Part shown: positions 1 to 64,000 of the stretch, piece by piece
Layout: the number at the start of each line of letters is the position of its first letter
Position numbering within the stretch: position 1 is the first letter of the stretch
Assembly (NCBI RefSeq): GCF_001656035.1
Contig: NZ_CP010029.1
Span: forward strand, 896,885 to 960,884
Length of the DNA stretch: 64,000 nt
Source: Yersinia entomophaga
Lineage (GTDB): Bacteria > Pseudomonadota > Gammaproteobacteria > Enterobacterales > Enterobacteriaceae
Direction: 5' to 3'
Position numbers and translations under genes: made by a program
Notes under the pieces: generated by a model
Seen by the model: only the letters and a program-made list of their open reading frames with translations
The model's database searches: none
What the model was told of the DNA's origin: nothing

Positions 1-13
1 CATCGGTGAGTGG

Positions 14-676
14 TTAGGATTCTTCGTTATCATCGCCGTAATATAAGGTGCCGATGCGGATGATATCTCGCCCCTGCGTTTTGCGGTGTAGATTGGAATC
101 GCGTAGGGAATAAATGCAGCCACAATATTCCTGCTGATAGAATTTTTCCCGCTTACTGATTTCAATCATGCGCGATGAACCGCCCATTTTTCGCCAGTTA
201 TAATCCCAATAACGTATCCCCGGATATTTATCCGCCGCACCTTTGCCACAGTCATTTATTTGCTGCATATTTTTCCAGCGGGAAATGCCCAATGAGCTGG
301 AAATGACGTTAAAACCGTGTTCATAGGCGTATAGCGCAGTGCGTTCAAAACGCATATCGAAACACATGGTGCAGCGAATGCCTCGCTCAGGTTCCTTCTC
401 CATCCCTTTGGCGCGTTCGAACCAGTTATCGCTATCGTAATCGGCGTCAATAAAAGGAATATTATGCTTCTCCGCGAAGCGGATATTCTCGTCTTTACGG
501 ATCAAATATTCACGTTTGGGATGAATATTCGGATTATAAAAGAAGATGGTGTACTCGATGCCTGACGCATTTAGTGCTTCCATAACTTCGCCGGAGCAAG
601 GCGCGCAGCAGGAATGGAGCAGAAGTTTACTCTGGTTATCAGGCAGCGTGAGCTTGGGACGAATAAAGTCAGGCAT
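14..676 (-). CDS. queH: Epoxyqueuosine reductase QueH (DUF208 family)
   Basis: This 220-residue protein belongs to the QueH (DUF208) family, the non-cobalamin enzyme that reduces epoxyqueuosine to queuosine at the wobble base of GUN-anticodon tRNAs in the cytoplasm. The cysteine pattern expected of the family is visible: HSCCAPC at residues 21-27, CTMC at 102-105 and CGC at 185-187, which in QueH ligate an iron-sulfur cluster and a second metal. The length is normal for the family. It appears monocistronic; the next gene is divergent and about 250 bp away. The ATG at 676 has only a weak ribosome-binding site, but no better start is apparent. Family assignment is confident; activity is inferred from homology. 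Confidence 0.88.
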
Positions 677-926
677 ATTTTTAACCGTAAATTTAAGTAG
701 TTAGCCTTAAGTGTGTCGTATTCTTTTCTTTGGGTAAATCATTTTACGTTTATTACACCCCATTTAGGAATAAATGCAACAGCGAGAGCGGAATCGTTTA
801 CCGTTGATTTCATGATCAATAGTTGACGAATAATACTGTCACGTTCCTCCTTTTTTCTTTCGCTTATGCTAGCTTGGAACCGGGAAAAAGATGGCGAGCG
901 TTTTCAATGTATAAAGAGGGATAGCC

Positions 927-1634
927 GTGAGATTAAATGAGTTTGGACAAGCAATTGGCGACGAATTGGCAGATTGGCAAGGCGCATTGTTACCGCAAAA
1001 AGAAGTGCTGAACGGTCGTTTCTGTTATCTGGAACCCGTCAATATGGCCAAGCATGAAAAACAGCTGTATCAGGCTTATCACAGTATAGAAGATGACCGC
1101 GATTGGACTTATCTCTTCAAAGCGCGTCCGGAAACAGAGGCTGAGTTTCATGACTATATGCTAAGCATGATTAACGCTACCGATGCCGTGCATTATGCCG
1201 TGATGGATACGCATGGAGGCCATGTAATAGGCACAGTGGCTTTGATGCGTATTGATAATAACAATGGCGTAATTGAGATAGGCTCGGTTAATTGGTCTCC
1301 ATTACTGAAAAGAAACTCTGCCGGAACCGAAGCCATATATCTTTTACTCAGCTACGTGTTCGATACCTTAGGTTATCGCCGTTGTGAATGGAAATGTGAT
1401 TCCTGCAATGAGCCTTCTCGGAATGCGGCTAAACGCTATGGTTTTAAATACGAAGGCCAATTCAGACAGGCCATAGTGGTAAAAGGGCGTAATAGAGATA
1501 CCGATTGGTTCTCGATTATCGATGGTGAATGGCCGGAGGTTAAACGAGCGATAACACAATGGTTATCCACAGAAAATTTCACTGCTGACGGAAAACAAAA
1601 GAGACGCTTACAGGATTTTCAAACGGCGATTTAA
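927..1634 (+). CDS. GNAT family N-acetyltransferase (RimJ/RimL-like)
   Basis: A 235-residue GNAT-fold acetyltransferase of the RimJ/RimL-like group. The order of elements fits: an N-terminal segment describing substrate modification (NGRFCYLEPVN), a central V-I-G-T-V-A-L strand, then NEPSRNAAKRYGFKYEGQFR, the typical RimJ-like C-terminal signature where an Asn and Tyr contact acetyl-CoA. The substrate cannot be told from sequence; relatives acetylate ribosomal protein N-termini or small amines and toxins. Translation most likely begins at the GTG at 927, which has a good AAAGAGGG site upstream. The gene stands alone, with about 600 bp of non-coding DNA after it. Confidence 0.8.
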   Translation: MRLNEFGQAIGDELADWQGALLPQKEVLNGRFCYLEPVNMAKHEKQLYQAYHSIEDDRDWTYLFKARPETEAEFHDYMLSMINATDAVHYAVMDTHGGHVIGTVALMRIDNNNGVIEIGSVNWSPLLKRNSAGTEAIYLLLSYVFDTLGYRRCEWKCDSCNEPSRNAAKRYGFKYEGQFRQAIVVKGRNRDTDWFSIIDGEWPEVKRAITQWLSTENFTADGKQKRRLQDFQTAI

Positions 1635-1850
1635 GCTATTCGCTGCCTTGAGTTATTCAGGCGATTGCGTGTTCTATGAGCAGGGAGGCTTATAGGGTTA
1701 ATGTGTACATTGGCACTATTGTCGATTGCTATTATGTTGGAGACAGGCAAAGGGTAAATAACGGAAACCGACCATGTTTTAATAAGAACAAAAAACGTAC
1801 AGCATAAATAAATTATATTTTTTTACACTTGCAGCACGCGAAATGTGAGA

Positions 1851-1868
1851 GTGTCATTATACTGTAAT
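1851..1868 (+). promoter_or_regulatory. Pho box (PhoB-binding site) upstream of phoH
   Basis: Two 7-bp half-sites, GTGTCAT and CTGTAAT, are separated by 4 bp, matching the Pho box pattern CTGTCAT-N4-CTGTCAT with one mismatch per repeat. A possible -10 element TAATTT lies at 1879-1884, exactly 10 bp after the second half-site, the spacing normal for PhoB-activated promoters that lack a good -35. The gene downstream is phoH, a classic PhoB regulon member in E. coli. The site would place the transcript start near 1890. Confidence 0.75.
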
Positions 1869-1889
1869 CATCTGGCGGTAATTTTCACA

Positions 1890-2256
1890 CGGTGTACAGC
1901 TTAGGCTGTTGTTTATCACTGCGAGGATCGCTAATGGTAAAGTCCTTGTTTGGGCTGTTGAGACAAAACCAAGTATTTACTACAGAAACTCGTTGTAACG
2001 AGGGCCGGCTCACCGACCCTGAATTGTCAACCAAGATCCAAAACCCTCCCTCTGATTTTTTATGTTCATCCCTGATAAGTTCCTCCTGCATTAATCTGAA
2101 CCAGACAAAACCCAGTACGGTTTATCGTTCAGGTTATTTGCATTTTTTATTGGCTCTTATTGGCTGCAAAGGAAGCCAAAACCTAATCCGTATGTGAAAC
2201 ATAATCGCGCAGGCAATGACTGCTGCGGTAGGTGAAACAAACTGTAAGGTGCCACT
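1890..2256 (+). other. Long 5' leader of phoH
   Basis: About 365 bases lie between the inferred PhoB-dependent start and the phoH ATG. One plus-strand reading frame (1892-2197) is open across most of it but lacks a convincing ribosome-binding site and its composition is not protein-like, so I do not call it a gene. The length suggests an RNA leader or a second promoter closer to phoH. No known riboswitch was recognised. Confidence 0.45.
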
Positions 2257-3045
2257 ATGGGAAGACAAAAAGCAGTGATCAAAGCTCGTCGTGAAGCGAA
2301 ACGCGTGATTAGACGTGATTCACGTAGTCATCGTCAACGTGAGGAAGAGAATGTGACATCGTTAGTTCAAATGGGCGGTGTTGAATCTATCGGTATGGCG
2401 CGAGACAGCCGCGATACCTCCGCTATTTTGGCACGAACCGAAGCTCAGGGTCATTACTTGGAAGCCATAGCCAGTAAACAGCTCATCTTTGCCACCGGCG
2501 AAGCGGGATGTGGTAAGACTTTTATTAGTGCTGCCAAAGCGGCGGAAGCGCTAATTCATAAAGAGATAGATAGGATTATTGTTACCAGACCTGTATTGCA
2601 GGCTGATGAAGATCTGGGTTTCCTGCCCGGTGATATTTCCGAGAAGTTTGCGCCTTATTTCCGTCCGGTTTATGACATTCTACTACGCCGTTTAGGATCG
2701 TCATTTATGCAATATTGCCTGCGCCCGGAAATCGGTAAAGTTGAGATTGCTCCCTTTGCCTATATGCGCGGACGGACGTTTGAAAATGCGGTAGTGATTC
2801 TGGATGAAGCTCAGAACGTAACCGCCAGTCAGATGAAAATGTTTCTGACCCGATTGGGTGAAAATGTGACGGTAATCGTTAACGGTGATGTTACCCAATG
2901 CGATTTACCGCGCGGCGTGAAATCTGGCCTCAGTGATGCGCTGGAACGTTTCTCCGAGGATGAAATGATCGGCATTATTCGTTTCGACAAACAAGACTGC
3001 GTGCGTTCCGCATTGTGCCAACGCACATTAAATGCCTATACCTGA
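2257..3045 (+). CDS. phoH: PhoH-family ATPase
   Basis: A 262-residue cytoplasmic PhoH protein, a P-loop ATPase related to superfamily I helicases and linked in other bacteria to RNA metabolism and phosphate starvation; its exact role is unsettled. Walker A GEAGCGKT is at residues 81-88 and the Walker B stretch VVILDEAQN lies near 180; the conserved NGDVTQ-LPRG motif follows. The N-terminus is Arg/Lys-rich (about residues 9-30), which could bind nucleic acid. It is shorter than E. coli PhoH (354 residues), lacking most of an N-terminal extension. A PhoB-type promoter and long leader precede it and a strong terminator follows at 3201-3236, so it is a monocistronic, probably phosphate-regulated gene. 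Confidence 0.9.
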   Translation: MGRQKAVIKARREAKRVIRRDSRSHRQREEENVTSLVQMGGVESIGMARDSRDTSAILARTEAQGHYLEAIASKQLIFATGEAGCGKTFISAAKAAEALIHKEIDRIIVTRPVLQADEDLGFLPGDISEKFAPYFRPVYDILLRRLGSSFMQYCLRPEIGKVEIAPFAYMRGRTFENAVVILDEAQNVTASQMKMFLTRLGENVTVIVNGDVTQCDLPRGVKSGLSDALERFSEDEMIGIIRFDKQDCVRSALCQRTLNAYT

Positions 3046-3200
3046 TAATACTGTCGCGAGATGCTAAAACAGATTGATGGACGCGGAGCTATTTTAGAAT
3101 CGACGGTGGGATAGGTTGGAATAAACGCTAGCGTAATTGGCAGTACAACCGCTAGCCGTTCAACAGGTAGGTTGTACGACAGACTATTTTAATGTTCTAC

Positions 3201-3236
3201 AGGCCTCCGATATTACTATCGGGGGCCTGATTTTTT
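3201..3236 (+). terminator. Rho-independent terminator after phoH
   Basis: A 12-bp stem (AGGCCTCCGATA paired with TATCGGGGGCCT, one G-U pair) with a four-base loop is followed by six T residues. It lies about 155 bp after the phoH stop codon, with no gene in between. Confidence 0.85.
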
Positions 3237-3521
3237 CACCGCTGTCAGGTATTTTTGCTAAAAAAATGACTCTTGTGCCGAAATATTATCGTCAAACATG
3301 AGATTTGTCGCTTTGAAGCGCAAGGATTCCAAACGATAAAATATTGGCCTTATTTGCATCATTCAATTTCGCTGGCGTGAATCCTCAGGCCTTATTAGCA
3401 CTGGCTACGAGAGTGAATCAGCAAAATCTGGGCGACTCTTTGGTTATTTAACCCAAATGGTGTTCATGATAAAACGCCTGGGCTTAATGCTGCCTTAATA
3501 AAGAGTGGGAAGAGGTGAGAT
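3237..3521. other. Intergenic stretch, nothing recognised
   Basis: Together with 3046-3200 this makes about 475 bp between phoH and a small lipoprotein gene. Apart from the phoH terminator I see no gene, repeat or known RNA. The reading frames are broken by frequent stops. Confidence 0.5.
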
Positions 3522-3728
3522 ATGGAAATAACCACTCGTCTCATTGGTGTGTCGTCATTAAAAATAGGGAAACCACGGGCAGGTCTGCTATTGGGTCTGA
3601 TATTGTTGGTGGGATGCACCTCGCAGCAGCAACCACCGATGGAACAGCAGAGCGAAAAATATCAATATCGGGTTGGGCACGAAGTACGTTCTTTGGTTTC
3701 TTTCGATGGAGAACAGAATTATGACTGA
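3522..3728 (+). CDS. Small predicted lipoprotein (68 aa), unknown function
   Basis: I do not recognise this gene by family. The 68-residue product has basic residues, then a hydrophobic segment GLLLGLILLVGC ending in a good lipobox (LVGC), followed by a polar Ser/Gln/Pro-rich linker (TSQQQPP), which is how outer-membrane lipoproteins begin. The mature part would be about 35 residues. The ATG at 3522 follows an AGAGGTGAG ribosome-binding site at 3511-3519. Another frame overlaps (3515-3724) but lacks such a pattern. It is convergent with chaA. The signal sequence supports a real gene; nothing shows its role. Confidence 0.5.
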   Translation: MEITTRLIGVSSLKIGKPRAGLLLGLILLVGCTSQQQPPMEQQSEKYQYRVGHEVRSLVSFDGEQNYD

Positions 3729-3825
3729 TGTGTGTCCAATGGGATATTGGATGCCATAGAACAGCGTTTATTTGGCACAGTGCATTTATTCAGTTAACAG
3801 CTAGTCAGGCATCGTCGGATATAAA

Positions 3826-3852
3826 TAAAAAGGGCAAGCCATAAGCTTGCCC
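3826..3852 (-). terminator. Terminator after chaA
   Basis: An 8-bp perfect stem GGGCAAGC / GCTTGCCC with a 5-base loop is followed, on the minus strand, by a T-rich run. It lies 25 bp beyond the chaA stop codon. Confidence 0.8.
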
Positions 3853-3876
3853 TAGATTATTTGTGTCGATTCGGAA

Positions 3877-4986
3877 TTACAGCATTATGGTCATCATATA
3901 AGCGGCGAACAGTGCCAAATGCGCCGTGCCGTTTAACACGTTGGTTCTCCCGCTGGAGAACGACACCTGACAAAGCACTAATACGCTGACCATCACCACC
4001 ATATGGGGGGCTTCCAGACCAAAGGTTAATTCCTGTCCGGTTAATACCGCAATCAGGGTAACGGCTGGAACCGTCAGGGAAATAGTGGCTAATACGGAAC
4101 CGAAGAATAGGTTCATTGCCCGCTGAACCTGATTAGCCAATACGGCTTTCAATGCGCCCAAACCTTCTGGTGACAGGATTAATAAGGCGATCAGGAAGCC
4201 GGTAAATTTGGCCGGCGCATTCAGTTCAGTCAATAAACTTTCCAGCGGGTTGGCGTCAAACTTGGTGACCGCAATAACGGCGATCAGGTGTACCAGCAGC
4301 CAGCAGGTATGCCACAGGCTACTGTGTGATGAAGGTTTTCCGTGGTGCGGATCGCTCGGATCATCGCTTTCATCTTCGTGTTCATAGACAAACAGACTTT
4401 GGTGAGTCTTGGTTTGAATAACCAGGAAGACGCCGTACATGGCCGCAGAAATCATTGCTACGACTAGCGCTTGCGCGACGCTGAAATTTCCGTCGGGTAG
4501 GGTAGAAGGCAAAACCAGAACAATAATGGCTAATGGGAATATTGCCATTAAATATTGTTTGATGCCGACTAAATTAACGTGCTGAGTGGCAAATTTTCGG
4601 CCGCCCAAAAGCAGAGACACACCGACCAGCCCACCAATCACAATCATAATAATGGAATATAACGTATCCCGCATTAGCGCTGGGGCAGCGTCACCCGTGG
4701 CCATCATAGCGGAAATTAAGCTCACCTCCAGTACCACGACGGAGAGGCTAAGAATCAGCGATCCGTAGGGTTCACCGAGGCGATGAGCCAGCACGTCGGC
4801 ATGGCGAACCACGCTGAAAGCGCTGCTAAGAATGGCGACCAGAGCAATCAGGTTAATGACAATGATAGCGGTGAAGTTGTTGGTATCGCCCCAGACGTTG
4901 AGAATAGCCAATGCGATAACAGGTAAAATCAGGGAATACTCATGATGGCGAGATTTAGATCGGCCAGGATCGTTTTGCGACTTCAT
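3877..4986 (-). CDS. chaA: Calcium/sodium:proton antiporter ChaA
   Basis: A 369-residue inner-membrane antiporter of the cation/Ca2+ exchanger superfamily, close in length to E. coli ChaA (366), which expels Na+, Ca2+ and K+ at alkaline pH. The two inverted repeat halves are visible, each with an acidic exchanger motif: GEPYGSLILSLSVVVLEVSLI near residues 70-90 and LILSPEGLGALKAVL near 270. Between them is a hydrophilic, acidic and His-rich loop (HEDESDDPSDPHHGK, about 200-215). It looks monocistronic. In E. coli chaA lies beside kdsA; here the two are 48 kb apart and kdsA neighbours dauA instead, so the cha locus has moved. chaB and chaC are not nearby. Confidence 0.93.
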   Translation of the reverse strand: MKSQNDPGRSKSRHHEYSLILPVIALAILNVWGDTNNFTAIIVINLIALVAILSSAFSVVRHADVLAHRLGEPYGSLILSLSVVVLEVSLISAMMATGDAAPALMRDTLYSIIMIVIGGLVGVSLLLGGRKFATQHVNLVGIKQYLMAIFPLAIIVLVLPSTLPDGNFSVAQALVVAMISAAMYGVFLVIQTKTHQSLFVYEHEDESDDPSDPHHGKPSSHSSLWHTCWLLVHLIAVIAVTKFDANPLESLLTELNAPAKFTGFLIALLILSPEGLGALKAVLANQVQRAMNLFFGSVLATISLTVPAVTLIAVLTGQELTFGLEAPHMVVMVSVLVLCQVSFSSGRTNVLNGTAHLALFAAYMMTIML

Positions 4987-5215
4987 TTGAGGTGCGCTCC
5001 TTATTATTTTATAGCTCTAAAGTGGCGTTAACTCCGTTTGACGCACATAAAGCGACTATTTACAAAAAAAAGAGACTAAGATTAGCAAATAACAAGGGTT
5101 TGGCAGAGTTTCTTTACACGTTTTTTAAAAAACAATGATATTTGGTTAATTAGCTTATTAAGAATGGACATATCAGGGCGATATGTCCAAGTGGATATAG
5201 GATTTATTTCGAAAT

Positions 5216-6052
5216 TTAACCGTCGAGATTATCCATCACATCATGGCGCTTCTGATGGTAAGCCTCTTCATTCATCCCTTCGCGCCAGTAAGGGACGGCG
5301 TAAAGCTGTTCGCGTTCACAGCCTTTTTCGCGGCGCAAATAGCGGCGTAGTAGCACCACTAACTTGTCTTCACCGGCCAGCCAAAACATCACATTTTCCG
5401 TAGGCAAGGCGAAAGAACAGAATTGAGTGACGATTTCATGAGTTTTCTCGGTTCCTCCGATAACCCAATTTAGCTCAACGCCAGCTGGTTTATCTAAATC
5501 CAGCACATCATGCGCGCTATCTACGCGCACGATGACCTGACCTTGCGCGTGAGCAGGCAAGGTTTCCAACAGAGCGGCGATAGCTGGCAGGGAGGAAGGG
5601 TCGCCAACCAGATAATAATGCAGTGCTGGAGGTAACATCGGCTGTGGGCCACCGGGATTGCTGATGCCGATCCAGTCATTTTTCTGAGCATGGCGGGCAA
5701 AATCTACCGCCGGACCTGGATGATCGTGCATGGCGAATTCAATATCAATTTCACCGGAAGCAGGGCGCACCGCGCGTACCGTATACGTGCGTACAATCGG
5801 CCGCATTTCCCCCTCCGGCCAGATAGGGCCTTTATCGGTCAACACCGGCAATGCGGGTTGGGTTTGTCCCGGCTGAGGCAAAAATACTTTCAGATGCGAA
5901 GCGGCGCAGTCTGCTGGATAGTCAGCTAATGAATCACTGTGGAAAGTAATACGTCGCAGGTGTGGTGAAATATCCAGCACTTCTTTAACTTGTATCAAAC
6001 GAGGTGGCGTCGGGCGTTTCGCGGGCTGATTGGCGGTGGTGTCTGTAGTCAC
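5216..6052 (-). CDS. Siderophore-interacting FAD/NADPH ferric reductase (ViuB/YqjH family)
   Basis: A 278-residue cytoplasmic protein of the siderophore-interacting protein (SIP) family, which releases iron from imported ferric siderophores by NADPH- and flavin-dependent reduction. Visible features are the N-terminal FAD-binding barrel with RTYTVR (binding the flavin), HDHPGPAVDFA, and the C-terminal NAD-binding domain with LVGDPSSLPAIAALLE and WLAGEDKLVVLLRRYLR. The start is the GTG at 6052 with GGATGAGAGA upstream; an ATG at 6060 runs straight into a stop. A Fur box at 6135-6153 lies about 85 bp upstream, so iron-repressed expression is likely. It stands alone, without a siderophore receptor beside it. 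Confidence 0.88.
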   Translation of the reverse strand: MTTDTTANQPAKRPTPPRLIQVKEVLDISPHLRRITFHSDSLADYPADCAASHLKVFLPQPGQTQPALPVLTDKGPIWPEGEMRPIVRTYTVRAVRPASGEIDIEFAMHDHPGPAVDFARHAQKNDWIGISNPGGPQPMLPPALHYYLVGDPSSLPAIAALLETLPAHAQGQVIVRVDSAHDVLDLDKPAGVELNWVIGGTEKTHEIVTQFCSFALPTENVMFWLAGEDKLVVLLRRYLRREKGCEREQLYAVPYWREGMNEEAYHQKRHDVMDNLDG

Positions 6053-6134
6053 TCTCTCATCCTTTTCATTCTATTGGATATTCAGCTAATTGGGGCGCAG
6101 CGGAATAGATGAAACAATTGTATCACTGAGTTGT

Positions 6135-6153
6135 GTGAATGATAATTATTTGC
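6135..6153 (-). promoter_or_regulatory. Fur box upstream of the ferric-siderophore reductase gene
   Basis: The 19-bp window matches the classical Fur box GATAATGATAATCATTATC at 14 of 19 positions, including an unbroken AATGATAAT core. It lies between the reductase start and its upstream region, in the place expected for an iron-responsive operator. Confidence 0.65.
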
Positions 6154-6236
6154 ATGAACCGAAAGTGCTATAGAACGTGCCGTGACGGGATTATTGCGAA
6201 TGACTATTAGGTTTGTAATTTATCTGGCTATGTATT

Positions 6237-6329
6237 CTGCTGCGTCATCCGACTCTGGCAGCGCAGAATATTAAATATCAGGTACTGGCAGAAGAAAGGG
6301 ATCAAGGCGCTATCGATTATCAGATTTAA
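6237..6329 (+). pseudogene. Possible gene remnant with coding-like C-terminus
   Basis: A 30-residue stretch beginning LLRHPTLAAQ and ending GAIDYQI before a TAA stop reads like the C-terminus of a protein, yet has no start codon or ribosome-binding site and is not open far upstream. It lies between the siderophore reductase and narX. In E. coli a PadR-type repressor (yqjI) accompanies the reductase gene, so a decayed regulator is one idea, but I cannot identify the family. Low confidence. Confidence 0.2.
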
Positions 6330-6378
6330 AAGTAGGCGGCGGGGAAATTCCTCCGCCCGTATTTATTTAGGATTTCAA

Positions 6379-8136
6379 TCAAACTAGATCGTCATTATCC
6401 GGAGTAAATTGAATTCGTACTTCGGTGCCGCCTTCTGGCCGCTGGCGTATTTCACAGTGTCCGCCCAGATTGTTCGCGCGATCTTGCATAATCATCAGCC
6501 CGTAGTGGTTGGGCCGTGCGCTACTGTCGCCAATACCCAACCCATTATCCTGAACCACCATCACCACCTCATCGTTATCGCGATAAACCCGTATGGAAAC
6601 CTCGGTAGCCTGAGCGTGTTTATAGATATTGCTCAAAGCTTCGCGAGCGACCTGCACCAAATGAATAGACTGATGAACAGGAACCCCATCATTAGGTAAC
6701 TGATAATCTAGATTAACCGGAATACCGATACGTTCGCTGAACTCGGCGGCGGTTGCCTCTAACGCGGCGCTTAGCGTAGCTTCGCTCAGTTTAAGCCGGA
6801 AGGTGGTTAACAATTCTCTTAGCTGGCGATAGGCGATATTTAACTCTTCGCGCATTTGCTGCATCAATATCTGACTGGCTTCTGGCAGATCCCTGGTTTG
6901 CTGCTGCAGGCAACTTATCTGAATTTTCAGGCAGGAAAGGGATTGAGCAATAGAATCGTGGAGCTCGCGGGCAATGGCCGAGCGTTCGTTCATGAGTAGT
7001 AATTGCTGTTGATGTTTAGCCTGACTCTCAAGCGCCAGCGTACTGGTCAACTGTTCTACCAACATGTGGATCAGCTGCAACTGTTCATCACTCAAAGGGT
7101 GATTCACCGGCTGTTTAGCCAATAATAAGCCGTATTGTTCCAGCTTATCGCTCAGGCTCCAACTCAGGGATTCCCACTGTTGATCTGGCGTCAAGGCGTT
7201 CTCCAGCTCGTGACTGCTGATAATGGTTCCCTGGGCAGTATGCAGCGGGTTGGCCTGACCTTCGCCCCCATTTTTATACAGGCAAATCTGAATGTTTTTC
7301 AGCGGCGTTAATAACTTCAGCTGATTGATTATGGGTTCTAAACGATCCGCCAGCGGCTGGTGGGTATGTAATTCCTGGCTGCTTTGGTAAAGAAAGGCCA
7401 GCACCTGATTTTTCTGCTGTAAATCAGCGGTTTTTTCAGCCACTCGCTGTTCCAAGTCGGCATAAATCAATGAGAGTTCCTGCGACATGCGATTTAATGC
7501 CAGACCGAGTGTGCCCATTTCGTCACGGTGACGAGTCAGGGAATAACGATGGCTAAAATCCCCTCGGGCAATGGCATTAGCCATGGTGATCAGTTGCAGC
7601 CATGGGCGAAGCAAACGGCGACGTAGATAAAAGGTTGTGGCGAGAAGCAGGATCAGGGTCAGCGCGATGAAAATCCATTGGATGACGGATACCAGAACAA
7701 TACGCTGTTCCGTTTTGTGATCGATGGCGAGTACCAGTGCATCCAACTGGTGGACGAAATTGGCAACCTGCTCAGCCGCGTCTTCGGGGCGTTGAGCCTG
7801 CTGTAAACGAGGTTTAAGAGTTTGGATCCAGTACTGATTTAGTCGCTGGTACTGTTCGGTTAATCCTTCCCGCTGTAGGGATTGTTGCAGGTCAGCGCTG
7901 GTTTTATCCTGCTCCAGCGCATCGAGATAGGGTAAATCATGGCTATCCAGCGGCACCATCGACAGCAAACGGTAGCTTTGCATGCGTAGTGACCCGGCCT
8001 TATTGATAGCGTGGGCGTTACCCTGAATACTTTGAGCCATCCACGAAGAGATACTCATGCCGGCCAGTCCCAGCAGGCCTAAAAACAGCATTAGCAGGGC
8101 AACCTGATTAACAATCGGGATCAGGTAGCGTTTCAT
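6379..8136 (-). CDS. narX: Nitrate/nitrite sensor histidine kinase NarX
   Basis: A 585-residue inner-membrane sensor kinase. Two membrane segments (about 10-32 and 147-168) enclose a periplasmic domain that carries the nitrate-binding P-box, HAINKAGSLRMQSYRL, near residues 42-58. A HAMP domain, a coiled-coil-like signalling segment and a GAF-like central module follow; the kinase has the HisKA_3 H-box ERSAIARELHDSIAQSL (phospho-acceptor His near 393) and ATP-binding N and G boxes (EALSNIYKHA, VQDNGLGIG). The P-box and kinase match E. coli NarX more closely than NarQ, but the cysteine cluster of the NarX central module is missing. The response regulator narL, normally overlapping downstream, and narK are both absent here. 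Confidence 0.85.
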   Translation of the reverse strand: MKRYLIPIVNQVALLMLFLGLLGLAGMSISSWMAQSIQGNAHAINKAGSLRMQSYRLLSMVPLDSHDLPYLDALEQDKTSADLQQSLQREGLTEQYQRLNQYWIQTLKPRLQQAQRPEDAAEQVANFVHQLDALVLAIDHKTEQRIVLVSVIQWIFIALTLILLLATTFYLRRRLLRPWLQLITMANAIARGDFSHRYSLTRHRDEMGTLGLALNRMSQELSLIYADLEQRVAEKTADLQQKNQVLAFLYQSSQELHTHQPLADRLEPIINQLKLLTPLKNIQICLYKNGGEGQANPLHTAQGTIISSHELENALTPDQQWESLSWSLSDKLEQYGLLLAKQPVNHPLSDEQLQLIHMLVEQLTSTLALESQAKHQQQLLLMNERSAIARELHDSIAQSLSCLKIQISCLQQQTRDLPEASQILMQQMREELNIAYRQLRELLTTFRLKLSEATLSAALEATAAEFSERIGIPVNLDYQLPNDGVPVHQSIHLVQVAREALSNIYKHAQATEVSIRVYRDNDEVVMVVQDNGLGIGDSSARPNHYGLMIMQDRANNLGGHCEIRQRPEGGTEVRIQFTPDNDDLV

Positions 8137-8201
8137 TCAGCGGAATTCCTTTGAGCAATAAACGCCGCTACCTTACCGTTTTTGTGGATAAAGTGTTAGT
8201 G

Positions 8202-8369
8202 CTAATGGCTCTTCATTCCCGCAGCGGTCATCAGCATACGGAACAGCATGGAGACGGCCAGTAGGGCTAATACGCTGCCGCACCAAATCAACACCAGCCA
8301 GCCCAATTTTTTCCACCAAGGTGCCGGTGTTGACAGCCTTGTCGAAGCGGGAGCCGTTTTTTTAAACAT
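8202..8369 (-). CDS. Small bd-oxidase subunit (CydX/DUF2474-like, 55 aa)
   Basis: A 55-residue membrane peptide starting MFKKTAPAST, with a basic-aromatic PWWKKLGW segment and one transmembrane helix (WLVLIWCGSVLALLAVSMLF, about 24-43). This WxKxxGWLxLIW pattern is that of the DUF2474/CydX-like peptides encoded directly after cyanide-insensitive bd oxidase genes, which stabilise the oxidase haem region. It follows cydB by 57 bp in the same direction and closes the operon. It is real by position and motif; assembly into the oxidase is inferred. Confidence 0.8.
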   Translation of the reverse strand: MFKKTAPASTRLSTPAPWWKKLGWLVLIWCGSVLALLAVSMLFRMLMTAAGMKSH

Positions 8370-8426
8370 AGGATTTCCTGTTGTTCAAATGAATCCGAAC
8401 GGGCTGGGATCGCCAGCCCGGAGAAA

Positions 8427-9434
8427 TCAGTGATAGCCCTGATCGTGATTGATTTTTCCCCGGAACACGTAGTAGCTCCAGAAGGTATAAACCAGAATGA
8501 TCGGGATAATAAACAGCGCGCCGACCAGCATAAAGCCGAGGCTTTGCATGGGCGCAGCGGCGGCCCAGAAAGTAATGGATGGCGGAATCAGATAAGGCCA
8601 GACGCTGATGCCCAAACCGCTGTAGCCGAGGAATACCAGTAGCAGCGTCAGCAGGAAGGGCGCATAGTGGCCGCGATTTTTGACGCTGCGCAACAGCGCC
8701 CAGGTGGCGACCAACACCAGAATAGGCACCGGCAGGAACCAGTACAGATTAGGCAAACTAAACCAACGTTCGGCAATTTGCGGGTGCGCCAACGGCGTCC
8801 ACAGGCTAATCGCGCCGATAACCAGCAGTAGGAGTAAGGTCAGCGGCGTAGCCAAGCGCAGCATGGTATCTTGTAAATGGCCTTCGGTTTTCATCACCAA
8901 CCAGGTACAGCCCAACAGCGAGTAAGCCACGACCAGCCCCAAGCCGGAGAACAGAGCGAAAGGCGTCAACCAGTCGAAAGAACCGCCGGTATAGGCGCGG
9001 CCCGTGACTTCAAACCCGTTGATAAAGGCGCCCAGAACCACGCCTTGGGTAAAGGTAGCCAGCAATGATCCGCCAATAAACGCTTTATCCCAGATATGCT
9101 GTTTTTCCGGCGTAGCCTTAAAGCGAAATTCGAAGGCGACACCACGGAAAATCAGCCCTAATAGCATCAAGGTGAGAGGGATGGTTAGCGCGTCCAAAAT
9201 CACCGCATAGGCCAAGGGGAATGCGCCAAACAGCGCCGCCCCGCCAAGAACCAGCCAGGTTTCGTTACCATCCCAAACTGGGGCTACGCTGTTCATCATC
9301 AAATCTCTATCACGGCTGTCTTTCACCAACGGGAAAAGCATGCCGATGCCTAGATCGAAACCATCCATCACCACATACATCATGGTGCTGAAAACAATAA
9401 TAACGAACCAGATTAGTGGAAGATCCATACCCAT
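8427..9434 (-). CDS. cydB: Cytochrome bd-type (cyanide-insensitive) ubiquinol oxidase subunit II
   Basis: A 335-residue polytopic inner-membrane protein, subunit II of a bd-type quinol oxidase. It starts MGMDLPLIWFVIIVFSTMMYVVMDGFDLGIGMLFP, with the conserved DGFDLGIG motif, and carries WDGNETWLVLGGAALFGAFP and the GFEVTGRAYTGG stretch. It is shorter than E. coli CydB (379) and matches the CIO subclass length. The gene starts 2 bp after the cydA stop codon, so the two are translationally coupled. The reaction is reduction of oxygen to water with electrons from ubiquinol, aiding growth at low oxygen or with respiratory inhibitors such as cyanide, sulfide or nitric oxide. Confidence 0.92.
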   Translation of the reverse strand: MGMDLPLIWFVIIVFSTMMYVVMDGFDLGIGMLFPLVKDSRDRDLMMNSVAPVWDGNETWLVLGGAALFGAFPLAYAVILDALTIPLTLMLLGLIFRGVAFEFRFKATPEKQHIWDKAFIGGSLLATFTQGVVLGAFINGFEVTGRAYTGGSFDWLTPFALFSGLGLVVAYSLLGCTWLVMKTEGHLQDTMLRLATPLTLLLLLVIGAISLWTPLAHPQIAERWFSLPNLYWFLPVPILVLVATWALLRSVKNRGHYAPFLLTLLLVFLGYSGLGISVWPYLIPPSITFWAAAAPMQSLGFMLVGALFIIPIILVYTFWSYYVFRGKINHDQGYH

Positions 9435-9436
9435 AA

Positions 9437-10870
9437 TTAGCTCCTGCGGCTTTCAGAATGGTTATTGTCTAGGCTGTCACTGACGGCGGACAGCGGTCGT
9501 GCCGGAGTACGCTGTTGGCCTGGGCCGCCTTGTTCCGGTGAATCACCTTCGTGTTTGACCGGGCCTTTGCGAATCAGGCGCATCATGTAGGCGTAACCCA
9601 CGCCAAACACCGAGCAATACACCAGCAGGAAGGCGAGTAGCGTGATGCTCATATGGATTTCGCCGTGGCCGGAAACCGCATCTTTAGTTCGCATCAACCC
9701 ATAGACTACCCAAGGCTGGCGTCCCATTTCAGTGGTAAACCATCCGGCCAGCAAAGCGATCAAACCGGACGGTCCCATCCACAGGATAAAATTTAGGAAA
9801 GCTCGGTTTTGGTATAAACCGCCGCGCCAGCGTAACCACAGACTCCACACGCCAGCCACAATCATCAACATCCCCAATGCCACCATAATACGGAAGGCCC
9901 AGAACACCGCGGGTACGTTAGGGCGATCTTCTGGCGGGAAGGATTTCAGCGCGGGCACCTGTTTATCCAGGCTGTGAGTCAGAATCAGGCTACCCAAATA
10001 GGGGATTTCCAGAGCGAAATGGTTTTTTTCCTGCTCCATATCCGGCAGACCGAAAAGCACCAACGGCGTTGCCTCGCCGGGATGATTCTCCCAATGTCCT
10101 TCGATAGCGGCAATTTTAGCTGGCTGATATTTCAGCGTATTCAAGCCGTGTGCATCGCCAATCAGCGCCTGAATCGGCGCGACGATCAGCGCCATCCACA
10201 TCGCCATTGACAGCATTTTACGCATGGCGGAAGTATCGCGACCACGGAGTAAATGCCAGGCGGCAGACGCCCCGACAAAGAAGGCGGAGGACAGGAAGGC
10301 GGCGGTAGACATGTGTGCCAATCGATAAGGGAATGACGGGTTAAAGATCACTTCAATCCAGTCCAGCGGTACCACCTGCCCGTTCACCACTTCAAAGCCT
10401 TGCGGCGTTTGCATCCAGCTATTGGAGGCTAAAATCCAGAAGGTGGACATCAGCGTGCCCAGCGCCACCATGCAGGTAGCAAAAAAGTGCAGGCCGGGGC
10501 CAACGCGATTCCAACCGAACAGCATCACACCAAGAAAACCGGCTTCGAGGAAGAAGGCGGTTAACACTTCATAAGTCAGCAAGGGGCCGGTGATACTGCC
10601 GGCAAATTCGGAGAAAAAGCTCCAATTGGTGCCGAACTGGTAGGCCATAACCAAACCGGACACCACGCCCATGCCGAAGTTAACCGCAAAGATTTTCGAC
10701 CAGAAATGGTAAAGATCGCGGTAATCCTGATTTTTGGTTTTTAGCCACAGTCCTTCCAGCACCGCCAGAAAGCTGGCTAAACCGATAGTGATTGCCGGAA
10801 AAATAATGTGAAACGAAACGGTGAAAGCGAACTGAATGCGGGCCAGTTCTAGTGCAGTTAACCCAAACAT
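9437..10870 (-). CDS. cydA: Cytochrome bd-type (cyanide-insensitive) ubiquinol oxidase subunit I
   Basis: A 477-residue inner-membrane subunit that carries the haems. Expected ligands are visible: the His of SFHIIFP (H21), the His of YRLAHMSTAAF near 185 and the Met of TTEMGRQPW near 390. The quinol-binding Q-loop signature KYQPAKIAAIEGHWE (Lys and Glu retained) is present, but the loop is short, as in the CIO (cyanide-insensitive) class and unlike E. coli CydA (522 residues). The C-terminal tail is polar and disordered. It is the first gene of a three-gene operon (cydA-cydB-small subunit). A MocR-type regulator is divergent 290 bp away and could control it; this is inference. Confidence 0.92.
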   Translation of the reverse strand: MFGLTALELARIQFAFTVSFHIIFPAITIGLASFLAVLEGLWLKTKNQDYRDLYHFWSKIFAVNFGMGVVSGLVMAYQFGTNWSFFSEFAGSITGPLLTYEVLTAFFLEAGFLGVMLFGWNRVGPGLHFFATCMVALGTLMSTFWILASNSWMQTPQGFEVVNGQVVPLDWIEVIFNPSFPYRLAHMSTAAFLSSAFFVGASAAWHLLRGRDTSAMRKMLSMAMWMALIVAPIQALIGDAHGLNTLKYQPAKIAAIEGHWENHPGEATPLVLFGLPDMEQEKNHFALEIPYLGSLILTHSLDKQVPALKSFPPEDRPNVPAVFWAFRIMVALGMLMIVAGVWSLWLRWRGGLYQNRAFLNFILWMGPSGLIALLAGWFTTEMGRQPWVVYGLMRTKDAVSGHGEIHMSITLLAFLLVYCSVFGVGYAYMMRLIRKGPVKHEGDSPEQGGPGQQRTPARPLSAVSDSLDNNHSESRRS

Positions 10871-11160
10871 AGGGACCCCTTATCAAACATGGTACTTCCT
10901 TTTATTTTTCATAGCGGTATATCGCAATAACGCGGCAGGTGATGGTTATCGCCGTGAAACAGATAGCGCCGAACCGGAAAACCCTGTCCCTGTGGGAGAA
11001 TTATTCGAGGCAATTGCTGAGATCCTAAACCGGTCATGCGGCGGGTTCATCAATGCCCGAGGCGGTTTTTCGGGCTGGCGGGCTTGGCAGCAAGTTAACC
11101 ACAGGTTAAAGTAGGTATAATAGTGACAGTTAACGCAATATTACCTATAACAGATGAATT
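10871..11160. other. Divergent promoter region, cydA / MocR regulator
   Basis: The 290 bp between the oxidase operon and the regulator gene must hold both promoters. I see no clear FNR, ArcA or Fur site. A broken reading frame (10836-11114) overlaps cydA antisense and is not considered a gene. Confidence 0.4.
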
Positions 11161-12579
11161 ATGACCCGATATGAGCAATTAGCCAGCCAGATTCGTACCC
11201 AAATTCAGTCAAAAGTATGGCAGGCCGGGGATAAACTGCCATCGCTACGAGAAAGTTGTAAGCAATCTGGGCTGAGTCTGATGACGGTGGTGCAGTCATA
11301 CCAACTGCTGGAAAGTCAGGGCTGGATCGTGGCGCGGCCGCAGTCTGGTTACTATGTGGCATCTCGACCTACCCAACTACCGCAGCCGCAACGCGGTACC
11401 AAGCTGCATTTGTCCGAGCAGGTAGATATCAACGCCTTTATCTTTGATGTGCTACAGGCGGGGAAAGATTCGGCGATTATCCCATTTGGTTCTGCTTTCC
11501 CCGATCCCAGTTTGTTACTGCAACCGCGGTTATCCAAAGCGCTGGCCAGCGTAGCGCGGAAAATATCGCCACAAAGCTCGGTCACTAACCTGCCGCCGGG
11601 TAACGAGAGCCTGCGAAGGAATATTGCCCAACGCTACGCCGCCAGCGGTATGAATGTTTCGCCGGAAGAAATTGTGATTACCGCGGGCGCAATGGAGTCT
11701 CTGAGCCTGAGTTTGCAGGCGGTGACGGAGCCGGGAGACTGGGTCGTGATTGAATCGCCGGCATTTTATGGCGCATTACAGGCCATCGAGCGTTTGCGAT
11801 TAAAAGCCATTGCCATTACCACTCATCCGCAGTTGGGTATCGATCTGGATTCTTTGGAGCAGGTTATCGGCCAATATCCGATTAAAGCTTGCTGGCTGAT
11901 GACTCATTTCCAGAATCCGCTGGGTTCCACCATGCCGTGGAGCCATAAACAGCGGTTGGTCAACCTGTTACAGCAGAATAATATCTCGCTAATAGAAGAT
12001 GACGTGTATGGCGAGCTGTATTTTGGTGCGGAACGACCACTGCCCGCCAAGGCGTTGGATCAGCATCGTCAAATTTTGCACTGTTCCTCCTTTTCCAAAT
12101 GTCTGGCACCCGGTTTTCGCGTCGGGTGGGTGGCTGCGGGGGCTCACGCTCAGCGTATTCAGCATTTACAACTGATGAGCACCGTATCTGCCAGTGTGCC
12201 CACTCAACTGGCTATTGCCGATTATCTCACTCAAGGTGGGTACGATACGCATCTGCGCCGCCTGCGGCGGGTGATGGAACAGCGATTGAACACCATGCAT
12301 CAGGCGGTTGCAGAAGCTTTCCCGCAAAACGTGAAAATCAGTCATCCCGGCGGTGGTTTCTTTTTATGGGTAGAAATGGAACCGCCGTTTAATACCAATG
12401 AACTTTATCTACGCGCGTTAGAGCAGGGGATCAGCATTGCGCCAGGGAGGATGTTCACTACCGGGAAGCAGTTTGATCACTGTTTCCGCCTCAATGCCTC
12501 CTTCCCATGGAGCAGCCACAGCGAGCAGGCTATTAAAACCCTCGGCCAACTGGTTTATCAGCTCAGTGCGCGTCGTTAG
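11161..12579 (+). CDS. MocR-type transcriptional regulator (GntR HTH plus aminotransferase-like domain)
   Basis: A 472-residue MocR/PdxR-class regulator. Residues 1-70 are a GntR winged helix (MTRYEQLASQIRTQI, AGDKLPSLRESCKQSGLSLMTVVQSYQLLESQGW), and about 95-470 is a fold-type I aminotransferase-like domain with SFSKCLAPGFRVGW, whose Lys should bind pyridoxal phosphate. Such proteins use PLP or an amino compound as effector rather than doing catalysis. Length and order resemble E. coli YdcR (468). Target genes are unknown; the divergent bd-oxidase operon is the nearest candidate and the gene itself may be autoregulated. Confidence 0.87.
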   Translation: MTRYEQLASQIRTQIQSKVWQAGDKLPSLRESCKQSGLSLMTVVQSYQLLESQGWIVARPQSGYYVASRPTQLPQPQRGTKLHLSEQVDINAFIFDVLQAGKDSAIIPFGSAFPDPSLLLQPRLSKALASVARKISPQSSVTNLPPGNESLRRNIAQRYAASGMNVSPEEIVITAGAMESLSLSLQAVTEPGDWVVIESPAFYGALQAIERLRLKAIAITTHPQLGIDLDSLEQVIGQYPIKACWLMTHFQNPLGSTMPWSHKQRLVNLLQQNNISLIEDDVYGELYFGAERPLPAKALDQHRQILHCSSFSKCLAPGFRVGWVAAGAHAQRIQHLQLMSTVSASVPTQLAIADYLTQGGYDTHLRRLRRVMEQRLNTMHQAVAEAFPQNVKISHPGGGFFLWVEMEPPFNTNELYLRALEQGISIAPGRMFTTGKQFDHCFRLNASFPWSSHSEQAIKTLGQLVYQLSARR

Positions 12580-13018
12580 AGAGGGATATTCACAGCGCGA
12601 ACACGCTTAACTCTTTTCCAACCAAATCGCGGGTGAGAATAATGCTCACCCATCGACCTGCTACCAGACACAAATTCGACAGAACAAACGCACTAAATTG
12701 ACGCATTCACCGCCCATATATAGGGCGTTAGCATACACGCCTGTTATTATTGTGTTGCATAAATGTGATCGTGCAGAGCAAAAATAGAACTTCACATTAT
12801 TTGAATAATGTTTCGCCTAGCCCCCGGTAATTACGCCATTCCTTGATAAATTAATGCACGATAAATTGCATCTTTTGCATAATTATGCATTTTAAACTCT
12901 TGTTTTTACGAAAAAAATACATTTTATTCACATATTGGGCTTGCTAGCATAAAAGCTGCTCTACACTTTATATCAAGTGAATCTGTTTCATTCTGAATAG
13001 TTAACAGGATATACGAAA
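12580..13018. other. Upstream region of the ast operon
   Basis: About 440 bp of AT-rich DNA without genes before the structured leader of astC. It contains an ArgR-like palindrome (listed separately) and several TTGCA stretches. In E. coli this operon uses sigma-54 with NtrC plus ArgR; I looked for the GG-N10-GC sigma-54 signature and found no convincing match. Confidence 0.4.
12876..12889. promoter_or_regulatory. ArgR-like operator palindrome
   Basis: TGCATAATTATGCA is a perfect 14-bp palindrome that differs from the ARG-box core TGAATAATTATTCA only by one symmetric A-to-C change in each arm. It lies about 290 bp upstream of astC, an operon that ArgR activates with arginine in E. coli. ArgR usually needs two boxes; a second is not obvious. 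Confidence 0.5.
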
Positions 13019-13107
13019 GGCGACTCAATCGACTTCGGTAGTCGCCATTTCGCGACATAACATGTTACCTCCGCCGTACTCACTCCATCAATGTGAGGCG
13101 ACGGCGG
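13019..13107 (+). other. Two hairpins in the astC 5' leader
   Basis: Hairpin 1 pairs GGCGACT (13019-13025) with AGTCGCC (13040-13046); a second copy CGACT at 13030-13034 could pair with the same right arm, giving alternative folds. Hairpin 2 pairs CCGCCGT (13071-13077) and CTCAC (13079-13083) with GTGAG (13093-13097) and ACGGCGG (13101-13107). Neither is followed by a T-run. They lie 70-160 bp before the astC start and could affect translation or stability of the mRNA. Confidence 0.45.
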
Positions 13108-13137
13108 CAAAAGAGAGTGCCATTGGCTCGCCAGTAA

Positions 13138-14409
<1,272 letters not shown>

Positions 14410-14438
14410 GATTAACGCCGTAAAAAAGGACCTTGATT

Positions 14439-16960
<2,522 letters not shown>

Positions 16961-16979
16961 GCCGCGGCGGAGAAGCCCT

Positions 16980-18335
16980 ATGGCAGGATATGAATTAAAT
17001 CTCGATGGATTGGTCGGGCTAACTCATCACTATGCTGGATTATCTTTCGGCAATGAAGCCTCGACTCAGCATAAAAATAGCCTGTCCAATCCGAAGCTGG
17101 CGGCTAAACAAGGCTTGTTGAAAATGAAAACGCTGGCGGATCTGGGTTACCCGCAGGGCGTGATGCCGCCGCAGGAACGGCCATTCTTACCCGCTTTACG
17201 GCAGCTAGGGTTCAGCGGTTCTGATGGGCAGGTTTTGAGTCAGGTAGTGCGGGAAGCGCCCAGACTCTTGTCTGCGGTAAGTTCGGCTTCTTCTATGTGG
17301 ACTGCCAATGCTGCAACTGTCTCCCCATCGGCGGATAGCGCCGACGGTCGGGTGCATTTTACCGCCGCCAATTTGAACAATAAATTCCATCGGGCAATCG
17401 AGGCGGAAACAACGAGCGCGCTATTGCAGCGTATTTTCAATCATCATCGTCACTTTGTTCATCATCAGGCGCTGCCGGGAGGGGAACTGTTTGGTGATGA
17501 AGGCGCTGCCAACCATAACCGCCTCGGCGGTGATTACGATCGGCCAGGGGTGCAAGTGTTCGTCTACGGTAGGCGGGGTATGACGACCGGTTCTGCCCCG
17601 AGTCGTTATCCGGCGCGACAAACGCTTGAAGCCAGTCAGGCCGTGGCGCGATTGCATCAGCTGGATCCCGGTCGCACATTTTTCCTTCAGCAAAATCCAG
17701 AGGTTATCGATCGCGGTGTCTTTCATAACGATGTCATCGCGGTCAGCAATCAACAGGTTCTTTTTTACCATCAACAGGCTTTTATGGCGGGGGACAGTGC
17801 TCTGGAACCATTGCGCCGCCAAATGGGCGAAATGGAGTATCAGCTAGACGCCATACAAGTGCCGACGGAGCGAGTTTCGGTGGCTGATGCGGTCTCTACC
17901 TACCTGTTTAACAGTCAGTTACTGCGTAAGAACAACGGAAAAATGCTTCTGGTGATTCCGCAGGAGTCGCGGGATCACGCGGGTGTCTGGCGCTATTTAT
18001 CCGAGTTAGTGGCGAGCGGCGGGGCGATTGACGAAATCAAGGTTTTCGATCTGCGGGAAAGTATGCGCAACGGCGGCGGCCCGGCCTGTCTGCGGCTGCG
18101 GGTCGCGCTGAACGAAACTGAACTTAAGGCGGTGAATCCTCGCGTAATGATGACCCCCGCTCTTTTTGCCACGCTCAATGATTGGGTCGATCGTCATTAT
18201 CGCGATCGATTGCAGCTCAGTGATTTGGCCGATCCGCAATTACTACAGGAAGGGCATCAGGCGCTGGACGAATTGACGCGGATTCTGGATTTGGGATCGG
18301 TGTACCACTTTCAGCAAAACTCATTTCATGGATGA
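16980..18335 (+). CDS. astB: N-succinylarginine dihydrolase AstB
   Basis: A 451-residue amidinotransferase-superfamily hydrolase, second step of the AST pathway: succinylarginine is hydrolysed twice to succinylornithine, two ammonia and CO2. The start region [19 protein letters not shown], the block [13 protein letters not shown] and the C-terminal [11 protein letters not shown] with the catalytic Cys are conserved with E. coli AstB (447 residues). It begins 19 bp after astD, in the usual order astC-A-D-B-E. Confidence 0.94.
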
Positions 18336-18347
18336 TAAGGAGTCTTC

Positions 18348-19343
18348 ATGTTGGATTTGTTAACTCTGACTTTATCTGCGCGTCAACCGGTGAACGATCA
18401 GGGGAGAACGGCACAGTTTCGCTGGCATTGGCTGGGAGAAGGCATGCTGGAACTGTGCCCGTTAGGCGAATATCAACAGGCGGTAGTGCTGTCTGCCGGT
18501 ATTCACGGTAATGAAACTGCGCCGATCGAGCTGCTAAATCAATTGGTTGGCGATTTGTTTCTTGGACGCCTCCAGTTAAATGTTCGCTTGCTGATTTTAT
18601 TGGGAAATCCTGCGGCGATTCGCGTCGCAAAGCGTTATCTCGAACATGATATCAATCGGATGTTTGGCGGCCGCCATCAGGACTTTCCTGAATCTATCGA
18701 AAGAGAGCGAGCTCAGATAGTGGAACAGGCCGTTTCCCAATTTTTTAGCACTGAAAAGGTGCATCAGCGGCTGCATTATGATTTACACACGGCAATTCGT
18801 GGTTCCTATCATACTCGTTTCGGCTTACTGCCTTATCAGGGGCGTCCGTATTCATCAGAGTTATATCGCTGGCTACAGCATATCGAACTGGATGCCTTAG
18901 TCATGCATACCTCTGCAGGGGGAACCTTTTCCAATTACACCAGTGAATACTGGGAGGCAGACAGTTGTACGCTAGAGCTGGGGAAAGCGTTACCGTTTGG
19001 ACAGAACGACTTGGCTCAATTCGCTGGAATCAATCGAGGATTGCAGGGGCTAGTTAGCGGCGCACCTTTGCCGGAAAGGGCGCCGGATGCGCCGATGTTG
19101 TTGTATCGCGTGGTGAAATCTTTGATCAAAACCGATGCAAACTTCTGTTTGCACGTGGCCGACGAAACCCTCAATTTTGCGCGTTTTGCCTACGGGCGAT
19201 TGTTAATGGAGCAGTCCAGTGGAAATTACCGGGTCGAACATCCTTACGAATGGCTATTGTTTCCCAATCCGCACGTTGCCCAAGGACTGCGCGCGGGCCT
19301 GATGCTGGTGCGCATGGACGAAACGGAGCTACCGCAACGCTAA
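18348..19343 (+). CDS. astE: Succinylglutamate desuccinylase AstE
   Basis: A 331-residue zinc hydrolase of the AstE/aspartoacylase family, last AST step, releasing glutamate and succinate. The zinc ligands and catalytic residues are visible: AGIHGNETAPIELL (His and Glu), YDLHTAIRGS (His) and the C-terminal CTLELGKALPFG with the catalytic Glu. It starts 12 bp after astB with AAGGAG before the ATG. It closes the operon; a long hairpin follows at 19403-19438. Confidence 0.94.
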   Translation: MLDLLTLTLSARQPVNDQGRTAQFRWHWLGEGMLELCPLGEYQQAVVLSAGIHGNETAPIELLNQLVGDLFLGRLQLNVRLLILLGNPAAIRVAKRYLEHDINRMFGGRHQDFPESIERERAQIVEQAVSQFFSTEKVHQRLHYDLHTAIRGSYHTRFGLLPYQGRPYSSELYRWLQHIELDALVMHTSAGGTFSNYTSEYWEADSCTLELGKALPFGQNDLAQFAGINRGLQGLVSGAPLPERAPDAPMLLYRVVKSLIKTDANFCLHVADETLNFARFAYGRLLMEQSSGNYRVEHPYEWLLFPNPHVAQGLRAGLMLVRMDETELPQR

Positions 19344-19351
19344 CAGCATAT

Positions 19352-19387
19352 GAATTTAAGGAATATAAGAAATATAAGAAATATAAG
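19352..19387 (+). repeat. Four-copy 9-bp tandem repeat after astE
   Basis: The units GAATTTAAG, GAATATAAG, AAATATAAG and AAATATAAG follow one another without a gap, beginning 9 bp after the astE stop codon. The tract is AT-rich and purine-biased on this strand. Confidence 0.7.
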
Positions 19388-19402
19388 GAAAGGAGAGCTG
19401 TG

Positions 19403-19438
19403 TGTCAGGTGGCAATGAATACCGATTGCCACCTGACA
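19403..19438 (+). terminator. Long hairpin after the ast operon
   Basis: A perfect 14-bp stem (TGTCAGGTGGCAAT with its complement) and an 8-base loop lie 60 bp after astE. No T-run follows, so it may protect the mRNA 3' end or assist Rho-dependent termination rather than being a classical intrinsic terminator. Confidence 0.6.
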
Positions 19439-20169
19439 TACAGAGTGTATTAATGAAATTAGTTAATGCATTAAATGTTAAAATTAATCACGCAGGTTAA
19501 TATCACTTTCGGACAGGCAGGTTCAGCACTCTGTAATAGTAATGTCATAATAATACCTGCTAGATTAAAACCAGTGTTTAATACTGCTTAAATTCTCATT
19601 ATTAGCATAATCATCACATCAAATAATGCATGAGTGGCACGTTGTTATTGATGATTTTATTAACTGCTTAATTAACCATGCGATTTATAAAGTTATTATT
19701 TCTCTCAATTAACGCTTTCCTATTGGGATTGGCTTTAGGTGAATCATTCATTTATTTTTGCATTGCTTCAAAGAACAGAAATAATTTTGCTGATCTGAAT
19801 GTTTACAATAGCAGGGCGCAATAGCCTCAAATTTTTCATCATGTTGACCATGCCGCATAAAAAAGAAACAAAAAGAAACACTTGTGCACTATTTTGGTGC
19901 GGTCGCACTCTTTTGGATATCCGTGTTTGCATTAAATTCATTAATAATCAGTGTATTATAAAAGTTCCTCAAAACACATTTTGTTACAATTAATAAACTG
20001 TTTATGACGATATTTCTGCAATTTTTCCATTTTATCTTTTTTCGCTTAATGCTAATGTCTCTTGGCTTTACATTTATTTGTCACTATAAAAAATTAAAAC
20101 TTAACCACTAGGCCGCTCAAATATATTTGATGGCGATGAGTTAAATTTATATAAAATTCAAGGAAAATA
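19439..20169. other. Long AT-rich upstream region of the porin gene
   Basis: About 730 bp without a recognisable gene, typical in length for OmpR-controlled porins. TTTACATTTATTTGTCAC near 20068-20085 resembles an OmpR-binding stretch and lies about 90 bp before the start codon. I looked for a micF-like antisense RNA gene upstream and did not see one. The open frame at 19799-19993 has no good start and seems fortuitous. Confidence 0.4.
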
Positions 20170-21267
20170 ATGATGAAACGCAGTGTTCTGGCCCTGGCCG
20201 TCTCCTTAAGCTTGATCCCATCGCTGTCTAACGCAGCTGAAATCTATAATAAAGATGGTAATAAACTTGACCTGTATGGTCGTGTGGCTGCGAAACATCT
20301 GTTCAGCAAAGATAAAGGAAGCGACGGTGACTTCACTTACGTCCGTTTAGGTTTTAAAGGCGAAACTCAAATTAATAGCCAACTGACCGGTTACGGTCAG
20401 TGGGAATATAACATTCAGGCTAACAACGCTGAATCTCAAGGTGATAAAGGCAATAAAACCCGTCTGGGCTTTGCCGGTCTGAAATTTGCTGAATTCGGTT
20501 CATTCGATTACGGTCGTAACTACGGCGTAGTGTATGACACGCTGGCGTATACCGATATGCTCCCTGAGTTCGGCGGTGATTCCATGTCCTTCACCGACAA
20601 CAACATGACAGGCCGTTCTACCGGTTTAGCCACTTACCGTAACAGCAATTTCTTCGGTCTGGTTGAAGGCTTGAACGTTGCCGTTCAGTACCAAGGTAAA
20701 AATGACGAAACGCTGGTTGGCGCGAACAATGGCCGTGCAATTCAGAAAGCTAACGGCGACGGTTTTGGTCTGTCCGTTGACTATCAGGATATCGGTGGTT
20801 CAGGTATCGGCGCTGCGGCATCTTACTCTTCTTCCAACCGTACTTTAGGTCAAAAAACTCTGGCTAACAGCGCAACCGGTGATAAAGCTCAGGCATGGGC
20901 AACCGCGTTGAAATACGATGCTAACAAGGTTTACATCGCTGCGATGTACGGTGAAACTCGTAATATGACGCCATACGGCAGCGTGATCGCAACCAAAACC
21001 CAAAACGTGGAATTGGTAGCACAGTATCAGTTCGAAAACGGCATCCGTCCTTCTTTGGGTTACGTACAGTCTAAAGGCAAGGATCTGGTTGGCGTTGCTG
21101 GCGGCGATGCGGATCTGTTGAAATATGTTGATATCGGTGTGACTTACTACATCAACAAAAACCTGTACACCTACGTTGACTACCAAATCAACCAGCTGAA
21201 CGATGACAACAAACTGGGTCTGGGCACCGACGACGTAGTCGCGGCAGCGTTGGTTTACCGTTTCTAA
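20170..21267 (+). CDS. Outer membrane general porin (OmpC/OmpF family)
   Basis: A 365-residue precursor of a 16-strand trimeric porin for passive uptake of small hydrophilic solutes. A Sec signal peptide ([22 protein letters not shown]) ends before [17 protein letters not shown], the standard mature start. The constriction loop signature PEFGGDSM is present near residue 137 and the protein ends in YRF, the C-terminal Phe recognised by the BAM machinery. The choice between OmpC, OmpF and other paralogues cannot be made from sequence alone. Two strong terminators follow. Regulation by OmpR is likely from family knowledge. Confidence 0.92.
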
Positions 21268-21322
21268 GTTGTCAAAGCAGTCATTATTACCCTTTTCTGT
21301 GTCGGAAATTGGTGAAAGTTAA

Positions 21323-21348
21323 GAAGCGGGGGCAACTCCGCTTTTTTA
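21323..21348 (+). terminator. Rho-independent terminator after the porin gene
   Basis: Stem AAGCGG / CCGCTT with an 8-base loop, followed by six T residues, 55 bp after the stop codon. Confidence 0.8.
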
Positions 21349-21357
21349 TTGAAAGAT

Positions 21358-21392
21358 AAAAAAGCCACCTTTGATGGGGTGGCTTTTTTTTT
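21358..21392. terminator. Bidirectional terminator between porin and hutG
   Basis: GCCACC / GGTGGC stem flanked by A-run and T-run on both sides, so it can stop transcription from either direction. It serves as the terminator of the minus-strand hutI-hutG operon and a second one for the porin. Confidence 0.85.
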
Positions 21393-21413
21393 GTTTAGCG
21401 CTCGAAGAAATGT

Positions 21414-22229
21414 TTAGTGACTACCGCTTTCCTGCTGGCGCCCCCACAGAATCATGCTGCCTACCAGTTGTTTCAGTAATCCCTGTAATGCCTCGGCTTT
21501 ACCTACGTTGAATTCATAAGGCTCGGTTTCGGACATGTAATTGAGTTGAGCCAGTTCCAACTGCACTGCGTGTTGTTGCAACTGCGGTTGACCATAGGCT
21601 CGGGTGATATATCCACCTTTAAATCTACCATTCAATATATGCGTGAAAGTCGTTTGCTGCTGACAGCAGGCAATCAAACGTTCGCTTAAACTGCTGGCGC
21701 AGCTCTGACCGTCGTTGGTTCCCCAGTTCAGATCAGGTAGCTGGCCTTCAAACAGGCGAGGAATAACCGAAGCAATAGAATGTGCGTCTAACAGCAGAGC
21801 ATAGCCAAACCGAGCTTTTAGTCGATCCAGCTCTTGCTGTAACTGCTGGTGATAAGGCTGCCAAATAGCTTCAAGATAGCCTTGGCGTTCGCTGTCTGAG
21901 GGTATTTGTTCCGGTTCAAAACAAGGGCGGCCATCGAACAAGGTCTCGGGAAACAGACCGGTAGTTGCCGTGGTATACAGTGGTTGATCGTCGGATGGAC
22001 GGTTGAGATCTATCACCAGCCGTGAATAATTGCCAGCCAACAGACTGGCACCCATATCTTTAGCAAATGAATAAAGACGTGGAATATGCCAGTCAGTATC
22101 AGATAGCGGGCGAGCCGCATCGCTAAGCCCGGCCTCAACCGCTGGCGTCAGGCGAGTTCCCGCATGGGGAATACTGATTAATAAAGGTAATTCACCGGCG
22201 TGAAAGCTGATGGGATCGGCGATGATCAT
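21414..22229 (-). CDS. hutG: N-formylglutamate deformylase HutG
   Basis: A 271-residue metal-dependent amidohydrolase of the N-formylglutamate amidohydrolase family; it releases formate and glutamate in the last step of the five-step histidine pathway. Visible motifs are [11 protein letters not shown] near residue 17, [20 protein letters not shown] and [10 protein letters not shown] near 145. It is not the arginase-like formimidoylglutamase that is also named HutG in four-step pathways. Its start overlaps the end of hutI by 4 bp. The presence of hutF across the cluster confirms the pathway type. Confidence 0.9.
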
Positions 22230-23446
22230 GGGCGAACCTCTCCTCGATAGACCACGGTGGCAGGGAGCTGTCCGCCCAGCCAGTAAGATAATTCGGCTGG
22301 ACGAGATAACGGCCAGTGTACCCAGTTGGCGAGTTTGCCGACTTCCAGAGTTCCCTGTGTTTCCTGAACGCCCAGCGCCTGCGCGCCGTGGCAGGTCACG
22401 CCAGCTAGCGCTTCTTCCGGCGTCATGCGAAATAACGTACAGGCCATGTTTAACATCAGGCGTAATGACAGCGCCGGAGAGGTGCCGGGGTTAGCGTCGC
22501 TGGCTAACGCCATAGGCACGCGATAGTGACGGAAAAGCGCTACCGGAGGACACTGGGTTTCTCGCAGCATGTAATAGGCTCCGGGCAGCAACACCGCGAC
22601 AGTGCCCGATGCGGCCATTGCCTGTGCGTCTTGCTCGGTGGCGTATTCCAGATGATCGGCAGACAGAGCGTGATGCCGCGCTGCCAGCGTGCTGCCACCT
22701 AATGAGGAAAGCTGCTCCGCATGGAGTTTGATCGGTAAACCCGCCGTTTTTGCCGCATGGAAAACTCGCTCTACCTGAGTGGGTGAAAACGCTAAATGTT
22801 CGCAAAAAGCATCAACCGCGTCGGCCAGCCCGGCTTCGGCAACCTGCGGAATAATGGTATTACACACCAGATCGATATAATCGTCGGCTCGATTAGCATA
22901 TTCCGACGGCAGAGCGTGGGCAGCCAGACAGGTGGTTTTTACCTCGACCGGCAGCATTTCGCCAAGCCGGCGAGCGACCCGCAGCATTTTCAGCTCGCTT
23001 TGCAAACTCAGACCGTAGCCGGATTTGATTTCCAGACAGGTAACGCCTTCGGCCAGCAGCGGTTTAATGCGAAACAACGCCTGTTCCAGCAGTTCATCTT
23101 CGCTGGTTTGTCGGGTTGCATTTACCGTGGAAATAATCCCACCGCCTTGAGCGGCGATCTCGGCATAACTCACGCCGTTTAAGCGTTGTTCGAATTCGCT
23201 GCTGCGGTCGCCGCCAAAAACCAGATGTGTATGGCAATCAATTAAGCCGGGAGTAATGATTCCGCCGGGAAAAGTCATTTCCCGCGAGGCTCTCACGGCA
23301 GGCAAAGCGGCGCGCGTGCCAATCCAGATAATTTTCCCATCATGAACGGCAATCACACCGTCGCTAATAGTGTGATAGTGGCCGCCGCGCATAGTGACGA
23401 TATCGGCTCCAGACCACAAGCTGTCGCAGTAAATTACAGACGCCAT
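22226..23446 (-). CDS. hutI: Imidazolonepropionase HutI
   Basis: A 406-residue amidohydrolase-superfamily enzyme that opens imidazolone propionate to N-formimidoyl-L-glutamate, third step of histidine degradation. The metal-binding HTHLVFGG and the [19 protein letters not shown] and [10 protein letters not shown] signatures are seen. I set the start at the ATG at 23446, which follows GGAGGAT; an upstream ATG at 23488 falls inside a HutC-like operator and lacks a ribosome-binding site. Transcribed with hutG toward the porin. Confidence 0.92.
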
Positions 23447-23476
23447 CTTTATCCTCCGCCCCGCGGGGCGATACAG

Positions 23477-23488
23477 TTGTATATACAA
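23477..23488. promoter_or_regulatory. HutC-like operator upstream of hutI
   Basis: TTGTATATACAA is a perfect 12-bp palindrome, 30 bp before the hutI start. Its TGTATATACA core occurs again in the hutC/hutF intergenic region, which argues for a shared operator of the GntR-type repressor HutC. Urocanate would be the inducer by family knowledge. Confidence 0.65.
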
Positions 23489-23570
23489 TCAAAGACAACC
23501 TAGCCTATAAATCCAAGGTCAGCAACCGGCAACATGCAGCAATTTGCGCTATCACACCTTTAATTTGTTA

Positions 23571-24338
23571 TCAGGATGTTAGGGTTCCCTGTGGTGTAAA
23601 ACGACCAAATAGTTGATAGCGGGAACCGGGGTACAGCAGTTGAGCGGAAGTGACTACGGCTTTGCCGAACCAGGTACGACGGCGAATCAATAAACATGGC
23701 TCATTTTCATTTAACGCCAGTAACTTACGTTCTACCGGCCCCGGCATGACGGCCTCGACAATATGCTCGCCTTCGGTCAATGGCGCGGCCTGCGTCAGAT
23801 AGCTGTAGGGTGTGATGCGGCTAAAATCTTGCTGCATATAATCGGGAGCGGTCAGCGGGTTGACGCAGCGATTTTCTACCTGCACCGGAATATCGTTCTC
23901 AAAGTGAACAATCTGGGAGTAGAACAGCTGCTGTCCGGCCAGAATGCCCAAGGCGATTGCTTCTTCCTCCGTAGCGGGACGAGCTTCCAGCAGTAGAATT
24001 TTGCTGCTGTGGCGATGCCCGCGCGCGGCAATTTCATCAGCAATATTGTGTACGGCCAGCAATGCACTGTGTGCCTTGGCTTCGGCCACGAAGGTGCCCA
24101 CGCCTTGCATTCGAACCAGAAAACCCTCACTGGTGAGTTCCCGTAACGCGCGGTTGATGGTCATGCGGCTAACGCCTAATTCCGCCACTAATTCACTTTC
24201 TGAGGGAACGCGCTGATGGGGTTGCCAAGCGCCAGAACGGATTTGCCGAATGATGGCCTGTTTAACCCTCAGATAAATAGGGGCAGGAGCGTCATCCATA
24301 ACGCTGGTGAGTTGTAATAGGCACTGTTGTTCAGCCAC
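23571..24338 (-). CDS. hutC: Histidine utilisation repressor HutC (GntR family)
   Basis: A 255-residue GntR/HutC-subfamily repressor. The winged helix covers about residues 20-85 (IYLRVKQAIIRQI, VPSESELVAELGVSRMTINRALRELTSEGFLVRMQGVGTFVA) and the UTRA effector domain about 100-250. I choose the GTG at 24338 because GAGG stands 9 bp before it; an upstream ATG at 24413 would overlap the putative operator, and an internal ATG at 24299 lacks a ribosome-binding site. It probably represses hutIG, hutFD and itself, relieved by urocanate. Confidence 0.88.
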   Translation of the reverse strand: MAEQQCLLQLTSVMDDAPAPIYLRVKQAIIRQIRSGAWQPHQRVPSESELVAELGVSRMTINRALRELTSEGFLVRMQGVGTFVAEAKAHSALLAVHNIADEIAARGHRHSSKILLLEARPATEEEAIALGILAGQQLFYSQIVHFENDIPVQVENRCVNPLTAPDYMQQDFSRITPYSYLTQAAPLTEGEHIVEAVMPGPVERKLLALNENEPCLLIRRRTWFGKAVVTSAQLLYPGSRYQLFGRFTPQGTLTS

Positions 24339-24401
24339 GGCGTTAACCTCGTCAAAGAAATAATAATAAGATAAGTCTACGGTTGAATTTAGCGTATGTA
24401 T

Positions 24402-24413
24402 ATGTATATACAA
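24402..24413. promoter_or_regulatory. HutC-like operator in the hutC/hutF intergenic region
   Basis: ATGTATATACAA matches the palindrome before hutI at 11 of 12 positions, keeping the TGTATATACA core. It lies between the divergent starts of hutC (24338) and hutF (24486), so one site could control both. Confidence 0.6.
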
Positions 24414-24485
24414 GTAGGCGAATTAATTTATTGACGCGACTGTGTCTCGGCGCGTTTGAGTGTCATCACAACCTTGGGATTCACT

Positions 24486-25859
24486 ATGCCTGCATATTTT
24501 GCCAAACGCGCTTTTTTACCCGACGGATGGGCCACGGATGTTCGTTTGGAGGTCGACGCACAGGGGCATATTTCGCAAATTATCACCGGTGGACGCGACG
24601 CTGGCTGCCTGCTGCTAGGCGGGCCAATCCTGCCCGGTATGCCTAATCTTCATTCCCACGCTTTTCAGCGCATGATGTCGGGGCTGGCTGAAATTGCCGG
24701 AGATCCGCAGGATAGCTTCTGGACATGGCGCGATTTAATGTACCGATTAGTCCAGCGTCTGACCCCTGAGCAGGTCGGTATTATTGCCCGTCAGCTGTAC
24801 ATTGAGATGCTGAAGGGCGGTTACACTCAGGTGGCTGAGTTCCATTATTTGCACCATGCCCCGGATGGTAAACCTTACGCAGATAGCGGGGAGATGACCG
24901 GGCAACTCAGTCAGGCTGCGGAACAAGCCGGGATTGGCATGACGCTGTTACCTGTGTTGTATCGCTACGCCGGATTTGGCGGGCAGCCCGCGCAGCCCGG
25001 TCAAAGGCGCTTTATTCAGGATGTAGAGAGTTATTTGCAGCAACAGCAGAAAATTGCCCAACAGATACGGCATCAACCACTACAAAATCAAGGGTTATGT
25101 TTTCATTCGCTGCGAGCGGTAGAGTTGGAGCAAATGCAGCAAATACTGGCCGTGTCGGATAAACAGTTGCCGGTGCATATTCATATCGCTGAGCAGCAAA
25201 AAGAGGTGAATGACTGTCTGGCATGGAGCGGTCAACGACCCGTGGCTTGGTTATATAATCATTTACCGGTAGATAGCCGCTGGTGTCTGGTGCATGCCAC
25301 TCATCTGGATAATGACGAATTATCCGCGCTGGCTGCCAGTCATGCAGTAGCGGGGCTTTGCCCAACCACAGAGGCCAATCTGGGCGACGGTATTTTCCCG
25401 GGGGTTGAATACATTCAACATCATGGGCGCTGGGGAATTGGTTCCGATAGTCACGTTTCACTCAATGTGGTGGAAGAACTGCGCTGGCTGGAATATGGGC
25501 AGCGGCTACGAGATCAGCGGCGTAATCGCTTGACCAGCCCTGAGCAACCGGCGGTGGCTGATTTGCTGTATAGCCAGGCGTTATCCGGCGGTGCGCAGGC
25601 CTGCGGTACCCAAATTGGAGCATTGGCGGTCGGCTATCGAGCCGATTGGTTGGTGTTGGACGGTGACGATCCTTACATTGCCGGCACACCTTCATCGTCG
25701 TTACTGAATCGCTGGCTTTTTGCCGGTGATAAATCGCAGATCCGCGATGTGTACGTAGGTGGTAAGCCGGTGATTATTGGCGGTTTCCATCCGTTACAGC
25801 AGCTGAGCGCTCAGGCATTTTTGGCGGTGCTGAAAGACTGCCTGCGGGAGGCTTTTTAA
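24486..25859 (+). CDS. hutF: Formimidoylglutamate deiminase HutF
   Basis: A 457-residue amidohydrolase that converts N-formimidoylglutamate to N-formylglutamate and ammonia, the fourth step of the five-step histidine route. The metal ligands HSHAFQRMM, the HIHIAEQ block and the IGSDSHVSLN motif with the catalytic Asp region are clear. I start at the ATG at 24486 (MPAYFAKRAFLPDGWA), the beginning typical of the family, rather than a TTG ten codons earlier at 24456. The TAATG overlap with hutD by 1 bp shows coupling. Confidence 0.92.
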   Translation: MPAYFAKRAFLPDGWATDVRLEVDAQGHISQIITGGRDAGCLLLGGPILPGMPNLHSHAFQRMMSGLAEIAGDPQDSFWTWRDLMYRLVQRLTPEQVGIIARQLYIEMLKGGYTQVAEFHYLHHAPDGKPYADSGEMTGQLSQAAEQAGIGMTLLPVLYRYAGFGGQPAQPGQRRFIQDVESYLQQQQKIAQQIRHQPLQNQGLCFHSLRAVELEQMQQILAVSDKQLPVHIHIAEQQKEVNDCLAWSGQRPVAWLYNHLPVDSRWCLVHATHLDNDELSALAASHAVAGLCPTTEANLGDGIFPGVEYIQHHGRWGIGSDSHVSLNVVEELRWLEYGQRLRDQRRNRLTSPEQPAVADLLYSQALSGGAQACGTQIGALAVGYRADWLVLDGDDPYIAGTPSSSLLNRWLFAGDKSQIRDVYVGGKPVIIGGFHPLQQLSAQAFLAVLKDCLREAF

Positions 25860-26434
25860 TGAGTCTGACATTTTTTGATTATGCCAGTTTACCCGTGAGT
25901 CGCTGGCGCAATGGCGGGGGAGAAACCCGTGAAATTGCCTGCTGGCCGGTAGGTGGCGAGGATTTTGGCTGGCGAGCCAGCATTGCGACCATTGAACAAA
26001 ACGGGCCGTTCTCCACCTTTCCTGAGGTTGAACGTTCGATAACCTTATTGGCGGGTGACGGAGTCAGGTTATTTAGCGCAGAGGGTCATATTGATCACGA
26101 ACTCGCTCAATCTTTGCAGCCATTCTCGTTCCCGGGGGATATTGCGCTGGAGGCGACATTGCTCGGAGGTAACAGTCAGGATTTTAATATCATGACGCGA
26201 AGAGGCTGCTGGCGCGCGGATGTCTGCATCATTTCTGGTGCGCAGCCATTGCCCGTCAGTCGTGCCGGTGTGGTGTATGTGGTTCGCGGTGATTGGCAGA
26301 TTCAACACGAGGAAAGCCGCCGGTTATCTCATCAACAGGGTTGTTGGTGGACGCCAATGATTAGAGGGGGACAATTGCGTCCCCTGGTCGCGAATAGCCA
26401 GCTAATTTGGGTTGATTTATTATCCGCAGTTTAG
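25859..26434 (+). CDS. hutD: HutD family protein
   Basis: A 191-residue cupin-like HutD protein. The conserved N-terminal SRWRNGGGETREIA, DFGWRASIATIEQNGPFSTFP and SITLLAGDGV blocks identify it. HutD proteins are encoded with hut genes and are thought to limit hut expression, perhaps by binding formylglutamate; the mechanism is not established. It is the second gene of the hutF-hutD operon. hutU and hutH, needed for the first two steps, are not in this window. Confidence 0.88.
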   Translation: MSLTFFDYASLPVSRWRNGGGETREIACWPVGGEDFGWRASIATIEQNGPFSTFPEVERSITLLAGDGVRLFSAEGHIDHELAQSLQPFSFPGDIALEATLLGGNSQDFNIMTRRGCWRADVCIISGAQPLPVSRAGVVYVVRGDWQIQHEESRRLSHQQGCWWTPMIRGGQLRPLVANSQLIWVDLLSAV

Positions 26435-27497
26435 TTTGATAATCAACGGGTATGTTTTTTGAATGATATTTACACGCACCAATAAAGGGGGGCTCCCTTT
26501 GTTGGGCAATGATGATTTATGTTATTAACATGAAGAGATTTAATATTTCATGTGTTTATCGGTATCTAATAATATAAAGAAATTCCGATGACGTTTTTCA
26601 TTGTGCATTTTTATATCTACATTTTTTAATCTTCGATGGTGTCATTTAATGTCTGTTTAGTAGGGGAGTTTTCATTTTGATTGATGAAATTGACAGCTAT
26701 TTACTCGCGGCTTAATAAGATTAATAACGGGCGATGTGTTCGCCATATTAGCTCACTAGCGAGTGTTAGTGTTTTAGGTGTTTGCTTTTTTTATTATTTA
26801 ATATCTTTCAGTGGGATAGCGGAGTCGGTTTGTTAACTGTAATTGATTCTCTATCAGGCGTTCCCTGATGTCAGTGACGACTTTTCCCGACGGTTAAATA
26901 GATATAAATACCTAGTTATTAATAATGAATTATTTATGGATAATGTTTTTTATTAGAATTACCATCCTTTTATTTTTATGGCTAAGAAATGGTTAACGTC
27001 CAGTACATGATAATTAATATTTGTTTTTTTATGTTCAGGTGATATGTTGATATGTAACGCTTCAATTGTTTGTTGGGTCATGATGAGATTTTCTTGAAGT
27101 TTACTTTCGTTTTTTTGTTTGTCGAAAATCTCTAAAACTATTGTGAAGTATAATCAGCATTTTAATTTTTTGTAATAAGTCCATCCGTGTAATGGCGCAC
27201 CAGGGGAGTCGCTTTAGATATGTTTTTTTAACTATTAACTTTTCCTATTATTGCTATTGCACTTACGGATATTCATCTTGTGATTTCAAATCATCACCAC
27301 ATGGTTGGGGGAATATACCAGACGCTTACCGTTTATACGGTGTCATTTTAGCTGTCCAGCACTGAGGGAAAATTGATTTATCTGGCGTAACTAGGGGCGT
27401 CGTTAACGGAGAGGGCGCAATGAACCAATCGGGATGATACAAATATTCGCCCAGTTAATGAATGAACAATAAAGGATTTTTAATCAGAGGGAATCAT
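26435..27497. other. AT-rich non-coding region before the NRPS gene
   Basis: About 1060 bp with very low GC and no gene longer than about 20 codons that I would support. It contains a weak Fur-box-like match (26939-26957, 13 of 19 positions) and many AT-rich stretches of the sort bound by H-NS. The sharp change of composition from the hut genes marks the start of the accessory segment. Confidence 0.5.
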
Positions 27498-30400
27498 ATG
27501 GCATCAGATGACACTGCGGCGGTATTGCTTTCTCGGTTGCGAGCTGCGGGGCTCGTGCTGTGGGAGGAAGATGGAGAGTTGCACTATCGGGCACCTGAAG
27601 GTTCACTGACGCCAGCGGATTTGAAATCGTTACGAGCAGCCAAGCCATTGTTATTAAACCAGTTGTTGGCAGAACGGGATAAATTCATTCTGCTTGAAAA
27701 TACCGCTGAGCGTTACCAGCCTTTTCCTCTGACAGATGTGCAGGCCAATTATCTTTTAGGGCGTGAAAATGTTTATGGCTACGGCGGCATTGGGTGCCAC
27801 GTCTATCTGGAGGTCACCTATCCAGATTTAGTTGCTACAAGAACGGAAAACGTTTGGAATCAGCTCATTGCGCGGCATGATATGCTGCGAGTCGTGATGG
27901 AAGCCAGCGACAGTCAGCGGATTTTATCTAAGGTTCCCTTTTTTACCATTCCCTGTGGGGATATGAGGAACCTCACGAGCGCGCAAGCGCAAACCGCATT
28001 GGATCGAATACGAGCTGAACTCAGCCATAAGAAATACGATCCGCAACAGTGGCCACTGTTTGAAATAAGAATCAGCCGAACTGCTGAATACAGCGTATTA
28101 CATTTGTCGGTGGATTTATTAATGGCCGATTGGTCCAGTATTTGCCTTCTTTTAGCTGAATTTGAAGGACTGTATGCCCAACCTGACAAAGCCTTAGATC
28201 CGATAGATGTCACTTTCCGGGATTATTTACTAGCAGAGCGGAAGTTGCGCGGTAGCCCAACGTACAGTCGCGATCGGCAATATTGGTTGCAAAGCTTGGC
28301 TAATTTCCCCTCTGCCCCTGAGTTGCCGCGCGCCGAACATCTTCCTCAACCTGAGAATGCCCGTTTTCGGCGGCGTCATCTGAGGCTTGATAATGAGGAC
28401 TGGCTGGATTTAAAGCAGCATGCAACGGCACACGGGTTAAGTCCTACCTCCATTATATTAACCGCTTTCTCTGCGGTTATTGCGCGTTGGAGTCTGAACA
28501 AAAAGTTTTGCCTGAGCTTAACGGTGCTAAATCGTTTGGCTGCCTATCCGCAAATAGAGCAGGTCGTTGGAAATTTTACATCCGTCAGCCTATTTCCCGT
28601 TGACTGGCAGTCAGATAGTTCTTTTGCGCAACAGGCCGCCGCTATCAGCGCACAGCTTTTTGCTAATCTGGATCATCGTCTATTTTCAGGCATTGAGGTG
28701 TTGCGGGAGTTGGTTAGGCAGAAAGGGCGAGGGGCCGCGCTCATGCCGGTTGTATTCACCAGCGCAATTGGGCTAAGGGATTATAACTCTTTGCTGAGTA
28801 GCGATGGTCGTTTGGATGGGCGCGGTATCACGCAGGCACCTCAGGTATTTATTGATTGCCAAGCGGCAGATGACGCGCACGGATTACAGATTAACTGGGA
28901 TATCCGTGAGGGAATATTTCCTATGGGAATGGCGGATGACATGTTTGACGTCTTCACCGAGTTGTTGCTTGGGCTCGTTGATTCCGTTGGTCTCTGGCGG
29001 CAAAAATATCAGCTACCGCTTCCGGCATGGCAGCGAAAAGAACGGCAAAAAGCCAACAGTACCATGATGAAAATCACCTCGAAGCTGTTGCATCAGGCCA
29101 TATTTCAGCAGGCTGAACGAACGCCGGGAGCCGCAGCTGTTATCGATTCACAACAATCAGTTAGCTATGGCGAATTGGCTGAACGAGCCAGGGCGGTGGC
29201 GAATCGTTTGCAACTGTTAGGATGTCGTAGCGGTGAATGCGTTGCGGTGGTGATGAATAAAGGTGCGGAACAGATATCGGCGTTATTAGGCATTTTTTCC
29301 GTGGGTGCTGTTTATGTCCCAATTGATGTAGGGCAACCGGAAGTACGCCGTTTTTTCATCCTTAAAGATGCCGGATGCAGGCTGGTATTGACCACGTCAG
29401 AGATGACCATGCGTTGGCCTGCAGAATTGAAACGGGTAGATATTGATCGTCTTAAATCTCAGTGTCATGACATCATGGTTCCGACAATAACGTCAGAATC
29501 GCCAGCTTATGTCATTTATACATCAGGCTCCTCGGGGCAACCCAAGGGCGTAACGGTATCTCATCGTTCCGCGCTAAATACCATATTGGATATTAACCGC
29601 AAGTTTAAAGTTTCCTCTCAGGATCGAGTGTTGGGCTTGGCTCATTTGGATTTTGACCTCTCGATTTATGATGCACTCGGCCTGCTTTCTGTTGGAGGCT
29701 CCTTGGTTTATCCGCGATCTCATCGTGCATCCGCATCTGACCCGGCTCATTGGGTTGAATTGATGCTCAAACATAGCATCACGCTATGGAATACGGTTCC
29801 AGCAATGATCCAAATGCTGGAGACTTATTTAACCAGTATGCCACCGATTCGTATGCCAGCTTGGCGTTTGGCATTAGTTTCCGGCGACTGGGTGCGGCCT
29901 GGTTTACCTGACGCCCTAAAGGCTCGGTTCCCACAGCTTCAACTGGTTGTATTGGGTGGGGCGACGGAAGCCGCGATTTGGTCAAACTATCATTGTTATC
30001 AAGGCGCTCAACCGGGGTGGCGCAGTATTCCGTACGGTTTTCCTTTAGCCAATCAGAGATTGCACGTTCTGGATGAGAACACGCATGATTGCCCGGTTTG
30101 GAGTAAAGGTGAGATTTATATCGGTGGTGACGGGGTAGCGATAGGCTATATAGGGGATGAATTCACAACATCCCAGCGCTTTATAACCCATAAGGAAACA
30201 CATTCTCGGTTGTTTCGCAGTGGCGACTTTGGGCGCTATCTTCCAGGAGGCGAAATTGAGTTTCTGGGGCGTGAAGACTGCCAAACCAAAATCAACGGAC
30301 AACGCATTGAGCTGGGTGAAATTGAATCGGTACTGTGTCAGCATCCAGGCGTAGCCGCCGCTGGGGTGGCGATCAGCGAGTTTGAAGGTCATATTTCACT

Positions 30401-33032
30401 CTTTGCCGCAGTAGAAACACGCCAATCCACCGTTCAGCCTGATCCGATACCAATACACTTTAACCTTGAGCGACGAAATAGGTTGGAGTACCGCACTAAA
30501 CATATCTTATATGAATACACCGCTTCTCAAGTTGTTGCTGCGTTAGAGTCACTCAACGAGGCTATGTTGGACTCAATGCGTTCGGCTCTATTACAGTTAG
30601 GGCTATTTGCGCTAAATGACAGGGAAAAGACAGAACAATGGATAGGTGATAGTGCGATCTCCCCCGATTTCTATTGGCTCATAGAACGATGGTTTGCGGT
30701 GCTATTAACTGAAAAATGGTTACTAAAAAACTCTGATGGTTCCGTCATGCTGGCTAACCGAATAAATCAAAATGAGGGGCATCATCGCTGGCGAAAAGCT
30801 GAATGTTTATGGAATAACGTTCTGGCCAACTCGGAGTTTCTTGGCTATCTGAAACGTTGTGCTGACAGCTTACCGGCGCTATTGAAGGGGACGCTGGATG
30901 CCAAAAACCTGTTGCTACCACAGGGCAATATGGCTGTCGTTCAGGCATTGTATTGCGAAAATATGATGGCGCAGTATCTCAATGATACGGTGCGTGATCT
31001 AATCGGCAATATTGCGTCAGATCGTTTATCTAATCGACGTTTACGAATACTTGAGGTCGGCGCAGGAAGTGGTTCGATGACTCAGGCAGTATTATCGATT
31101 TTTCGTAACTATTCCGTTGATTATCTGTTCACCGACATATCCACCTTTTTCCTTTCGGAAGCACGCGCAAATTTCGGTAGTTTTCCCGATATCTCATTCA
31201 CCCGATTCGATATTGAACAGGATTACCGCAGTCAGGGGCTACAGCCAAATGGGTTTGACATTGTGCTAGTCGATGGCGTGCTGGGAAACATCAGTCATCT
31301 GGAGGAGGCCTTATGCCAATTGATTGAGCTGGCAGCGCCGGGCGCCTGGCTAATCCTGGCTGAATCCACGCAGGAACATCCGTGGATACTGGCTTCACAG
31401 GCTTTTATGATGAAGAGCAAAACGGGGTTATCACGTTCTCAGGCCGCTTATTTAAACCGAAACGACTGGCTGACCCGGCTTGCTAACTATACCGACGGAG
31501 AAGTTATTTGCTTACCCGAATCGTCGCATCCGCTGTTTTCTTTGGGGCAGCATATATTTGCCGCGCGGTTAAAAACTCAGCGTGCTTTTCTTACAGTGAC
31601 TCAGATCGGTGCCTTTCTTCGGATGCGGCTTCCTGATTATATGATTCCGGAGCAGTGGCAAATAGTGGATAAATTACCAGTAACCGCCAACAGTAAGCTG
31701 GATCGCAAACAATTACGTCGGTGGCAAATGGCTGCGTGGCAACATTATCAACGCCAGCCAACGACATCGGGTAATGCGAATCTATTAAATAACAAGCTGG
31801 CTGAAATGTGGAGAAATGCGTTAGGGGTGACGCAACTGACACAATCGCAGAATCTGTATGAAATGGGGGCCGATTCTCTGATTATGGCGCGGATGGCCAG
31901 GCGAATGCGTGAACAGCTAAAAGGAGCGCCATATGGTGTTGATGAGATCCCTTTTGATGCATTGTTATATCTAATGCTAAATCAACCAACCATTGAAGCA
32001 CTGGCAGAATTTATTTGGCATTACCCCAAAATGTCGGCAATGAATATTGGCCATCAGCACACTGCTATTGGCGGAGAAAATACTAAACCCTTTCGAAGTA
32101 ACGGCATATTTTATCACTATGGAGGAGGTAATACCGATGTTACCCGCATAGTCTTTCACGCGGGTTTAGGTTCAATGGACAGCTTCCAACCGTTATTGAC
32201 GGAAATGGCTGAGCAATCTGTGGGGGCGGTGATCGGTATTAGCGTCGCTGACGATAAGAAATATTGTGCTCTAGATACAGAAAGGTTGGTTGAACGAATT
32301 GCGGATGATTATGCCACCTTCTTACTTGCTGCCGGATATCAACAGCTCCAACTTTTAGGGTACTGTCTGGGAGGGCTTTATGCCGTTGAAGTTGCCCGAC
32401 GTTTAAAAGACCGTGGCGTTAACATCCTGGACTTGGTGTTAGTCAGCAGTCATCCGGTGCGCTTTGAAGTCCACGATGAATTGATGATCGAAATGTTGTT
32501 TCTGCCCAATCTGAGCATCTCAATAGAGCAGTTAGAATTAGGTGCCATAAATAGCAGCCTATTGGTTCAGGGTTTTATGCAGGTTATTGAAGCTAATAAT
32601 GGGGTCATCCCCATGGATTCGTTAGGTACGATAGGTAACGGGGGAAACTTGGATCAGGTAGGCGAACTGTTTAGAACGTTGAACACCCAAACTCGCCGTC
32701 AACGATTTGAATGTTATGTTGCTGCTAAGGCACGTCACATTGGGCAAACTATGCCGGTGGAGAAGGCTATGGAGCTTTTTACCGTCTTTCGCCAAAGCTT
32801 TCTCTCTGGGCGCTTCACGCCCACACCTTATTTGGGTGATATTCGTTTTTTGCTACCTCAGCAAGGTTATGATTTCGCGCCAGGAATTGATAGTCAGACA
32901 TTAGCGTTTTGGCGTGAGATCTGTTTAGGGACAATGAAAGTAACTCATATTGAAGGAAATCATTTCAGCTGTATTGCCGCAGAAAATGTGGCGTCATTGG
33001 CCCGTTTAATTGCTTTACCATTTCAGAAGTAA
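27498..33032 (+). CDS. Single-module nonribosomal peptide synthetase, Cy-A(Cys)-MT-PCP-TE (PchF-like)
   Basis: An 1844-residue NRPS. Order: TubC-like docking domain (about 1-60); heterocyclisation (Cy) domain (about 70-500) with the diagnostic DxxxxDxxS as DLLMADWSS at 206-214; adenylation domain with YTSGSSGQPKG near 675; an SAM-dependent methyltransferase inserted between A8 (GREDCQTKINGQRIELGE) and A10 (NSKLDRK), with motif LEVGAGSGS near 1184; a carrier domain with MGADSL near 1458; and a C-terminal thioesterase with GYCLGG (Cys 1623). The specificity code I read by alignment to GrsA is D-L-Y-N-L-S-L-I-W-K, the published cysteine code. This is the architecture and length of pyochelin PchF, so it should form and N-methylate a thiazoline/thiazolidine. 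The start at 27498 follows AGAGGGA. No other synthetase, salicylate or export gene is nearby. Confidence 0.9.
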   Translation: MASDDTAAVLLSRLRAAGLVLWEEDGELHYRAPEGSLTPADLKSLRAAKPLLLNQLLAERDKFILLENTAERYQPFPLTDVQANYLLGRENVYGYGGIGCHVYLEVTYPDLVATRTENVWNQLIARHDMLRVVMEASDSQRILSKVPFFTIPCGDMRNLTSAQAQTALDRIRAELSHKKYDPQQWPLFEIRISRTAEYSVLHLSVDLLMADWSSICLLLAEFEGLYAQPDKALDPIDVTFRDYLLAERKLRGSPTYSRDRQYWLQSLANFPSAPELPRAEHLPQPENARFRRRHLRLDNEDWLDLKQHATAHGLSPTSIILTAFSAVIARWSLNKKFCLSLTVLNRLAAYPQIEQVVGNFTSVSLFPVDWQSDSSFAQQAAAISAQLFANLDHRLFSGIEVLRELVRQKGRGAALMPVVFTSAIGLRDYNSLLSSDGRLDGRGITQAPQVFIDCQAADDAHGLQINWDIREGIFPMGMADDMFDVFTELLLGLVDSVGLWRQKYQLPLPAWQRKERQKANSTMMKITSKLLHQAIFQQAERTPGAAAVIDSQQSVSYGELAERARAVANRLQLLGCRSGECVAVVMNKGAEQISALLGIFSVGAVYVPIDVGQPEVRRFFILKDAGCRLVLTTSEMTMRWPAELKRVDIDRLKSQCHDIMVPTITSESPAYVIYTSGSSGQPKGVTVSHRSALNTILDINRKFKVSSQDRVLGLAHLDFDLSIYDALGLLSVGGSLVYPRSHRASASDPAHWVELMLKHSITLWNTVPAMIQMLETYLTSMPPIRMPAWRLALVSGDWVRPGLPDALKARFPQLQLVVLGGATEAAIWSNYHCYQGAQPGWRSIPYGFPLANQRLHVLDENTHDCPVWSKGEIYIGGDGVAIGYIGDEFTTSQRFITHKETHSRLFRSGDFGRYLPGGEIEFLGREDCQTKINGQRIELGEIESVLCQHPGVAAAGVAISEFEGHISLFAAVETRQSTVQPDPIPIHFNLERRNRLEYRTKHILYEYTASQVVAALESLNEAMLDSMRSALLQLGLFALNDREKTEQWIGDSAISPDFYWLIERWFAVLLTEKWLLKNSDGSVMLANRINQNEGHHRWRKAECLWNNVLANSEFLGYLKRCADSLPALLKGTLDAKNLLLPQGNMAVVQALYCENMMAQYLNDTVRDLIGNIASDRLSNRRLRILEVGAGSGSMTQAVLSIFRNYSVDYLFTDISTFFLSEARANFGSFPDISFTRFDIEQDYRSQGLQPNGFDIVLVDGVLGNISHLEEALCQLIELAAPGAWLILAESTQEHPWILASQAFMMKSKTGLSRSQAAYLNRNDWLTRLANYTDGEVICLPESSHPLFSLGQHIFAARLKTQRAFLTVTQIGAFLRMRLPDYMIPEQWQIVDKLPVTANSKLDRKQLRRWQMAAWQHYQRQPTTSGNANLLNNKLAEMWRNALGVTQLTQSQNLYEMGADSLIMARMARRMREQLKGAPYGVDEIPFDALLYLMLNQPTIEALAEFIWHYPKMSAMNIGHQHTAIGGENTKPFRSNGIFYHYGGGNTDVTRIVFHAGLGSMDSFQPLLTEMAEQSVGAVIGISVADDKKYCALDTERLVERIADDYATFLLAAGYQQLQLLGYCLGGLYAVEVARRLKDRGVNILDLVLVSSHPVRFEVHDELMIEMLFLPNLSISIEQLELGAINSSLLVQGFMQVIEANNGVIPMDSLGTIGNGGNLDQVGELFRTLNTQTRRQRFECYVAAKARHIGQTMPVEKAMELFTVFRQSFLSGRFTPTPYLGDIRFLLPQQGYDFAPGIDSQTLAFWREICLGTMKVTHIEGNHFSCIAAENVASLARLIALPFQK

Positions 33033-33108
33033 ATGAGGGGCATTGAATAGACCCGGGTTTCGTAGGCACTTTTTTGCCTCATAATGGAGGCTCAATGAAG
33101 GAGTGTTT

Positions 33109-33387
33109 ATGTCAGCCAAAAATTTCACTGAAGAATTCAAAATTGAAGCCGTACAACAGATTAGCGAGCAGGGATACCCTGTTTCTGAGGTTGCGGCACG
33201 ACTCGGTGTTTCTACCAACAGCCTTTACGCGTGGATTAAGCGTTACCAAAAACCTGAACCACAGCGAAAGCAGGACGATGCCCTTCAGCACGAAGTAAAG
33301 CGCCGCAGGCAAGAACTTAAGCGTGTGACTGAAGAGCGAGATATTTTAAAAAAGGCCGCCGCGTACTTTGCAAGAACGTCAGGCTGA
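33109..33387 (+). CDS. IS3-family transposase OrfA
   Basis: A 92-residue helix-turn-helix protein (FKIEAVQQISEQGYPVSEVAARLGVSTNSLYAWIKRY) with a C-terminal leucine-zipper-like helix (KRVTEERDILKKAAAYFA). ATG 33109 has GGAG at proper distance. A run of six A plus G near 33347 is a plausible slippery site for the programmed -1 frameshift that makes the OrfAB transposase. Confidence 0.88.
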   Translation: MSAKNFTEEFKIEAVQQISEQGYPVSEVAARLGVSTNSLYAWIKRYQKPEPQRKQDDALQHEVKRRRQELKRVTEERDILKKAAAYFARTSG

Positions 33388-33407
33388 AGTACGCCTTCAT
33401 TAAACAA

Positions 33408-34259
33408 ATGTCCTCCTTTTATGCTGTACGCCGGTTGTGTCTGGTTCTTGGCCTCCATTACAGCGGTTATTACCAGTGGCTAAAGCGACCTCAATCTTTG
33501 CGTGCCAGGCAAGATGAGCGCCAAACAGGTCTTATTAAGCAGCTGTGGCTTGAAAGTGGTACGGTTTATGGTTATCGAAAAATCTGGCTCGATATGAAAG
33601 ACTTGGGTGAACGCGCTGGGCGTAACAGGATCGCGCGCCTAATGAGGCTTGCAGAGTTGGCTTCTCAAACCGGATACCGGAAACGACGCTATTACGGCGG
33701 CGGAAAGCCTTCAGTTGCCAGCCCTAATTACCTTGAGCGCCAGTTCATTGTTCCTACCCCAAATACTCATTGGGTGAGTGACATGACCTATATAAGAACG
33801 CATGAGGGTTGGTTGTATCTGGCCGTTGTTCTCGATCTCTTCTCGCGCCGGGTTATCGGCTGGAGTATGGGTGGACGAATGACAGCAGAGTTGGTGATGG
33901 ACGCCTTGTTGATGGCGGTGTGGCGACGCAAACCAGCGGCAGAAGTACTAATCCATTCGGATCAGGGTTCTCAATATACGAGCGAAAGATGTCAGCACTT
34001 TATGACAGCTCACAATTTAAAAAGCAGCATGAGTCGTCGTGGGAATTGCCATGATAACGCGGTGGCAGAAAGTTTTTTCCAGTTGCTGAAACGAGAACGC
34101 ATAAAGAAACGGATCTATAAAAATAGAGAAGAAGCAAAGGCTGATATCTTCGATTATGTAGAGATGTTTTATAATGCTAAACGTCGGCATAGTGCCTGTG
34201 AAGATCAACCCCCTGCAGTTTATGAAAGTGCCTGGTTCATGAGGCACGCTACCGTCTAG
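33408..34259 (+). CDS. IS3-family transposase OrfB (DDE integrase domain)
   Basis: A 283-residue catalytic part with an rve integrase core. The DDE residues are in WVSDMTYIRT (Asp), IHSDQGSQYTS (Asp) and NAVAESFFQLLK (Glu). It is in the -1 frame relative to OrfA and probably expressed as a fusion. No frameshift or stop interrupts it, so the element may be active. Confidence 0.9.
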   Translation: MSSFYAVRRLCLVLGLHYSGYYQWLKRPQSLRARQDERQTGLIKQLWLESGTVYGYRKIWLDMKDLGERAGRNRIARLMRLAELASQTGYRKRRYYGGGKPSVASPNYLERQFIVPTPNTHWVSDMTYIRTHEGWLYLAVVLDLFSRRVIGWSMGGRMTAELVMDALLMAVWRRKPAAEVLIHSDQGSQYTSERCQHFMTAHNLKSSMSRRGNCHDNAVAESFFQLLKRERIKKRIYKNREEAKADIFDYVEMFYNAKRRHSACEDQPPAVYESAWFMRHATV

Positions 34260-34278
34260 GAAACTGGGGTCTATTCAA

Positions 34279-34808
34279 AATCGCTGGAAAAGCTGGAAAC
34301 TCAATATATCTGCCGGGTATTGCGTATTGCTGAGGAATTGGTGAAGCAATTCCGGTTTTCCAGTGTATTCAACGCTGGGTTCGTTACGCTATCGCTTAAA
34401 TCCAGTACCCGACGCTTGTTGAATCGTGAGCTAGGTAAGGTAGAAGCAAAGCGAGTACTGAAACGCTGGAAGCACCTTCTGAAACCCCTGAGGCGAGATC
34501 TGGCTTTACTGCTGGATCATTACGAAGGTACAGCATTGACCAACCGTTACGGTAAATGTGTTACCAATGCGGTAGGGCAGTCATTCAATATCACCTACAA
34601 AGATGTGGCAGCGCGTAAACGGAGGAAGTCAGATGTGATGCGCCGGAAGCTGCTTTCGCATATGTTACAGGGCCTGGAAAGTCAGGCCGTATACGATTAC
34701 GTTGCCAGCCATAAGGGCGTTTGTGCGCTGGAACACGATGGGTTTGTTTCTTATGAAGAGATCACTGACTGGTCCCATCCATATCTGTTGATTGAGAAAA
34801 AGCATTAA
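34279..34808 (+). pseudogene. 5'-truncated gene of unknown function, cut by the IS
   Basis: An open frame runs without interruption from the IS edge (SLEKLETQYICRVLRIAEEL at its beginning) to a stop at 34808, giving about 175 residues with no upstream start; a TTG at 34320 is the first possible start inside. The protein is basic (many KR pairs, AARKRRKSDVMRRK) and ends with CALEHDGFVSYEEITDW. I do not recognise the family; the HDGF context resembles palm motifs of some polymerases but this is not evidence enough. Loss of the N-terminus by the IS or by an IS-mediated deletion is likely. Confidence 0.5.
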
Positions 34809-35221
34809 GGGGAGCCACTCAGTCAATTACAGCTTATCCCGGTTGATAGACTAGACGGGACATTTAGCTCTTTCATGATGTGCATAGCAGGTGATCCTAG
34901 CCTGCTTTCAGCGAGGAACTGACATTTAATTTATATTTTTTCAGGTGGTTACATTCAGTAATCCACCACATTTCCTCATTATCAGCGTCTCCGCAGCAAA
35001 ATCGCCCACAGTTGCACCCTACAGAAATTGACACTATTGTTGGCCGAGAGGTACTGGCTGTGGGCTGGAAAGCGATAAGAGGGCGATGAACCACAAAATA
35101 TTCCCGTTTTGTTACTTTGATACGATTGCTCAAAATGGGTGGCAACACTGAGATAGTTGAAATGACTGCATGTTACATTGTTACTTTTGTTACCGTTGAA
35201 AACATCAAGTTGGAGAGCTAA
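34809..35221. other. Intergenic region with a weak terminator
   Basis: About 410 bp. A short hairpin, AGCAGG / CCTGCT at 34886-34906 followed by TTT, could end the truncated gene. Minus-strand open frames here have no good start signals and I reject them. Promoters for the next gene probably lie around 35150-35200. Confidence 0.35.
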
Positions 35222-35929
35222 ATGGATTGGCCAAAGGAGTACAGCAAGACGACTCAAGCGGTAAGAGATGCGGCGTATAAACACTACTATGTTGAAGCAA
35301 TCACACGGTCGGTTCTGCTACCGGGACAGGAGAAAACCGCTTATCACGATGGACTACTAACGACGGATTATTACCTTTTCCTGTTCACCAGCAGGGAGAA
35401 TCCGAAGCTTACAGGGTATTTTACCTGTGGCTTGTATGCTGCAAAGGGGTGGTTCGAGTTGAACGGACAGCGACCTGAGGAAATTCCATCATACAACCCC
35501 CTTACGGGCGAGTCCTCCGGTGGTAGTAAAAAGAGTGGCTGCGGGATTACTAAACCGCTGAAAGCTGAATCAGACCCAAGAATGAAACGTCTTATCAGGG
35601 TACTCCAGACGTTCATTTCTCTGACGGACGATGAGAAAAGGAAAATAAAAGGCGAGTCAACCACACTGGCTGTCCTACAGAAGCTCATAAAAGCGTCAAA
35701 AGAAGCCCCCAGCACGTCAAATATTAGATCAGTAAATACCACTCTGTACAAAGCGCTCAAGGATGGCCGTCATGGTGGTGCTCGTACATTCACTCAACTA
35801 GTTGGTTATTACGAGATTCTTCTTGGTGTGACTTTCAAGAAGATATCTATTGATGATTTCAATCAGGAGATCGACGATACCCGTAACAAGTCAGCGACAT
35901 ATCCGTATATCCCTTTGGCATCATTCTGA
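35222..35929 (+). CDS. Hypothetical protein of the island (235 aa)
   Basis: I do not recognise this protein. It is soluble and begins MDWPKEYSKTTQAVRDAAYK; the first half has aromatic-rich strands (TDYYLFLFTSRE), the middle a Gly/Ser-rich linker (GESSGGSKKSGCG), and the second half is helical and basic (KRLIRVLQTFISLTDDEKRKI). There is no membrane segment or known catalytic motif. GAGAGCTAA before the ATG is a weak ribosome-binding site. It is 250 bp upstream of the GHKL-nuclease gene in the same direction, so the two could work together, but this is only position. Confidence 0.55.
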   Translation: MDWPKEYSKTTQAVRDAAYKHYYVEAITRSVLLPGQEKTAYHDGLLTTDYYLFLFTSRENPKLTGYFTCGLYAAKGWFELNGQRPEEIPSYNPLTGESSGGSKKSGCGITKPLKAESDPRMKRLIRVLQTFISLTDDEKRKIKGESTTLAVLQKLIKASKEAPSTSNIRSVNTTLYKALKDGRHGGARTFTQLVGYYEILLGVTFKKISIDDFNQEIDDTRNKSATYPYIPLASF

Positions 35930-36175
35930 AATGAAGTGCTACAGTCTTGTCTGCTATCGGCCCATCGATCAAGCTTAGTGGGCGGAAGCTCTGTTAGGAA
36001 CGAGGGGCTGGTCACGGGGTGGCGATTGGAAAATGCTGAGTGATGGATTTCGCTTCCAGCTCAAGCGTTAAGATTGAGCTAGCTGAATATAGTTCTTTAT
36101 AACGACAGCATTAGTTCTTAGGAAATCTACCATTTTATGGCAGTATTCTTAAACACACTATGTCAAGGAATACGT

Positions 36176-38155
36176 ATGTCAAGAATCACCGTCAAAGCTG
36201 GAGCCGACTTTCTTACTGGATTGGCTCATGCAAAACCAGTTGCCGCATTGAGTGAGCTAATTTGGAATGGTTTTGATGCAAAATCTAAGCGTGTTGAGAT
36301 CGAGATTAAGACGGATCTGGCCTTTGGGGGGATTGAAGCAATTCTGATTAAGGATTATGGTACCGGAATTGCTCACAATAAAGTTGTGGATTACTTTGGT
36401 AATCTCGGTGAATCTTGGAAAAAAGCTGAGAAGGCAAATGGAGATCGTTCCCTCCATGGCCAGTTTGGGCGGGGGAGATTCAAATCTCTTTCTCTTGGTG
36501 AACAAGTTCATTGGAAAACCGTGTTCGAAAAAAATGGATCAAAATATAAATACACGATTTCAACCGATGCTAATAAAATTAACGATTTTACAATCAGTGA
36601 GCCAGAGTTAGCTGATGATGAAGATGTAGGTACACAAGTAGAGATTTATAATGCTAGTAACACTGCGGAGCTTTTATTAACTGAAGATGCTTTAGCTGAT
36701 CTAATCATGGAATTTGCTCTTTTCCTTACAGAGTATCCAAGTAGGAAGTTAATATTCTTAGGTAAGAGTGTCTCACCTTTTGATGCTTGGTCTGACAAAC
36801 AGGACTACGATATAGGCGGGGTGAGTCTCCCAGATGGTTCATTGATTAATGCTTCCTTGACTATTATAGAATGGAAAAAGAAAGTTCATAGGGAACTTCA
36901 TTATTGTGATTTGTTAGGGTTTTCTCTATACAAAGAGAAAATTGGGCAGATTATTCGCGCTCCTGGGTATGATTTTACACTCTACGCGAAGTGTGATTAT
37001 TTTAAGACGCTAAGTAATAAAAATGAAGTATCTTTAGGTGAGCTTATTCCTGAGGTTAGAGCGATTAAAGATGCTATCATTCAACGGGCGAAGATTCATT
37101 TTCTCGACAAAGCATTTCTTAATAAATCCAAAATCGTCGACTCTTGGAAAGAACAAGAAATTTACCCATATAACGATGACGTACTCCAAGGTCCGACGGA
37201 AGTAATTGAACGAAAGGTGTTTGATATTCTTGCGGTTAATGTTCAAAGCTATCTCAAAAGCTTTGAAAGTGCTGATAGGAAAACAAAAAAATTCACCTTT
37301 ATGCTCTTATCTCAAGCGATTAAACAGAATCCCACGTCTGTTCAAAAAATTCTAACCGAAGTGTTAGGTTTGAAGTCTAAAGAGCAAGATGAATTGGCTG
37401 CGTTATTGGAGAGGACAACCTTATCATCAATAATTAGTGCTTCTCAGATTGTGTCTAATAGAGTTGATTTTATTAATGGGCTAGATAATCTTTTACATGA
37501 TAAAAATACAAAGAAAACATTATTGGAAAGAGATCAGCTTCATAAAATTATAGAAAAGGAAGCTTGGCTTTTTCGGGAGGACTTTTTCCTTGCTGGTTCT
37601 GAAGACTGGCTTGAAGATGTTTTAAAAAAACATATCAAGCATCTTGGCAAAAGATATGATGAGGATGATAACGAACCTGTTTTACTCCCAGATGGAAGGC
37701 AAGGCCGCGTTGACCTAATGTTTGCAAAGTGCCGTCAACCGTATGAAGGCTATACAGAGTATTTAGTCGTTGAACTTAAACGGCCCTCTCAGAAAATTAA
37801 TTACGATGTTATCGGTCAGGTCGAAAAATACGCGTTATCTGTTTCTGGGGATGAACGTTTTGATCATACTAAATCAAAATGGACTTTCATAGCAGTGTCT
37901 AACTCAATGGATGAGTATGCTGAACGTAGGGCTAATCAACGTGGGTGGCCTAAAGGTAAAACATTAGATGATGCTGAGTTAAATGTTGAAGTATGGGTTA
38001 TGATCTGGGCTGAAGTGTTGAATGCAGCAAGAGCAAAATTAAGTTTCTTTAGTAAGCAGTTGAATCTAGAGGCATCAAGAGATGATGCAACATGTTATCT
38101 TGAAAAGACACACCGTGAATTTATTCCGGTTATAAATAGTACTGAAGAAGTCTAA
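36176..38155 (+). CDS. GHKL ATPase fused to a PD-(D/E)XK nuclease-like domain (candidate defence protein)
   Basis: A 659-residue protein. The N-terminal part (about 10-150) is a GHKL/HSP90-type ATPase: the N box ELIWNGFDA (26-34), G1 box KDYGTGI (59-65) and the lid GQFGRGRFKSLSLG (95-108). The C-terminal part holds RVDLMF (about 510) and, 20 residues later, YLVVELKRPSQK (about 531) and QVEKYA: the D...ExK arrangement of PD-(D/E)XK nucleases, resembling the Shedu (DUF4263) domain. The start at 36176 follows AAGGA; an ATG 39 bp upstream is possible. A strong terminator follows. ATPase plus nuclease, island location and low GC point to defence against phage or plasmids; the function is inference. 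Confidence 0.7.
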   Translation: MSRITVKAGADFLTGLAHAKPVAALSELIWNGFDAKSKRVEIEIKTDLAFGGIEAILIKDYGTGIAHNKVVDYFGNLGESWKKAEKANGDRSLHGQFGRGRFKSLSLGEQVHWKTVFEKNGSKYKYTISTDANKINDFTISEPELADDEDVGTQVEIYNASNTAELLLTEDALADLIMEFALFLTEYPSRKLIFLGKSVSPFDAWSDKQDYDIGGVSLPDGSLINASLTIIEWKKKVHRELHYCDLLGFSLYKEKIGQIIRAPGYDFTLYAKCDYFKTLSNKNEVSLGELIPEVRAIKDAIIQRAKIHFLDKAFLNKSKIVDSWKEQEIYPYNDDVLQGPTEVIERKVFDILAVNVQSYLKSFESADRKTKKFTFMLLSQAIKQNPTSVQKILTEVLGLKSKEQDELAALLERTTLSSIISASQIVSNRVDFINGLDNLLHDKNTKKTLLERDQLHKIIEKEAWLFREDFFLAGSEDWLEDVLKKHIKHLGKRYDEDDNEPVLLPDGRQGRVDLMFAKCRQPYEGYTEYLVVELKRPSQKINYDVIGQVEKYALSVSGDERFDHTKSKWTFIAVSNSMDEYAERRANQRGWPKGKTLDDAELNVEVWVMIWAEVLNAARAKLSFFSKQLNLEASRDDATCYLEKTHREFIPVINSTEEV

Positions 38156-38163
38156 TTATCCTC

Positions 38164-38184
38164 ACCGCCTTCGGGCGGTTTTTT
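38164..38184 (+). terminator. Rho-independent terminator after the GHKL-nuclease gene
   Basis: ACCGCC-TTCG-GGCGGT stem with the stable UUCG tetraloop followed by six T residues, 9 bp after the stop codon. Confidence 0.9.
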
Positions 38185-38490
38185 GTTGTTATTAAAATGA
38201 TCTACGCATTCTAATAATTATAAAGCTACGACGACTTCCTGTAAGTATCCCTGCAAAATGAGTCATCAATTTTTAGAGAGTTTCTGGCACTTCAACTTCC
38301 GCTTCTGGCTCGAAGTCATGTGGTCTGCCAAGTGCTAGAAGCGGATGTACATGGTCGTGAATTAGTAATCTGCCTAGCAGAAAGATTAATCTGATCCACC
38401 TAACATGGATGGTGAAGTGGACCAAACAGCAGGATATTATCATACCGGTATTGCGTTAATTCTGACCAAGCATATGAGTCTATTCAATAA
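38185..38490. other. Intergenic region holding an IS-end remnant
   Basis: About 305 bp between two convergent island genes. TGTAAGTATCCC at 38240-38251, followed about 20 bp later by TTTTTAGAGA, reproduces the left end of the IS at 40200 without a transposase. The rest is unassigned. Confidence 0.5.
38240..38282 (+). repeat. Solo copy of an IS3-family (IS407-like) left end
   Basis: The first 12 bp are identical to the terminal inverted repeat of the element at 40200-41405, and the spacing to the TTTTAGAGA element is nearly the same, but the bases between differ. No transposase frame follows. It is likely what remains of a related IS. Confidence 0.5.
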
Positions 38491-40035
38491 TTAAACTTTC
38501 AATGAGGATACCAGAGAGCCTTTTCTTTTAGCATGATCTTTTCGCAACAAAACAAGTTCAAGCATTGCATAGGGTTCAAGAGACTTTTCTATAATGCTCT
38601 CTTCATCGATAAGTTCATCAAAAGAAGAAGGACTATTTAAGGATCTAAATTCTTTTAAGATGGCTTGATATTGCTCTGATAAACCATAATGTTGCGTTAG
38701 TTCTATGAATAAATCCCGATAATATATTGGCCTGTTAATCGGATATGAATCTATGATTTCGGCGAGAGTACTTAAAACAAGAATGTGAAACGTCTGAAAA
38801 GGCCATAGTTGCTCATGTTTTCGATTCATTTTCAGGTGCCGTGGGAAAGAGGGGCCTTTCTTGTCTAATGCTGGTGTAAAAAGATGTCTCTTAATCATCC
38901 ATTCTTTCCAAAACGAATAGTTAGCCTTGAAGAATGTGTCGTAACCGTTTGAGTATTCAGAAGCTAACATTTCGACCTTTTCTTTTATATGGCGTAGTTT
39001 GTCGATGTTAATTAATTCTAGTATATATTGGTTCCTTCTTTTCTGAATGCTTGCCTCCACAGAAGGATGTTTCAACCATGAGCAATGAATAACATTAGAC
39101 GCATCGTCAAAGTAATTACATATCGCATATTTCCCAGCGGGGGTTCGCAATTCAGGAATGCAACTTGAGTATGAATAACCAACTCTGATCGTTCTACCTC
39201 CAGTAAATATATCGAGGACGACACATTCATCAGACTCAAATGTCAGCGAGACTTTTTGACATGTAACGGTGCGGGCAGTAAATACCTCTCTATTTATGTT
39301 ATGCGTCTTACCATTGTGTTCGACTACTATGTCTTGGCATATGCCGGGGAGATACAGCGTTTTATCCTCCATAGAACGTTTAATGAGTTCGTGTACTTTA
39401 GATTCTCTTTCAGCTTTGGCCTGTTGCTTTTCTTGTTCAATCTTTTCCAGGTGCTTGAGTTTATTTTTCTCAAGGGCTGAGTGGTAGATCCATTTGTAGT
39501 CTACGCGGTTAACTTTTAGTAGAGCGATCCATTCGTCAATGCTCCTGTTTTCATTCGGTGGAAAACGGTACTCAATCGAATCAATCTGGTGGTCGATGTA
39601 ATATTGTCTCTTCTCTTCCTCACATTCATGAGTGACCCAGACTTCAATTGCTACACCACCAATGCCTGTCTCTAGGTACACATCTGCCCAGTATTTCCCG
39701 AGTTTGTACTCAAGGGTTGATTTACTGACATCTGTAGTAAATTCAGGAACAAATATATCAGTATCATCAAGAGTTAACGAATTTTGGGGAAGGGTAAACT
39801 TGGATATCGATAAGAAGTGTTGCTGCATCCCGATGTGCAGCTGTGTCATTTGACAGTCTCGGCTTTCTTCTTTGGTTGTGTGAGAGAAATGGTGGCTTAT
39901 TACCCTACCGTTGTTCTTTGCTACCAGAGCGTCCCCACAGTTCTTACAGATGCATTCACACCGTTTGCCGTTAGGAACGGCATCAACGTGAACAATTTTG
40001 TTTGTATCTTTATGGAGGGCATACTCAAAAAGCAT
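38491..40035 (-). CDS. CoiA-like zinc-finger/nuclease protein of the island (514 aa)
   Basis: A 514-residue soluble protein. The N-terminus resembles the competence protein CoiA group: CECICKNCGDALVAKNNGRVISHHFSH combines two Cys pairs with a His-rich motif, a likely zinc site at about residues 28-52. A nuclease-like stretch follows: KYWADVYLETGIGGVAIEVWVT (Asp ... IEV), comparable to the D...ExK/Q centre of PD-(D/E)XK enzymes (about 113-135). A charged coiled coil (about 180-215) links to a long C-terminal part I cannot assign. It is convergent with the GHKL-nuclease gene. CoiA itself acts in DNA uptake and recombination; a role in DNA processing or defence here is inference. Confidence 0.6.
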   Translation of the reverse strand: MLFEYALHKDTNKIVHVDAVPNGKRCECICKNCGDALVAKNNGRVISHHFSHTTKEESRDCQMTQLHIGMQQHFLSISKFTLPQNSLTLDDTDIFVPEFTTDVSKSTLEYKLGKYWADVYLETGIGGVAIEVWVTHECEEEKRQYYIDHQIDSIEYRFPPNENRSIDEWIALLKVNRVDYKWIYHSALEKNKLKHLEKIEQEKQQAKAERESKVHELIKRSMEDKTLYLPGICQDIVVEHNGKTHNINREVFTARTVTCQKVSLTFESDECVVLDIFTGGRTIRVGYSYSSCIPELRTPAGKYAICNYFDDASNVIHCSWLKHPSVEASIQKRRNQYILELINIDKLRHIKEKVEMLASEYSNGYDTFFKANYSFWKEWMIKRHLFTPALDKKGPSFPRHLKMNRKHEQLWPFQTFHILVLSTLAEIIDSYPINRPIYYRDLFIELTQHYGLSEQYQAILKEFRSLNSPSSFDELIDEESIIEKSLEPYAMLELVLLRKDHAKRKGSLVSSLKV

Positions 40036-40278
40036 TTATTCTTTTAGCATCCTTTCTCAGATATATCGTTGATTTATCATCATTTGTTCTATTCTTGATT
40101 GGAAGGCATCTTTTCCAACTTATCGGTTTATTCTTGCATCATTACCCTGCTTTCATCAAGGTAATGTAAAGATCTCGTATAACCGAGCGCTGGCTGATGT
40201 GTAAGTATCCCGCTTAAACGGCCCATTCACTTTTAGAGATCTTCCGACATACTGATGATGTCACCTGAGGAGATCCTT

Positions 40279-40545
40279 ATGCGCAAGATCCGATTTACCG
40301 AGCACCAGATCATCGCCGTACTGAAGTCCGTCGAAGCGGGTAGGACCGTCAAAGATGTGTGCCGCGAGGCTGCTATTTCCGAAGCCAGCTATTACAATTG
40401 GAAGGCGAAATATGGCGGGATGGAAGCCGCTGATATCAAAAAAATCAAAGATCTAGAAGACGAGAATCGCCGTCTGAAGCAGATGTTTGCCGACCTGAGT
40501 CTGGAATGCCGTGCGCTGAAAGACGTCATCGAAAAAAAGCTTTAA
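40279..40545 (+). CDS. IS3-family transposase OrfA (IS407-like)
   Basis: An 88-residue DNA-binding protein starting MRKIRFTEHQIIAVLKSVE with the HTH and a coiled-coil tail (KIKDLEDENRRLKQMFADLSLE). The ATG at 40279 follows GGAG; an earlier in-frame ATG at 40255 is less likely. It ends at an A7G run near 40530, a plausible -1 frameshift site into orfB. Confidence 0.85.
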   Translation: MRKIRFTEHQIIAVLKSVEAGRTVKDVCREAAISEASYYNWKAKYGGMEAADIKKIKDLEDENRRLKQMFADLSLECRALKDVIEKKL

Positions 40546-41389
40546 AACCAGCGATAAAGCGTGAGCTCGTCAACTATCTGACCACGCAGTTTACGATGAG
40601 CATACGCCAGGCATGCAGGACGTTATCGCTGAGCAGGACGGTGTTTCGTTATCAACCGAATACACGACGTGATGAACCGGTGATCCAGAGGCTGACTGAG
40701 CGGCTGAACGCTATCCCCGCTATGGATTTAAGAAGCTTTTTCAGGTGCTTCGCAGGCAGGGATACGCCTGGAACCACAAGCGCATACACCGGATTTACTG
40801 TCTGCTAAAACTGAATTTTCGTCGTAAAGGGAAACAACGCCTGCCGGTGCGTAATCCGGCGCCGCTGGCCACGCCGGAAGCCCTCAACCAAAGCTGGTCG
40901 ATTGATTTTATGCACGACGCGCTGACATGTGGCCGACGTTTTCGGACCTTCAACGTCGTGGATGATTTTAACCGCGAGGCTCTGGCTATCGAAATTGACC
41001 TGAATATTCCGGCGCAGCGCATTGTGCGGGTGCTGGACAGAATAGCGGCAAACCGTGGCTATCCGCTGAAGATGCGGATGGATAACGGGCCGGAATTGAT
41101 ATCACTGACGCTGGCACAATGGGCTGAAGACCATGGCGTGATGCTGGAATTTATCAAGCCCGGCAAACCAACACAGAACGCGTTTATCGAACGGTTTAAC
41201 CGAACGTACCGGACCGAAATACTGGATTTTTATCTGTTCAGAACACTGAATGAAGCACGGGAAATAACGGAGCGCTGGCTGAATGAATACAACAGTGAGC
41301 GGCCTCATGAATCCCTGAATAATCTGATGCCGGAAGAAAATCGGCTGATGGCTGAGAAACCGGAAATCTCAAAAAGTGTGTGGAACTAA
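40532..41389 (+). pseudogene. Frameshifted IS3-family transposase OrfB
   Basis: The catalytic frame is split: the N-terminal part (KRELVNYLTTQFTMSIRQAC) is read in one frame to about 40700 and the rest, beginning within ERYPRYGFKKLFQVLRRQGY, in another until 41389. A single-base loss near 40703 in CTGACTGAGCGGCTGAA explains it. The DDE residues (SIDFMHD, RMDNGPEL, NAFIERFNR) are still encoded, but no functional transposase would be made without rescue. Confidence 0.8.
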
Positions 41390-41405
41390 AGCTGGGATAC
41401 TTACA

Positions 41406-41599
41406 TCGCGAGCTTCGGCAAGTTTGACCGTCGGGTACTCACCCAGCGCAAACATGCTGGATTTACCGTTGAGTTTAAACCGATAGCGCCATGCCTTTTT
41501 GCCATTGGGTTTCACTTCGAGGTAGAGACCATTGAAATGATTGAGCCGATAGAGTTTTTCTTTCGGCTTGGCTGTGCGGCATTGTGTATCAGTGAGCAT
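41406..41599 (-). pseudogene. Truncated P4-type tyrosine integrase, N-terminal arm-binding domain only
   Basis: Only about 65 residues remain: MLTDTQCRTAKPKEKLYRL, GLYLEVKPNGKKAWRYRF and MFALGEYPTVKLAEARD, the standard N-terminal (DUF4102) arm-type DNA-binding domain of phage P4-like integrases. The gene is cut by the right end of the IS at 41405, removing the core and catalytic domains. Extra codons upstream of 41599 are open but not family-like. Its position beside ychF marks one edge of the former genomic island; no tRNA gene is adjacent. Confidence 0.8.
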
Positions 41600-41696
41600 A
41601 GCGAGTCTTTGTCTAGTTCTTATACCGCGATTGTACTCATCCCTATAATCATTTTTCACTGCATTGTCATGAGGTTATGTGAGACGCCATGAAAAG

Positions 41697-41723
41697 AAAA
41701 ATCCACGCAATTGCGTGGATTTT
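41697..41723 (-). terminator. Terminator after ychF
   Basis: A 20-bp perfect palindrome (ATCCACGCAATTGCGTGGAT) flanked by AAAA and TTT, usable in both directions, about 60 bp beyond the ychF stop codon. Confidence 0.85.
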
Positions 41724-41781
41724 ATGATGTTTGTCTGTCTTCATGCGATACATTGATATCCCAAGAGACAACAAAATTAAC

Positions 41782-42876
41782 TTAGACGTTAAACAAGAAG
41801 TTCATGACATCGCCATCTTTAACGATATAGTCCTTACCTTCTGAACGCATTTTGCCGGCTTCTTTCGCGCCTTGCTCACCTTTGTAGGTGATGAAGTCTT
41901 CAAAAGCGATGGTCTGAGCGCGGATAAAGCCTTTCTCGAAATCGGTATGGATTTTACCTGCGGCCTGCGGAGCCGTTGCACCGACAGGGATGGTCCATGC
42001 ACGAACTTCTTTTACGCCTGCGGTGAAGTAAGTTTGCAGGTTCAGCAGTTCGTAACCGGCACGGATAACGCGGTTCAGACCCGGTTCTTCGATACCTAAC
42101 TCGGCCATGAATTCAGCGCGATCTTCGTCTTCCATCTCGGCAATATCAGATTCAACGGCCGCACATACGGCAACCACTACGGAACCTTCAGCCGCGGCAA
42201 TTGCGCGCACTTGATCCAGATACGGGTTATTTTCGAAGCCATCTTCATCAACGTTGGCGATATACATCGTTGGTTTCAATGTCAGGAAGCTTAAGTAGCG
42301 GATTGCTGCTTTGTCTTCAGCAGTCAGAGTCTTCAATGCACGCAACATACCGGCATTTTCGAGGTGTGGCAGACATTTTTCCAACGCTTCCAGCTCAGCT
42401 TTAGCGTCTTTATCGCCGCCTTTGGCTTTTTTCTGTACGCGATGAATGGCACGCTCACAGGTGTCCAAATCGGACAGCGCCAATTCGGTATTGATGGTCT
42501 CAATATCGTCAGCCGGATCGACTTTACCTGCAACGTGGATGATGTTGTCGTTTTCGAAACAACGTACTACGTGGCCAATCGCCTCAGTTTCGCGAATGTT
42601 GGTCAGGAACTGGTTGCCCAGGCCTTCGCCTTTGGATGCGCCCTTTACCAGACCGGCAATATCGACGAATTCCATCGTGGTTGGCAGAATACGCTGCGGT
42701 TTAACGATTTCAGCTAATTGGTCCAGACGCGGGTCCGGCATGGGTACCACACCCGTGTTAGGTTCAATGGTACAGAAGGGGAAATTCGCTGCTTCGATAC
42801 CCGCTTGTGTCAACGCGTTGAACAGGGTGGATTTACCAACGTTTGGCAGACCAACGATACCGCATTTGAATCCCAT
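41782..42876 (-). CDS. ychF: Redox-regulated ATPase/GTPase YchF (OLA1 family)
   Basis: A 364-residue OBG-family P-loop protein (E. coli YchF 363). G1 GLPNVGKST is at residues 8-16; the G3 stretch [11 protein letters not shown] and the NVDE motif that replaces NKxD and explains its ATP preference are present. A coiled coil (about 130-170) and a C-terminal TGS domain ([29 protein letters not shown]) follow. It binds the ribosome and modulates translation and oxidative stress responses. In E. coli it lies directly after pth; here two unrecognised genes separate them. Confidence 0.95.
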
Positions 42877-43247
42877 GTTTATATCACCTTAAATAACTTA
42901 AAAATCAGCCAATTAGGTTTAACCAGCCGATGTAATCAAAATTTATTCCGCCATTATACACATAATGATGATTTATCTCGATCCTACTGTTTGACGCAGT
43001 GATTTTAACTGCGGTTTAGCCTCTGTATTTTACCGGTCTATCTTTATCTGGGATCCCGAGAGTCGGTCATAATTTGTTGTTCTTGCATATAATCTTGGTT
43101 TGTTGAATTTATCGCTTTCGGTGAGAGTGAGAAGTAAACAAGGGAACGCCGAATAAAAATCTACAGCATTACCGGTTTGCTGCCGATAACCAGTGATTAC
43201 ACCTGATGCCAACTATGGCGTCTTACTGTTCTGATAGGGTATTAAAT

Positions 43248-43685
43248 ATGGTGATGAGCGGCTTTAAATGGTTGTTGCTGATCTTATTTGGCTCTTTGCT
43301 GGGCATCACTATCACGCATTATTTAACCAGAGTGGACACTGAGCGTCCTTTAACCTGGTTAGAGCAAATCGATAATTACGGAAAATTAGTCGAGCGTCGC
43401 TCCGATAAAAGCATTAAATATATCGGAGTGAAAAAGGTGATGACTTCGCCAGAAATGGACAGCTATTTAATGCGTTTTAGCGCATTAACCGATCGCTATG
43501 AAACTAACGGTAATAAAGTCGCTAATCAGAAAAAATCGGATGAGTGGGATAAGTTTTTCTGTACTGATGGATTAAAGAATATTATCGGCCAGTATAAGAA
43601 TCGTCGGGTCAAAGTGATGGTGCCAGGTGCGGTTTACAGCAAGACCGGAGCCCGTGGCAGCGCGACGGCCTGCTATATTAATTAG
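43248..43685 (+). CDS. Hypothetical single-span membrane protein (145 aa)
   Basis: I do not recognise this gene. From the ATG at 43248 the product begins MVMSGFKWLLLILFGSLLGITITHYL, one N-terminal membrane segment or uncleaved signal, and continues with a soluble, basic domain ending GARGSATACYIN; two Cys (CTDG and ACYIN) could form a disulfide in the periplasm. An upstream start at 43206 is possible but less hydrophobic. The gene is convergent with the next one, their stop codons 4 bp apart. Upstream, about 370 bp to ychF contain no gene that I can support. Confidence 0.5.
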   Translation: MVMSGFKWLLLILFGSLLGITITHYLTRVDTERPLTWLEQIDNYGKLVERRSDKSIKYIGVKKVMTSPEMDSYLMRFSALTDRYETNGNKVANQKKSDEWDKFFCTDGLKNIIGQYKNRRVKVMVPGAVYSKTGARGSATACYIN

Positions 43686-43689
43686 CTAA

Positions 43690-44187
43690 TTATTTGTTTA
43701 ACATGTTTTTGAGTGAGAGTTTTCTTAGTTTTTTGTGCAGTACGATATAATTTTCGCAACATTGAATGATTTCTTCATATTTTTCTTCATCGATCGTGTT
43801 TTCTGCTGAAATGGCTCTTCGGCTGGACATTCGGCATTTATAACACGCGGATTTTAATTTATCTTTTAACTCATTAAATTCGGCGCTGGTTTTATATTCC
43901 CCCCAAAAATCGAGTGAAATACAGGCCAGCCGTATGGCTTTATTAAATTCACCCACTTTCTTCGATTGATAATCAAAGTTCTTTATGCTGCGGTTTTCGC
44001 AAACTCTTTTTAACGCTCTGATACTTCTGACTGTATCGTAAGTCAGTTTCAAAAACTGCTCGACTAGCAGAGCAGTTTGCTCCGTTTTTTTATTATCAAA
44101 CCATTTTATCGCGACTACGGCCGCAGTGATTGCCATAATGGCACTGGAAATCGCAATGACGATATCTGAAATTGAACCCCATTCCAT
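43690..44187 (-). CDS. Hypothetical membrane-anchored protein (165 aa)
   Basis: I do not recognise this gene. It starts MEWGSISDIVIAISSAIMAITAAVVAIKWF, a single membrane helix, followed by a helical, charged cytoplasmic domain with several Cys. Similar anchors occur in small proteins of phages and islands, but nothing defines the function. It lies between pth and ychF on the same strand as both, within an otherwise conserved neighbourhood, so it looks like a lineage-specific insertion. Confidence 0.5.
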   Translation of the reverse strand: MEWGSISDIVIAISSAIMAITAAVVAIKWFDNKKTEQTALLVEQFLKLTYDTVRSIRALKRVCENRSIKNFDYQSKKVGEFNKAIRLACISLDFWGEYKTSAEFNELKDKLKSACYKCRMSSRRAISAENTIDEEKYEEIIQCCENYIVLHKKLRKLSLKNMLNK

Positions 44188-44221
44188 AGTCTCAATCCTA
44201 ATAAATTAAAGTGTATTGGCG

Positions 44222-44270
44222 TTTTTTATAATAATTATCCTTGCCCTCGGTGATGAATATGAGGGCAAGG
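44222..44270 (-). terminator. Terminator after pth
   Basis: A 10-bp stem CCTTGCCCTC / GAGGGCAAGG, with a 12-base loop, followed on the minus strand by an AT-rich stretch with several T residues. It is 6 bp beyond the pth stop codon. Confidence 0.65.
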
Positions 44271-44276
44271 GGAATA

Positions 44277-44867
44277 TTATGCGTTGGCTTTAAATGAATG
44301 CAGGCGATTCATAGCCTTGGTCACGTCTTCTTTTAATAAAACCTCGGTACAACGAATAGCTTCATCGATGGCATCATCAATTAACGTTTGTTCGCTCGCC
44401 GGTGGTTTCCCTAAGACAAATCCGGTCACTTTACTTTTATCTCCCGGGTGACCAATACCGATGCGCAAGCGGTAAAAATTGGGATTATTACCTAATTTGC
44501 TTTGAATATCTTTTAAACCGTTATGGCCCCCGTTACCGCCGCCCAGCTTTAATTTAGCCACGCCGGGCGGAATATCCAGTTCATCGTGCGCAACTAAAAT
44601 TTCTTCCGGTAAAATACGATAGAAGCTGGCCATGGCAGAAACCGCTTTGCCGCTGAGATTCATAAAGGTAGAGGGAACAAGCAGTCGAACGTCCTGACCG
44701 GCCAGATTTAAACGGGCAGTGTAGCCGTAGAATTTACTCTCTTCTTTCAGAGATTGATTATTACGCTCAGCCAGTAAATCTACGTACCAGGCACCGGCGT
44801 TATGGCGGGTTTGGGCATATTCAGCGCCTGGATTTGCCAGGCCAACGATCAATTTAATGCTGCTCAC
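44277..44867 (-). CDS. pth: Peptidyl-tRNA hydrolase
   Basis: A 196-residue cytoplasmic esterase that frees tRNA from peptidyl-tRNAs that drop off ribosomes. The active-site Asn and His are in [16 protein letters not shown] (N12, H22), and the family signatures [20 protein letters not shown] and [13 protein letters not shown] are complete. It is divergent from ychH, as in E. coli. Confidence 0.95.
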
Positions 44868-45055
44868 TTCGTTATTCGCTATTACTCAGAGATGAAAGAA
44901 CCCTAGTTTACCCGTCGCCGCGTAGAATCACAAAAATAAGGGGGAGAATAAAGGTAAAACTAGCGGATAAGGTAAATACTAACCATGGTTAATTATTCAA
45001 CAATTAGGCCAAATAATCGCTTAATGTAAAGATTTATAGAAATATCTTTGCCAGA

Positions 45056-45071
45056 TGTGATCGTCTCCGCA
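45056..45071 (+). promoter_or_regulatory. CRP-type site at the ychH promoter
   Basis: TGTGA-N6-CCGCA resembles a CRP or CRP-S (Sxy-dependent) site. A good -10 TATACT is at 45094-45099, so the site centre lies about 42 bp before the expected start, the class II activation position. E. coli ychH is known to depend on CRP. Confidence 0.55.
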
Positions 45072-45170
45072 ATACCCTTATGCTTTCCCTGACTATACTA
45101 AGTCATTAAGTACAGGTGAACAATTCAATAGGAAGAGTTGTTTAAAGGAAGTGAATGCAGGAGGTGGCAT

Positions 45171-45443
45171 ATGAAACGCAAAACCGCAACAACGTTAGGT
45201 AACGCGCTGATGGGGCTGGGTCTGGTCACTATGGTTGTTGGGGTAGGTTACTCTATCCTGACCGAAGTTTCTCAACTTGGTTTACCGCAGTTCTTCTCCC
45301 ACGGTGCGGTCATGAGCATTTTTGTGGGGGCCTTGCTCTGGCTGGTCGGGGCGAGAATCGGTGGCCGGGAAGAGGTGGCGGATCGCTATTGGTGGGTTAA
45401 GCATTTCGATAAACGCTGCCGCCGTAATGAGCGACACTCATAA
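45171..45443 (+). CDS. ychH: Stress-induced inner membrane protein YchH
   Basis: A 90-residue membrane protein (E. coli 92) with two helices (GNALMGLGLVTMVVGVGYSI and SHGAVMSIFVGALLWLVGARI) and the conserved tail GGREEVADRYWWVKHFDKRCRR. ATG 45171 has a near-perfect GGAGG 6 bp upstream; the open frame extends 33 bp further up but without support. It is linked to stress resistance and biofilm in E. coli. A CRP-type promoter precedes it and a terminator follows. Confidence 0.9.
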   Translation: MKRKTATTLGNALMGLGLVTMVVGVGYSILTEVSQLGLPQFFSHGAVMSIFVGALLWLVGARIGGREEVADRYWWVKHFDKRCRRNERHS

Positions 45444-45550
45444 TATTGACGTATTTATCGTCAGTGAAGTGTGATGCCAGAAAATGTTACCGAAAATGCA
45501 GCTGAATAATTCAAACTGAGGGTAGGGAATTAAATGACAGCCCAAGAGTA

Positions 45551-45590
45551 GAAAGCCCGTTGTTGCTTGCGCTTCAACGGGTTTTTCTTT
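45551..45590 (+). terminator. Terminator after ychH
   Basis: Stem CCCGTTG / CAACGGG with a 12-base loop, followed by TTTTTCTTTTT, about 110 bp after the stop codon. Confidence 0.85.
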
Positions 45591-45682
45591 TTCTGCGTTT
45601 AACCGCAAATCACTGTCAGTGCGGCGATAAGTCAGATACAACCTATGCCAGACTTGCAGCGCCTAAGCGCTGCAGAGAGTGA

Positions 45683-46678
<996 letters not shown>

Positions 46679-46856
46679 TCAGGGGCGATTCATCCTACTG
46701 ATTGCAATATACATACGGGTATTTAAAACCAAAACATTGTTAACCTAAAAGAGCGTTATGAGCCGGCTTTTAATTCAGTTAAGAAGGCAACGTGTTGGCG
46801 ACGCAGGATAAACCGTAATGCTATGGAAAAACCTGAGTTGCCACGCAAATCGCTGC

Positions 46857-47714
46857 TTATTTCTCAACTTTTCCAGAGCGTACAAGATGCAGTGGTGAGA
46901 CGTTAACGCCACGAGCCACAAAACCCTGTAACCACTCCGGGGCAATACTTAACACCTGACGGGCCGATGACTCGGTATCAAATTCAGCAAATACACAAGC
47001 GCCGGTCCCGGTTAGGCGCGACGGGGCGTATTGTAACAGCCATGAAAGAACCTGTTCAACCTCGCGAAAACGTTTTCTTGCGATCGGTTCGCAATCATTT
47101 GCGTAAGGAGCGGCTAAAAGTGCCGCCAAGGGGCGAACTGGCGTGTTTCTTGTTAAATCCGGATCGGAAAAAATAATTGGCGTTGGGATGCTAACGCCGG
47201 GGTGTGCGACCAAATACCAGCGCTCAATGGGCTGCGCGGGCTGCAATTTTTCGCCAATTCCTTCGGCGAAGGCGGCATGGCCGCGCACAAATACCGGTAC
47301 GTCGGCACCCAGTTGCAGGCCAAGATCGGCTAATTCTTCATCATTCAATCCGCATTGCCACAGGTGATTTAAGGCGACCAATACCGTCGCCGCGTTGGAG
47401 GAACCTCCGCCTAAACCGCCTCCCATTGGCAGGCATTTTTCGATCGAAATATCCGCTCCGTGGGGGGTATCGGAACCTGCCGTATGTTGCTGCAATAAAC
47501 GTGCTGCCCGCACGATCAGATTTTGTTCGTTTTCCACCCCTTCAAGCGGCGTAAGTAAACAAATCTGGTTATCATTTCTCGGTGTGATAGTGAGGCTGTC
47601 ACCATAATCGAGAAACTGAAATAGCGTCTGTAATTCATGGTAACCATCGGCGCGTTGGCCGGTGATATAAAGGAATAAATTCAGTTTTGCCGGAGAAGGC
47701 CAGGTGTGAATCAT
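46857..47714 (-). CDS. ispE: 4-diphosphocytidyl-2-C-methyl-D-erythritol kinase
   Basis: A 285-residue GHMP kinase of the MEP isoprenoid pathway. It starts [29 protein letters not shown], and the ATP-binding loop [14 protein letters not shown] is at about residues 92-105; [10 protein letters not shown] near the C-terminus is the third GHMP motif. Start and stop overlap lolB by 4 bp, giving a lolB-ispE-prs unit as in E. coli. Confidence 0.95.
47064..47079 (-). promoter_or_regulatory. PurR-like operator for prs, inside ispE
   Basis: The perfect 12-bp palindrome GAAAACGTTTTC is flanked to give a 16-bp match to the PurR consensus ACGCAAACGTTTTCNT on the minus strand. It lies about 430 bp upstream of prs, within ispE. 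PurR represses prs in E. coli, so this conserved operator is plausible. Confidence 0.55.
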
Positions 47715-48334
47715 TTGACAGTCCAGTTATCCATTTTCAGTTTGATGCGTTGCTGATCCTGCTTTAGCTCCAGACGACTCGGTAAAACTGGGGTCACCTT
47801 GGTGTTATATTCTTGATAATCAACGGTCCACACTTGATTTCCCTGCTTATAAGTCAGCTGTTTCAGGCGATATTTATCGTCGAGGACAAAATCGTTGGTT
47901 TCGCCGGGCAGGCCGAGAATCCATTGGCGCAGGCTATTGATAGGAATGTCCATGCCGGTAAGTTTGGCAATCATTTCTTCCGGGTTATCACTAACGTAGC
48001 GTTTGCCCTGGTTATCCGTCAGTTGAGTAACGCCCGGCTGCACGACCAGCTCCATCTCGGTGCTGCCCAGCGGATTGGTCAGCAGCAGACGGTAACGATC
48101 CGCTGAATATTGTTGCCAGAAGAAACGGGCATAAACCTTCTGTTTATCTGAAATATAAGCGAAAGAGCCGCGGGTCTGGAACTGGCTGAGTTGCTGCAAT
48201 TGTTGCTCATGCTGTTGCCACTGCGGCGAGGTGGGGCTCGTCGCCGGGCCAGTCGAGGTGGTGGTAGTACAGGCGGCTAGCATCAGGCTGGCTAATGGAA
48301 GCAGGCGATAAAAAGTGACCTTGCGCATGGGCAT
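47711..48334 (-). CDS. lolB: Outer membrane lipoprotein LolB
   Basis: A 207-residue lipoprotein that accepts lipoproteins from periplasmic LolA and inserts them in the outer membrane. The signal ends in the lipobox LAAC with Cys 22; the mature protein has the Ser/Thr-rich linker and the conserved [21 protein letters not shown] and [13 protein letters not shown] stretches. Divergent from hemA by about 255 bp, as in E. coli. Confidence 0.93.
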
Positions 48335-48590
48335 ATCAATATCAATCCTTTAAAAGCGTGGTTTTCACCAGCGAGGCATTTGGGTGCTGCAAAGTTGCAG
48401 CCAAGGTGCTCACGCTAACGGTGGTAAGGCGGAGCGTCAATATCTTGTTTATGTCGTGAGCAATTTACCCACGATATCCGTGATATTAGGACGGATAATG
48501 CGGTGTGACTTTAATTGCTCTCGCGCATCAAGTAGAATGCGACTCAGACGAGAATCCATACTAAGACAAGTATTACTCTAAGCCGTTCTC

Positions 48591-49853
48591 ATGACCCTGC
48601 TCGCATTAGGCATTAATCACAAAACCGCTCCTGTCTCGTTACGTGAACGGGTGACATTTTCACCTGACTCGATCGACCGGGCGCTTAATAGCTTGCTCCA
48701 GCAACCGCTGGTGCAGGGCGGTGTGGTGTTGTCTACGTGCAACCGCACCGAATTATACCTCAGTGTAGAACAGCAAGAAAATCTGCATGAGCAATTGGTT
48801 GACTGGCTGTGTCATTACCACCGCCTCAGCCGCGATGAGGTCATAAAAAGCCTGTACTGGCATCATGATAATGAGGCCGTCAGCCACTTAATGCGGGTAG
48901 CCAGTGGTCTGGATTCGCTGGTGTTAGGCGAGCCGCAGATTCTCGGGCAGGTTAAAAAGGCGTTTGCTGAATCCCAGCGGGGTCAATCCCTCTCTGGTGA
49001 ATTGGAGCGTTTGTTCCAAAAAACTTTCTCCGTAGCCAAGCGGGTGCGTACTGAAACCGATATCGGTGCCAGTGCGGTGTCGGTGGCTTTTGCCGCCTGT
49101 ACGTTGGCGCGGCAAATTTTCGAATCCCTTTCCGAACTGAATGTGTTGCTGGTAGGCGCAGGTGAAACCATCGAATTGGTGGCGCGTCATCTGCGTGAAC
49201 ATCAGGTTAAACATATGATTATCGCTAACCGCACCCGTGAGCGGGCGCAGTCTCTGGCGGACGAAGTGAACGCCGAGGTGATTACCTTGCCGGAAATCGA
49301 TGCCCGCCTGGCCGACGCCGATATCATTATCAGTTCAACGGCCAGCCCGCTACCGATCATCGGTAAAGGTATGGTCGAGCGTGCGCTAAAAGCGCGCCGT
49401 AATCAGCCGATGCTGTTTGTCGATATTGCCGTGCCGCGGGACATCGAGCCCGAAGTCGGCAAACTGGCTAACGCCTATCTGTACAGTGTGGATGATTTAC
49501 AGGCAATTATTCAGCACAATCTGGCGCAGCGTAAGGCTGCGGCGGTGCAGGCTGAATCGATAGTACAGCAGGAAAGCATGAATTTTATGGCTTGGCTGCG
49601 TTCACAGGGGGCGGTAGAAACCATTCGGGATTACCGTTCTCAGGCTGAACAGATTCGTAGTGAAATGACCGCCAAAGCGCTGGCGGCCATTGAGCAGGGT
49701 GCGAATGTGGAGCAAGTGATCAATGAACTGGCCCACAAGCTGACCAACCGCCTGATTCATGCTCCAACCAAATCCCTCCAACAAGCAGCCAGCGATGGCG
49801 ATATGGAGCGGTTACAATTATTACGCGACAGCCTTGGGCTGGATCAGCATTAG
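48591..49853 (+). CDS. hemA: Glutamyl-tRNA reductase HemA
   Basis: A 420-residue NADPH-dependent enzyme, first committed step of C5 haem synthesis, turning glutamyl-tRNA into glutamate-1-semialdehyde. The active-site Cys 50 is in [30 protein letters not shown], the NADPH-binding [16 protein letters not shown] and the C-terminal dimerisation domain are intact. The N-terminal [19 protein letters not shown] includes the region sensed for haem-dependent proteolysis in enterics. It heads the hemA-prfA-prmC-sirB2-sirB1-kdsA series. Confidence 0.95.
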
Positions 49854-49884
49854 TTTCCTCAATTAACAGGATTTAAAACCGCGG

Positions 49885-50967
49885 ATGAAGTCTTCTATTG
49901 TTGCCAAACTGGAAGCGTTACAAGAGCGCCACGAAGAAGTGGAAGCACACCTTGGCGATGCCAATGTGATTGCCGATCAGGAGCGTTTTCGTGCGTTATC
50001 GCGCGAATATGCCCAGTTGACCGATGTGACCCGTTGCTTTAAAGAGTGGCAGGGCGTTCAGGACGATCTCGAAGCGGCAGAAATGATGCTGGAAGACCCT
50101 GAAATGCGTGAAATGGCGCAGGAAGAACTGAAAGAAGCCAAAGCCCGTAGCGAAGAGCTGGAACAGCAGCTTCAGGTCTTGTTATTGCCGAAAGATCCCG
50201 ACGATGAGCGCGGTTGTTTCCTGGAAATCCGCGCCGGAACCGGCGGCGACGAAGCGGCGATTTTCGCCGGCGATATGTTCCGTATGTACAGCCGTTACGC
50301 TGAGGCTCGTCGTTGGAAGATCGAAGTAATGAGCGCCAGCGATGGCGAGCACGGTGGCTATAAAGAAATTATTGCCAAAGTATCCGGCGAGGGCGTTTAC
50401 GGTCAGCTGAAATTTGAATCCGGCGGTCATCGCGTCCAGCGCGTGCCAGAAACCGAATCTCAGGGGCGTATCCATACGTCGGCCTGTACCGTAGCGGTGA
50501 TGCCGGAAATACCTGAAGCTGAAATGCCAGAAATCAACGCGGGCGATCTGCGCATCGATACTTTCCGCTCCTCGGGTGCAGGTGGCCAGCACGTTAATAC
50601 CACCGATTCCGCTATTCGTATTACCCATATTCCGACCGGGATTGTGGTGGAATGTCAGGATGAGCGTTCACAGCATAAGAACAAAGCTAAAGCGATGTCA
50701 GTGCTGGGTGCGCGTATTCGCGCTGCCGAAGTGCAAAAACGTCAGCAGGCCGAAGCGTCTGAGCGTCGTAACCTGTTAGGGTCTGGCGATCGTTCCGACC
50801 GTAATCGCACCTATAACTTCCCGCAGGGGCGTGTCACCGATCACCGTATCAACTTGACACTGTACCGTCTGGATGAGGTGATGGAAGGCAAACTGGATAT
50901 GTTAATTCAGCCGATTGTGCAGGAATATCAGGCCGATCAGCTGTCCGCACTTTCCGAGCAAGATTGA
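49885..50967 (+). CDS. prfA: Peptide chain release factor 1
   Basis: A 360-residue class I release factor reading UAA and UAG. The catalytic GGQ is in [15 protein letters not shown] and the codon-recognition tripeptide is PET in [10 protein letters not shown] (PAT in E. coli RF1). It begins 31 bp after hemA and is followed directly by prmC, which methylates the GGQ glutamine. Confidence 0.95.
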
Positions 50968-51812
50968 TGGATTACCAACGCTGGCTGGCGCAGGCTGCGG
51001 CACGCTTTCAGCACAGTGACAGTCCCAAGCGCGATGCGGAAATTCTGTTGGGTCTTGTCACCGGGCGTCAGCGTACTTTTTTGCTGGCCTTCGGTGAAAC
51101 CGAATTGACCGAAGAGCAGAAAGAACAACTGGAACTATTAGCCGCCAGGCGAGAGCAGGGCGAACCTATCGCCTATCTGGTCGGTGAGCGCGAGTTTTGG
51201 TCGCTGCCGTTGAGCGTGTCTTCGGCCACGTTGATTCCTCGCCCTGACACCGAGTGTCTGGTGGAACAGGCGCTGGTGCGTTTACCTGAACAACCTTGTC
51301 GGGTTCTGGATTTAGGCACCGGCAGCGGGGCGATAGCACTGGCGTTGGCCAGCGAGCGGCCAGATTGTCAGGTCACCGGCGTCGATCTCAAACCGGATGC
51401 GGTGGCGTTGGCGCGCCATAACGCGGAAAAACTGAGTCTAAACAACGTAGAGTTTCTGCAAGGCAGCTGGTTTTCACCCCTCACCGGGCGTTTTGCGTTG
51501 ATCGCCAGTAATCCTCCTTATATTGATGCCAATGATCCTCATCTGGAGCAGGGGGATGTGCGCTATGAACCACACAGCGCGCTGGTGGCTGAAGATGAAG
51601 GTCTGGCCGATCTTGCGGCCATTATCCGGCAGGCACCCGATTATCTGGAACCGAAAGGGTGGTTATTGCTGGAGCACGGATGGCAACAGGCGACAGCGGT
51701 AGAGAAACTGTTGTTGCAGGCCGGTTTTAGCACGGTGGCAACCTGTAAAGATTACGGTAACAACGATAGGGTTACTTTGGGGCAGTGGTTGCCGCAGATG
51801 ACACATAATTAG
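50967..51812 (+). CDS. prmC: Release factor glutamine methyltransferase PrmC
   Basis: A 281-residue SAM-dependent methyltransferase that modifies the GGQ glutamine of RF1 and RF2. The SAM motif VLDLGTGSGAIALALA and the glutamine-binding NPPY (SNPPYIDAND) are visible. I start at the ATG at 50967, sharing one base with the prfA stop codon; the TTG at 50964 adds only one codon. Confidence 0.95.
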   Translation: MDYQRWLAQAAARFQHSDSPKRDAEILLGLVTGRQRTFLLAFGETELTEEQKEQLELLAARREQGEPIAYLVGEREFWSLPLSVSSATLIPRPDTECLVEQALVRLPEQPCRVLDLGTGSGAIALALASERPDCQVTGVDLKPDAVALARHNAEKLSLNNVEFLQGSWFSPLTGRFALIASNPPYIDANDPHLEQGDVRYEPHSALVAEDEGLADLAAIIRQAPDYLEPKGWLLLEHGWQQATAVEKLLLQAGFSTVATCKDYGNNDRVTLGQWLPQMTHN

Positions 51813-51834
51813 AATGAAAATGGAGTGACTCATC

Positions 51835-52236
51835 ATGTGGATTGATTATATCGCCATGAAATATCTACATTTGGCGACGGTGGTTATCAGCATTAGTCTG
51901 TTTGTTTTGCGGTTCTTCTGGAAATGCCGCGGTTCAGCTATGATAGACAAACGTTGGGTGAAGATAACGCCACATATCAACGACACGTTATTGTTTGTCA
52001 GCGGTATTGCACTGATATTTATCACCGGGTTTTACCCGTTCAGCCCGCAGGGTACCTGGCTTACGGAAAAACTGTTCGGCGTGATTCTCTACATCGTGTT
52101 GGGCTATGTTGCTTTAGGTAAACGCGACCGTAGCCAAAAGACGCGTTGTGTGGCCTTTATCCTCGCACTGGGTTGTCTGTACCTGATTATTAAACTGGCA
52201 ACGACTAAATTACCTCTGCTGATGGGATATTTATGA
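51835..52236 (+). CDS. sirB2: SirB2 family inner membrane protein
   Basis: A 133-residue protein with four predicted membrane helices (around 8-26, 45-64, 75-95 and 105-123) starting MWIDYIAMKYLHLATVVISI, with the family motif FFWKCRGSAMIDKRWVKI-PHINDT. Function is not established; it is always beside sirB1. It overlaps sirB1 by 4 bp. Confidence 0.9.
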   Translation: MWIDYIAMKYLHLATVVISISLFVLRFFWKCRGSAMIDKRWVKITPHINDTLLFVSGIALIFITGFYPFSPQGTWLTEKLFGVILYIVLGYVALGKRDRSQKTRCVAFILALGCLYLIIKLATTKLPLLMGYL

Positions 52237-53042
52237 GTACCATTGCTGATTTCGAATTCAACACCGCGCCTTTGAGTGAAGGGGTGTTACTGGTTACCCA
52301 GGAAATCCGACCGAACTTTCCAATGGCTGACGTTCGCAACCAACTGCAACAGTTGGTTGATGATGCCCGCGCGGCGATGCCCAGTGACCTCAATCAAGAT
52401 CAGCAATTGGAAGTGCTTATTGATTTGTTCTACCGCAAGTGGAAATTCGGTGGGGCGAGTGGGGTTTACCGGCTGTCCGATGCGATCTGGCTGGATAAAG
52501 TTCTGGCGAAACGTCAGGGTACACCGGTTTCATTGGGCGTCATTTTTCTGCATATCGCCCATCAACTGGATTTGCCATTGATGCCAGTGATTTTTCCCAC
52601 TCAGCTCATTCTTCGTGCCGATTGGCTAGACGAAGAAATGTGGCTGATTAATCCGTTAAACGGGGAAACGCTGAACGAGCATATGCTGGAAGTCTGGATT
52701 AAAGGTAATTTGGGGCTGTCTGCGGAACTGGAAGATGAAGATCTGGAAGAAGCGGAACATACCCTGATTATTCGTAAGATGTTGGATACGCTGAAAGCGG
52801 CGTTAATGGAAGAGAAACAAATGGAGCTGGCGCTGCGTGCCAGCGAAGCGGTGCTGGCGTTCGATCCCGATGATCCCTACGAGATCCGCGATCGGGGTTT
52901 GATTTACGCTCAGCTGGACTGCAATCATATTGCCATCTCTGATTTAAGCTATTTTGTCGAACAGTGCCCGGAAGATCCTATCGCTGAAATGATAAAAATG
53001 CAGATTCACTCCATTGAGCAGCAGCGTATTACTCTGCATTAA
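52233..53042 (+). CDS. sirB1: SirB1 family protein (transglutaminase-like/TPR)
   Basis: A 269-residue soluble protein. The N-terminal half is a transglutaminase-like fold (FYRKWKFGG, RQGTPVSLGVIFLHIAHQLDLP); the C-terminal half has TPR-like helices (ALRASEAVLAFDPDDPYEIRDRGLIYAQL). The family is conserved with prmC and kdsA; its biochemical role is unknown. Confidence 0.9.
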   Translation: MSTIADFEFNTAPLSEGVLLVTQEIRPNFPMADVRNQLQQLVDDARAAMPSDLNQDQQLEVLIDLFYRKWKFGGASGVYRLSDAIWLDKVLAKRQGTPVSLGVIFLHIAHQLDLPLMPVIFPTQLILRADWLDEEMWLINPLNGETLNEHMLEVWIKGNLGLSAELEDEDLEEAEHTLIIRKMLDTLKAALMEEKQMELALRASEAVLAFDPDDPYEIRDRGLIYAQLDCNHIAISDLSYFVEQCPEDPIAEMIKMQIHSIEQQRITLH

Positions 53043-53047
53043 CATAA

Positions 53048-53962
<915 letters not shown>

Positions 53963-53992
53963 GCTGAGTTATTTCGCGCACTAAAGCGATAC

Positions 53993-54028
53993 AAAAGGGC
54001 AGCGTGGTGGATAACTATGCTGCCCTTT
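53993..54028. terminator. Bidirectional terminator between kdsA and dauA
   Basis: Stem GGGCAGC / GCTGCCC with A-run on one side and TTT on the other, between two convergent genes. Confidence 0.75.
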
Positions 54029-54048
54029 CTGTTGTGACCAATTCGGTT

Positions 54049-55746
54049 TTAACGTTGTTTCAGCGCTGCGAGCGCCTCGGGTAGAGAGCCGTAGAAGCTC
54101 AGCTTGCCTGGAATCGGCTTCACTCTAGCCCGCGCCAGCGTTTTCAATGGCTGGAACGGCGTATCGGTAATTATCAGCTCCCGGCCTTCTGGTAGGGCTT
54201 CCACAAAGCGCAGGAAGGCGTTCAAACCGCCAGCATCCAGCACCGGAACTGCGTCCCACTGTAAGACAATGGTTCGTCGATTCTCGCTCATTTCTAGCAA
54301 CTCATTGAAAATACGCTCAGCAGCGGCGAAAAACAGCGGGCCGTTGACTCGTAAAATCAGCGTTTGATTATCCTGAGCGCCGGACAACGGGCTGAGGCGA
54401 GTCATACGGGCAATGCGGCGCATAAACAGCAGGGAAGCCAGCACGATACCAACGGTGATAGCGATAACCATATCGAATAGCACCGTCAGGCTCATACACA
54501 GCAGCATGACGATAATGTCGTCTTTTGGCGCCCGCCGCAGTAAATCTACCACTTTGTGCGCTTCGCTCATGTTCCACGCCACGATCAGCAGCAGGGAGGC
54601 CATTGCCGCCAGCGGTAGATAAGACAGCATTGGCGCCAATATCAATAACGCCAGCAGCACCAGCAGGGCGTGTACCACCGCAGAAATCGGGGAAGTCGCT
54701 CCCGCGCGCACGTTGGCGGCTGAGCGAGCGATGGCCGCTGTTGCCGTGATTCCGCCGAAGAATGGCGCAATCATATTTCCCAGGCCTTGGCCCACCAGCT
54801 CGCTGTTTGGACGGTGTTTCTGGCCGGTCATCCCGTCCAGCACGACAGCGCATAGCAGCGACTCAATGGCACCGAGCATCGCCATGGTGAAGGCGGCGGG
54901 TAGCAGAGCGGATACCGTGGCCCAGCTCAGAGTAAACTCTTGCCCATGAGCGGCCGGCAGGTTCCACGGCAGTACGAACTGCGGCAGAATCGGTGGGATT
55001 CCTTGTCCGTAGGTACCATCGGCCAGCATATAGCTGAACTTTGAACCAATGGTTGCCACTTGCTGGTCGAACAGAGACAAAACCCACATGACAGCGGTGC
55101 CTGCCACTAGCGCAGGTAAGTGACCCGGTAACTTAATCCCAAGCCTCGGCCAGAAAATCAAGACCAGCAGCGTCACGCTGCCGATTAAGGTATCGCTGAA
55201 ATTAAGGCTCGGAAGCGCCTGCACCAGCGCTGAAACTTTACTCATATAATTTTCCGGCACGACCTCCATCTGTAGACCAAAAAAGTCTTTTACCTGCATG
55301 GTGGCAATGGTGATGGCAATCCCGGAAGTAAATCCGAGCGTTACCGATAGCGGAATATATTCAATCAATCGTCCCAGCCGTGCTAATCCCATGCAGAGTA
55401 AAAACAGACCAGACATCAGCGTGGCTAGCAATAATCCCGCGAGGCCGAACTGCTGTGAGACCGGGAATAAGATCACCACAAAAGCGGCGGTAGGGCCGGA
55501 GACGCTGTAACGCGAACCGCCGCTGACTGCAATGACAATACCGGCAATAGCGGAGGTATACAGGCCATATTGCGGAGGTACGCCGCTGGCAATAGCCAAG
55601 GCCATCGCTAAAGGAATGGCAATAATCCCGACGGTGATGCCGGCAATTATGTCTTTAATAAATCGTTGAAGTGTATAGGTTTCTCGCCAGCAAGCTTCAA
55701 TAAGCGCGCTGAACGGCCTAATGCCGTTAATTCCGTGCGTTTTCAT
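54049..55746 (-). CDS. dauA: SulP-family C4-dicarboxylate transporter DauA
   Basis: A 565-residue SulP/SLC26 transporter. The hydrophobic part (about 25-430) has the sulfate-transporter signature [34 protein letters not shown]; the C-terminal STAS domain (about 440-555) includes [25 protein letters not shown]. DauA (YchM) of E. coli takes up succinate and other C4 dicarboxylates at acidic pH. In E. coli ychM lies between prs and ychH; here it faces kdsA. Confidence 0.9.
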
Positions 55747-56307
55747 CTAAGGTGCAAACCAAATAAGGAAAAGACAAAATAAATGGCGGGCCAATAGGGG
55801 TCCGTCTCGAGTAGTGAATATCAACGATACGCCAAATGTGGGGCAGAGATCTAGATGTATATCAATCTCTGATCGGAATAAGGATAACAGGGGGTTTTAA
55901 AATGTCCTTATAAGCGTAAAAAGCACGTCAGATAACGGATTAAAGCATCGATATTTATTCATTTTATGAACTTTTATCAGTTATAGATGAATATTTATTA
56001 CTAATGAGTAAAAGAGAATAATAATGATTACTTTGCACTCAATATTTGGGGGGCGTGGGTGGCGTAAAAAACGCTGGGTAATGTGGCAGGAAAGTGTAAG
56101 AGAGCAGCAATAATGAAAATTTCCCTGTGGAATTGCTTTACGTAGCTAAGATTTAAATGAGAAGCCCTTGAGGTAATCTATATTATGCTGGCATGATTAG
56201 GTTATAACGAGGGCAGAAAGCAATATTATTTGAAGACGACGGGTCGCGCTGATGGCTATAGGTAAAGTGAACATAATGATGACAATACAGCATAAGTTTC
56301 ATTTTCC
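55747..56307. other. Divergent upstream region of dauA and the diguanylate cyclase
   Basis: About 560 bp of AT-rich DNA without a supported gene. A 29-codon frame (56024-56113, MITLHSIFGGRG start) is open but has weak translation signals. No known regulatory site was recognised. Confidence 0.4.
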
Positions 56308-57441
56308 GTGAGTTTCACCACAACTCTCTCATCGCTGTTTAACGATGCTAGTGTCACTTACGCATCGCTATCTATCAGCTATTTCGCTTTGAGTAAAAAT
56401 ACGCCGTTTTCCTATGACGGTGAAAGATGGAAACGTTTGCTGTTTGGTCTGGTTTCCGGCCTGATATCGCTGTATTTGAATCAGGACAAATTCATTATCA
56501 TCAACAGCTTCTTTTATAGTTTTGAAATATTACCGATCATTTTGGCGACATTTTACGGCGGCTGGCTCAGTGGTTTAGTGGCTTTAGCCATTAACATTAT
56601 TTTTACCGGTCTGTTTACGCTGGATAATATACTGATTGTCTTAATCATATTTCCGCTGCTGTTATCCAAAGTGTGGGAAAGAAAGAGCAATCGGGTTTTC
56701 TATCTCACTATCGCAGTTATTGCCGTTTACCGTATCTGCGTCGGCGCGACTTTTCTCAACTATGGACATTTGTGGCCGTCTACATTGATTTATCTGGCGT
56801 CATCTGCTTTGTGTCTGGCTATTTGTTTTCACGCATTGAATTTTAAAGAACGCCATATTCATGCTTATTTTGCTATGAAAGAGCGAGCGAACGTCGATAA
56901 TCTTACCCGCTTAAATAACCGCGCTAGCGTTGATTTCCACTTAAAGCAATTAAGTACGTTAAGGCGCGCCTGTGGGTTATTAATACTGGATCTGGATAAA
57001 TTTAAATCGGTTAACGATAATTACGGTCACGGCGCGGGAGATTTGATTCTTTCCAGTGTGGGTGAGATTTTGAAGCAATCCGTGAGAAGTCTGGATTTTA
57101 TTGGCCGCTTCGGGGGCGAGGAATTTATCATTATTACCGAAAGCCACCATCCGGAAAATATGAAAGTGATGGCGGAGCGCATTCGAGAAAATATTCAACA
57201 GCTAGAAGTGACGTTAAGCGATGGACGCAAAGTCAGGATCACTATTTCTATTGGCGTTTCGCTGTATTTACCGGGAATGTCGATGGTGAAGGCGATAAAA
57301 ATGGCGGACGATGCGCTGTATCAGGCTAAACGGCAGGGACGAAATCAGGTGGTTTATAGCAAACTGATGCCATTCTCTCCGTTGGGAGATCGCATCAGGG
57401 GCGTTGGAAAGCGACAGCCGCGGCGTAATAGCCCGTTATAG
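56308..57441 (+). CDS. Membrane-bound diguanylate cyclase (5TM-5TMR_LYT + GGDEF)
   Basis: A 377-residue inner-membrane enzyme making cyclic di-GMP. The N-terminal part (about 1-185) has five or six hydrophobic segments with RWKRLLFGLVSGLISLYLNQ, matching the 5TM-5TMR_LYT sensory domain; the C-terminal GGDEF domain (about 195-360) has RFGGEEF (active-site variant GGEEF) with an intact I-site RSLD five residues before it, and RLNNRASVDFHL. So both catalysis and product inhibition are expected. The GTG at 56308 has a poor ribosome-binding site, so the start is uncertain. No partner phosphodiesterase is nearby. Confidence 0.88.
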   Translation: MSFTTTLSSLFNDASVTYASLSISYFALSKNTPFSYDGERWKRLLFGLVSGLISLYLNQDKFIIINSFFYSFEILPIILATFYGGWLSGLVALAINIIFTGLFTLDNILIVLIIFPLLLSKVWERKSNRVFYLTIAVIAVYRICVGATFLNYGHLWPSTLIYLASSALCLAICFHALNFKERHIHAYFAMKERANVDNLTRLNNRASVDFHLKQLSTLRRACGLLILDLDKFKSVNDNYGHGAGDLILSSVGEILKQSVRSLDFIGRFGGEEFIIITESHHPENMKVMAERIRENIQQLEVTLSDGRKVRITISIGVSLYLPGMSMVKAIKMADDALYQAKRQGRNQVVYSKLMPFSPLGDRIRGVGKRQPRRNSPL

Positions 57442-57485
57442 CCGATGAGTACTATCAGGTACTTTTTGGGGATGGCACAAAAGTT

Positions 57486-57513
57486 AAAGGCCCCGACTTT
57501 CGTCGGAGCCTTT
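57486..57513 (-). terminator. Terminator after the first tRNA-Ser gene
   Basis: AAAGGC-CCGAC hairpin paired with GTCGG-GCCTTT, 10 bp beyond the tRNA 3' end on the minus strand. Confidence 0.8.
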
Positions 57514-57523
57514 AGCTCGAATA

Positions 57524-57613
57524 TGGCGGTGAGAGAGGGGTTCGAACCCTCGATACACTTACGCGTATACACACTTTCCAGGCGTGCTCCTTCAGCCACT
57601 CAGACACCTCACC
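57524..57613 (-). tRNA. tRNA-Ser (anticodon GGA)
   Basis: 90 nt including encoded CCA. The acceptor stem GGTGAGG pairs with the 3' end TCTCACC, the anticodon loop reads CTGGAAA with anticodon GGA (codons UCC/UCU), a long variable arm typical of tRNA-Ser is present, and the T-loop is GGTTCGAACC. It is nearly identical to the gene at 58951-59040. Confidence 0.95.
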
Positions 57614-57748
57614 GTGTTGTTACAGCGTTAACACTGCAACGGGGCGGTACTATAGGGATAGGGGCCTTGAGGGTCAAGAAGAATTTACGTGAAACCATTC
57701 GCTTGCTTAATTCACCGTCAACTTGCGGAAATACCCCGCAAATCCGCG

Positions 57749-58636
57749 TTATTTTTGCCAGAGTTCCGCTTGCTGTGGCGAATCTACCATCACAAAATCG
57801 GCCTGAAGCGCTTTCGCTAAATTATAATCAGATTGCGAATTAATACCTATTAACATCAATTTGCTCAATGAATTGCGTTTAAAACAATGAGTCACTTTTT
57901 GATTCCACACCATAGTCGCTGCTGATTGCCCTCTACCCAGCGTTAAGGTTTCAACCACAGATACCGGCGCACGTAATTCAAAAGCATGATATTCCAGTTT
58001 CTGCGCTTCCATTCTGTCGTCAACCCGACAATCATCAGCCATTAGTACATTAGCCAGCGTTTTACGCGTATGGCTGCGCGGTGCAAATGTTCTGATCTCT
58101 GGCCCCAGCTCTTTGAAAAACCGATGCTTGGTTGAATAAACTCGGGTTCTGCCCGCCGCGTTGCTGTCCGTAATGACCGCCGAGATATATTGAGCCACGC
58201 GACCAAAGTCTTTTGTATGATCTTTTATGTCGATAAAGAATTTTGTCGTAGGAAATTTGTTTAATACGCTGGCCAGCGTGGGGATTTTTATTCCCAACCC
58301 TCTGAATTTGTATTCTCCTTCAGATTTAAATTTATAACCCGCATCCAGCTTTTGGAGCTCTTCAAGGGTTAATTCAGCCACGGTACCTTCTCCATCAGTT
58401 GTGGCATTCAGATTTTTCGAACGGAAAAGTACGGGAATGTTATCGCTAGTGAGTTGGACGCTAATCCAGATAATATCCGCATGATGTTCCAGTGCGTGTT
58501 GAATCGCTGTTACGGTGTTTTCCGGCAAATCCGCTGTACCGCCGCGATGAGCGACGATTAACGGTGCCGCCTGAGCGGGGAGCAGGCTGGGCAACAGTGT
58601 GAGGGAAGAGAGATAAAATAACGTGCGTAATTTCAT
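57749..58636 (-). CDS. Secreted glycerophosphodiester phosphodiesterase-like protein, divergent active site
   Basis: A 295-residue GDPD-fold protein with a signal peptide (MKLRTLFYLSSLTLLPSLLPAQAAP), so periplasmic. The first catalytic motif is kept as VAHRGGTADLPENT, but the next block reads IIWISVQLTSDNIPVLFRSKNLN, where active family members have a Glu-x-Asp and a second His-Asp; IEIK is IDIK. These ligand changes put classical glycerophosphodiesterase activity in doubt. The start is the ATG at 58636 with AGGGG upstream; open codons further up lack a signal sequence. It sits between two tRNA-Ser genes on the same strand. Confidence 0.75.
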   Translation of the reverse strand: MKLRTLFYLSSLTLLPSLLPAQAAPLIVAHRGGTADLPENTVTAIQHALEHHADIIWISVQLTSDNIPVLFRSKNLNATTDGEGTVAELTLEELQKLDAGYKFKSEGEYKFRGLGIKIPTLASVLNKFPTTKFFIDIKDHTKDFGRVAQYISAVITDSNAAGRTRVYSTKHRFFKELGPEIRTFAPRSHTRKTLANVLMADDCRVDDRMEAQKLEYHAFELRAPVSVVETLTLGRGQSAATMVWNQKVTHCFKRNSLSKLMLIGINSQSDYNLAKALQADFVMVDSPQQAELWQK

Positions 58637-58852
58637 GAGAATACCCCTGTCCATAGAGATGTTGAAACGCATAGCATTTTGTCGCCAAGCGATGTTTTGG
58701 CTCAGATGTTTTAGCATGGCGGAATTAGGGGTTGGCATAATCAAATTTAACAGGTTCTATCTATTTCTTATTCAACAGAACGGTAGCGAAAAGTGATTAA
58801 TCAGGGAAAAGCACAGGGAATGGGGAAGCGTCAGGTTTGGCTGGTTTTAGAT

Positions 58853-58909
58853 AAAAAAAACGGCAATCACATTCAGTGGGAAATCGCTTTCCCTACTGTG
58901 GATTGCCGT
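58853..58909 (-). terminator. Terminator after the second tRNA-Ser gene
   Basis: A long interrupted hairpin (outer stem ACGGCAATC / GATTGCCGT, inner stem GGGAAA / TTTCCC) ends on the minus strand in eight T residues. Confidence 0.9.
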
Positions 58910-58950
58910 TCTTCTTGCGGAGGACTAACTGCATCATCCGGTACTCAATA

Positions 58951-59040
58951 TGGCGGTGAGGGAGGGGTTCGAACCCTCGATACGCTTGCGCGTATACACA
59001 CTTTCCAGGCGTGCTCCTTCAGCCACTCAGACACCTCACC
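58951..59040 (-). tRNA. tRNA-Ser (anticodon GGA), second copy
   Basis: Same 90-nt structure with encoded CCA and anticodon GGA. It differs from the copy at 57524-57613 only by compensating changes in the variable-arm stem (GCGCAAGCG against GCGTAAGTG) and one base in the acceptor stem, so the pair looks like a duplication under selection. Confidence 0.95.
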
Positions 59041-59429
59041 GTATTGTTGTCGCCAACGCCAAACGTTGTCGACCGGCGTAATGTAGGGAAAACCAAGCTC
59101 AGCGTCAACCCTCTTGTGTATTGTTTATGACTGTTTAGCTAAAGTTGCATCAATTTGCTGATTTCATCGGCATTTATTTCCACAAAACCGTCGCGTCGTT
59201 GTAAATCTCTCGCAGAAAATATTTTTGTCAGACAAATAGATGATTATTTGTACTTTTGTGCATAATTAGGCGATTAATTCGCACAATTAGTGCTTAATTA
59301 TGAGGTTAACGGGCTTTGTTACTGGAGTTATAGTCAAAAATGTCGCTAAATAATCGGCTTGATGGGATTGAAATACCGAACGAAAGTACCTCTGCCTGCG
59401 CGGCTATCTGAGCAAAACTACGGCCAGTC
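59041..59429. other. Upstream region of the POT transporter gene
   Basis: About 390 bp without a supported gene before the repeat array. It is AT-rich around 59230-59300 (a likely promoter zone). The minus-strand frame at 59306-59575 is open only because it runs through the repeats. Confidence 0.4.
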
Positions 59430-59537
59430 GTACTTTTGGTCGGAATAGTATTTTTAGTCGGAAGAGCACTTTTAGTCGAGATAGTATCTTTAGTCGAAAT
59501 AGCATCTTTAGTCGAAATAGTATCTTTAGTCGGATTA
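59430..59537 (+). repeat. Six tandem copies of an 18-bp unit before the POT gene
   Basis: The consensus unit is GTATCTTTAGTCGAAATA; copies start at 59430, 59448, 59466, 59484, 59502 and 59520, becoming more similar toward the gene. The conserved core CTTTTAGTCG / CTTTAGTCG recurs every 18 bp. The array ends 6 bp before the AGGGG ribosome-binding site of the downstream gene. Confidence 0.9.
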
Positions 59538-59553
59538 GTATTAGGGGTAAATT

Positions 59554-61068
59554 TTGGAACAGTCAGATTCCGCACCGCAGCTCAGTGATGATCTACCGCA
59601 GCCGATTCCAGCCGGAACCGGGACTTTATTCTTCATCCAAACCTTTGCCACGTTAGGTTTTGCCGTGCTTTATTCCACGCTGGTGCTCTATGCCACCAAG
59701 CGTTTGGGGTTCAGTGAGAGCAACGCCAATGCCATCATGGGCGTATTCGGCGCATTTAACTATGGGCTGCATTTATTCGGTGGTTATTTGGGTGGGCGCT
59801 ACCTGAGCAATCGAAATCTATTTGTGCTGGGCATGGTACTACAGGTTATTGGTTGCTGGCTGATCGCGGTTTATGGCCTGTGGGGACTGTATTGGGGGCT
59901 GGCGATGTTCCTGACCGGCAGCGGCCTGAATGTAACCTGCCTGAATATGATGCTGACTCAGAGATTTATGCCGGATGACGATCGCCGCGAATCGGCTTTC
60001 CTGTGGAATTACGCCGGCATGAATTTGGGTTTCTTCCTCGGTTTTGCCGTTGCCGGTTATTTCCAACTGAGTGAAAACTATCGAGCACTGTTCCTGTTTG
60101 CCACTTTGGGTAACCTACTGGCGATTGTGATTACTTTATCTCGCTGGCACATATTGAGAGACACCAATACGCCGCTACAGCAGGCCGGAGCAAAGCAGGC
60201 CAAATGGCGAATGCTGGTGGGTATTTTGGTGCTGATTGCTTTGGTTCCCATCATTCGTTTGTTGCTGACTCACGCCGGTTTTAGCAGCTATTTTGTTATC
60301 GCCATCGGCGTCGCTGTTTTTGTGATGCTAGGCGTAGTCACGGCTCGCCATCATCCTCACGTCGAGCGCCGTCGTATGGTGGCCTACATGTTGCTGGCCG
60401 CAGGCTCATTGGTCTTTTGGGCGTTGTACCAGTTGGCTCCGATGGGGCTGATGTTGTTTGCTGAACATAATATCGATTTGAACGTTTACGGCTGGCGCGT
60501 GGCTCCGCAATGGATTCAGAACATCAATACATTGGTGATTGTGATCGGTGGGCCACTGATGGCGCTGTGGTTTAGTCGCTTGCGTAAACGCGGTTTCTCT
60601 ATTGATGTTCCTCTTCAATTTTCTGGTGCGCTTTTGTGCATGGGGATGGGCATGCTGGTTCTGCCGCTGGGAATTCAACTGGCGGGAGGCGACGGGCTGG
60701 TGGCGTTTAAATGGATTGCGCTGAGTTATGTACTGCAAAGTACGGGGGAATTGCTGATTTCACCGATCGGATACGCCATGATCGGCAAACTGGCTCCGCC
60801 GCGCTATCAGGGCGTAATGATGGGATGCTGGATGATGGTGACCGGCGTGGCATCAGTTTTGGCGGGCTATGTCTCTGGCATGATGCCGACTAATAGCGGC
60901 AGCACGCCGATAGAAACCAATCCGGGCTACAGCCATATTTTCAACATGCTGGGCTGGGGTTCTTTGCTGACCGGCGCGGTGCTAATTGTGCTGATTCCGT
61001 TGTTGCGTCGTCTGATTCAGGAAGGGCAATTATCTGCGCAAAGCAAGCTGACAGCGCAAAACCGTTAA
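59554..61068 (+). CDS. POT/PTR-family peptide transporter, divergent
   Basis: A 504-residue major facilitator of the proton-dependent oligopeptide transporter (POT) family, with about 14 membrane segments. The order (N-terminal FIQTFATLGFAVLYSTLVLYATKRLGFSES, GGYLGGRYLSNRNLF, later STGELLISPIGYAMIGKLAPPRYQGVMMGCWM) fits the family, the last block being the PTR2 signature region. The ExxERFxYY motif of helix 1, which couples proton and peptide in E. coli DtpA-DtpD, is not present here. The TTG at 59554 is the start, 7 bp after AGGGG. A repeat array lies just upstream. Confidence 0.8.
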   Translation: MEQSDSAPQLSDDLPQPIPAGTGTLFFIQTFATLGFAVLYSTLVLYATKRLGFSESNANAIMGVFGAFNYGLHLFGGYLGGRYLSNRNLFVLGMVLQVIGCWLIAVYGLWGLYWGLAMFLTGSGLNVTCLNMMLTQRFMPDDDRRESAFLWNYAGMNLGFFLGFAVAGYFQLSENYRALFLFATLGNLLAIVITLSRWHILRDTNTPLQQAGAKQAKWRMLVGILVLIALVPIIRLLLTHAGFSSYFVIAIGVAVFVMLGVVTARHHPHVERRRMVAYMLLAAGSLVFWALYQLAPMGLMLFAEHNIDLNVYGWRVAPQWIQNINTLVIVIGGPLMALWFSRLRKRGFSIDVPLQFSGALLCMGMGMLVLPLGIQLAGGDGLVAFKWIALSYVLQSTGELLISPIGYAMIGKLAPPRYQGVMMGCWMMVTGVASVLAGYVSGMMPTNSGSTPIETNPGYSHIFNMLGWGSLLTGAVLIVLIPLLRRLIQEGQLSAQSKLTAQNR

Positions 61069-61090
61069 CCCACTGGCATTATTCAGATTT

Positions 61091-61118
61091 AGGGCGAAAT
61101 TTCTCCGGTTTCGCCCTT
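61091..61118 (+). terminator. Hairpin after the POT transporter gene
   Basis: A 9-bp stem AGGGCGAAA / TTTCGCCCT with a 9-base loop, 22 bp after the stop; the T-run is short, so efficiency may be modest. Confidence 0.6.
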
Positions 61119-61175
61119 GCATCTCACCGCTAATCGCGGAAATCTAGGGTGACTTATGCTAGGAGCCTACAGATC

Positions 61176-62117
61176 ATGAATATTATTTTTTATCACCCCT
61201 TTTTCGATGCCCAACTGTGGCTAACGGGCATGAAGACTCGTTTACCGCAGGCAAATATTCGTCAATGGCAGCGGGGTGATAACCAACCGGCGGATTATGC
61301 CCTGGTATGGAATCCGCCTCACGAAATGCTGGCTAAGCGCCAACAACTGAAAGGCCTGTTTGCGTTGGGCGCAGGCGTGGATGCCATTTTGGATCACGAG
61401 CGCCGTCACCCCGGGACTTTGCCTGCCGGAGTGCCGTTGGTGCGACTGGAAGATACCGGCATGGCGTTGCAGATGCAGGAATATGCGGTGAGTAGCGTGC
61501 TGCGTTATTTCCGCCGGATGGATGAGTATCAGTTGCAGCAGGAGCAAAAACTGTGGCTGCCTCTGCCGCCTCATCAGCATGATAATTTCGTTGTGGGGAT
61601 CATGGGGGCGGGCGTGTTGGGCAAAAGCGTGGCACAAAAGCTGGCGGGTTTTGGCTTTAACGTGCGTTGCTGGAGCCGAACGCCAAAACACATTGACGGC
61701 ATTGAAAGCTATGCCGGTGGTGCGCAACTGGGCGATTTTCTCAAAGGGACGCAATTGTTGATCAACTTGTTGCCGAATACGCCGGAAACTGTGGGCATTC
61801 TCAATGGTTCGCTGTTCTCCCAATTGAATAAGCGGGCTTATGTGATCAATCTGGCTCGCGGCGTGCATTTGCTGGAGCGGGATCTGCTGGCGGCGATGAG
61901 TGAAGGGCAAGTTGCGGCCGCTACGCTGGACGTTTTTGCCGAAGAACCTCTACCGAGTATGCATCCATTCTGGACGCATCCACGAGTGACCATTACGCCG
62001 CATATTGCCGCCATTACTTTACCTGAAGTGGCGATGGATCAGGTGGCCGAGAATATCAAGCTGATTGAAGCGGGCAAGCAACCGCAGGGTCTGGTGGATG
62101 TGGCGCGTGGTTACTGA
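61176..62117 (+). CDS. ghrA: Glyoxylate/hydroxypyruvate reductase A
   Basis: A 313-residue D-2-hydroxyacid dehydrogenase (E. coli GhrA 312) that reduces glyoxylate and hydroxypyruvate with NADPH. The nucleotide loop is [13 protein letters not shown]; the catalytic Arg is in INLARGVH, the Glu in the FAEEPLP block and the His in TPHIAAIT. Start at ATG 61176 ([15 protein letters not shown]); the open frame begins nine codons earlier without support. ghrA-ycdX-ycdY order is as in E. coli. Confidence 0.93.
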
Positions 62118-62227
62118 TTCCAGCAGGCAAAACATGGGTTTCAGCTCGGCTGCGCGGGGGATTCCTGCTATGCTTAGCGGACTATGTTTTGCCTGACAAA
62201 CTGAGAATAAGAACCCGCGGAGTAGTT

Positions 62228-62965
62228 ATGTATCCAGTTGATTTGCATATGCACACAGTCGCCAGCACCCACGCTTACAGTACCCTGCATGATTACATCG
62301 CCGAAGCGAAACAAAAGAATATTCAGCTGTTTGCGATTACCGATCACGGCCCAGATATGGCTGATGCTCCCCACTATTGGCACTTTATGAATATGAAAGT
62401 GTGGCCACGCTTGGTTGATGGTGTGGGTATTCTACGCGGTATTGAAGCGAATATTAAAAATCTGGACGGGGATATTGATTGCACCGGCCCGATGCTGGAC
62501 GCGGTGGATCTGGTGATCGCCGGTTTCCATGAACCGGTCTTTCCGCCGCAGGACAAAGCCGCTCATACCCAGGCAATGATTGCTGCGATGGCGCAGGGCG
62601 ATGTGCACATTATCAGCCACCCGGGAAATCCGAAGTTTCCGGTCGATATTCCCGCCGTTGCGGCGGCGGCAGCAAAATATCAGGTGGCGCTGGAGTTGAA
62701 CAATTCATCCTTTACTCATTCCCGTAAAGGCAGTGAAGCCAACTGCCGCGCTATTGCCGAAGCGGTGCGGAATGCGGGGGGCTGGCTGGCGCTGGGGTCT
62801 GATTCTCACGTGGCATTTTCGCTGGGGATTTTTGATCACTGCGAACGCATAATTGCTGATGTGGGGTTCCCAGAAGATCGCATTTTGAACGTAAGCCCGC
62901 GCCGTTTACTGAATTTCCTCGAACTGCGAGGCCGCCCGGCCATTGCGGAATTAGCCGATATGTGA
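62228..62965 (+). CDS. ycdX: PHP-domain phosphatase YcdX
   Basis: A 245-residue trinuclear-zinc PHP phosphatase. Metal motifs [31 protein letters not shown] and GSDSHVAF are all in place. It starts [10 protein letters not shown] at 62228 as E. coli YcdX does; an ATG 39 bp upstream adds an unrelated segment. It has been tied to swarming motility in E. coli. Confidence 0.93.
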
Positions 62966-63091
62966 CATCGTCACGCCCAATGTTAGCGCAGAAAAATAGT
63001 TACCGTAGTAAATGGTCAGCGTAGTAAAAGCGTTTGCTGCGAAAAACATTTACCGCCGTAGACCCATAGACAAATGGATTAGGACAGTTTT

Positions 63092-63658
63092 ATGAATGAT
63101 TTTTCGCTGGTTTGCCGGGTTTTGGGTTCGCTGTTTTATCGTCAACCACAAGATCCGCTGTTAGCGCCGCTGTTTACTCTGATTGAACAGGGGAAGCTGG
63201 AGCAACATTGGCCGCTGGAGCAAAGCGATCTGCTGGCGCGTTTGCAGCAGGAATATCAGCCGCAGGCGCTGGCCGATGATTATGCCGCGTTATTTACCGG
63301 CAGTGAATGCAGCGTTTCGCCTTTTGCTTCTCAATGGGAAGACGCGCGTCCGGAAGCAGAGTTACGCGCTTTCTTGCAACAACGCGGTATGCCGTTAAAC
63401 GACGGGCCGGTAGATCACTTTGGCTCTCTGCTACTGGCCGCCTCCTGGCTGGAAGATCAGGCGCAGGAAGACGAAGTTCAGGCGCAGATTGCTCTGTTTG
63501 ATGATTTCCTGTTCCCGTGGTGCGGGCGTTTCCTCGGTAAAGTGGAAGCCCATGCGGCGACCGGTTTTTACCGCACGCTAGCGCAGTTAACTCGCGAAGC
63601 GCTTCAGGCGATGCGCGATGAGCTGGCGGAAGAAGAAGACGAGCCCGAGGCAGAATAA
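63092..63658 (+). CDS. ycdY: TorD-family chaperone YcdY
   Basis: A 188-residue all-helical TorD/DmsD-like chaperone; in E. coli YcdY assists zinc loading and activity of YcdX, its neighbour. The family pattern is visible: YAALFTGSECSVSPFASQWED and GPVDHFGSLLLAASWL. The tail is very acidic (AEEEDEPEAE). Confidence 0.9.
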   Translation: MNDFSLVCRVLGSLFYRQPQDPLLAPLFTLIEQGKLEQHWPLEQSDLLARLQQEYQPQALADDYAALFTGSECSVSPFASQWEDARPEAELRAFLQQRGMPLNDGPVDHFGSLLLAASWLEDQAQEDEVQAQIALFDDFLFPWCGRFLGKVEAHAATGFYRTLAQLTREALQAMRDELAEEEDEPEAE

Positions 63659-63685
63659 ACCGTAGGTTTGCCTAGCCTGGACGAT

Positions 63686-63710
63686 CAAAAAGCCCGCCGA
63701 TCGGCGGGCT
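63686..63710 (-). terminator. Terminator of the YceB-like gene
   Basis: A perfect 20-bp palindrome AGCCCGCCGATCGGCGGGCT followed on the minus strand by TTTTTGAT. It ends the minus-strand gene and may also serve ycdY. Confidence 0.85.
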
Positions 63711-63737
63711 GGTATGATTGTTCAGTAAACGCAGGTT

Positions 63738-64000
63738 TTAGTCAGTAAAGGGTACGATTAACATCCCCGGTTTAACTTCCAGTCCTTTAGCCAGTTTTTT
63801 CGCCATAGCTTCGGTTTTACTTTTGTCAGCATCTAATACATAGGCCGGTTGTTGGTCAAAATACGATTTTAGTGACTGATTCAAATAGGGTTTTAACATA
63901 CTCATCGCCGAATCCATTTTTTCTGGTTGGACTTTATAATCGGTCACTTCCATATCTTTCAGGAAAATAGCCCCTTTCTCGCGATCGAATACCGGCTGCG
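63738..64000 (-). CDS. YceB-like lipoprotein (DUF1439), C-terminal part, runs off the window
   Basis: The reading frame continues to the window edge (QPVFDREKGAIFLKDMEV at its beginning), so only the C-terminal 87 residues are visible. QPVFD-x-GAI-L and the ending KKLAKGLEVKPGMLIVPF resemble the DUF1439/YceB family of periplasmic-facing lipoproteins with a lipid-binding-like fold. The ATG at 63953 is internal. The N-terminal lipobox cannot be checked. Confidence 0.65.
   Translation of the reverse strand, partial: QPVFDREKGAIFLKDMEVTDYKVQPEKMDSAMSMLKPYLNQSLKSYFDQQPAYVLDADKSKTEAMAKKLAKGLEVKPGMLIVPFTD

What the first reader, a model, noticed from the sequence alone, without database searches (positions are those of the whole stretch)
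27498..33032. Orphan Cys-specific Cy-A-MT-PCP-TE synthetase resembling pyochelin PchF
The gene contains every domain needed to take a cysteine, cyclise it to a thiazoline, N-methylate it and release a product. The A-domain residues read D-L-Y-N-L-S-L-I-W-K, identical to the published cysteine code of the HMWP2/pyochelin type. Yet no partner synthetase, salicylate enzyme, reductase, transporter or receptor lies within 20 kb upstream or 30 kb downstream. A TubC-like N-terminal docking domain implies that a partner once existed or is encoded elsewhere, so the product is unknown.
Basis: partly seen in the sequence, partly recalled or inferred. Interest (0 to 1): 0.78.

Follow-up and report, generated by a model that had tools for sequence, protein, structure and literature searches.

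The report
Partnerless cysteine synthetase with altered cyclase
An insect-killing Yersinia carries one lone module of a siderophore-type assembly line that loads cysteine; its partners are missing and its ring-forming site has changed, yet selection keeps the gene and a published mutant in it releases less protein.

Summary
ORF 27498-33032 is one intact TubC_N-Cy-A-MT-PCP-TE protein of 1844 aa with a cysteine-type A domain. The genome is Yersinia entomophaga-like, and the same gene sits at the same place in Y. nurmii.

The gene is an orphan genome-wide: no other Cy module, no thiazolinyl reductase and no salicylate synthase above cut-off was found.

Three things change the reading. (1) The closest relative with readable context ends a salicylate-primed metallophore line of coelibactin/sorangibactin type; identity to a Burkholderia PchF-like protein is only 33%. 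(2) Conserved Cy residues are changed. The PchE T474 equivalent (Thr in 100 of 100 compared proteins) is Ala and the N368 equivalent (Asn in 99 of 100) is Ser in both species. Y. entomophaga has also lost the floor-loop Asp, and Y. nurmii the catalytic Asp (each 100 of 100). The MT core is altered too. (3) The gene is not decaying (dN/dS 0.16; A domain 0.04). A gene of exactly this length, PL78_04165, gave a Tn5 mutant with 59% less exoprotein release.

Best reading: a retained cysteine-loading module whose cyclisation and methylation are probably weak or lost, making a small cysteine-derived product rather than a pyochelin. Donor and product are unknown.

The parts
27498..33032 (+). Orphan single-module NRPS TubC_N-Cy-A-MT-PCP-TE (1844 aa; length matches PL78_04165 of Y. 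entomophaga MH96)
   Evidence: 5535 bp equals the gene length in PMC8789137 Table 1
27525..27659 (+). TubC_N docking domain (aa 10-54); none of 7 near-invariant columns altered
27699..28997 (+). Heterocyclisation (Cy) domain, about aa 68-500; DxxxxD at 28113-28130 intact
28515..28517 (+). Ser340 where 99 of 100 compared proteins have Asn (PchE N368, HMWP2 N1751); Ser also in Y. nurmii
28572..28574 (+). Asn359 where 100 of 100 compared proteins and Y. nurmii have the floor-loop Asp (HMWP2 D1770, PchE chain position 387)
28836..28838 (+). Ala447 where 100 of 100 compared proteins have Thr (PchE T474, HMWP2 T1856); Ala also in Y. nurmii
28854..28856 (+). Asp453, Cy catalytic aspartate (PchE D480); kept here, Asn in Y. 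nurmii
29103..30362 (+). Adenylation core (aa 536-955), cysteine code DLYNLSLIW(K); dN/dS 0.044
30450..31577 (+). Methyltransferase insert (aa 985-1360); core VLEN replaced by VLGN at aa 1261-1264, dN/dS 0.29
31794..32015 (+). Carrier (PCP) domain, Ser1460 at 31875-31877
31916..31916 (.). Position equivalent to the Tn5 insertion of mutant H27 (bp 4419 of the gene, codon 1473)
   Evidence: coordinate computed from the gene start
32148..33029 (+). Thioesterase with Cys nucleophile motif GYCLGG (C1623 at 32364-32366) and His1822
21414..26434 (.). Upstream flank: histidine-utilisation genes (N-formylglutamate amidohydrolase, hutI, hutC, hutF, HutD-like), same order in Y. nurmii
33041..41689 (.). 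Stretch without match in Y. nurmii at this place, with IS3-family transposases, starting right after the NRPS stop; in Y. nurmii the NRPS is followed after about 1 kb by the ychF-like gene

Best explanation
It is the terminal cysteine module of a siderophore/metallophore-type NRPS line, carried by an ancestor of Y. entomophaga and Y. nurmii and now encoded without the rest of the line. Shown: the frame is intact, the motifs that I checked in the A, PCP and TE domains are present, no partner module was found in the genome, and the A domain is under strong purifying selection. Inferred: the enzyme activates L-cysteine, loads it on its own carrier and releases a small cysteine-derived product through its Cys-type thioesterase. 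The Cy domain keeps its fold and possibly condensation, but cyclodehydration is weak in Y. entomophaga and probably absent in Y. nurmii, and methylation is doubtful. Any acyl donor must be non-cognate, for example dihydroxybenzoyl-EntB from the catechol siderophore cluster. The product is therefore unlikely to be a pyochelin. The gene probably matters to the cell: one published disruption lowered exoprotein release.
For: Intact frame and domains. Genome-wide, 6 condensation hits lie in 3 frames: this one; a 2399-aa EntF-like protein with TE; and a 3939-aa protein ending in a reductase. 13 carrier hits: 6 inside those three, one EntB, six small carriers. No thiazolinyl reductase and no salicylate synthase over cut-off. 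Partner proteins in three clusters end in MEGGVL, MEEGLL or YETGEL; EntB ends in LAAGAK. Cy changes. PchE N368A, T474A and D480A leave 28.0%, 15.3% and almost no heterocycle; T474A triples the linear product (PMC8807600, passages). dN/dS 0.158 overall, A 0.044, Cy 0.168, MT 0.291. Among 22 non-overlapping pairs of relatives the Yersinia pair has the lowest relative divergence in A (0.33) and the highest in Cy (1.26) and MT (1.39). Since the two species split, near-invariant columns changed 6 of 106 times in Cy and 0 of 114 in A (Fisher p=0.012). Tn5 mutant H27: exoprotein -59%, CFU +21% (PMC8789137).
Against: The docking domain is fully conserved (0 of 7 near-invariant columns changed) and under selection (0.143), which suggests that some donor still docks. 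Y. entomophaga keeps the Thr-Asp dyad and the helper Gln, and PchE mutants at two of the changed sites keep 15-28% activity, so thiazoline formation is not excluded there. One of 100 compared proteins also has Ser at 340. Cy and MT have dN/dS well under 1, within the range of the flanking genes (0 to 0.365), so they are not drifting freely. The A domain changed too along the stem (10 of 114 near-invariant columns, against 9 of 106 in Cy), and the stem is long (0.8), so compensated substitutions are possible. The MT residue changed here (Glu in relatives) is Asn in the B. cenocepacia PchF-like protein, so it may be dispensable. The phenotype rests on one mutant without a complementation result in the sections that I read.
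Confidence: 0.5

Rival explanations
1. Working thiazoline synthase that borrows the catechol pathway: EntB carries 2,3-dihydroxybenzoate to the Cy domain, giving a dihydroxyphenyl-thiazoline acid that binds iron.
For: An ent/fep-like cluster (most genes named by eye) with an isochorismatase-ArCP protein and an MbtH protein, and three PPTase hits, are present; the Cy dyad and helper Gln are kept in Y. entomophaga.
Against: EntB lacks the acidic partner tail; the T474-, N368- and floor-Asp-equivalents are changed; Y. nurmii lost the catalytic Asp; the best Fur-box match upstream is no better than shuffles (36 of 200 reach it).
Confidence: 0.15
2. Decaying remnant: the gene arrived with a lost cluster and is on its way to becoming a pseudogene.
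For: No partner; 42 of 344 near-invariant columns altered, the most of the 95 proteins compared; active-site losses differ between the two species.
Against: No stop or frameshift in 1844 codons in two species; dN/dS 0.158 overall and 0.044 in the A domain at dS 0.24; reported mutant phenotype.
Confidence: 0.15
3. Complete pyochelin-type function with a partner that this assembly lacks (plasmid or strain-specific island).
For: Docking domain is kept; the relatives whose context I read sit in clusters with an upstream NRPS.
Against: Single contig, 100% complete; the Y. nurmii genome (G016) also shows only this one match at E<=1e-100; PMC4885058 reports a single chromosome of nearly the same size (abstract).
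Confidence: 0.05
4. The exoprotein phenotype is unrelated to the enzyme (second-site or general effect), and the module makes a minor metabolite with some other use.
For: One mutant only; many unrelated genes lower exoprotein in the same screen.
Against: The next gene downstream is an IS transposase on the same strand, so a polar effect on a co-transcribed pathway is unlikely; CFU was not reduced.
Confidence: 0.15

Closest known systems
Terminal PchF-like synthetase of the Klebsiella pneumoniae plasmid pINF237_01-VP / Serratia marcescens protein P0090 (coelibactin/sorangibactin-like cluster on the plasmid)
   Same: Same domain order, 46% identity over full length, Cys-type TE, in the sister group of the Yersinia pair (SH-aLRT 97)
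   Different: On the plasmid it ends a complete line: salicylate synthase fused to an AMP ligase, a 2482-aa two-module NRPS, Irp3-like reductase, glyoxalase-like protein, ABC transporters, TonB receptors. Here it stands alone and its Cy and MT cores are altered.
Sorangibactin/coelibactin terminal synthetase
   Same: TE with a rare active-site cysteine; Cy (called HC), A, MT, carrier and TE domains in the line (PMC10127202, passages)
   Different: No sequence of those proteins was compared here; partner modules of that kind were not found in this genome
PchF of pyochelin synthesis
   Same: TubC_N-Cy-A-MT-PCP-TE, cysteine code (PchF's own architecture recalled)
   Different: 33% identity to a B. 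cenocepacia PchF-like protein (record unannotated; pyochelin link recalled); no PchE or PchG equivalent found in the genome
Yersiniabactin HMWP2/HMWP1
   Same: Cysteine Cy-A chemistry; HMWP2-Cy2 is the best solved relative of the Cy domain
   Different: No irp-type multimodule proteins here; Cy active-site residues of HMWP2 are not all kept

Membership tests
PchF-type terminal cysteine module | Domain order Cy-A-MT-PCP-TE with N-terminal docking domain | tested here: met
PchF-type terminal cysteine module | Cysteine-specific A-domain code | tested here: met
   Motif reading, residues aligned with PchE; GrsA positions and published code recalled; specificity not assayed
PchF-type terminal cysteine module | Complete Cy active site (Asn, floor Asp, latch Thr, Thr-Asp dyad, Gln) | tested here: not met
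   Asn to Ser, latch Thr to Ala, floor Asp to Asn here; dyad and Gln kept
PchF-type terminal cysteine module | Active N-methyltransferase | tested here: inconclusive
   SAM motif present, core VLEN replaced by VLGN
Pyochelin pathway | Salicylate synthase, salicylate ligase, PchE and thiazolinyl reductase in the genome | tested here: not met
   salicylate ligase not searched by its own model, AMP-binding census of 14 hits, not all identified
Coelibactin/sorangibactin-type line | Cys nucleophile in the TE | tested here: met
   GYCLGG; 67 of 95 family proteins Cys, 18 Ser, 10 not caught by the pattern; also in the B. cenocepacia PchF-like protein, so not diagnostic
Coelibactin/sorangibactin-type line | Upstream multimodule NRPS and tailoring genes in the same cluster | tested here: not met
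Pseudogene | Disrupted frame or dN/dS near 1 | tested here: not met

The most novel reading that the evidence does not exclude
A former siderophore-ending module has been turned into a free-standing cysteine-loading enzyme. Its cyclase works at most as a condensing domain, and its small thiol-containing product acts as a signal or metabolic cue that raises lysis-type exoprotein release in an insect pathogen.
Probability: 0.15. Interest if true: 0.75.

Novelty: new variant of a known kind. Interest (0 to 1): 0.5.

Why it matters
If right, it shows what becomes of a terminal NRPS module once its assembly line is gone: the amino-acid activating part is held tightly by selection while ring formation and methylation are let go. 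It also offers a small, testable enzyme behind an unexplained exoprotein mutant of Y. entomophaga. The two species carry different natural changes in the Cy active site, some at residues that biochemists have mutated one at a time in PchE, so they form a ready-made comparison of condensation against cyclisation.

Tried and rejected
Fur-, Zur- and PchR-box-like sites upstream of the gene (consensus recalled): the best scores are reached by 36, 44 and 192 of 200 shuffles, so no metal regulation can be claimed. Promoter scan: 8 sites against 12.6 expected; terminator scan: 13 against 7.1, none relied on. Rfam: no match.

Alternative carriers as cognate partner: of the six small carriers, those at 678, 3242, 4068 and 3333 kb were placed by their neighbours, by eye and from recalled family knowledge, as fatty-acid, two secretion-operon and one small KS-linked carrier. 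The two at 4082 kb were not fetched; aryl-polyene is a guess from a nearby PPTase and AMP-binding hit. Protein ends were read for EntB, the two other synthetases and the carriers at 3242, 4068 and 3333 kb; none resembles the three partner tails. The ends of the carriers at 678 and 4082 kb were not read.

Finding the contexts of the 48-50% relatives in Bacillota and Streptomyces failed: the one genome-contig scan returned only Y. nurmii and the whole-genome tool takes no such centre. So whether orphans occur there is open. Order and class searches (1 of 394 and 3 of 369 genomes, own genome included) gave no further close relative; the two class hits besides our own are 38-39% matches inside larger proteins. 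The tree is a quick one of 51 chosen rows with long branches, so the sister-group place of the Yersinia pair is tentative. The family rows come from the best 120 of 3132 hits that one search lists; 26 of 121 proteins (query included) were dropped for length before the conservation counts.

In the literature searches I found no study of this enzyme's product, but only listings and the passages named were seen. In three later Y. entomophaga papers the main text holds none of the NRPS and siderophore terms that I looked for; supplements could not be read.

Full report
What is there. The frame 27498-33032 codes for 1844 residues without a stop. A ribosome-site-like GAGGGA stretch precedes the ATG at 27498. 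Pfam finds TubC_N, Condensation, AMP-binding, methyltransferase, PP-binding and Thioesterase in that order. The Condensation domain is a heterocyclisation (Cy) domain: among its best solved relatives are HMWP2-Cy2, EpoB, FmoA3, HMWP2-Cy1 and BmdB (some of these names for the chains are recalled). The A-domain code residues are D-L-Y-N-L-S-L-I-W-K, placed by motif; the GrsA numbering and the published cysteine code are recalled.

Which organism. The window lies at 896885-960884 of a single 4,275,406-base contig. The nearest named genome found is Y. nurmii, 92% identical in this protein. The Y. entomophaga MH96 paper gives one chromosome of about 4,275,531 bp and 93.8% nucleotide identity to Y. 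nurmii (abstract; passages read). It names PL78_04165 as a non-ribosomal peptide synthetase, and a later paper gives that gene as exactly 5535 bp, the length of ours. I take this to be our gene; the link rests on length, not on a sequence comparison.

Orphan in the whole genome. Six condensation hits lie in three frames. The second frame is a 2399-aa EntF-like protein with a thioesterase, inside an ent/fep-like cluster (genes named by eye). The third is a 3939-aa three-module protein that ends in a reductase domain. There are 13 carrier hits: three in the 3939-aa protein, two in the 2399-aa protein, one here, one in EntB, and six small carriers, four of which I placed by their neighbours. No thiazolinyl reductase was found, and no salicylate synthase above its cut-off (best 162 against 325 bits). 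Saccharopine-dehydrogenase-like hits are all under the cut-off (4 of 4). One MbtH protein and three PPTase hits exist. Y. nurmii (G016) shows only this one match at E<=1e-100. Among 25 Yersinia genomes, 6 have a match at that level, but only these two carry a close full-length copy; the matches of the other four are 33-41% identical. Three upstream partners in other clusters end in MEGGVL, MEEGLL and YETGEL, a likely docking tail; EntB ends in LAAGAK, and the other two synthetases end differently.

Locus history. In Y. nurmii the gene sits between the histidine-utilisation genes and a ychF-like GTPase gene, as here, except that the present genome has 8.65 kb with IS3-family transposases directly after the stop codon that find no match there. 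In seven other Yersinia genomes that I fetched, hutF and hutD are present without this NRPS in the roughly 12-14 kb read beyond them. So the gene belongs, as far as I saw, to the Y. entomophaga/Y. nurmii lineage. Its arrival by transfer is an inference from the tree: the pair is sister to a group with S. marcescens and Pantoea proteins, on a stem of 0.8 changes per site.

Kin with context. The only close relative whose surroundings I could read is on K. pneumoniae plasmid pINF237_01-VP: 46% identical over its full length and nearly identical to a S. marcescens protein. It ends a line with a salicylate synthase fused to an AMP ligase, a 2482-aa NRPS, an Irp3-like reductase with methyltransferase, a glyoxalase-like protein, a stand-alone thioesterase, ABC transporters and TonB receptors. 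The sorangibactin paper describes a rare catalytic cysteine in the thioesterase and a glyoxalase-like gene conserved in many homologous clusters (PMC10127202, passages). This makes coelibactin/sorangibactin-like lines the closest known kind, but no sequence from those two clusters was compared.

The Cy site is changed. In 100 compared proteins other than the two Yersinia ones (93 family rows and 7 from other loci), residues 359 and 453 are always Asp and 447 always Thr; residue 340 is Asn in 99 and Ser in one. Y. entomophaga has Ser340, Asn359, Ala447, Asp453; Y. nurmii has Ser340, Asp359, Ala447, Asn453 (codons read from both DNAs). These positions are N368, chain position 387, T474 and D480 of PchE and N1751, D1770, T1856 and D1862 of HMWP2 (PMC9547227, passages; alignment). 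In PchE, N368A leaves 28.0% and T474A 15.3% of heterocyclic product, T474A triples the linear intermediate, and D480A almost abolishes peptide formation (PMC8807600, passages). The dyad Thr421 and the helper Gln455 are kept in both species, and Y. entomophaga keeps the catalytic Asp. Cyclisation is thus probably weak here and probably lost in Y. nurmii. This is inference from other enzymes.

The MT is altered too. The core VLEN is VLGN in both species (Glu in 91 of 93 family rows), with further changes at 1194 and 1259. The nearest solved domains by sequence are polyketide C-methyltransferases, which have His at that place in the three alignments shown (CurJ, AprA, DisA). The B. cenocepacia PchF-like protein has Asn there, so the residue alone does not decide activity. 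One other family row (P0121) has 14 of 58 near-invariant MT columns changed, more than the Yersinia pair, so MT change is not unique to them.

Yet the gene is kept. Between the two species dS is 0.237 and dN 0.037 (ratio 0.158): A core 0.044, PCP with A-subdomain 0.123, TubC_N 0.143, TE 0.150, Cy 0.168, MT 0.291; 13 flanking genes range from 0 to 0.365. Replacement changes are significantly rarer in A than in Cy or MT (Fisher p 6e-5 and 2e-7) and also than in TE and PCP (0.002 and 0.03). Among 22 non-overlapping pairs of relatives the Yersinia pair has the lowest relative divergence in A and the highest in Cy and MT. With 42 and 38 of 344 near-invariant columns altered, the two Yersinia proteins lead the 95 compared; the next has 20 of 331. 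Most of that is stem change, spread over A (10 of 114), Cy (9 of 106), MT (9 of 57), TE (5 of 36) and PCP (3 of 16): 36 columns are altered in both. Since the split, Cy changed at 6 of 106 such columns and A at 0 of 114.

A phenotype exists. A transposon screen for exoprotein release in Y. entomophaga MH96 lists mutant H27 in PL78_04165, gene length 5535, insertion at bp 4419, exoprotein -59%, CFU +21% (PMC8789137 Table 1; sections 16-19 read). Bp 4419 is window position 31916, 13 codons after the carrier serine. The paper does not discuss this gene further in the sections read. It is one mutant, and many unrelated genes lower exoprotein in that screen.

Most likely working. Cysteine is adenylated and loaded on the module's own carrier; this is inferred from intact motifs and strong constraint. 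Release goes through the Cys-type thioesterase. Whether an acyl group is first joined to the cysteine is open. The conserved docking domain argues that some donor still comes, but none of the six carrier-bearing proteins whose ends I read has a fitting tail. Ring closure and methylation are the two steps I would no longer assume.

What counts against this. The docking domain is unchanged at all 7 near-invariant columns. Cy and MT remain under purifying selection at levels that are not unusual for the neighbourhood. Compensation along the long stem is possible. Only one assembly per species was read, so a single residue such as Asn453 in Y. nurmii may not be fixed in the species.

Noticed in passing
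window 33041-41689: 8.65-kb stretch without match at this place in Y. nurmii, with IS3-family transposase genes near both ends, an HSP90/MutL-like ATPase gene (36137-38155; weak restriction-enzyme match in PADLOC) and proteins without family matches.
   Followed up: partly
L013 247-12066 (- strand), genome 3463246-3475065: 3939-aa three-module NRPS ending in an NAD-binding reductase domain: may release a peptide aldehyde; perhaps the second NRPS (PL78_15615) of the genome paper.
   Followed up: partly
L008 3571-5076 (- strand): Extra stand-alone 501-aa AMP-binding protein beside the entA-like gene in the catechol siderophore cluster.
   Followed up: no
L041 2886-21225 and L024: K. pneumoniae plasmid pINF237_01-VP carries a coelibactin/sorangibactin-like cluster beside a gene that resembles the zinc chaperone ZigA/CobW (below cut-off) and a peptide deformylase gene: a possible zinc-linked metallophore. 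Its terminal synthetase is almost identical to one of S. marcescens.
   Followed up: partly
L016, L017 (genomes G019 and G022): Two other Yersinia genomes carry more distant full-length PchF-like proteins (33-36%) beside large multimodule synthetases.
   Followed up: no
window 57524-57613 and 58951-59040: Two tRNA-Ser (gga) genes 1.4 kb apart on the - strand.
   Followed up: no
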